DNA from: a virus
Direction: 5' to 3' (one strand)
IMG/VR virus record: IMGVR_UViG_3300025806_000166
Span: 1 to 26,998 of that record
DNA length: 26,998 nucleotides
Below the pieces are notes generated by a model. It worked only from the letters and a program-made list of their open reading frames with translations, searched no databases and was not told the DNA's origin. The position numbers were made by a program, and so were the translations under genes. Every line of letters starts with the position of its first letter. The first letter of the stretch is position 1. Of this stretch, positions 1-26,998 are shown in pieces.

Positions 1-1
1 T

Positions 2-1360
2 AATAATCTTGTTGCAGGAATGCCTACAAGTGTAATGGGTAATTATCCATTTACTTATGATGGTAGTGGTAGAATTGCACAAGATTCTTTTGAACTTGAT
101 CCTATATTCAATCAACCTATAGATGATTCACCTGTAGATTTACAAGACACTAGTTCTTTTATGCCACAATCTATGCCAGATTCAAACATTATGATAGATG
201 AATCTTTAGCAAGGCTTGAAAGAGAACAAAAAAGACAACCAGTATTTTTGCAAAATGTAGGACAAAGCATAGCTGATTTTAGTAATAGAATACAAACAAG
301 AGTAGATGCTAGAAGAGAAGCTGAAGCAGAAAGAAAAAGAAAAGAAAGTATAGTTGTAGATCAAGACAAATTATTACAAGGATTAAATCCAAGGCAAGCT
401 AGTAATATACCTATACCTGATTTGCAAATTAAAGACGCATCTATTGCAGGACCTGCTACTTCTAAAGATATACAAGACTCAATACAAGCAAATAGTGGAA
501 GTGCAGGTGTATTAACTCCATCTACAGGAACTACCCCTTTGGCAACTACTGCTACAGGAACACCATTAACACAAGCACAACTAATAAATAAAGCACGAGC
601 AAGTAGTAGTCCTTTGATACCACCATCAACTACAGCTACAGGCACATCAGTTGTATCAGTACCTACTACTGGGGTAAGTAAAGCAGCTAAACAAGATGCA
701 GCTTATGCAGCTTCATCAGATTATGAAACTTTAATACAACAGTCTATTGATAAAATGACTGATGACAAAGGTAAAATGCAAAATAAATGGTTACGTATTG
801 CAGCTGGTGCATTTAATGCAGCACAAAAAGGTTCACCAACTTTACTAGGTGGACTTGCTGATCTTGGTTCTGGAGTTACAGAACAACTTTTAGCTTTAGA
901 TAAAGACGAACAAAAACAAGCACAAGAATTATTTGCTCTGTATTCTGCTAGAGAAAAAATTAGATACGATAGATATTCTACACAACGTGATTATGATAAA
1001 GATAGACAAACTAGATTATCTGATAGTATTAAAAATTATAATGCAGACCTTGCTAGATATCTTAATACAGATATAACTAAAGATATGACTAAGAGAGAAG
1101 CAGAAGCTATAACAGCTATTACATATGCAGATCAAGGAGTAAAACCAGCACAAGGTAATTACGGAAGGTTTGTAAAAGAAATACAAGGTATAGTTAATGA
1201 TATAAATGCAAGTGATCCTGATTTAACAGACGATGCATTTGCATCAATACTTGATGAACGTATTAAAGCTGATAAAGCATTATCTATAGTTTATGATAAT
1301 TACACTGATAGAGGAACTTTAGGAGTCGAAGACTGGCTAAATGAAACACTAACCATATAG
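2..1360 (+). CDS. Putative internal virion protein, 5'-partial
   Basis: The frame is open to the left edge of the window, with no stop before the first ATG at base 20 and no well-spaced ribosome binding site there, so the true start probably lies outside. The visible 450 or so residues have three parts. The first is a charged N-terminal region with an Arg/Glu/Lys-rich helix (about residues 65-115). The second is a Ser/Thr/Ala/Pro-rich low-complexity linker (about 150-225). The third is a helical region containing a Gly/Ala/Leu-rich patch (about 255-295) followed by charged helices. No enzyme motif is visible. It lies 23 bases upstream of the giant polyvalent protein in the same direction, which suggests a partner virion or ejection protein. 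Function is inferred from context only. Confidence 0.6.
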   Translation, partial: NNLVAGMPTSVMGNYPFTYDGSGRIAQDSFELDPIFNQPIDDSPVDLQDTSSFMPQSMPDSNIMIDESLARLEREQKRQPVFLQNVGQSIADFSNRIQTRVDARREAEAERKRKESIVVDQDKLLQGLNPRQASNIPIPDLQIKDASIAGPATSKDIQDSIQANSGSAGVLTPSTGTTPLATTATGTPLTQAQLINKARASSSPLIPPSTTATGTSVVSVPTTGVSKAAKQDAAYAASSDYETLIQQSIDKMTDDKGKMQNKWLRIAAGAFNAAQKGSPTLLGGLADLGSGVTEQLLALDKDEQKQAQELFALYSAREKIRYDRYSTQRDYDKDRQTRLSDSIKNYNADLARYLNTDITKDMTKREAEAITAITYADQGVKPAQGNYGRFVKEIQGIVNDINASDPDLTDDAFASILDERIKADKALSIVYDNYTDRGTLGVEDWLNETLTI

Positions 1361-1383
1361 AGGATATAGTATAAATATATAAG

Positions 1384-4300
1384 ATGGCAGACGAACCTAG
1401 AAACACACCAAATCCTTTTGAGATATTTGGTTCAACTACTGGCAATACACCTGATCCATTTGATATATTTGATACATATCAAAGACCTCCTACCCAAGAC
1501 AATACATCCAATCAACTAGGTACTGATAAAGTTAATGACAGGTCATTACCTATATTTGGTCTTGCTACAAATAATTTTACACCTGACGAAAACGATTGGA
1601 TAGATAGCGTTATAGCTGCACCTAGAGGTGTACTACGTGGTGCTGCAAGAACTATACCTTTATTGGGTGAAGGTGTGTGGGGTTTACTTGATCTAGCAAC
1701 TAACCTTTCAGGTCAAGAAGATTGGTTAAATCCTAGAGAGAGTGCATTTATATCTAGGATGGATGAACTACGTGAAGCTATTGGCGCAGAAGATAGTGTA
1801 GCTGGTAGAACAGGTGAAGCTTTAGGTAGCATATTAGGTTTTGTAGGCACAACTGTATTAACAGGTGGTGCTGGAGCAGCATCAAGATTAGGTGCTGGTT
1901 ATAATGCATTAAAAGCTGGGGAGTTGACAGCTGGAGCAGCTACTAAAGGTTTAGCATCAGCTATGCAATTAGCAGCACCGGGTTCCGCTATTGGTGTAGC
2001 AGAAGCTAGTGGCAGAATGCGTGAGTATGAGGCTGAAACAGGAGAAGATTTATCTGTTGCCGATAGAAACTTAGTATATGCATTAGGTGTACCTTTAGGT
2101 GCAACAGAGATATTACCTATAGTAAGACCATTATCCATATTATTATCAAAGATAACTAAACGAGGATTGCCTAAAGAAACCATTGACACCTACATGGACT
2201 TGGCAAGGTCAGCAGTTATAACGGGTACAGCAGAGGGAGCGCAAGAAGCATTAGCAAGCATAGGTCAAGATGCTATTGAAAAAGGAGTCTACAACGAATC
2301 AGCATCTATAGGTGATTCTATAGCATCAGAGTTTGGATATGGTGGTGGTGCTGGTGCTATCTTTGACTTAGGTGTTAACTTACTTACTAAAGGTAGACCA
2401 AAAGGAGGTAGACCGGTTGGACCTATTGAAGATGAAAGCGATGGATTAACTGGTGAAGAGACAGGAGAGGTAGAAGATGCATCTACTACAGATGTAGGAA
2501 GGACTAGTACAGTAAGAGACTTTACTGGTAGCGAAGAAATAGTATTAAAGGATGAGTTTGTAATACCTACAGAAAAAGAACCATCACCTATTATATCTCC
2601 TGTTATAAAAGGAAAAACTGCAACAGAAACTAAAGAAGAAAAATTAAAAGAAATAGAAGCTGAACTACAAGAACTAGACAATTTAAAAAACCCAGACGAT
2701 GTAGCTAATTTATTAGATATTAATTCTCCAGAGTATCAGGCTATAAATCATAGAATTGAAGCTTTAAAGGTGTTACGTAATGTATTGCAGAGTGGTGGAA
2801 AAAACAAAGATAAAGCATTTAATGAAACAACTCTTGATGAATTTATAGAAGCCCATATAGAAGAGCAACAACAAAATGATTTTCGTTTGCAAAATGCTAA
2901 AACATTAAATGATTCAGAAACAACAAACTTAAAAGAAAGAACCAAACAGAATGCGCAAAGAAGAAAAGAAGCAAGAGAAAACATACTTATAGACCCAGCA
3001 TTTTTAGACCCAGCATCTTTAAATCAAGATGTATTAACACCAACAGCAACAGGTTTGCAAGCAGAAATAGAAGCACAAGCACAAACATTTAAAGATGAAG
3101 TGCCTACGATACCTGATGTAGAAGAACAAATAAAAACTGAAGCAGTAAGACAACAACTACAAGAAGTTAATCCTGAGTTACAAGCTAATCTTGAACAAGA
3201 AGTACAACTTGAAAGACAGATACAAGAGTTAGAAGATGCAGATCAATTAACAGAAGCTGATCAATTAAAAGAACAAATAGATACAGTAAAAAAGAAACAA
3301 GTAGAATTAATTAAAAAAGAAAAAGTACCTGTTAAAAGAAGTAGATTAGTACAAACTTTTAATAGACCTGATGGTGAATCTTTTACTGCAAGATTTCCTG
3401 ATAGAGAAAGTATTGATGCATATTCAAATAAAAATGTAGTAAAAACAAAGAACAAACTTAATATAACTACACCTGCATACAGTCAATTTAAAAATAAATA
3501 CGATGCTTACGTAACAGAAGAAGTTAACTCAGCATACAAATCTGATACAAGAGACTTCAAACTACAGAGTTTTAAAGACTTTGTTGCACAAGAACAAGCC
3601 ACAGTACAAACTGAAGATATATTAAGTCAGGCAAATTTTAAGAATATAGATACAAACAATGATGCGTTTAAACGATTTTTATTTTTAAACACTAAGAAAA
3701 CAAATATAAAAGATTTAACTGGTTTACAAAGAAGAAGTATCTTTAGACAAATAGAAGCATTACCTACACAAACTGCAACCAAAACAAGTATTGATAAAGC
3801 TTTTAGTGAAAGTATAGATAACAGGCAAGCCTTTAGTAAGAATGAAGCTATCAAAGAAAGAACTAAAGAGTTACAAAATAAATACAACACAAACCAATTA
3901 CTAGATATAGCTAAATCTAGTGGAGTAAGTGAAGAGTTTATACAAGATACTGTAGGGCAAAGAGATAAAGCAACTATAGCTAGAGGTATAGCTAGAAGAG
4001 AAATTAATAATCAGATATCAGCAGAAGAAAACTACGAACAAGTAGCAGTAAGAACTGTACCTAATGTACAAGTAAGAAAAGTAAAAACAAAAGCATCTGA
4101 TCAAGCTAAAGGATTCCAACAATATAGCGTTTTATATCCTGATGACACAGTATTAAAAACTTTAATCCCAGCAAATATAGATGTAACAGACGCAAAAGAA
4201 CAAGCAGCAAGGCAAACTTTTGCACAGAGAGTAGAAAAATTAGAGCAAGAAAATACTAAAATAAAAGAAGCACCTGATGCATCACAACAAGATTACATAC

Positions 4301-7300
4301 AGGCTGTTAATAACTCATTGTTTAAACGTACTAATCCTTTAGCAGAGTTACTTGCTATAGCTGGACCGCAAGTTAAACAAAGCAGAACTCCAGCAATACA
4401 AACTGAACAAGTACAACAATTAATAGAAGAAGCACCTGAATTAGAAGTACCTGACATATCAGGCATTAACTATTCAGGAAACTTATATAAGTTTAAAGAC
4501 AATATAAATGCCAGTGATCTTGTAATGAATTTAAAACGTATAGTAAAAAGAACTATGCCTGATGCAGATGTGCGTGCAGTAGATAATTTATTTGATGAAG
4601 AAGGTAATGAAGTAGCCGGTGTAACTATTGGTGACATGATAGCTATAAATTTAGAAACAAACCCTGAGAGTGGTAGACCTAGATTTGCTTCACCTACAGA
4701 CACTGTGTATCACGAAGCTGTGCATTACTTTATAAATAATAATTATTTTAAACCAGAAGTATTACAAATTTTAGCCGAGAATCAACAACGAATATTTGAT
4801 ATTGCTAATTCAAGATTAAAACAAGGCGAAGATCAAACTGCAACTGTACAAAATTTTGAGGAAGCTGTTGCTGTAGCATCAGGATATTACAACGAACAAA
4901 AACTACAAGGCAGAATTCCTTTTGAATTTACACCGGGAATTAGAAGAGTATTTGAACCTATCTTTAAATTTTTTAATCAAGTTTCTAAATATTTTAGTGG
5001 CAAAAAATACAGAAGATTAGAAGATGTATTTGATGCAATTAGAACAGGTGATTTATATCAAGATGCAGTAGACAACCCTAGAATACTTAGTCCACCTCAA
5101 CAACAATTTTCTGATGAACTGTTTAAACGAACTGGTTATGTTGGATCATATAAAGGCGGACCATTAACTGAAGACATGAATCTTGATTATGATGCAGAAA
5201 GGAACATGACACCTTTATATAGCAGATCACCTTCTTTTGGGCTTGTAGAATTAAAGACTAGTAAGATGGGTCAAAGAATTGATAGGTTACAAGAGGCTGT
5301 GGATAACACTAAAACTAAATCTACTAAAGCAGACAAATGGTTAACAACTAATAAACAAGGACAAGAGTTGCTTACAGGTTCTAATATACCTTTTAATAAA
5401 CTTTATTTACAAGACACAAGATTAGAAGAATGGTTAGCAGAACAAGTAAATAAAGATGGTGTACCAAGAGAAGTAAACATAGATGAAATAAAAAACTATC
5501 TTAAAACTAATACTGGTTTTATATCTATGCAAATGACAGGTGGTGATATTACAACTTATGTAAGAGCAACCAATCTTGATGAACAACAAACTATAAAATA
5601 TTATCAAGATGAAATAAAAAATAACTCTATATCTTTAAATATACTTACATCAGGTGTGCAATCACATTTAGTAAATCAAGATGCAATTTATAAGAAATTA
5701 AAAGAAGAGTTTTATACAGGTCCAGATGATCAAGCATCAGGAGCATTTTATAATTTAACTAGAAATTTAGATGAAATAGAAAAGTCTTATAAAAAATTAA
5801 ACTTATCAATGAAACTTCCCATAGAAAGAAACTTTGATATTTTAAGACAAGCATTAAATGTAGAAACTAAATCACCTGATTTTATTTTTTCAGATTCTAA
5901 AGCTGGCGATATTGAAATAGCAATTAATCAATTAACTGTATCAGGACAGTTGCTACAAGATAAAGATGCTTTAAGAAAAGCTGACCCTGATGGTTACTTA
6001 GAAAAATTTTTAGTAGCTTTAGAAAACAATCAAATTGTTAGTGATCCTGTTATAGAAATCTTAGATGAAATAAATGCAGATTCATTTGATGGTGGTTTTA
6101 GATATACTAAATTAGATATACAAGACAACAAATTAACTCAGTTAATTAATGCAAGAAATTCAGCAAAAAGATCATATGAATATTTTTCAAAGTTACTATA
6201 TGGGGAAGGCGCACTAGGAGAATTAAATCCAACTATTAGGTCTTCATATAATCCTGCTGCATATCAAACAACTCCCGGATTTAATATAGATACTACGAGT
6301 GGAAAATTTACTGACATACAAAGACTAGCATTCAAAGCTTTAAAAGATGGTAATCCTAATAAATCAGAAGGACAAATATTAACTGAACAAGTCCAAGGTA
6401 TACCACAAGAAGTTAAAAATTTAACAGAAGAAGAGTTAGCAGAGTTTACACGTACACGTACTTTTGGAGAAGAGTCTGAGTATGGAACTACAGTACAAGT
6501 AGAAAATAGTAGAAACATTGTTTACTCTTGGAATCCGGGACCTTCACAAGAACAAAAAGGTTATTATCAAAATCCACATTTTCCTAATGGCACACGTAAT
6601 GCTTTTGTACACGCTAGAGTCAAAGATGTTTATATATTAGATGATAACAATACACTTAGAAAAATTTTATATATAGATGAAGTTCAATCTGATATGTATG
6701 CAGATGTTAAAAGAGCCATAGATAAATATCTTAAAGAATTAAATGTTGGTGATCCTAGAAAAGAAGCAGGAGCATCTGCCCTAACAGAAGCAGAGGTTAA
6801 AGAAGCATTAGAAGGGTATCCTACTACTAAAGATATGCCAGCTATACCGCTAATAGGATTTCCTAATCCTAACTTTAATAAGTGGCAAGATTTTATTATT
6901 GAAGAAATGAATATGCTTGCTGTTAACGAAGGATTTGATGGCATAGCTATTGCAAGTACAGCAATACAAGCAGAAAGAAATGGTAATAATTTAAAAAATA
7001 ATTTTAACTTTCTAAGTTTTTATCCTTCAGTTAGTCCAAGAGATATTGGTATTAGTTTAAGTACGGAATTAACTCATCTTCCTTCTGGACAAAAAGTAGA
7101 AGAAAGTTCTTTGCTACAACAAGGATATGTAACACAAGAGGAAATAAATCAAGATAATCCTTCTAATCCTAAACAAACTATAAGTGCAGCTGCACAATAT
7201 TTTGCTGATGTATTTACAAGAGATACTAATTCATATGAGTTTCAAACATATGTAAATTATGCTCGTTTAGTTGGCATGACAGATGGATTCATTAGTCAAG

Positions 7301-10300
7301 ATATGACTTTATCTTTAGAAGATTCTAATCCAATACGTCAACATTATGTAAATGCTTCTAATTATTTAGGTAGTGGTAACACAGAAAGTTTAGTTGGAAG
7401 TGTATCTTCTATATTGCCAAATGATTTAGCTAATTTAATAAAAGGTCAAATACAAAATGGTATTAGACCAAACATGCAAAGACCTGATATCAATGTTATT
7501 ACACAAGAAGAAGCTAGATTAGACCAAAATAATAATTTAACTATTGATACTTCAAGACTACTACGTAATGCAGGTAATCAACCAGCCATAGGTGCTGGCT
7601 ATATAAACTTAAGAAAGTTAACTACTAATCAAACAGAACAATTCTTTTCTAAATCAGGATGGGATATATACAGCAATACTTATCCTAATAAAATTAAAAA
7701 GTCTTTAGATAAACTAGGTGTTAAATATGAAACACAAGGTCAATCTGTTAAAGAAATAATACAAGATATATTTGGTGCAGATTCAGATGTAACTATAAAC
7801 AATGTAGGAGATAGAGACTTTCATTCTAATAGACAATATCAAGTACCATATGATGAGTTAGTAGAGCAAGAACAATTTACTATAGATGAAATTATATTTA
7901 GAACTAAAGCTGAAATAGATGCAAGAAAAGGTAAACCTTTATTATTACAAACAGCTTTTAGAAATAATTCAAGATTGCTTTACAAAGGTGAACCAACTAA
8001 AAAACATTTATCAAGATTTAATGTACCTATATTTACTTTTGATAGTAATGAGCAAGTAGTAAAAAATCCAGCTAAGTATTCAAGCACACCATCTGATGCA
8101 CAAAAAGCTAGTTATTGGAAAAGGATTACAGGATTCTTAGGCAACTTATCTCAAACTAAATACTTTAGTGGACTTGGTGGATTACCACAGTTAAAAGAGT
8201 TTATGAACTTACGTTATAGAACTGCTGGTGATATAAGACTAGCAGAGAAAGTAGCTGTAGATATGTATAACGATCTTGGTCCATATCTTAATCCTAAGAA
8301 AACAAACAAGAGTGAACAAGAGTTTAAACGTAATAGACGTGAGTTTAATTCATACATAGAAGGTGGTGTAGATGCAGATGCCTCACTTATAACCGATGAA
8401 AACCTACGTAAAGTTGCAGTAAAAACTAAAAAAGCAATAGATAGAGTAGGTGTTTTATTAGTTAATAATGGTTTGCTACCAACATCAAAGTTTGAAGAAA
8501 ATAGAGGAAGCTATCTGCCTAAGTTATATATGAAATATATACTTGATAATCCAAGTGGACAAAAACTAGCATACTTAAAGAAAAGAAAAGAATTAACAGA
8601 CGAAACTAGAATGATACTCGGAGACATACAAGAATTGTCACCTGAGTATAGAGTATTAGCTGGTATACAAAGACCTTTAAGAGATATGGCTATATTAGAT
8701 TTCTTTAATCAAGTTTCTAAGAATCAAAATTGGGCATTGCGTGATAAAGATATGCTTGTTGCAATAGAACAAGATGGTCAAACACAAAAGGTAAGTGCCT
8801 TGTGGTTACTTGAAGAATCAAAAAGATTGAGAGAACAAGCTGATTATTTTAGACAAGGCGAACCAGAACAAGCTGCAAGAATGGAATCATTAGCTAAACA
8901 ATATGAAGATTTAGGCAAGCCAGTTGCAGAGTCATTAGGATATGGCAATGATAATCCTATTGATGACAGGTTTAGAAGACTACCTACAAGTAAACAATAC
9001 GGAATGCTTAGAGGTGTTGCTGTAAGAAAAGAAATATACGATGACGTAGTAGGTACTTTTAGTATGGGTGATACTGATAATGCATTTAGTAAAACTATAG
9101 CTGCTTTAGAAAAAGGAACAAGTATATGGAAGCTTCTTAAAGTACCATTGAATCCACCTACAGTAGTACGTAACGTAGGTTCTAACATGATACTTATGAA
9201 TCTTGTAGGAGGTATACCTATACATAAAGTTATACCAAGAATGAGACAAGCTATTGAACAAATAAGAACTGATGGTAAGTATTGGAAGATAGCAGAAGAC
9301 TTTGGCATACAAGGAACAGGGTTTACAGATGCTGAAATGTATAGAGTAAGTGAAGAGTATTTAGATTTATTACAAGAACAAGATGCATTAGGACCCGTAG
9401 CTAAATTTTTTAGATTGCCAAAAATATTAGTACAAAAAACATTTAAGAAAGCTGGAGATATATATCAATTTACTGAGTCAGTAGGTAAAACAGCTATCAT
9501 AATAGATGCAATGGAAAGACAAGGCATGACAGACTTTGATGCTTTTATGTTGGCACAAAAATCTTTATTTGATTATTCAGATGTACCAGCAGCTGGTAAA
9601 TTATTTAGGAAAGCACCAATAGGTATGCCTTTCTTTACATTTTATTACAAAGCTTTTCCAGCATTAGTAGAGACTGCTATTAATCATCCATTTAGATTTG
9701 CACCATATGTAGCATTATCTGCTGGTCTTACTGCACTATCTGCATATGCATTTGGTTTTGAAGATGATGAAGAAAAAAAATTACAGAAAGGTTTAGAGCC
9801 TTGGCTTTCAAAAAGAACTGGTGTTTATGTATTGCCATACAAAGATTCTGAAGGAAGATATCAATTTTTAGATATAGGTTATTTCTTTCCTTGGACTATG
9901 TATACAGATGTAGTGAGGGATGCTGCTAATGGTGATTTTTTTGAAGCACAAAGAACAACAGGATTTTTATCAGGACCTTTTGCAGATATATTCTTAGCAA
10001 TAAAAACAAACAAAGACCCGTTTACACAGAGAACAATATGGGATGAACGTGATCCCGTAGAAGATAGAATACAAAATACATTGTGGTATATGTATAGTTT
10101 AGGTATGCCATCATGGTTAACACCTAATGGTGCTATAAGTAAAACTGCTAAAGCATTACAAGATATACCTAGACCTACAGGATCACCATCAGATACTGTG
10201 CCACAAGCATTGCTAAGATTTGTTGGAGTAAATGTTTATGGACTTGATCCTGTAGAAACAAGAAATAGAAATGTTAAAAAAATGAGACAAGAAATTCTTG

Positions 10301-10485
10301 ATGTACAACAGAGATTTAAATATGCAATGGCTAATAAATCTTACACAGAAGAAAAGAAAGAAAGATTAAGAGTGAAGTACATGCAAATGATAAAAGAAAA
10401 AGTAAATTTACTACAACAATATAAAATAGATACAGCTATACCAAGACATATATTAGAAAGGGAGAGTAAGTTCCAAGATGGATAG
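1384..10485 (+). CDS. Giant polyvalent virion-type protein (3033 aa)
   Basis: At 3033 residues this single frame takes up a third of the window. The N-terminus carries two related short motifs (NPFEIFG, PDPFDIFD). Alanine/glycine-rich hydrophobic helices follow at about 150-330, and long Glu/Gln/Lys coiled-coil-like stretches at about 410-1000. HEAVH at 1110-1114 is an HExxH zinc-peptidase motif. Residues about 1710-2150 resemble a domain recurrent in large phage proteins, with EVQSD at 1766-1770. From about residue 2580 (KVPLNPPTVVRNVGSN and onward) the C-terminus resembles the LPD38 type of large polyvalent protein, with a hydrophobic segment at about 2772-2795. Such proteins are thought to be packaged and injected with phage DNA. 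A purine-rich AGAGGA lies about 20 bases before the ATG. The next gene starts inside its last 8 bases. Domain names are from memory; the exact role is unknown. Confidence 0.8.
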   Translation: MADEPRNTPNPFEIFGSTTGNTPDPFDIFDTYQRPPTQDNTSNQLGTDKVNDRSLPIFGLATNNFTPDENDWIDSVIAAPRGVLRGAARTIPLLGEGVWGLLDLATNLSGQEDWLNPRESAFISRMDELREAIGAEDSVAGRTGEALGSILGFVGTTVLTGGAGAASRLGAGYNALKAGELTAGAATKGLASAMQLAAPGSAIGVAEASGRMREYEAETGEDLSVADRNLVYALGVPLGATEILPIVRPLSILLSKITKRGLPKETIDTYMDLARSAVITGTAEGAQEALASIGQDAIEKGVYNESASIGDSIASEFGYGGGAGAIFDLGVNLLTKGRPKGGRPVGPIEDESDGLTGEETGEVEDASTTDVGRTSTVRDFTGSEEIVLKDEFVIPTEKEPSPIISPVIKGKTATETKEEKLKEIEAELQELDNLKNPDDVANLLDINSPEYQAINHRIEALKVLRNVLQSGGKNKDKAFNETTLDEFIEAHIEEQQQNDFRLQNAKTLNDSETTNLKERTKQNAQRRKEARENILIDPAFLDPASLNQDVLTPTATGLQAEIEAQAQTFKDEVPTIPDVEEQIKTEAVRQQLQEVNPELQANLEQEVQLERQIQELEDADQLTEADQLKEQIDTVKKKQVELIKKEKVPVKRSRLVQTFNRPDGESFTARFPDRESIDAYSNKNVVKTKNKLNITTPAYSQFKNKYDAYVTEEVNSAYKSDTRDFKLQSFKDFVAQEQATVQTEDILSQANFKNIDTNNDAFKRFLFLNTKKTNIKDLTGLQRRSIFRQIEALPTQTATKTSIDKAFSESIDNRQAFSKNEAIKERTKELQNKYNTNQLLDIAKSSGVSEEFIQDTVGQRDKATIARGIARREINNQISAEENYEQVAVRTVPNVQVRKVKTKASDQAKGFQQYSVLYPDDTVLKTLIPANIDVTDAKEQAARQTFAQRVEKLEQENTKIKEAPDASQQDYIQAVNNSLFKRTNPLAELLAIAGPQVKQSRTPAIQTEQVQQLIEEAPELEVPDISGINYSGNLYKFKDNINASDLVMNLKRIVKRTMPDADVRAVDNLFDEEGNEVAGVTIGDMIAINLETNPESGRPRFASPTDTVYHEAVHYFINNNYFKPEVLQILAENQQRIFDIANSRLKQGEDQTATVQNFEEAVAVASGYYNEQKLQGRIPFEFTPGIRRVFEPIFKFFNQVSKYFSGKKYRRLEDVFDAIRTGDLYQDAVDNPRILSPPQQQFSDELFKRTGYVGSYKGGPLTEDMNLDYDAERNMTPLYSRSPSFGLVELKTSKMGQRIDRLQEAVDNTKTKSTKADKWLTTNKQGQELLTGSNIPFNKLYLQDTRLEEWLAEQVNKDGVPREVNIDEIKNYLKTNTGFISMQMTGGDITTYVRATNLDEQQTIKYYQDEIKNNSISLNILTSGVQSHLVNQDAIYKKLKEEFYTGPDDQASGAFYNLTRNLDEIEKSYKKLNLSMKLPIERNFDILRQALNVETKSPDFIFSDSKAGDIEIAINQLTVSGQLLQDKDALRKADPDGYLEKFLVALENNQIVSDPVIEILDEINADSFDGGFRYTKLDIQDNKLTQLINARNSAKRSYEYFSKLLYGEGALGELNPTIRSSYNPAAYQTTPGFNIDTTSGKFTDIQRLAFKALKDGNPNKSEGQILTEQVQGIPQEVKNLTEEELAEFTRTRTFGEESEYGTTVQVENSRNIVYSWNPGPSQEQKGYYQNPHFPNGTRNAFVHARVKDVYILDDNNTLRKILYIDEVQSDMYADVKRAIDKYLKELNVGDPRKEAGASALTEAEVKEALEGYPTTKDMPAIPLIGFPNPNFNKWQDFIIEEMNMLAVNEGFDGIAIASTAIQAERNGNNLKNNFNFLSFYPSVSPRDIGISLSTELTHLPSGQKVEESSLLQQGYVTQEEINQDNPSNPKQTISAAAQYFADVFTRDTNSYEFQTYVNYARLVGMTDGFISQDMTLSLEDSNPIRQHYVNASNYLGSGNTESLVGSVSSILPNDLANLIKGQIQNGIRPNMQRPDINVITQEEARLDQNNNLTIDTSRLLRNAGNQPAIGAGYINLRKLTTNQTEQFFSKSGWDIYSNTYPNKIKKSLDKLGVKYETQGQSVKEIIQDIFGADSDVTINNVGDRDFHSNRQYQVPYDELVEQEQFTIDEIIFRTKAEIDARKGKPLLLQTAFRNNSRLLYKGEPTKKHLSRFNVPIFTFDSNEQVVKNPAKYSSTPSDAQKASYWKRITGFLGNLSQTKYFSGLGGLPQLKEFMNLRYRTAGDIRLAEKVAVDMYNDLGPYLNPKKTNKSEQEFKRNRREFNSYIEGGVDADASLITDENLRKVAVKTKKAIDRVGVLLVNNGLLPTSKFEENRGSYLPKLYMKYILDNPSGQKLAYLKKRKELTDETRMILGDIQELSPEYRVLAGIQRPLRDMAILDFFNQVSKNQNWALRDKDMLVAIEQDGQTQKVSALWLLEESKRLREQADYFRQGEPEQAARMESLAKQYEDLGKPVAESLGYGNDNPIDDRFRRLPTSKQYGMLRGVAVRKEIYDDVVGTFSMGDTDNAFSKTIAALEKGTSIWKLLKVPLNPPTVVRNVGSNMILMNLVGGIPIHKVIPRMRQAIEQIRTDGKYWKIAEDFGIQGTGFTDAEMYRVSEEYLDLLQEQDALGPVAKFFRLPKILVQKTFKKAGDIYQFTESVGKTAIIIDAMERQGMTDFDAFMLAQKSLFDYSDVPAAGKLFRKAPIGMPFFTFYYKAFPALVETAINHPFRFAPYVALSAGLTALSAYAFGFEDDEEKKLQKGLEPWLSKRTGVYVLPYKDSEGRYQFLDIGYFFPWTMYTDVVRDAANGDFFEAQRTTGFLSGPFADIFLAIKTNKDPFTQRTIWDERDPVEDRIQNTLWYMYSLGMPSWLTPNGAISKTAKALQDIPRPTGSPSDTVPQALLRFVGVNVYGLDPVETRNRNVKKMRQEILDVQQRFKYAMANKSYTEEKKERLRVKYMQMIKEKVNLLQQYKIDTAIPRHILERESKFQDG

Positions 10486-10915
10486 AGATAAATTAGTAAA
10501 AGAAATAATACAAGACGAAGGTTTTGAGTATGAGATATACCTAGATCATCTAGGTTATCCTACGTTTGGAGTAGGTCATTTAATAATACCTAAAGATGAA
10601 GAATACAGAATGGATGTAGGTACGCCAGTATCTGAAGAAAGAATACTACAGTGTTTAAACGCTGACATAGATATAGTATGTATGGAGTTAGATAGAAACA
10701 TGTCATGGTGGAAAGACTTAGATGATAATAAACAAAGGGTCATGGCGAACATGGCTTTTAATCTAGGTCTACCTAGATTGGGAGGTTTCAAAAAATTTTT
10801 GAAGGCTATGGAGGAAGGAGATTTCCAAACAGCCTCTGTCGAAATGATGGACAGCAGGTGGGCTACACAGGTAGGTGACAGAGCGAAAAGATTAAGAGAT
10901 AGAGTATCAGCATGA
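10478..10915 (+). CDS. T4-type lysozyme, endolysin (GH24 muramidase)
   Basis: This 145-residue protein would cleave the N-acetylmuramic acid-N-acetylglucosamine bond of peptidoglycan during lysis. The GH24 catalytic arrangement is complete: Glu14, Asp23 and Thr29 give E-x8-D-x5-T, followed by GVGH at 31-34. A second conserved block, with NMAFNLG near residue 90, is also present. The length is close to that of T4 and P22 lysozymes. There is no signal peptide or N-terminal anchor, so a holin should be needed for release. The start overlaps the end of the giant gene by 8 bases and the stop overlaps the next small membrane-protein gene by 4 bases (ATGA), indicating translational coupling. It opens the lysis module. 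Confidence 0.93.
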   Translation: MDRDKLVKEIIQDEGFEYEIYLDHLGYPTFGVGHLIIPKDEEYRMDVGTPVSEERILQCLNADIDIVCMELDRNMSWWKDLDDNKQRVMANMAFNLGLPRLGGFKKFLKAMEEGDFQTASVEMMDSRWATQVGDRAKRLRDRVSA

Positions 10916-11208
10916 CAGAAGCATTTGATCTGATAGCTAAGTTAGGACTGCCTATAGCTAGTGGATTAATCATGGCTTTCTTTATATTCCTAGTAATGAA
11001 ACAACTTATGGATGGTCTAGTAGATGAGATCAAAACTATAGAGGGTATATCTAAGATGCTTATAACTAGAGCATCAACAATGAACAACGATATTATACGT
11101 ATAGATACCAGTGTATCTAGCGCACTTAACATGTCACCAGACTTAGAACGGATAGCTAGAGCAGAGAACTTCGTAGAGGATGGCAGTATAGATGCAAGGC
11201 GAGACTGA
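10912..11208 (+). CDS. Small single-span membrane protein, candidate holin
   Basis: The 98 residues contain one hydrophobic segment at about 12-32 (GLPIASGLIMAFFIFLVM) followed by a charged helical tail. Position immediately after the endolysin with a 4-base ATGA overlap is classic for a holin or holin regulator. A one-span holin with a cytoplasmic coiled tail (class III or BhlA/XhlA-like) is the best fit. It shares its layout with the following gene: a short N-terminal amphipathic stretch containing GLP or GFP, one membrane helix, then a helical tail. The two may be a duplicated pair. Function is inferred from position and topology; I recognise no specific family. Confidence 0.7.
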   Translation: MTEAFDLIAKLGLPIASGLIMAFFIFLVMKQLMDGLVDEIKTIEGISKMLITRASTMNNDIIRIDTSVSSALNMSPDLERIARAENFVEDGSIDARRD

Positions 11209-11465
11209 TGGATATAGCAAAGATAGTACAAGACTTTGGTTTTCCTGTGGTTATGGTCGTAGGTCTAGGGTATTTCGTATACTTTGTTTGGCAAACTATA
11301 ACCAATAGGATAGACCCAGCAGTTGCCGAAATGAAAACGACAATCATCAGGCTTACCGACCAGCTTAGATTGCTAGATCAAGACATGATACGTCTACAGC
11401 AGAAGGTCAATACAGTTTTAGAACTAAGAGAACAAGAGAAAAATAATGAACAAAGAAAAAATTAA
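11208..11465 (+). CDS. Small single-span membrane protein with coiled coil, candidate holin
   Basis: This 85-residue protein has one hydrophobic segment at about 10-30 (DFGFPVVMVVGLGYFVYFVW), then a heptad-like helical tail with repeated Leu and Gln/Arg (about 40-75). The start codon overlaps the previous stop (TGATG), so the two are probably translated together. The topology resembles one-span phage holins and XhlA-like proteins with an extended coiled tail. Together with the upstream gene it could form a holin/antiholin or two-component pore. An alternative is a membrane scaffold unrelated to lysis. There is no catalytic motif. Confidence 0.7.
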   Translation: MDIAKIVQDFGFPVVMVVGLGYFVYFVWQTITNRIDPAVAEMKTTIIRLTDQLRLLDQDMIRLQQKVNTVLELREQEKNNEQRKN

Positions 11466-11694
11466 ACAAATAGAAGAAGAACAATTAGTTTCTATAGACA
11501 ATGTAATATTTGAACCTATGCCTAAAAGACCTTTTCCACGAGACAAGTATATCTATGAAGACGAAAGGTTTAATTCTGAACAGGATTGGATTTATCTAAA
11601 TAAATTAGGTAGGACTATAGAAATAACCTCTTGTTCATTTATTTTATTATCTTTGATTGGGTTATTAGCGGTTTTTGTTTGGGTAAAATTTTAA
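11446..11694 (+). CDS. Small tail-anchored membrane protein, unknown function
   Basis: The 82-residue product is hydrophilic and acidic for about 57 residues, then ends in a single hydrophobic helix (SCSFILLSLIGLLAVFVWV) with only a Lys-Phe tail. It therefore looks C-terminally anchored with its bulk in the cytoplasm. The start lies 20 bases inside the preceding gene. The region contains PMPKRPFPRDKY, a proline-rich basic patch. I do not recognise a family. Its place in a run of four small membrane proteins after the endolysin suggests a role in lysis timing or membrane remodelling, but nothing in the sequence proves it. Confidence 0.6.
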   Translation: MNKEKIKQIEEEQLVSIDNVIFEPMPKRPFPRDKYIYEDERFNSEQDWIYLNKLGRTIEITSCSFILLSLIGLLAVFVWVKF

Positions 11695-11703
11695 GGAGTA
11701 AAC

Positions 11704-11901
11704 ATGGCAAGAAAAAAACAAATATCTAAAAGACAAAAAGTTTTTAATTTTATTGATACCTCAATAGATTTATTACAGTTAAATTGGAAAAGATATGCAG
11801 TAACTGGTTGCATTTTGTTCGCATTTAGTTGTCTTGGTTATATAACTTTTTATTGGATAGATACAGTTGAAAGCGTAGATTTAGTAATTACTTATCTATA
11901 A
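11704..11901 (+). CDS. Small basic membrane protein, unknown function
   Basis: The 65 residues have a strongly basic N-terminus (ARKKQISKRQK), an amphipathic stretch and one membrane helix at about 32-52. The positive-inside rule predicts a cytoplasmic N-terminus. The ribosome binding site is clear: AAGGAG about 5 bases before the ATG at 11704, one of the best in the late region. It is the last small membrane protein before the curli cassette, with 5 bases to csgF. Family and function are unknown; a holin or antiholin role is possible from context. Confidence 0.6.
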   Translation: MARKKQISKRQKVFNFIDTSIDLLQLNWKRYAVTGCILFAFSCLGYITFYWIDTVESVDLVITYL

Positions 11902-11906
11902 ATATC

Positions 11907-12374
11907 ATGCCTTCTAAACGCCCTGATGAATTACTGCTGATAGCTTCCATGATTATTGTCATGTTTGTAGTTTTATCTGTACAAGCTGATGAAATGACAC
12001 ACAAGTTTAAGAACCCTAGTTTCTCAGGGGTTGGTACCTCAAGTCATTACTTAACTATAGAGAATCAAGAGTTCAATAGGAAAGAAACTATACGAGAAGA
12101 GATCAGGGCATATACAGAAGACCTAGAGAGAGAGGCTGAGAACACTACGTTAGCTAGGTTTATACGTAACTTAGAGAGTAGAATATATGCACAACTCAGC
12201 AGACAGTTGGTTGATAGTTTGTTTGGTGAGACTGCATCTGATTTTGGTACGCTAGAATTAGAAGGTAACACCATAGAATATAGAGTAGAGGAAGATAAAG
12301 TAACACTAATAATTACAGATGAAGAAGGCAATACTACAGAAATTACTGTTCCCTTGGGTTCTTTTACTTTCTAA
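11907..12374 (+). CDS. csgF: CsgF-like curli channel accessory protein
   Basis: In curli systems CsgF is secreted to the outer surface, docks into the CsgG channel and links it to fibre nucleation. The 155-residue protein starts with a signal peptide (hydrophobic core about 9-25, likely cleavage after VQA at residue 27). The mature N-terminus matches the CsgF channel-plug pattern: Met30-Thr31, Phe34, Asn36-Pro37, Phe39 and Gly41. The C-terminus has the CsgF-like beta segment with an NTTEITV strand. It is somewhat longer than E. coli CsgF (about 138). No convincing ribosome binding site precedes 11907. Its last 56 bases also encode the CsgG signal peptide in the +1 frame. Context with csgG makes the call secure despite low identity. 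Confidence 0.87.
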   Translation: MPSKRPDELLLIASMIIVMFVVLSVQADEMTHKFKNPSFSGVGTSSHYLTIENQEFNRKETIREEIRAYTEDLEREAENTTLARFIRNLESRIYAQLSRQLVDSLFGETASDFGTLELEGNTIEYRVEEDKVTLIITDEEGNTTEITVPLGSFTF

Positions 12375-13170
12375 TTGCGCTTTAATAGTAGACCCATTGG
12401 GTAATGGGATACCTCCAATAAGAAGTATTGAGTCAGCAGAGGTTGGTGCTTTACTTACTAACCTTTCAGAAGTAGATACACCTATAAAGAAACCTGTAGT
12501 AGCTGTATATCCTAATTCTTTTAAAGACGATACAGGACAACGAAGAAGTAATAGTCAGTACGCAAGCTTTAGTACAGCTATTACACAGTCACCTGATGCT
12601 TACCTAATACGAGCATTGAAACATTCCAATGTATTTAATGTAGTTGAACGTAAAGGTTTAGATAATCTTACTAAAGAAAGACAGATCATACGTACTACTA
12701 GAGAAAACTTTGATGAAAAACAAAAGGTAAAACCTTTATTGTTTGCTGGAATACTAATGGAAGGTGGTGTTGTAGGTTATGAAACTAATGTTAAGTCAGG
12801 TGGTGCAGGTGCAAGATACCTTGGTATAGGTGGTTCAAAACAATACAGACAAGACTCCGTAACTATATCTTTACGTACAGTATCAGTCAGTACAGGTGAA
12901 ATATTGATTGAAGTATTAGTAACTAAGTCAATTCTTAGTGCTTCTATAACACAAGATGTATTTAGATTCTATAACAATAATACTGAATTAGTTGAAATTG
13001 AGAGTGGTATAGTAGAAAATGAGTCTATAAACATTGCTTTACAGATGGCAGTAGAGACAGCGGTTTTACAAACAATAGAGGAGGGCTATGCAGAAGGCTA
13101 TTGGAAACATGAAAATAATATTAATCAGCCTAGTTGTGATAATGAGTGTATCTCTGATTTACGGGGCTGA
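12319..13170 (+). CDS. csgG: CsgG-like curli secretion channel lipoprotein
   Basis: CsgG forms a nonameric outer-membrane channel for unfolded curlin subunits. The 283-residue product matches along its whole length. It has a lipoprotein signal ending LLLSNC with Cys20 as the lipidated residue (Asn at -1 is unusual), a DDTGQ segment, FSTAITQSPDAYL at 84-96, and ERKGLDNLTKER at 110-121. The family hallmark GYETNVKSGGAGARY lies at 153-167, followed by STGEIL and VFRF. Phe84 aligns with the constriction Phe56 of E. coli CsgG; the neighbouring constriction Tyr and Asn are not clearly kept. The start must be at or near 12319 because Cys20 is only two bases past the csgF stop, so the 56-base overlap is real. 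The family assignment is very secure. Confidence 0.95.
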   Translation: MKKAILQKLLFPWVLLLSNCALIVDPLGNGIPPIRSIESAEVGALLTNLSEVDTPIKKPVVAVYPNSFKDDTGQRRSNSQYASFSTAITQSPDAYLIRALKHSNVFNVVERKGLDNLTKERQIIRTTRENFDEKQKVKPLLFAGILMEGGVVGYETNVKSGGAGARYLGIGGSKQYRQDSVTISLRTVSVSTGEILIEVLVTKSILSASITQDVFRFYNNNTELVEIESGIVENESINIALQMAVETAVLQTIEEGYAEGYWKHENNINQPSCDNECISDLRG

Positions 13171-13825
13171 CAACGAAATATTTATAGACCAGTCAGGTGC
13201 TACATCTAATTTGGATATAGAGCAGGTAGGTGGTAGTGGTAATATAATTGGTGGAGCAACTGCTGCTGCTGGTTCTATGACAGCATTAGATATTGATGGT
13301 GCGACTATGACCTTAGATATATTACAGAAAGGTAATACAAATAAATTCCTTGGTGATATATGGGCAGATAACTACACAGGTTACTTCTCTTTTATAGGTG
13401 ATACCAACACATTTAATATGTCTACAGATGAGACCAATGCTACAGGTGCAGATGGTTCTAATGTAAATGTACAGGTTACAGGCAATACAAATACGTTTAC
13501 ACTCAATCACGCTATGACTGCACTTGCAGCTAACTTAGATTTAGATTGGACAATACAAGGTTCAGGAAACTCAATAACTTCATCTATAGATGTAGATGGT
13601 GCTACAAACTTTATGGATATAGATGGTAGTGATAATACAGTCACCTATGATGGGGATGGGTATGCTGGAGGTTATTTTTACTTAGATCATACAGGTAGTA
13701 CAAGGACATTTAACATAGATCAGGAGTCTACATCAGATAATGACTGGCTTAAAATTACATCTGTTGGCTCTAGTGGTACTGTCTGTGTTACTCAGTCAGA
13801 CGCAACTACTTCATTCATCTGTTGA
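13109..13825 (+). CDS. Secreted curlin-repeat protein (CsgA/CsgB-like)
   Basis: This is the likely substrate of the CsgG channel. From the ATG at 13109 the product is 238 residues, with a signal peptide (hydrophobic core 3-18, cleavage about YGA at 20). An upstream ATG at 13088 has GGAGGG only 2 bases away and would add a poor extension, so 13109 is preferred; GAAGG lies 11 bases before it. The mature part has degenerate curlin repeats of the form I-x-Q-x-G-x-x-x-N, for example I26-Q28-G30-N34 and I37-Q39-G41-N45, and later LQKGNTN, VTGNTNTF and IQGSGN. It is rich in Gly, Asn, Asp and Thr and poor in Lys and Arg, as expected for a beta-solenoid amyloid. Two Cys lie near the C-terminus. It overlaps csgG by 62 bases and the FecR gene by 86. 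Confidence 0.82.
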   Translation: MKIILISLVVIMSVSLIYGADNEIFIDQSGATSNLDIEQVGGSGNIIGGATAAAGSMTALDIDGATMTLDILQKGNTNKFLGDIWADNYTGYFSFIGDTNTFNMSTDETNATGADGSNVNVQVTGNTNTFTLNHAMTALAANLDLDWTIQGSGNSITSSIDVDGATNFMDIDGSDNTVTYDGDGYAGGYFYLDHTGSTRTFNIDQESTSDNDWLKITSVGSSGTVCVTQSDATTSFIC

Positions 13826-14855
13826 GATAGGCTCTATATCTGAAGTAAGAGGCAATGCACAGGTCCTTAGAGACAAACCTTATGGTGCTGAACTAGCATT
13901 TAACATACAACAAATGGATGATGTCCGTACAGAAACGGGCAGAGTTGCCATAACTTTTGCGGATTCTTCTACAGTAAAACTTACAGAGCATTCTAAGCTA
14001 GTAATAGATGAGTACATCTATGACCCTGACCCATCTAAATCAAAGATGGCACTCAAGTTTGCTAGTGGTACAGCACGTTTTATTACAGGCAAGTTCAATA
14101 ATAAAAGCAACATATCTATACGTACGCCAACAGCCCAGATTGCAATCAGAGGCACAGACTTTACATGTACAGTAGATGAACTAGGAAGAAGTCTAGTTAT
14201 ATTATTGCCTGATGAAAATGGTATATCTAGTGGTGAAATTATAGTGTCTACCGGTATGGGTAGTGTAACTTTAAATAAACCCTATCAAGCTACTACAGTA
14301 TCTGTTTACGAAAACAATCCTACTAAGCCTGTTACCTTAGACATATCACTGGACTTGATAGATAACATGTTGATTGTTAATCCTCCACAAGAAGTAGAAC
14401 AATCAATAGAAGAATCACAAACACAATCTACAGTAGACTATTTAGAGTTTGATGATCTTGATATAGATTATCTTGCCGAAGATTTCTTAGATGCAGAAGC
14501 AGAACTAGAGTTTACTGAACTAGATATTAACTATTTAGATGTAAACTTTCTTGAAGATTTACTAAATGTATTAGATGCATTAGCTATAACGAAAGAAGAA
14601 GATGCACTCAAGCAAGGTGGTGTTGGTATTCGTATAGCTGGTACAGATATAGGACAAGACAAAGACACACAGATTACAACTATAGTCTCAGGACAGAACA
14701 TAAGTCTTACAAGAACAGTAAACCAAAGTGCTAAACTAAACTTAGATGGTTCTGATAGTTATACAATTATACTCATACAAGATGGTGTATCTAATACAGT
14801 AAAAATTAATGGTGGTTCATCAACAACAATAACAATTAAACAAAGTTCAGGATGA
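13740..14855 (+). CDS. FecR-domain periplasmic protein with curlin-like tail
   Basis: The 371-residue protein starts with a signal peptide (hydrophobic about 5-23). A FecR domain spans about 30-190, with the typical core RTPTAQIAIRGTDF at 128-141. FecR domains are periplasmic sensor or ligand modules and are often encoded next to CHASE2 cyclases. After it comes an acidic region with a near-duplicate (EFDDLDIDYL at 236-245, EFTELDINYL at 257-266). The C-terminus (about 318-371) resembles curlin repeats: I346-Q347-G349-N352 and a final Q368-S-S-G. This points to contact with, or nucleation of, the upstream curlin-like protein. The signal peptide is encoded within the last 86 bases of the curlin gene. 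CAGGAG lies 13 bases before the ATG. It overlaps the cyclase gene by 4 bases (ATGA). Confidence 0.86.
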   Translation: MTGLKLHLLALVVLSVLLSQTQLLHSSVEIGSISEVRGNAQVLRDKPYGAELAFNIQQMDDVRTETGRVAITFADSSTVKLTEHSKLVIDEYIYDPDPSKSKMALKFASGTARFITGKFNNKSNISIRTPTAQIAIRGTDFTCTVDELGRSLVILLPDENGISSGEIIVSTGMGSVTLNKPYQATTVSVYENNPTKPVTLDISLDLIDNMLIVNPPQEVEQSIEESQTQSTVDYLEFDDLDIDYLAEDFLDAEAELEFTELDINYLDVNFLEDLLNVLDALAITKEEDALKQGGVGIRIAGTDIGQDKDTQITTIVSGQNISLTRTVNQSAKLNLDGSDSYTIILIQDGVSNTVKINGGSSTTITIKQSSG

Positions 14856-16618
14856 AAAAAAGTATTATATTTATAGGTTTATTTCTTACATTAGGTTCAG
14901 TCTATGTGTATCAGCCTATAGCTTACGAGATATTAAAACTTAAAACCTTTGATTCATTTGTAAAAGATCAAGAACCTTCAGGTTATTTTACTGTACTTAA
15001 TATAACTGAAGATGATATAACTAATGAGGGCGGTTATCCTTTACCAAGACAAAGGCTTGCAGAGGTGCAATCGCAGTTGATACAGAAGGGGGCTTTAGGT
15101 ATTGGCTGGGTAATCGCCTTCCCCCAGCCAGATAGATTTGGTGGTGACATAGAGTTTAAACATTCTCTTGAACAGGCTGCGTCAGTTCTGGCAATGTTTG
15201 AAGGTAACAATGGTTTATATCCACCTACTACTGGCACTGTAATACTAGGTGATGATATAGGCGGGATGCAAATAGAAGGTGTGATCCAGAATATTGATAT
15301 GTTTAAACAATCAACAGCCCAAGGATTAGCTGTTGCCCGGACTGATGTAGATAATTTAATAAGAAGGTTGCCTTTATTAATGCGTACACCTGATGGATGG
15401 ACACCAGCTTATGGAACAGAAGTATTAAAGATACTTGCCGGTGCAGATACCTACGTTATAAAAACAAATGATAATGGATTAGAAGAGATACGAGTTAAAG
15501 GTTTACCTGCTGTACCTGTAGATTCATTAGGTCGTAAGTGGATTAGTTGGGTTGATACACCTCAAACAGACTTAGCAACTATGGATGTACAAGATAAGTT
15601 TGTGTTCATAGGTTTTACAGCTAAAGGTATTATGCCTCAGTTGGCTACACCTGTAGGTTTATTAGAGCCACATAAAATACAAGCAAGTCTAGCTGAAAGT
15701 ATACTAATACAAGACAGTCCTTATATACCTGACTATGCATTAGCATTAGAGGTATTAATATTCATTGCCTCTACTGTATTTGTTTGGCTTGTATTGAACG
15801 TGTTTGGTATTACCTTGGGGATATCATTCTTTGCTATAGTTTTTTTATCTACAGCTACTTATGGAGTTTATACTATACAAAATGGTGTACTATTAGATGT
15901 AACATGGGCTTTAATATCTCAATTTATTACAGGAAGCGTTGCTTTTTATGTAAGATTTAGAGAACAATATAAGTTAAGACAACAAATAAAGAAACAATTT
16001 GAACATTACCTTGACCCTAGACAAGTTAAACAACTACAAAAAAATCCTAGCTTATTAAAGTTAGGAGGAGAAAAACGATATGCTACCTTCTTATTTACTG
16101 ATGTTCGGGGATTCACCTCTATGTCGGAGACTCTCGAACCGGAAGACGTTACCTATATTATGAACAAAGCTTTGACTGCACAGCAAAGTGCAGTGCAAAA
16201 GAATGGTGGTATGGTAGATAAATATATAGGCGATGCCATGATGGCAATATTTAATGCACCTATTAATCAAGACTTCCACGAAAACAAAGCCATAGATTGT
16301 GCTGTAGATATCCAGCGTAACATGGAAAGTTTAAACATAGAGTTAATGGACCGGGGTATCCCGGCTGTAGCTATTGGTATAGGTATTAATACAGGCTATG
16401 CAGTGATAGGTAACATGGGTAGTGAATCTAGGTTTGACTATACTGCTATAGGTGATGCAGTAAACATAGGTGCTAGGTTAGAAAGCGGAACAAAAGAAGC
16501 TGGCGTTGATGTATTAATAGGCTATAACACTGCCATTAAAAGCGATTATGAGTTAACATTATTAGAACCTTTACAAGTAAAAGGTAAGGAGAAACCACTA
16601 GATGTTTACACATTATAG
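14852..16618 (+). CDS. CHASE2-domain class III adenylate cyclase
   Basis: This is an inner-membrane sensor enzyme that should make cAMP from ATP. The 588 residues comprise an N-terminal membrane helix (about 4-24), a periplasmic CHASE2 sensor (about 30-290), and three membrane helices (about 295-370). A linker and a cytosolic cyclase domain (about 405-588) follow. Catalytic residues look intact: metal-binding Asp417 (FTDVRGFT) and Asp461 (YIGDAMMAIF), purine-selecting Lys457 and Asp529 (Lys/Asp favours ATP), and transition-state Asn538 and Arg542 (NIGARLE). The 4-base overlap with the FecR gene suggests a sensor pair, as seen in bacterial FecR-CHASE2 cyclase loci. The stretch around 16105-16150 has more GC-rich codons than its surroundings, a possible sign of transfer. 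Three GTTTAAAC sites lie inside the gene. Confidence 0.93.
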   Translation: MKKSIIFIGLFLTLGSVYVYQPIAYEILKLKTFDSFVKDQEPSGYFTVLNITEDDITNEGGYPLPRQRLAEVQSQLIQKGALGIGWVIAFPQPDRFGGDIEFKHSLEQAASVLAMFEGNNGLYPPTTGTVILGDDIGGMQIEGVIQNIDMFKQSTAQGLAVARTDVDNLIRRLPLLMRTPDGWTPAYGTEVLKILAGADTYVIKTNDNGLEEIRVKGLPAVPVDSLGRKWISWVDTPQTDLATMDVQDKFVFIGFTAKGIMPQLATPVGLLEPHKIQASLAESILIQDSPYIPDYALALEVLIFIASTVFVWLVLNVFGITLGISFFAIVFLSTATYGVYTIQNGVLLDVTWALISQFITGSVAFYVRFREQYKLRQQIKKQFEHYLDPRQVKQLQKNPSLLKLGGEKRYATFLFTDVRGFTSMSETLEPEDVTYIMNKALTAQQSAVQKNGGMVDKYIGDAMMAIFNAPINQDFHENKAIDCAVDIQRNMESLNIELMDRGIPAVAIGIGINTGYAVIGNMGSESRFDYTAIGDAVNIGARLESGTKEAGVDVLIGYNTAIKSDYELTLLEPLQVKGKEKPLDVYTL

Positions 16619-16650
16619 AAAATGGGCTGCGCCCGCACGTGCTGCTGAAG

Positions 16651-17052
16651 ATGTTTAAAATAAGTATTGGACTTGCATTTCTCCTTATCATATCTGGTAT
16701 CTGGATATACAGTTTAAACGGAACCATATCGCAACTTCAGGCAAACCAGATTGTTTTAGAAACTGAAGTCACCAAACAAAACGAACAGATCAAAAAGAAT
16801 TTAGAACAACAAGCACAGACTTATGCACAGATAGATAGCCTGACAAAAAAGAATCAGGACTCTATGCGAGAAGTAAACGCACTCAAACAAACATTCGCTA
16901 AGCACGACTTAGATAACCTTGCCCTAGCAAAACCCAAGATGATTGAAACTAGAGTCAATAGAGCGAGCAAGAGAGTGTTCGATGATCTAGTTAAGATCAC
17001 TAACCCTACACAATTTGATGAGACAGATGAAGAAACTAGTAATACTGATTAG
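16651..17052 (+). CDS. Rz-like inner-membrane spanin
   Basis: The 133-residue protein begins with one membrane helix (about 2-22), followed by a long Gln/Lys/Glu-rich periplasmic coiled coil (about 28-90). That is the layout of an i-spanin, which joins an outer-membrane lipoprotein to fuse the two membranes in the last step of lysis. A GTG 12 bases upstream (16639) could extend it by MLLK; neither start has a good ribosome binding site, so the ATG is preferred. The next gene, a small lipoprotein, starts within its 3' end, as in Rz/Rz1 pairs. The GC-rich stretch 16624-16645 separates it from the cyclase gene. No sequence-level family match is claimed. Confidence 0.78.
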   Translation: MFKISIGLAFLLIISGIWIYSLNGTISQLQANQIVLETEVTKQNEQIKKNLEQQAQTYAQIDSLTKKNQDSMREVNALKQTFAKHDLDNLALAKPKMIETRVNRASKRVFDDLVKITNPTQFDETDEETSNTD

Positions 17053-17377
17053 CTTTTGCCTGTTGGCAAGTGGATGTTCGTTGATGAGACAGGCAGTCAA
17101 GCCTATAGAAGTGGTTAACATAGAGGAGAGACCGCCTATGTTTCATCCTCCATTGCCTATAGAAATGCAGATGCTTGGATTTGATTGGGAGGTTCTAACA
17201 CCTGAAATTATGCAGGAGTACCTTACCCTTGTCGAAGAAGGTAAAGCACCTAGACAGGCTTACTATGCGCTGACAACGAAGGATTACGAGAACATAAGCA
17301 ACAACATGGCTGAGATCAAGAGATACACAAGGGATATCCTTGCCATCGTAGAATACTACAGAGACTTAGACGAGTAG
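17027..17377 (+). CDS. Small lipoprotein, candidate outer-membrane spanin
   Basis: Starting at the ATG at 17027, the 116-residue product has a lipoprotein signal (KKLVILISFCLLASGC) with a good lipobox. A proline-rich segment follows (ERPPMFHPPLP), then a helical C-terminal domain with conserved-looking YYALTTKDYENIS and YYRDLDE. Overlap with the preceding i-spanin (26 bases, different frame) and the Pro-rich mature N-terminus argue for the Rz1 role. It is longer than typical Rz1, and similar proteins occur in marine phages as unknowns, so another structural role is possible. Alternative starts are TTG at 17015 and ATG at 17018. It ends the (+) block; the next gene converges with a one-base gap. 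Confidence 0.7.
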   Translation: MKKLVILISFCLLASGCSLMRQAVKPIEVVNIEERPPMFHPPLPIEMQMLGFDWEVLTPEIMQEYLTLVEEGKAPRQAYYALTTKDYENISNNMAEIKRYTRDILAIVEYYRDLDE

Positions 17378-17378
17378 A

Positions 17379-17588
17379 TTACTTGGCTCTCCATATCCTA
17401 TAACCATTAGGAGAAGTATCTGATTGTCTTACTGTAACTTTCCAACCTAATCGCATCATTGCATGTCTGTATCTTTCTGAATCTTTTTTATTAGGAACCC
17501 ATATAGAGTCACCTACTTCCATGTTCTCTATATCTTTCCTAGTTTTTGATCTTGCATTTTCTATTGGTATATCTTTATCTATTTTCAT
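17379..17588 (-). CDS. Small conserved phage protein, unknown function
   Basis: The 69-residue product has the segment NMEVGDSIWVPNKK followed by a basic helix and strand (RHAMMRLGWKVTVRQ) and ends GYRIWRAK. Similar short proteins with a 'MEVGDSxxVP' motif recur in phages as unknowns (from memory). The ribosome binding site AAGGA lies 6-7 bases before the ATG and immediately follows the inverted-repeat element at 17605-17738, so its translation could be affected by that structure. It is the last gene of the minus-strand recombination arm and meets the o-spanin candidate tail to tail. No function is assigned. Confidence 0.7.
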   Translation of the reverse strand: MKIDKDIPIENARSKTRKDIENMEVGDSIWVPNKKDSERYRHAMMRLGWKVTVRQSDTSPNGYRIWRAK

Positions 17589-17604
17589 TTGTTTTCCTTA
17601 AGGT

Positions 17605-17738
17605 GTGTAGCTAGGTAGTGCATGGCGGTATAGTTCTCATTTACTTTTAGCCTTAACCTCTCTTAAGTCCTCTTGCTTATTTGACCAAGCACTCACTCGT
17701 ACAGGATTTTACAAAGACTCGCTCCCACCTAGCTACAC
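17605..17738 (-). ncRNA. Intercistronic structured element closed by a 12-bp inverted repeat
   Basis: GTGTAGCTAGGT at 17605-17616 is perfectly complementary to ACCTAGCTACAC at 17727-17738. Read on the minus strand, the stem begins 2 bases after the stop of the gene at 17741-18232. It closes a loop of about 110 nt containing smaller possible stems (TGCTT/AAGCA, CTTAA/TTAAG, AGTGC/GCACT). It ends just before the ribosome binding site of the 69-residue gene. There is no U-tract, so it is not a standard terminator. It could be a structured leader, a processed small RNA or an RNA-stability element. Only the closing stem is firmly supported. Confidence 0.45.
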
Positions 17739-17740
17739 GT

Positions 17741-18232
17741 TTATCTTCCTACTGCCTGCATAAATTCGTTTATATGCTCAGTCAATTTTGTTTGTCCATC
17801 TTTGTTTGCTTTTAAATCTTTACGACTCAAAACACCACATACATTTCTGATTACCTCAGATGCATATGTCTCATCGTTTTCTTCTGACTCGTCCACAGAA
17901 TACAACTGTAGCCATCGTTCAGAGTTTAAACGTACCCAGCTTATGTAGCTGGGGTCACGACATATCAAACACGCACGTTTAAATGCACGTTCACCTATGG
18001 TTACTTCCTCCGGCACAACAGGGTAATCAGATTCATCTTCCATCCTGACAATACCCAACATATATCTAGCACCTATCGCACTCACAGATAATTCTTGTGT
18101 TAATAACTTAGGCACATCATCAGGGTGTATAAGGAACGATACTACTGTACCCTCCCTCGTCTGCCTGTATGCATGTTTCTTTGCCTCAACACCTTGTAAT
18201 GCCTTCTCAAGCACATCTTTACTTACTGTCAT
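17741..18232 (-). CDS. Conserved phage protein of recombination arm
   Basis: The 163-residue protein contains YRQTREGTVVSFLIHPDDVP near the N-terminus and GARYMLGIVRMEDE at about 54-67. This pattern is familiar from many phage genomes, where it sits beside recombination genes and is of unknown function. A central segment has paired Cys (CLICRDPSYISW), possibly structural. No catalytic motif is evident. The start overlaps the preceding gene's stop by 4 bases. A GTTTAAAC site lies inside it (17924). Role unresolved; it is probably an accessory of DNA recombination or replication. Confidence 0.75.
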   Translation of the reverse strand: MTVSKDVLEKALQGVEAKKHAYRQTREGTVVSFLIHPDDVPKLLTQELSVSAIGARYMLGIVRMEDESDYPVVPEEVTIGERAFKRACLICRDPSYISWVRLNSERWLQLYSVDESEENDETYASEVIRNVCGVLSRKDLKANKDGQTKLTEHINEFMQAVGR

Positions 18233-18591
18233 ACTGCGTTCCTCAATCCATAGTGTTCTAGGTTTTCATCAGAAGGAGTCCAATCGCCTTCACCTTGTTT
18301 AATGATACTCTCTAATGACCAACCACCCGTTAGATCATCTAGCATTTCAAACTGTTCTTTTGTAATAGTTCGAATACTATCAATGCAGACAATCCTATTA
18401 TCTGCCCACCATTCATCTTCATACTGTTGTTCAATCCAACCAAACTGCCATGCAAGAAAACATTCTTCCCAAAAGTTTTTGTTGTCGTCTAATTCCTTAT
18501 GAGTCATTTTGGTTTCTACTGCAACGTAGTCATAGTATTCGTGATCTCCATCACGACACATATCAGTTATTAAAAAGTAATTCATAGCCAT
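18229..18591 (-). CDS. Hypothetical acidic phage protein
   Basis: The 120-residue product is acidic and rich in Trp, Tyr and Asp/Glu (FWEECFLAWQFGWIEQQY). It has no signal peptide, membrane segment or known motif that I recognise. It is sandwiched between overlapping genes (10 bases with the upstream gene, 4 with the downstream one), so it is almost certainly translated as part of the operon. Small, acidic, aromatic-rich proteins in phage early operons are often inhibitors of host enzymes or DNA mimics, but nothing specific supports that here. Confidence 0.65.
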   Translation of the reverse strand: MAMNYFLITDMCRDGDHEYYDYVAVETKMTHKELDDNKNFWEECFLAWQFGWIEQQYEDEWWADNRIVCIDSIRTITKEQFEMLDDLTGGWSLESIIKQGEGDWTPSDENLEHYGLRNAV

Positions 18592-19082
18592 AAGCCTATC
18601 TCCAATTCATTAATGTCATGTAGCACTTCATCAGGCAAGAAGTAAGCGTGTCTGTTCGTACCCTGTGGGTCACTCCAATACTTCTTATCCTTACCATCAG
18701 CACCCATAATCCACCCCTTAATATAGAACTCAGGGGGGTTTGCATACACAAGCACGTAAGGTCTGTCGTCCTTATCATCATCATGTAGTATCAATCTTTT
18801 CTTACTATGATCTACTGTGCGTACTTGTAATTTCTGTACATCATCCGCCTGATAATCACCAAGCGAACCACTCCACCACAAGCCACCCCACTTAGCAACA
18901 CAAGCCTCGCCCATAGTGCCATAGATGTTGATTGCCCATGCAGTCATGTCTTTAGGCGCACCATACTTAGGTGTACGATTGTCTCGTAGATTCTGTACCA
19001 TACGCATAAGTCCTTGTTGTCCTGCTGTTAACATTTCAGCAGGTGTCAAAGTAACTTTTATTTCTTGTTGAACTCTTTCCAT
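18582..19082 (-). CDS. Possible PD-(D/E)XK-fold phage protein
   Basis: The 166 residues include YGTMGEACVAKWGG (about 54-67), then DYQADDVQKLQVRT (about 76-89) and strands ending in YIKGWIMGADGKDKKYW. The order GE-A, DV, QVRT, then GWI resembles phage proteins with a restriction-endonuclease-like fold, where the Glu, Asp and Gln/Arg positions fall near the active site. The expected Lys is not obvious (Gln-Val-Arg instead of E-x-K), so activity is uncertain. It overlaps the HNH gene upstream by 25 bases and the next gene by 10. The neighbourhood (HNH, SSB, ERF, exonuclease) fits a role in DNA processing. The fold is a suggestion only. Confidence 0.6.
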   Translation of the reverse strand: MERVQQEIKVTLTPAEMLTAGQQGLMRMVQNLRDNRTPKYGAPKDMTAWAINIYGTMGEACVAKWGGLWWSGSLGDYQADDVQKLQVRTVDHSKKRLILHDDDKDDRPYVLVYANPPEFYIKGWIMGADGKDKKYWSDPQGTNRHAYFLPDEVLHDINELEIGLWL

Positions 19083-19384
19083 TTCTCGTTAACCCACTCC
19101 AAAGGGTCTATACCTTCCATCGCCCACCATCTATTCTCATTACCATGAGCATGTAATTGGCGGTGATGTTCTTCACAAAGAGGAACTGCGAACTGATCTC
19201 CTGTCCGCCTCATTCCTCTGCTACCTTCCATAATGTGTGTAAGGTGATGTGCCTGCGAAGGTCTACTACAAACTAAACAACCATGTGAACGTACAAAAGA
19301 TAAATACTTTTGTGAACGTATCTTGTCTGCCCAATCGTTAGATACATCATCTTGAGGGCGTTTGTTAGAAGGGGATGTCGTCAT
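19058..19384 (-). CDS. DUF968-type HNH nuclease-like protein
   Basis: The 108-residue protein has a zinc-binding HNH layout: C36-x2-C39, a His pair at 46-47 (QAHHLTH), and C70-x2-H73-H74 (PLCEEHHRQLHAHG). This matches small phage HNH proteins of the DUF968 type, associated with recombination and thought to resolve or nick recombination intermediates. It overlaps the SSB-like gene upstream by 20 bases and the next gene by 25. The location between SSB and other recombination genes supports that reading. Substrate is unknown; it could also be a host-DNA nuclease. Confidence 0.8.
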   Translation of the reverse strand: MTTSPSNKRPQDDVSNDWADKIRSQKYLSFVRSHGCLVCSRPSQAHHLTHIMEGSRGMRRTGDQFAVPLCEEHHRQLHAHGNENRWWAMEGIDPLEWVNEKWKEFNKK

Positions 19385-19721
19385 TAGATGGTTTAAACGA
19401 TGTATCAGAACCTACTGCTGTGTTTTGTGTACCGCTTGATTGATAACCAACCTGCTTTGGTTTAGGTGTTCCTTGATAGTATGTCTTACCACCATCTTTG
19501 GAAACCTTCTTCCAACTGTTAGCCTCTAAGTCAGAGCCATTAAGAGTAAGACTAACTAAGTAATCAGGTCTCTTGTCTCCTTCTTCTTTGCGATTGTTTT
19601 TGTAGATACGTAGCTTGTGTTCCTCTCCGTTTACACGAAAGAACACGCTCACATCTATTGCACTATCAGCGTTCTCATTGTTAGGAAATATCCTTACGCT
19701 ATCAGGGTATTCGTTTTCCAT
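19365..19721 (-). CDS. Single-stranded DNA-binding protein-like
   Basis: The 118-residue protein ends in SNDDIPF, the acidic tip with terminal Ile-Pro-Phe that in bacterial SSB recruits replication and repair proteins. The preceding 20 residues are a flexible Ser/Thr/Gln/Gly linker, as in SSB. The first 80 residues are beta-rich (DVSVFFRVNGEEHKLRIYKNN, with PDYLVSLTL later) and could be a divergent OB fold; it is shorter than E. coli SSB. The gene follows ERF in the operon after a 174-base gap with hairpins. On the minus strand GGAG precedes the ATG with good spacing. SSB function is supported by tail and context rather than by fold recognition. Confidence 0.78.
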   Translation of the reverse strand: MENEYPDSVRIFPNNENADSAIDVSVFFRVNGEEHKLRIYKNNRKEEGDKRPDYLVSLTLNGSDLEANSWKKVSKDGGKTYYQGTPKPKQVGYQSSGTQNTAVGSDTSFKPSNDDIPF

Positions 19722-19749
19722 ATTTTTTCTCCATTAATTAAACAAGTCA

Positions 19750-19897
19750 TGTAAGGCAGGAAGTTTTGTGAGTTAACTGCCTTACACTATCCATCTGTAC
19801 CTAAAGAGGACTAACCTTCATAACTTTGGGTGGCTGAAAGCACACACCCAGTGGCTAAAGAAGAAGGAAAATTAGTAAGGCTAAAAACCTTCTTCTT
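19750..19897 (-). repeat. Three hairpin-forming inverted repeats between ERF and SSB genes
   Basis: The 174-base gap between the two minus-strand genes holds three inverted repeats. The first is TGTAAGGCAG at 19750-19759 with CTGCCTTACA at 19777-19786 (10 bp perfect, 17-base loop). The second is TGGGTG at 19827-19832 with CACCCA at 19845-19850. The third is AAGAAGAAGG at 19858-19867 with CCTTCTTCTT at 19888-19897 (10 bp, 20-base loop), which includes part of the ERF stop codon. None is followed by a U-run in the minus direction. They could be RNA-stability or attenuation elements, or protein-binding sites. Confidence 0.5.
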
Positions 19898-20606
19898 ATA
19901 CTTCATCTTGATCTATGACTTCTCTGATCTTCTTCAACTCAGCTACTGCCTCATCAAACTTTTTCTTATCTTGCCTTTGTAACTGTGCAGTCTTTTCTGC
20001 ACCATCTAACCAAAGCCTTTCTACTTCAAGCACAGTATCTTTTCCCCTTGCCTCTTCAAGCAAGTTATCTATGAACACATGCAAATCTTCTGCCTTGCTA
20101 GGCTCTTTTACTTTGCCACCTTTCTGTACCTGTGGCTCAGCACCCACGTGATCTGTGTCTGCTATCTGTCCATCATCATCTACATCTGTAGCTATGTTAA
20201 GCATAGAACTCAGGGCATATCTACGCATGTACGTGAGCGCAGAACCTAATGCTTGTGCGCCATCACGCTGTTGTCTTAATGGCAACTCACTCTCTATCCA
20301 CTCACCACTGCTATGCAGTAGCCTAGTGATTAAAGTATTGCCTCTGTTACTTACGATTGGTATTTGCACAACAGATAAACCATGCTTACTAGTTATAGGA
20401 ACTATAACTTTTAATATGTCAGCTAAGTCAGCGTAACTATACTTGTAGCTTTTGCCATCATGTGTACGTACCTCAACTGTTTTTGTTTTAGGTATCGTTG
20501 GGAACTCTGATTGCGCCTCCGCTAATGCTGTGCCTAACTCACCTAATGTTTCACTAGTACGACTAGATACATTTACCTCGCCTGTACTTTCATTAATTAC
20601 TTCCAT
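19896..20606 (-). CDS. erf: ERF-family single-strand annealing recombinase
   Basis: ERF proteins bind single-stranded ends and anneal complementary strands during phage recombination and circularisation. The 236-residue product has the family core at about 37-160: YKYSYADLADIL, then KHGLSVVQIP, a LLHSSGEWIES block, GSALTYMRRYALSSML and the acidic VDDDGQ. This is a full match to P22 Erf-type annealases. The C-terminal 70 residues are charged and helical, as expected for the oligomerisation or partner-binding part. It overlaps the exonuclease gene upstream by 14 bases, and the two would act as a pair. Confidence in the family is high. Confidence 0.93.
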   Translation of the reverse strand: MEVINESTGEVNVSSRTSETLGELGTALAEAQSEFPTIPKTKTVEVRTHDGKSYKYSYADLADILKVIVPITSKHGLSVVQIPIVSNRGNTLITRLLHSSGEWIESELPLRQQRDGAQALGSALTYMRRYALSSMLNIATDVDDDGQIADTDHVGAEPQVQKGGKVKEPSKAEDLHVFIDNLLEEARGKDTVLEVERLWLDGAEKTAQLQRQDKKKFDEAVAELKKIREVIDQDEV

Positions 20607-21444
20607 CTATTTCTCCTAGATATTGATCACAAAATTTAGATACATCACAGAACTTACCACAACGAATCGCCTCGCCCTTGCGGTGTTCTATAATATAATC
20701 CTCGTGTTCCTGTAAAAATTCGTCAGCCTCTTCCTGAGTGTCATAGAGTTTAAACGCTCTCTTACCACCGGATTTCATCACCGCAAACTTGTCAGGTCTC
20801 TTCCATCTTTCCTCGTCTGTACAATCAGGCAGGGTGATAGAAGATAGCTGATGCGCCTCCACTCTGTCACGCACAAATTCTTCTTGTTCTGCAAAAGTCC
20901 ATAGGTCTATGTCAGTTACAGTCACTTCACTTTGTGGGTAAGAGGGATTTCTTTCAGCCTCAAATGAGGAATGGTCACGTATGATATTAACAATCTGTAG
21001 TTGGGTTACTTCCCTACCATTCTTGCGAGCAAGCCAAGCATAAATGTTTAGTTGCTCTACATCACTACGTCTACCATTCATCACGGCATAAGCCTTACGG
21101 GTTTTCCAGTCCATAATTGTTACACCTTGAGGGTCTAATCTTTGTACATCTATTTGACCTGATACTGTCCATCCACAACACTGAGCAAAGTATCTTTGCT
21201 CTAAGATATAACCATCTAGTGTTCCTAATTCTAGGATATGATGCACCGCTCTTCCAAACAGAGACCACACTTGCTTGGATACATCTACTACGATTTGATC
21301 GTCATGTTGATATGCTAGGTGCGCTTGTCTAGGTGGCTTGAGTAGTCCAGTTGCAGATATGTCAGCCTTGCCACGTGAATACGTATCGCGGGCTACTGCT
21401 TTCGCAAAAACATCCGGAAGATTATTCACATTGCTATACTTCAT
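20593..21444 (-). CDS. Cas4/RecB-like PD-(D/E)XK exonuclease
   Basis: The 283-residue protein should resect DNA ends to give strands for ERF. Nuclease motifs are in order: His68 (GRAVHHILE), Asp99 (SGQIDV), Asp112-Trp-Lys114 (the D-x-K core) and Gln131 with Tyr135 (EQLNIYAWL). The C-terminus has a Cys cluster (RCGKFCDVSKFC) like the iron-sulfur site of Cas4 and AddB. The usual first Cys, in a CPRxxxL-type motif, is replaced by Pro in KPPRQAHL (36-43); a CC pair at 89-90 might substitute. It is the first gene of the minus-strand arm. The start at 21444 has a weak purine-rich site and promoter-like boxes upstream. Confidence 0.88.
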   Translation of the reverse strand: MKYSNVNNLPDVFAKAVARDTYSRGKADISATGLLKPPRQAHLAYQHDDQIVVDVSKQVWSLFGRAVHHILELGTLDGYILEQRYFAQCCGWTVSGQIDVQRLDPQGVTIMDWKTRKAYAVMNGRRSDVEQLNIYAWLARKNGREVTQLQIVNIIRDHSSFEAERNPSYPQSEVTVTDIDLWTFAEQEEFVRDRVEAHQLSSITLPDCTDEERWKRPDKFAVMKSGGKRAFKLYDTQEEADEFLQEHEDYIIEHRKGEAIRCGKFCDVSKFCDQYLGEIDGSN

Positions 21445-21464
21445 ATTACACTCTCTGCATACAA

Positions 21465-21491
21465 GGTATACACTTTAGTATAAGATGTCAA
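21465..21491 (-). promoter_or_regulatory. Candidate promoter for the recombination operon
   Basis: On the minus strand TTGACA (21491-21486) is followed after 15 bases by TATACC (21470-21465), about 20 bases before the exonuclease ATG. The spacing is short for sigma-70. A second -10-like box, TATACT (21482-21477), would pair with only a weak -35. The position upstream of a divergent operon supports a promoter somewhere here. Confidence 0.35.
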
Positions 21492-21534
21492 ACATTTCTG
21501 TAAAATAAAGTAAAAGGGAAGAAAAATAAAAATG

Positions 21535-21613
21535 AACTTTAAAAAATTCTCCCCTCTTACCAACTAGAGTAATGTATATGAATACATTAAATTGTAGTAA
21601 CTTTAAAAAAGTT
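21535..21613. repeat. AT-rich direct and inverted repeats, operator or origin candidate
   Basis: AACTTTAAAAAA occurs at 21535-21546 and again at 21599-21610 (12-base direct repeat). The second copy is part of an inverted repeat, AACTTT-AAA-AAAGTT (21599-21613). Between them, AATGTAT at 21571-21577 and ATACATT at 21582-21588 form a perfect 7-bp inverted repeat with a 4-base spacer. The second copy overlaps the candidate plus-strand -35 box, as an operator would. An AT-rich replication origin is the main alternative. Confidence 0.4.
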
Positions 21614-21639
21614 CTTGCAATTAAAATACATTCTATAGT
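21612..21639 (+). promoter_or_regulatory. Candidate promoter for structured RNA and primase operon
   Basis: TTCTTG (21612-21617) and TATAGT (21634-21639) are separated by 16 bases, a sigma-70-like arrangement with a weak -35 box. The predicted transcript start, about 21647-21651, coincides with the beginning of the structured RNA candidate, which strengthens both calls. Confidence 0.4.
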
Positions 21640-21649
21640 ATTTTGTAAA

Positions 21650-21950
21650 AGAGACAAGCGGAGGGGTAAGACCATAGCACTTGTCATTAAATGGTTACTA
21701 TGGGATTCATACACAGCCAAATGCGAGACCGAAAGTGTGAACGCAGTATGACTTAAAGCACTATTCTTTAAGTATGTAGCACACAAATTAGACACTAGGT
21801 GCAGTAGTCTAATGCCATCAGCGATGTCCGAGAAGATTAGCATGGTATCTAGGTCACACCCTTGCATTAGCAGGGGATGTGAAACCTATGCCATAACTCA
21901 ATCCTCAAAGAATAGCATGAGAGTAAGTCCATAAATAAACTGGAGAAAAA
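21650..21950 (+). ncRNA. Highly structured RNA or leader upstream of the replication genes
   Basis: About 300 bases with no convincing gene form successive stems on the plus strand. CCATAG (21672-21677) pairs with CTATGG (21698-21703). TCATAC (21707-21712) pairs with GTATGA (21746-21751), with an inner TGCG/CGCA. ACTTAAAG (21751-21758) pairs with CTTTAAGT (21766-21773). ATTAGAC (21787-21793) pairs with GTCTAAT (21807-21813). A long hairpin at 21842-21894 has about 22 pairs, including two G-U pairs, with small bulges and an ATTA loop. The loop sequence CTATT of the third stem is complementary to AATAG at 21911-21915, a possible pseudoknot. The RNA ends at the ribosome binding site GGAG (21942) of the next gene. 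I do not recognise a known RNA class. Confidence 0.6.
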
Positions 21951-21951
21951 A

Positions 21952-22239
21952 ATGGAAAATGAATATGCCTTTGAAGGTGTTGTAATCAGACTTAAAAAGA
22001 CTGACTATGACAAATGGCTTAAAACCTTCACAAATATCCCCAACTTAGATGCAGTCCTTATGTCAAGGGATGTATGGTTATCAGAAGAGGCTGACGATAA
22101 AGCAAGAAAGAAATGGTATATGTCTACTGTTAACTATCTTGTTAATGTTGATGCAAGATTCAAGGATAAGAATAAGAAAGACGAACAAGGAAGAAGGCTT
22201 GGAGAAAATGGCAAGCATATATTTAAGAGGATGCCATGA
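21952..22239 (+). CDS. Small phage replication-associated protein
   Basis: The 95-residue product has FEGVVIRLKKTDYDKWLKTF near the N-terminus, then a helix with DVWLSEEADDKARKKWYMS and a basic C-terminus. This pattern resembles a module often seen at the end of phage replication initiator or helicase-loader proteins ('F-G-VIRL...D---W...W---v---L'), here as a stand-alone protein. GGAG lies 6 bases before the ATG. It overlaps the primase-helicase by 4 bases (ATGA), so the two are made together and may interact. The family link is from memory and moderately sure; biochemical function is unknown. Confidence 0.72.
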   Translation: MENEYAFEGVVIRLKKTDYDKWLKTFTNIPNLDAVLMSRDVWLSEEADDKARKKWYMSTVNYLVNVDARFKDKNKKDEQGRRLGENGKHIFKRMP

Positions 22240-23957
22240 ACGAAGTTAAGCTAAGCAAAACAATAGACCAACAACTCAACGATAAACAAATATTTTTAAG
22301 GCACTATGATGTAGGGCAACAAAAAACTACTTGTCCTGAGTGTTCACATGACAGAAAGAATGCACGTGACTTGTGTTTATCAATCAATATAAATGAAGAG
22401 GGCGCACGATGGCGATGTCACCATTGCTTGTGGGAGGGTAACGCATGGAAGGAATCATTAAAGAGACCGCCACAGATTAGAAAGGTTGCGCCCAAGAAAC
22501 CATCCATAATACCCAATACAAAAAGTGTGCGAGGTACATGGGCGGAACAGTTCTTGAACGAGCGTGGAATAGACACGGACTTTGCTGACAAGCATGGGGT
22601 AGGTGTAGTCTCACATTTTGTTAACAACAAACGACAAGACTGCATAGCCTTCGTGTATAAGAATGAAGAGGGAGTGCCTGTAAATATAAAGTTTCGCACA
22701 CCCGACAAACACTACGCTCAGCTACCTGATTGCGAGAGAGTACCCTACCTAATAGATAGTTTAAACACAGACGAAGATACGATCCTTATCTGCGAGGGAG
22801 AAATGGATGCCCTCACATGGAAACTTATTACTGAAAACGTAATGTCTATACCCGATGGTGCAAGCGACAGGAAGATGGATTGGCTAGGAACTTTTGACTT
22901 CAACAAATACAAAAGAATATATCTTGCCTTAGACAACGATGATGCAGGCATTCAATGCAGAGAAGAGTTGGCAAGAAGAATAGGTAGAGAAAGATGTTTC
23001 ACAATATCCTATCCTGAAGATTGTAAAGATGGCAATGAGATACTGTGTAAACATAACAAGCCCATGCTCAAGCAGTGCTTTGAAACTGCCGAGCCATATC
23101 CAATCAAGTCTTTGTATACTGCGAATGGATTCATGGAAGAAGGGTTGCAGTTGTATAGAGGTGGACTACGCAAGGGTTTATCAACAGGCATAGAGACACT
23201 TGATGAAATATTTCTAGTGCGCCCATCAGAAGTTACGATCTGTAGTGGTGTACCAAACTGCGGTAAGTCAGAGTTCATAGATGCGATAGCTGTAAACATG
23301 GCACGTGATCACGATTATAAGTGGGCAATATGTTCCTTCGAGAATCCTGTATCAGAACATTTAAACAAGCTTGCTGAAAAGCATGTAGGTAAACCAACAA
23401 GGGATGGGTTGACTCCTAAGATGGATGAAGAAGAGTTGCTAGATTCTTATGACTGGTTGGCACAACACTTTTTCTTTATCAGATCAGAGGATGAATCGCC
23501 TACGATTGATTGGTGTCTTGAGGCAAGCACGAGTGCAGTCTTAAGGTATGGTGTGAACGCAGTTATCTTTGACCCATACAATGAGTTCGATCATCAAAGA
23601 CCACAGGGTATGACAGAGACTGAGTACGTGAGTCAGATGATGAGCAAGATTAAAAGGTTTGCCCTTACGTATGGTGTGCATGTGTTCTTTGTAGCACATC
23701 CGGCTAAGATGAGAAGGTCAGCCGATGGTGAGTTCCCTTTAGTAGAACCTTACGACATTGCAGGTAGTGCAAACTTTGCAAACAAGGCTGATGTCATACT
23801 GATTGTAGAAAGAGACTTCACGCAGGGGAGTAGGGATGTCAGGATACACACGAAGAAGATGAGGTTTAAACAGTCAGGAAGTTTGGGTATGGTGGACTTG
23901 GAGTATGACCCTATCAGTGGGCGATACTCCAAAGCTTTTGGATACCCGACTATTTAG
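22236..23957 (+). CDS. T7 gp4-like DNA primase-helicase
   Basis: This bifunctional enzyme primes and unwinds DNA at the phage fork. The 573 residues (T7 gp4 is 566) hold a zinc ribbon with C33-x2-C36 and C61-HH-C64. A TOPRIM primase domain follows, with EGEMD at 187-191 and DNDDAG at 233-238. A RecA/DnaB-type helicase has Walker A GVPNCGKS at 338-345 and a Walker B ending in Asp446 (AVIFDPYNEFD). The arrangement is complete and unbroken. It is coupled to the small upstream gene by ATGA. Its end overlaps the convergent minus-strand gene by 8 bases with no visible terminator. No DNA polymerase lies in the window, so the phage may carry it elsewhere or use the host's. Confidence 0.95.
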   Translation: MNEVKLSKTIDQQLNDKQIFLRHYDVGQQKTTCPECSHDRKNARDLCLSININEEGARWRCHHCLWEGNAWKESLKRPPQIRKVAPKKPSIIPNTKSVRGTWAEQFLNERGIDTDFADKHGVGVVSHFVNNKRQDCIAFVYKNEEGVPVNIKFRTPDKHYAQLPDCERVPYLIDSLNTDEDTILICEGEMDALTWKLITENVMSIPDGASDRKMDWLGTFDFNKYKRIYLALDNDDAGIQCREELARRIGRERCFTISYPEDCKDGNEILCKHNKPMLKQCFETAEPYPIKSLYTANGFMEEGLQLYRGGLRKGLSTGIETLDEIFLVRPSEVTICSGVPNCGKSEFIDAIAVNMARDHDYKWAICSFENPVSEHLNKLAEKHVGKPTRDGLTPKMDEEELLDSYDWLAQHFFFIRSEDESPTIDWCLEASTSAVLRYGVNAVIFDPYNEFDHQRPQGMTETEYVSQMMSKIKRFALTYGVHVFFVAHPAKMRRSADGEFPLVEPYDIAGSANFANKADVILIVERDFTQGSRDVRIHTKKMRFKQSGSLGMVDLEYDPISGRYSKAFGYPTI

Positions 23958-24222
23958 CTTTCTTTCTAATAACTTTAGTCTTAGATTTTTTAGCAGGTGC
24001 TTTCCCGCCCACCCATGCCTCGTTTACATCAGGTGTGGATGGGTCATCTGCTACAAACTTTCCTTTGATAGTTCGTTTGCGTACAACTGGCTCATCAGCT
24101 TTATAGTTTCCACCATATATATCTTTGCCTTCCTCTTCTGCTGTATCAACTTCTTCAACAACTTTATCTACAGGTTTTTCTATAAACCAATAATTAATCC
24201 ACGATTTAACTTTACTCAACAT
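23950..24222 (-). CDS. Conserved small phage protein, unknown function
   Basis: The 90-residue protein has an amphipathic N-terminus (KVKSWINYWFIEKPVDKVVEE), a charged middle and the segment KFVADDPSTPDVNEAWVGG, then a Lys-rich tail (KKSKTKVIRKK). The 'DDPSTPDVNEAW' segment is familiar from other phage genomes as an unknown. The basic tail suggests nucleic-acid or protein binding. It overlaps the upstream helix-turn-helix gene by 11 bases, so it belongs to the operon running from 26998 to 23950. No function can be assigned. Confidence 0.7.
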   Translation of the reverse strand: MLSKVKSWINYWFIEKPVDKVVEEVDTAEEEGKDIYGGNYKADEPVVRKRTIKGKFVADDPSTPDVNEAWVGGKAPAKKSKTKVIRKKAK

Positions 24223-24613
24223 AATTTTGCTCCTTTGTTTTTAAATTTATTAATCTTTGTAAGTCATGTTTCTCTACAATAAAATCCAACTCCTTACTCT
24301 CTTGTTCATTCCACATACGGAATAGTTTATACACATATTGTCGTGACACACCTACCTCACTGGCAATTTTATTACCATTGATTCCTTCTGCACGTAACTG
24401 CCTGATCATATCAGTACGCTTTGCGCTTTCGGGTGGGTTAGGAGGTTGACACAATGCATCATACTCATGTTGTGGAAGGTTCAAGCTAAGCTGATACCTT
24501 ATCGTAGAGACTGGTTGCAAGATGATGTTCGCTATCTGTGTTAGCGAGTCACCACGCTTGCGTAATTCTATGGCTTGTTCAAGCCAGTATGGGGATTTAT
24601 TTCTTCTTGGCAT
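24212..24613 (-). CDS. Protein with two helix-turn-helix segments, candidate regulator
   Basis: The 133-residue product has two likely helix-turn-helix segments: about 22-45 (DSLTQIANIILQPVSTIRYQ) and about 78-97 (GINGNKIASEVGVSRQYVYK). The second resembles the Trp-repressor or resolvase-type helix-turn-helix. A helical tail follows. It could be a phage transcription regulator or a small terminase-like DNA-binding protein. It is placed in an early-type operon and overlaps the ADP-ribosyltransferase-like gene upstream by 17 bases, which favours a regulator. Its target is unknown; the repeats at 21535-21613 and the GTTTAAAC sites are candidates worth testing. Confidence 0.75.
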   Translation of the reverse strand: MPRRNKSPYWLEQAIELRKRGDSLTQIANIILQPVSTIRYQLSLNLPQHEYDALCQPPNPPESAKRTDMIRQLRAEGINGNKIASEVGVSRQYVYKLFRMWNEQESKELDFIVEKHDLQRLINLKTKEQNYVE

Positions 24614-25586
24614 TGTTTTCCTCTGCTTGTCTCATAGCACTGTCTATGATGTCGTCTAACTCTGCATTGGTAGCAGGCTTGCAACCATTCATTTCATCTA
24701 GCTTTTCTCGTGATGCTTTTAATTGCTCTGCTTGTTTGACTACACCACGTGGGTCGCCCTCAAGTATGTCCTTACCTGTGATGTACCTATCATGTGCATG
24801 TGAAAACCATGAAGGCGAAAACGTATCAAGATCATTCTTTGCTATAAGAGATATTAAATCTTCAAACCACATGACATACCTACGGACACAATTAACACCT
24901 TCCCTTTCTATGTCAAATATCCAGTGACTCTCAGCCATAGACCTCAAGTCCTCTTTGCTCATCGTCTGCCTATACCTACCTGTCTGCACCATGTGATACA
25001 CATTCGATGTGTCACTGAACTTCTTGAACTCCTCACCCCTAAGTATGGGGTCGTTAGCACGCTCTCTACCTACAATGATTACCTTCTTAGGTAGCACGAC
25101 TATTTCTTTCTCATGTCTGTTGTCGTATGCACATATGATATCTGTCTTACGTACCATGCCTTGTAACAATATGTATTGTTTATCTATTGCCATACGTAAC
25201 GCAAACTTCTCAGCTACCTTTCTATCAGTAGACCACGAACACCCTTGCTCATTGAATCCATGACAACCCCTGAACACTGCGAACTCATCAGGCAAACTGT
25301 CATAGAAATCCCTGTCCACTTCTTCTAGTGTGTGTAAACGAGACTGATCCTGCAACATGTCGTAGTTGTATCCCCATTCATCGTACTCAAACATGTCATT
25401 GATGTGATCTATGTAGTCGCTTGGATTCTCAATAGTATTCCACCATCTATGAAAGACAGTCCAAAAATTGAGAGGTGCTACCTGCTTGTGTATAGCATGC
25501 AGTGCCTCAATCCTATATGGCTTGTCCACATGTATCATCAATTCTTCTATGTCTTTCAACTGTTGTTTTGTTTCTTCTTTATTCAT
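24597..25586 (-). CDS. ADP-ribosyltransferase-like protein
   Basis: The 329-residue protein contains the R-S-E layout of arginine-type mono-ADP-ribosyltransferases. Arg106 lies in AVFRG and a Ser-Trp-Ser-Thr block at 117-120 is followed by a helix (DRKVAEKFALR). A strand region leads to E159-K-E161 in RHEKEIVVLP, the E-x-E catalytic pair. The first 95 residues and the last 130 are helical and unassigned. Phage enzymes of this class (T4 Alt, ModA, ModB) modify host RNA polymerase, ribosomes or other targets early in infection. AGGA precedes the ATG by 7 bases, and a hairpin at 25603-25647 lies just upstream. Catalytic residues are visible; target and activity are inferred. Confidence 0.75.
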   Translation of the reverse strand: MNKEETKQQLKDIEELMIHVDKPYRIEALHAIHKQVAPLNFWTVFHRWWNTIENPSDYIDHINDMFEYDEWGYNYDMLQDQSRLHTLEEVDRDFYDSLPDEFAVFRGCHGFNEQGCSWSTDRKVAEKFALRMAIDKQYILLQGMVRKTDIICAYDNRHEKEIVVLPKKVIIVGRERANDPILRGEEFKKFSDTSNVYHMVQTGRYRQTMSKEDLRSMAESHWIFDIEREGVNCVRRYVMWFEDLISLIAKNDLDTFSPSWFSHAHDRYITGKDILEGDPRGVVKQAEQLKASREKLDEMNGCKPATNAELDDIIDSAMRQAEENNAKKK

Positions 25587-25602
25587 AATTTTCCTATAAG
25601 GT

Positions 25603-25647
25603 GAGGACGAATGAGGAGATAGTAGTAATTTAAATTCATCCGCCCTC
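25603..25647 (-). promoter_or_regulatory. 12-bp hairpin in the leader of the ADP-ribosyltransferase-like gene
   Basis: GAGGACGAATGA (25603-25614) and TCATCCGCCCTC (25636-25647) pair along 12 positions on the minus-strand transcript, with two G-U pairs and a 21-base loop. On the plus strand those two positions would be A-C mismatches, so the structure is specific to minus-strand RNA. It lies between the 66-residue gene and the ribosome binding site of the next gene. No U-run follows; attenuation or RNA processing is likelier than simple termination. Confidence 0.5.
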
Positions 25648-25651
25648 GTTG

Positions 25652-25852
25652 TTATTTATTTTCTATTGCATCGTGTACTTGTTTTGCAATCACGATACCC
25701 CAAAGACAATCGGATTCAAGAGACCTGTGTAGCCATTGGTTTGCACTGTTTAAACGCTGTTGCTTCATCTGGTGCTGTTCAGGTGTTGTAAAATCAACTG
25801 TTACTTCTTTCGGTTTGATGCGCCATGCCATAGGTTTCTTTACAGACTGCAT
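25652..25852 (-). CDS. Hypothetical small basic protein
   Basis: The 66-residue product is basic at the start (QSVKKPMAWRIKPK), followed by a Gln-rich helix (TPEQHQMKQQRLNSANQWLH). No motif or membrane segment is visible. The start lies 13 bases inside the preceding gene's end, consistent with coupled translation. A GTTTAAAC site lies inside it (25748). Unknown function; real-gene status rests on operon fit. Confidence 0.55.
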   Translation of the reverse strand: MQSVKKPMAWRIKPKEVTVDFTTPEQHQMKQQRLNSANQWLHRSLESDCLWGIVIAKQVHDAIENK

Positions 25853-26277
25853 GACAATGTATCCTCTGTCTCTAGTGCCTTCTTCAAGAAACTTATTAAT
25901 GAATCCTGTTCTTTTTGCAGGTACTGCATAGCATCATCATGTCCCCATTCATCAGGCATATGCTCTATGAAGTCACTACTAACTGACAAAGGTTTATCTT
26001 CAATCAGTTCAAGAAAGGTTTCTATGCCCTCTTTATTAAGAGTTCCTTCATCATCTAGCATGGGTAACACATCAGTCCACCATGACAAACCCATTGCCCA
26101 CAGCACACTACCTGAGTTGTACGAGTCTCTGTAATACACATCACCCTGTACATATATCTTATCGTACAAGGGTTCAAGCTGTTCATGTGAGGGATGATCA
26201 CCCAACTCATCTAACAACACCCTATGCTCTGCCATTCTTTCATCGTATGCCTTCGCCATATATACATCTGCACCCAT
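25840..26277 (-). CDS. Conserved hypothetical protein with GADVY and DSYN motifs
   Basis: The 145 residues begin with MGADVYMAKAYDERM. The central YYRDSYNSGSVLWAMGLSWW (about 48-67) is the most recognisable part, and a helical C-terminus ends in CSL. Proteins with 'GADVY' and 'FRDSYN..SVLW.LGLSWW' are widespread in bacteria and phages as unknowns (from memory). No catalytic motif is evident. The start overlaps the stop of the small gene upstream (TAATG), and GGAG lies upstream, so it is strongly coupled. Confidence 0.75.
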   Translation of the reverse strand: MGADVYMAKAYDERMAEHRVLLDELGDHPSHEQLEPLYDKIYVQGDVYYRDSYNSGSVLWAMGLSWWTDVLPMLDDEGTLNKEGIETFLELIEDKPLSVSSDFIEHMPDEWGHDDAMQYLQKEQDSLISFLKKALETEDTLSCSL

Positions 26278-26414
26278 TACACTTTCTCCTTATTTTTTTT
26301 ATTTAATTTTAGTTTTAACACCCATCGCTTGGGCATCTTACGTTTGCCCACAACTCCATCGACCTCATCAGGGCAACTGTCTCGCCACACCTTCTCAGCA
26401 TCTTTAAGATTCAT
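26277..26414 (-). CDS. Very small basic protein (45 aa), translationally coupled
   Basis: This 45-codon frame fills the gap between two larger minus-strand genes. It begins at the ATG at 26414 with GGAGG 7 bases upstream, one of the strongest ribosome binding sites in the operon. It overlaps the preceding gene's end by 11 bases, and its stop overlaps the next start as TAATG. The product starts MNLKDAEKVWRDSCPDEVDG and ends in a very Lys-rich tail (KLKLNKKNKEKV). There is no recognisable family. The site and the exact fit argue for a real gene. Confidence 0.65.
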   Translation of the reverse strand: MNLKDAEKVWRDSCPDEVDGVVGKRKMPKRWVLKLKLNKKNKEKV

Positions 26415-26733
26415 TGACTACCTCCGAGATTCTTTGTTTGTATTCTTCATCAGACAACAATCCTGACTGATGCATGCTCGTTATGTGTGGCTCAGAATTT
26501 AAGTAAAATATTTCTAACTCTTCAATGTGACGAATAGCATCCTGCTTGAATTGAAAGCTTTTCATTTCTTCAAACTGAATACATTTTGTATACCTACAAT
26601 TTGCACAGAAGAATACTTGATAGTCACCCCCTATATGAATTGATCTGTATATCAAATAAAATCCTGATGCACCTTCGATGACATCACCAAATTTTTTAAG
26701 ATTTATATTTGTATTTTGTGAGGGTAATGTCAT
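26404..26733 (-). CDS. Hypothetical protein with Cys cluster
   Basis: The 109-residue protein has a beta-rich first half (GFYLIYRSIHIGGDYQVFF) followed by C-x2-C-x4-C (FFCANCRYTKC) and a helical C-terminal half. The Cys cluster may bind a metal, but a fourth ligand is not obvious. GGAG lies 7 bases before the ATG, and the start overlaps the upstream stop as ATGA. It is in the early-type operon and its function is unknown. Confidence 0.6.
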   Translation of the reverse strand: MTLPSQNTNINLKKFGDVIEGASGFYLIYRSIHIGGDYQVFFCANCRYTKCIQFEEMKSFQFKQDAIRHIEELEIFYLNSEPHITSMHQSGLLSDEEYKQRISEVVNES

Positions 26734-26930
26734 TGGTTTCTCTCCAGTAATTGCACACCCATCTTCCGTAACATATCCATCACCATGTTATGCAACGCTA
26801 GGTTAGGTTCTTTGCGGAACACAAGTGTCTCATCGTTTAAACTATCTCTTGCAGTCAATAAGATGTCGCCATCGTTCTTGAATTCAACAGTCATTGTTAG
26901 TTCCCCATCAGGGATGTTTTCATTTTCCAT
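26730..26930 (-). CDS. Hypothetical small acidic protein
   Basis: The 66-residue product begins MENENIPDGELTMTVEFKND, has a predicted beta sheet followed by a helix (ALHNMVMDMLRKMGVQLL), and contains no known motif. GGAG lies about 6 bases before the ATG, inside the last codons of the upstream partial gene. The stop overlaps the next start by 4 bases. A GTTTAAAC site lies inside it (26835). Function unknown. Confidence 0.6.
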   Translation of the reverse strand: MENENIPDGELTMTVEFKNDGDILLTARDSLNDETLVFRKEPNLALHNMVMDMLRKMGVQLLERNQ

Positions 26931-26932
26931 AC

Positions 26933-26998
26933 TTACTCCAGTTCAAAGTTAATTAATACGCTACACTTGCCAACAATCATGTCACCAAACGCAGTACG
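26933..26998 (-). CDS. Partial CDS running off the right edge
   Basis: The minus-strand frame is open from base 26998 to a stop at 26933-26935, giving the last 21 residues (ending GKCSVLINFELE). It lies two bases upstream of the next gene, whose ribosome binding site is inside it, so it is probably the C-terminus of a real gene of the same operon. Too little is present to identify it. Confidence 0.5.
   Translation of the reverse strand, partial: RTAFGDMIVGKCSVLINFELE

Follow-up and report, generated by a model that had tools for sequence, protein, structure and literature searches.

Curli modules of marine phages and layout of the window

The closest described counterparts of the locus reported here are the curli modules of SAR11 phages. 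Wittmers et al. 2022 (PMC9599517) describe nine HTVC023P-type podophages in which genes for CsgF, CsgG, CsgA/B, FecR and an adenylate cyclase follow one another in a fixed order, and the same five-gene set in T4-like pelagiphages. According to that text the genes preceding csgF are histidine kinases, the viral curli genes are expressed in the ocean, and the accessory proteins CsgE, CsgC and CsgD are absent from alphaproteobacterial and phage modules alike. Homologues of csgF and csgG have also been published for pelagimyophages (Zaragoza-Solas et al., 2020) and for phage Melnitz (Buchholz et al., 2022), in line with the remark on some marine phages in a sequence-only reading of the DNA studied here. 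Phages HTVC008M and Melnitz (PMC7029224, PMC9004378) share with our locus the order tmA-tmB-csgF-csgG-curlin-fecR-cyclase, in which tmA and tmB are small genes considered below; unlike our locus, however, their modules have no adjoining spanin genes, and a second curlin gene with Curlin_rpt matches, lacking here, lies between fecR and the cyclase gene. Buchholz et al. describe Melnitz as lacking csgA/B (PMC9004378), contrary to which the Melnitz GenBank record labels two curlin repeat proteins.

The DNA analysed (hereafter the window) is a linear virus record of 27 kb (26,998 nucleotides). Its module is not new, having been published in 2022 for SAR11 phages, and it agrees in gene order and phage type with the HTVC023P-type module in the main text of Wittmers et al. 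(PMC9599517). The sequence-only reading had supposed that a complete set of channel, plug, substrate, periplasmic sensor and cAMP enzyme would exceed what was known from phages; this does not hold, because Wittmers et al. had already described all five together. The same main text is silent on CHASE2, holin, spanin and lysozyme, whereas CHASE2, spanin and lysozyme genes are present in the window. What we add is the breadth of recurrence, two small partner proteins (tmA and tmB), and the observation that the host has nothing that would obviously receive the signal; the added evidence sharpens the questions of which small genes the module includes and of its location within lysis cassettes in more than one type of phage.

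The list of open reading frames confirms the coordinates and order of the five genes (11907-16618), and their consecutive arrangement is borne out by these positions and by Pfam, curlin being assigned through its family. The proposed lysis genes on both sides are likewise present: a lysozyme gene to the left, and Rz/Rz1 spanin genes to the right. The features are as follows.

10478-10915, + strand: endolysin, T4-type lysozyme, left lysis flank (PF00959 Phage_lysozyme, 6.3e-12; phrog_7 endolysin, 7.7e-18)
10912-11208, + strand: tmA, 98 aa, TM 11-29 (phrog_18771, 5e-22)
11208-11465, + strand: tmB, 85 aa (phrog_18771, 5.3e-27)
11446-11694, + strand: tmC, small membrane protein with C-terminal TM, in some related loci only
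11704-11901, + strand: tmD, small membrane protein with one TM, in some related loci only
11907-12374, + strand: csgF, predicted secreted CsgG-binding protein (PF10614, 7.5e-19)
12319-13170, + strand: csgG, predicted outer-membrane lipoprotein pore (PF03783, 2.1e-52)
13088-13825, + strand: curl, secreted curlin-repeat-type protein, likely type VIII secretion system (T8SS) substrate (family evidence)
13740-14855, + strand: fecR, signal peptide and periplasmic FecR domain (PF04773, 7.6e-14)
14852-16618, + strand: CHASE2 receptor adenylate cyclase (Pfam CHASE2, 1.3e-24; Guanylate_cyc, 3.9e-18)
16639-17052, + strand: Rz inner-membrane spanin (phrog_739, 1.3e-10)
17015-17377, + strand: Rz1 outer-membrane lipoprotein spanin (phrog_812, 1.1e-14)

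The cassette edges show no sharp break in base composition, and PHROGs families exist for csgF, csgG, fecR and the cyclase, none of them named for a function. Neighbouring module genes overlap by about 55-85 bases (12319-12374, 13088-13170 and 13740-13825), so that each following protein has its signal-peptide region encoded, in a different frame, within the part of the preceding gene that specifies the C-terminus; the csgF-csgG overlap is similar in loci L121 and L345, and is absent in HTVC008M. An Rfam search of the window returned no RNA families, and promoter and terminator scans did no better than shuffles. Elsewhere in the window, a 3033-aa open reading frame (1384-10485) occupies one third of its length without matching Pfam, and only one INPHARED record (MW202615.1, 25% identity) matches the C-terminal part of its product. 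A 329-aa protein on the minus strand (24597-25586) is also without a Pfam match, and its stretch FRGCHGFNEQGCSWSTDRKVAEKFA resembles, by eye, ADP-ribosyltransferases.

Proteins of the module

CsgG, with the lipobox LLSNC, matches the solved CsgG structure 3x2r at 9.2e-47 in profile comparison. The FKNPSFSG at the N-terminus of CsgF, the part that binds CsgG, is conserved and aligns with FRNPNFGG of E. coli CsgF, at a weak profile E of 0.16. With a predicted CsgG lipoprotein pore and a CsgF bearing the CsgG-binding N-terminus, the locus is classed as type VIII (curli) secretion. CsgE, CsgC and CsgD, which had been called absent, gave no match among the window proteins scanned.

Failure of the CsgF and curlin calls in structure searches had been named as refuting evidence. 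CsgF has its Pfam match, and the all-beta AlphaFold2 model of curl (pLDDT 84.7) found nothing significant in Foldseek. The curl protein of the window itself has no Curlin_rpt match and a sub-threshold DUF3060 match only. In its family, Curlin_rpt matches 7 of 36 members (best 6.2e-10), the invariant columns form a Q/G/N ladder following the curlin Q-x-G-x-x-N pattern, and the top PDB profile match, weak at E 0.039, is to 8c50, a protein with curlin repeats. We regard curl as a likely candidate for the T8SS substrate, curlin-type by family. In podophage-type curl the C-terminus (13781-13822) reads VCVTQSDATTSF[IV]C, the two cysteines of which are missing in the myophage type.

The AlphaFold2 model of the FecR protein comprises a signal peptide, a FecR fold (Foldseek 9.2e-5 against the PupR signalling domain), a low-confidence linker at residues 210-295 and a beta C-terminus. 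Ahead of the FecR fold there is only a signal-peptide-like helix (residues 3-23), with neither an anti-sigma domain nor a TM helix, and an iron-citrate-type anti-sigma regulator is therefore unsupported. The C-terminal tail compares with the curlin C-terminus at an hhalign E of 0.0019 with an HHalign probability of only 14%; 20 column shuffles gave E 0.14 or worse, and the next-best real comparison 0.01. A curlin-like tail is thus suggested, and only suggested, by these comparisons.

Upstream of csgF, tmA has a single N-terminal TM segment and a conserved C-terminal DARRD, and its paralogue tmB has one TM segment and an amphipathic helix with a conserved D-R-LD-D-IRL motif. The sequence-only reading was right about the five genes and overlooked these two conserved small ones (10912-11465). 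They accompany csgF in 95 of the 98 scorable loci, in 86 with a tmA/tmB gene directly upstream and in nine more on the opposite strand beyond the module. A search seeded with tmB found csg genes in 73 of 77 newly fetched loci, and of the four exceptions, three have Rz-Rz1 (L420 and L422) or a lysozyme gene (L372) directly after tmB. In the isolate collection tmB occurs only in HTVC008M and Melnitz phages. On this genomic evidence tmA and tmB belong to the module, and the csgF linkage, taken with the Rz and lysozyme adjacency, marks them as predicted partners of the module that also have ties to the lysis genes. Pfam detected neither HisKA/HATPase nor any other known domain in tmA and tmB of the window or in 32 tmB members; no histidine kinase was found upstream of csgF in the window, where the conserved genes at this position encode small single-TM proteins with no kinase domains. 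These may be the genes that the main text of Wittmers et al. (PMC9599517) names histidine kinases.

All 133 phage homologues of the cyclase have the residues D417, K457, D461 and R542 without exception; they carry T, S or D at position 531, and at position 538 either N (103 homologues) or S (30). We take these residues to be the class III metal, adenine and transition-state positions, and Lys457 and Thr531 presumably fit an adenine-specific enzyme. Its CHASE2 sensor and Asp/Lys/Asp/Arg set place the protein among CHASE2 class III adenylate cyclases, with predicted activity. A Pycsar cyclase was considered and rejected, as PycC matches span only the shared catalytic domain and no other module protein has a PADLOC match. 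Domains that bind cNMP, the only cAMP readers surveyed, were found in 2 of 60 Pelagibacteraceae genomes, many of them possibly incomplete; class III cyclases were also found in 2 of 60, in both cases on a contig bearing the phage-type module. Nor was a phage-encoded receptor (PF00027) found in 11 module-bearing phage records, including the complete HTVC008M and Melnitz. Since the SAR11 family almost always lacks a cNMP-binding protein and these phage records lack one too, the cyclase has no known reader, and for SAR11 hosts there is reason to doubt the earlier suggestion that it might tune cAMP signalling in the infected cell. A conserved enzyme predicted to make cAMP is delivered to cells that appear unable to read it.

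Recurrence among phages and possible roles during infection

Scanning IMG/VR with CsgG, FecR and myophage-type FecR yielded 224 viral loci, 124 of them non-redundant as judged by shared 300-mers. At least three core genes are present in 115 of the 124, and all five in 81. The order csgF-csgG-curl-fecR-cyclase is unbroken in all 115, and no locus of the 124 violates it; the recurrence in viruses that the sequence-only reading had asked about is plain. Most core-gene comparisons give dN of about 0.04-0.12 vs dS of about 0.5-1.2, and the core genes are, on these estimates, under purifying selection.

We identified no terminase gene in the window. L095/G002, a sister contig with the same csg-lysis-ERF-Cas4-primase block, has a TerL with 54% identity to 023Pt_psg01 and HTVC027P and 52% to HTVC023P, and the window is most likely from an HTVC023P-type podophage. 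Beyond this type and the T4-like pelagiphages, the module is carried by siphophage-like contigs (such as L153, with tape measure and fibre J), by the tentatively N4-like L121 (N4-type helicase, weak virion RNA polymerase match), and by contigs of 213, 222, 300, 338 and 364 kb. Identities of 85-92% between the csgF, curl and fecR proteins of the window and those of L121 are consistent with a recent exchange across types of phage. Four loci (L320 on the 300-kb contig, L323 on the 213-kb contig, L324 and L348) have an extra match to the cyclase model upstream of csgF.

Our favoured explanation, to which we give somewhat better than even weight, is that the locus is a SAR11-phage-type T8SS module that would export a surface amyloid at a late stage and relay status through FecR, CHASE2 and cAMP. 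The module would be expressed together with the lysis genes; CsgG would form a pore in the outer membrane, narrowed by the CsgF N-terminus, through which the curlin-repeat protein may be exported to assemble on the outside of the cell. From the periplasm the FecR protein, ending in its curlin-like strand, could signal the state of the substrate or the pore to the cyclase by way of the CHASE2 domain, whereupon the cyclase would make cAMP, and tmA and tmB might be inner-membrane partners that bind module and envelope together. Most probably the benefit would be an altered surface of the doomed cell before lysis, through sibling aggregation or competitor exclusion. Marine phages commonly carry the module, and SAR11, which has no curli of its own, would gain from it a new function at the surface while infected. 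What the parts are, their order and conservation, their place among lysis genes and the intact catalytic residues are established at the level of sequence; pore assembly, curl export, FecR-to-CHASE2 signalling and benefit from a surface amyloid are what we infer from it. Surface-amyloid export is supported by the domain matches, the similarity of CsgG to 3x2r, the fixed order, the purifying selection, the CsgF N-terminus, the curlin ladder and the Curlin_rpt matches in the curl family, and further by the pairing of FecR with CHASE2 in bacteria, the retention of tmA-tmB by lysis genes and the reported ocean expression. It is weakened in that CsgE did not turn up, the canonical second curlin of HTVC008M and Melnitz is missing from the window, the cyclase has no known reader, and curl has no significant fold match. 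The strongest counter-evidence is that cells infected with Melnitz, a cultured phage bearing the module, showed no clumping (PMC9004378). Our search found no HTVC008M infection transcriptomes covering the curli genes.

The module might instead time or assist lysis, with the CsgG-CsgF pore, tmA-tmB and the spanins acting on the envelope and FecR-CHASE2-cAMP serving as a timing signal rather than any fibre being made. Buchholz et al. proposed a lysis role in Melnitz, and the cassette sits inside the lysis cassette, with Rz/Rz1 following the cyclase in 56 of the 82 loci with room for them and Rz-Rz1 upstream of the module in eight further loci; where the cassette is missing, tmA-tmB stay beside lysozyme or Rz. 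Co-expression with late genes may, however, be all that the position reflects, the module has no recognised lysis gene next to it in the T4-like HTVC008M and Melnitz or on very large contigs, and the curlin gene is retained almost throughout; we consider such a role unlikely, at perhaps one chance in a handful. Quite unlikely in our estimation is a seven-gene envelope system (tmA, tmB, CsgF, CsgG, curlin, FecR and CHASE2 cyclase), in which the FecR tail would let the cyclase sense secretion status and so couple amyloid export to lysis timing in hosts without a cAMP receiver of their own.

Import is improbable. In this scheme, raised in the texts of Wittmers et al. and Zaragoza-Solas et al., an open CsgG pore would admit nutrients or iron complexes to the infected cell under an iron-citrate-type FecR regulator; that CsgE, the periplasmic gate, was not seen would suit it, but the FecR domain is preceded by a signal peptide and not by an anti-sigma domain, and the conserved CsgF and curlin would be needless for a simple pore. 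That the five genes are remnants of bacterial DNA, or were joined to a phage contig in assembly, has a negligible chance, even though close relatives lie in contigs binned as bacteria: the module is under purifying selection and carried by cultured phages, and its order recurs in many metagenome contigs. An assembly chimera, named in the sequence-only reading as what would overturn it, is ruled out because the window's module junctions recur in separate metagenome contigs (e.g. L006, L008, L093 and L104).

Bacterial counterparts

A periplasmic FecR protein encoded beside a CHASE2 receptor is also found in bacteria. The FecR gene SMc02177 of S. meliloti is numbered beside CyaD1 (SMc02176), a CHASE2-domain cyclase (PMC5498481), and the Burkholderia BiofilmReg operon has a like pair, the output of which is a histidine kinase, unlike the phage cyclase. 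These pairs have no reported link to curli genes, whereas the phage pair is joined to them. Among the 20 closest alphaproteobacterial CHASE2-cyclases, six have a FecR-domain gene within about 4 kb, whereas 416 kb of curli loci from bacteria contained no such gene.

Most curli loci of alphaproteobacteria have csgF, csgG and curlin in the phage order, but fecR, the cyclase gene and tmA/tmB had no matches in the 23 such loci that make up these 416 kb. The phage module therefore looks like a composite of two bacterial parts, and the notion that FecR and the cyclase are ordinary parts of a bacterial curli operon is rejected. A CsgG profile search of genome contigs did not yield the bacterial origin, because its matches were mainly short contigs with phage-type gene order in bacterial MAGs. 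Seven contigs with the phage-type module (L084, L085, L086, L088, L089, L090 and L427) are binned in MAGs labelled Maricaulis, Neomarinimicrobiota, Flavobacteriaceae, Rhodobacteraceae and Pelagibacter, and curli calls in MAGs of these kinds can be phage genes. In INPHARED, a 1499-base record named Salmonella phage S.Kent 1-2-1 (OR851715.1) has a CsgG match at 42% identity and may be mislabelled host DNA.

Follow-up and report, generated by a model that had tools for sequence, protein, structure and literature searches.

A conserved, pseudoknotted non-coding RNA at the head of a phage replication operon and its probable kinship to the RF02932 family

What lies between two divergent sets of phage replication genes, and what might it do for the phage? 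The stretch of DNA analyzed here ("the window") is the 26,998 nucleotides of virus record IMGVR_UViG_3300025806_000166. An interval at 21640-21951 separates a leftward operon, comprising an exonuclease gene (20593..21444, - strand; phrog_2139, 5e-50) and an Erf gene (19896-20606), from a rightward pair, ORF95 (21952..22239, + strand) and a primase-helicase with Toprim and DnaB C-terminal domains (22236..23957, + strand; phrog_239, 1e-90; Pfam DnaB_C and Toprim_2). A first-pass annotation had proposed a structured RNA in this divergent replication region. In this report, we conclude from a 30-sequence alignment and its pair counts that 21646-21934 of the + strand (ends approximate) is a non-coding RNA whose shape is kept in relatives by matched mutations. 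It has a core (21646-21816) and a 3' domain (21817-21934). We regard its structure, strand, conservation, position and non-coding status as established, together with the kinship of its 5' module to Rfam family RF02932 (Betaproteobacteria-1).

The first gene downstream of the RNA is ORF95, which is 38% identical to the C-terminal part of a 248-amino-acid replication protein in phage contig L217 (2533-3279). It thus appears to resemble the C-terminal portion of a larger phage replication protein that is itself encoded upstream of a DnaB helicase, and it looks like a stripped-down initiator. At the other end of the pair, the primase-helicase gene overlaps an opposite-strand gene (23950-24222) tail to tail by 8 bases (23950-23957).

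Relatives were collected by scanning IMG/VR with the primase and ORF95, which yielded about sixty contigs; a pattern made from the most conserved block of the RNA retrieved the same group. The sequences extracted from upstream of ORF95 comprised 35 distinct ones, and the structural alignment contains 30. The core is 60-87% identical to its relatives, as against 67-85% for the ORF95 coding sequence, and identity falls to only 32-56% in the 190 nucleotides upstream of the core. With a covariance model of the window-type RNA (R1), each phage record yields a single copy. A second R1 match in the relative L133 (at 8090) falls inside a cyclase gene and was attributed to chance, as was a match to the core pattern in L121, which lies in high-GC coding sequence; 19 further core-pattern matches in genome contigs were close to the number expected by chance and were discarded. 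The window's cyclase gene (14852-16618), a phage gene conserved in L133, encodes a protein with CHASE2 and adenylate/guanylate cyclase domains (Pfam, 1e-24 and 4e-18). The genes preceding it (12319-14855) appear by eye to encode CsgG-like, curlin-like repeat and FecR-like proteins, and positions 1384-10485 encode a protein of 3033 amino acids that has no PHROG match.

The evidence for the RNA fold is chiefly covariation. In the 170-nucleotide core, nine helices account for 51 pairs, and across the 30 distinct sequences 98.7% of the cells in these covarying helices are paired. Changes on both sides are found at 26 pairs, for a total of 231 such cells against 72 in shuffled alignments. The perfect or near-perfect stems seen in the first-pass annotation are indeed present, but it is the covariation that is decisive: its score is 0.459, whereas shuffled alignments give 0.185 and slid partners no more than 0.074. 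Sliding the partners by one to three columns also reduces pairing to 27-37%. Because helices P1-P8 were read from the same alignment, the pair counts lean towards the structure; the slid control and a separate, structure-blind scan for covarying stacked columns answer this bias. That scan recovered seven of the helices P1-P8 and added one that had been missed, P9.

The core is strongly interlaced. Helix P1 (21653-21658 with 21680-21685) is 100% paired (n=30), with two pairs changed on both sides. The pseudoknot P2 (21673-21677 with 21698-21702; 93% paired) crosses both P1 and P3, and its variants among relatives include CAUAG/CUAUG, ACAG/CUGU and AGUC/GAUU. P3 (21692-21696 with 21715-21719; 98% paired; UGGUU/AGCCA, AGGUU/AGCCU, GGCU/AGCC) crosses in turn P4 (21707-21712 with 21746-21751), which is 100% paired and has changed on both sides at five of its six pairs. 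Along the strand, P1, P2, P3 and P4 are therefore linked in series, each helix crossing the one that follows. P5 (21722-21725 with 21742-21745; 100% paired) varies from UGCG/CGCA to AGCG/CGCU and bears a conserved GA..CCgAAAG loop. From this loop, the pseudoknot P9 found by the structure-blind scan (21735-21739 with 21780-21784; 100% paired; GUGUG/CACAC, GAUUG/CAAUU, GACUG/CAGUC) reaches the joint after hairpin P6 (21752-21757 with 21767-21772; 100% paired). Hairpin P7/P7b (21787-21793 with 21807-21813 and 21794-21796 with 21803-21805, with a bulged A at 21806) is 98% paired, and eight of its ten pairs have changed on both sides. A loop-loop contact, P8 (21758-21761 with 21799-21802; 98% paired; GCAC/GUGC, GCAAA/UUUGC, GCGC/GCGC), connects the loops of P6 and P7.

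The 3' domain is built around a long hairpin, P10 (21842..21894). It had been put at about 22 pairs, G-U pairs included, and has exactly 22; all relatives have a long hairpin at this position, with a different stem sequence. The folding energy of P10 is -27.8 kcal/mol, whereas shuffles average -13.6 (z -5.59), and none of 200 shuffles does as well. P10 is flanked by two copies of the motif AUGC(C/G) ... AGCAU, the ends of which are kept in nearly all 30 sequences. Unit 1 occupies 21812..21843; unit 2 (21888..21918), with the repeat AAGATTAGCATG/AAGAATAGCATG, overlaps the 3' end of P10. Covariation that would support AUGC/GCAU pairing within the units was not found, their ends being conserved.

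G-U pairs, such as 21695-21716 (U-G in 24 of the 30 sequences), assign the RNA to the + strand. No reading frame across the stretch is kept among relatives. None of the outcomes that the first-pass annotation had named as fatal to its proposal came about, given the very strong covariation and the lack of a conserved frame. In the comparison of folding energy with shuffles that it had called for, P10 stands out strongly and the whole stretch 21640-21951 only modestly (z -2.0; opposite strand, z -2.9). The modest value is due to pseudoknots, which make up much of the structure and which a folding-energy test cannot see.

The RNA stops just short of the replication genes. It had been proposed to end at the ribosome-binding site of the replication operon, and it does so: CTGGAGA lies at 21940-21946 and the ATG of ORF95 at 21952. 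No terminator separates the RNA from ORF95 and the primase gene in the window or its relatives. The case for the promoter-like sequence that had been noted upstream is weak. Most relatives keep the blocks TTGCA (21615) and TATAGT (21634), possible promoter elements on the + strand (21615..21639), but the two lie too close together for a normal sigma-70 pair, and a consensus scan called no + strand promoter here.

Is this RNA already known? Its initial description as unlike tRNA, tmRNA, RNase P, 6S RNA or a group I intron stands: cmscan of the entire window against Rfam returned no family at or above its gathering score, and neither ARAGORN nor cmscan found a tRNA or tmRNA. That it was wholly undescribed is true only in part. 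No Rfam family reaches its cut-off, but the first ~80 nucleotides correspond, in our analysis, to the 5' module of RF02932 in a divergent form. We take RF02932 to be an orphan family of no known function that occurs in other phages and Burkholderia-type bacteria; a search of the available literature found no paper naming RF02932 or Betaproteobacteria-1 RNA. It was the sole recurrent weak match, in the same place and the same register in the window (E 0.074) and L033 (E 0.013), although the scores of 21.2 and 24.0 bits, respectively, fall below the gathering score of 49.4.

Four RF02932 sequences over the cut-off came from 300 genomes of one order, and a 5'-module pattern made from RF02932 members led to 19 viral contigs, among them L218, L220 and L226. 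R3, a model of the 5' module with 79 positions, was built solely from sequences that do not belong to the window's group and then applied to 121 kb from within it. It gave exactly five matches up to E 10, the window's own copy not being among them, and all five fall on this RNA in the right register (24.6, 23.2, 20.8, 14.0 and 12.0 bits; E 0.0017 to 1, E-values that are rough because calibration was short). In a control of 27 kb of HK022 and P4, its best score was 7.2 bits. Thus, R3 finds the 5' module, P1 and P3 with CGG..AC..CAG and ACUGUGGGA, in the window's group.

The two RNAs are alike in P1 with its CGG..AC..CAG loop, in the P2 pseudoknot, in ACUGUGGGA, in P3, and in a further helix that crosses P3. 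They then diverge. In RF02932, the 3' strand of P4 lies in the loop of P5, whereas in the window RNA it follows P5, which is UGCG/CGCA; the third hairpin of RF02932, GYUAGC...GCUGRC, with the P4 strand in its loop, was not found in the window. The strand that follows UGGGA in RF02932-type RNAs is paired to the third-hairpin loop (GUGCA/UGCAC, GAGGA/UCCUC, GUCUU/GAGAC and others), with at least five pairs in 23 of 30 sequences compared to a shuffled mean of 13 and a maximum of 21. The Rfam drawing omits both this pseudoknot and P2. No counterpart of P6-P9 or of the 3' domain was seen in RF02932. The link is limited to the 5' module; a reverse search with R1 over RF02932 loci found nothing, and R2, a model that finds chromosomal copies of RF02932-type RNA, scored just 13.6 bits on L033. 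Weighing these results, we consider it very likely that the 5' modules (P1, the P2 pseudoknot and P3; ~80 nucleotides) are homologous. Given the score below cut-off and the different arrangement of P4 and P5, we treat the window RNA as a new variant and not as a member of RF02932.

RF02932 RNAs occupy the genomic position of the window RNA, at the replication locus, in phages L218, L220 and L226, where they score 80-95 bits with the Rfam model. In L218, the RNA (2.7e-13) precedes an HNH gene and a primase-helicase, and these are divergent from an exonuclease and a second, Erf-type gene; the primase-helicase and exonuclease are 36% and 40% identical to those of the window. In L220 and L226, the RNAs (1e-15 to 1e-16) precede another replication gene, followed in L220 by a helicase, and the L220 RNA adjoins the same exonuclease (39%; the window's exonuclease is 38-40% identical to those of L218 and L220). 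Among phages fetched by the exonuclease protein alone, L298, L301, L305 and L310 carry an RF02932-type RNA (50-55 bits; E 4e-10 to 6e-9). Such an RNA was not found in Pelagibacter phage Baldr, Leptospira LE3, Synechococcus MinM2 or vir555, where a related exonuclease is present. BLASTN searches of sequenced phages gave no match to the window RNA or to RF02932-type RNAs, and a BLASTN search of plasmids gave none to one RF02932-type RNA. Across these phages, the first gene after the RNA differs: ORF95, HNH, DnaT-like or HTH-like. In L298, L310, L218 and L220, a second conserved hairpin (GAAGG...CUAGG..GGCUAGG...) lies downstream of the RF02932-type core and is a candidate 3' domain.

RF02932-type RNAs are also chromosomal. 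In the betaproteobacterial family of G261, model R2 detects them in 56 of 398 genomes, often with two or more copies per genome, and their neighborhoods vary. Whether a chromosomal copy is followed by a same-strand ORF does not discriminate, since random positions score 89% on this test. Defense genes or candidates adjoin three of the first few copies examined, a raw count with no base rate; the neighbors of the copies in L174, L176 and L172 are HmaB/HmaC, a PDC-S06 ATPase and a ZacB-like PLD protein (defense islands). In L357, L358, L359 and L360, two same-strand copies lie 3-13 kb apart, and the similarity between them reaches 150-480 nucleotides, past the 120-nucleotide Rfam model. Probably the family model is too short; alternatively, the copies may be repeats at the ends of islands.

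What, then, does the RNA do? Our tentative preference, on comparative grounds, is for an early RNA that acts in its own right and comes first in the replication transcript. An RNA of ~290 nucleotides would be produced at the 5' end of the ORF95 and primase-helicase transcript. Its 170-nucleotide core folds into a compact, interlaced pseudoknot, followed by the 3' domain with its long hairpin between two AUGC...AGCAU copies. Delivered as the front part of the transcript, and perhaps cut from it, the RNA would probably bind a protein of the host or of the phage at an early stage of infection. We prefer this explanation because related RNAs precede quite different first genes and sit in varied chromosomal contexts, which argues against a switch specific to one gene. 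Against it, in the window's relatives the RNA is always followed closely by ORF95 and the primase-helicase, with no intervening terminator, as a cis-acting leader would predict.

Such a leader, of the riboswitch or autoregulated type, would sense a protein or metabolite and set the translation or transcription of ORF95 and the primase-helicase. This is the main rival, given the constant pairing with these genes in the window's group and the absent terminator, yet we judge it less probable. The RNA lies directly upstream of ORF95 at conserved spacing and runs to the ribosome-binding site without an intervening terminator. Further, AUGCC is common to unit 2 and the P10 stem, so P10 and unit-2 pairing could be mutually exclusive. 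But the differing first genes in other phages and the varied settings of the chromosomal copies fit it poorly, and the structure-blind column scan found no covarying alternative pairing onto the ribosome-binding site.

Three further explanations are less likely than a cis-acting leader. The transcript could serve at a replication origin, either as a persistent hybrid or primer, for which ColE1 RNAII is the model, or by helping to load the ORF95/primase-helicase machinery. The RNA does head replication genes in several phage groups, and ORF95 apparently corresponds only to the C-terminal part of a longer replication protein. On the other hand, chromosomal copies occur without replication genes, a search for iterons found none, and GC skew tracks gene direction and marks no origin. 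We therefore think an origin RNA improbable, and a shade more doubtful the specific proposal that the RNA marks the origin or loads the primase-helicase there in place of a missing N-terminal half of the initiator, with RF02932 as a wider family some of whose members were captured by bacteria.

The RNA, probably the first thing transcribed, might also stay on RNA polymerase as an antiterminator, as does put of phage HK022, which likewise forms the 5' end of an early phage transcript. The put RNA has ~70 nucleotides and two stem-loops; it works from this 5' position and needs no dedicated protein factors (PMC9378689). The structure of the window RNA is different: neither the put sequence nor its two stem-loops were found, R3 reached at best 7.2 bits on HK022, and there is no similarity to the HK022 sequence. 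Nor does the locus suit the role, as there is one copy per genome rather than one per early operon, and the operon has only two genes before it meets genes on the opposite strand (23957/23950). Long-range antitermination is also disfavored by two long relatives (59 kb), where the RNA lies with ORF95 and the primase in a short + strand island amid - strand genes. Thus, this role seems quite improbable.

P4 CI RNA is a trans-acting immunity RNA cut from a leader. An RNA of that kind, shutting the same operon in a second phage and captured by bacteria as an immunity gene, is the least likely of these roles: the place is the same as in P4, in the leader of a primase-helicase operon, and several chromosomal copies adjoin defense genes (HmaB/HmaC, PDC-S06; a raw count with no base rate), but R3 has no match in P4, Rfam C4 has none in the window, and these phages show no sign of a temperate lifestyle.

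P4 CI and C4 RNAs, which we take to arise from the leader of a primase-helicase operon as the window RNA would, are much smaller than it, and neither the C4 family nor the P4 sequence matches it. GOLLD and ROOL resemble it as ornate, pseudoknotted phage RNAs whose function is not known. They are larger, at 600-800 nucleotides, and are often near tRNA islands (PMC12286853); neither has an Rfam match in the window.

RNAs with such conservation and interlacing usually perform a precise, protein-like task, and to our knowledge few such phage RNAs have a known function. The present findings give the orphan family RF02932 a testable setting: its RNAs head replication or early operons in several groups of phages, and chromosomal copies are common in one betaproteobacterial family. 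They also add to it a pseudoknot absent from the Rfam model and a second, larger architecture. Taken with the genomic contexts, they suggest that the RF02932 family may have a role linked to phage replication.
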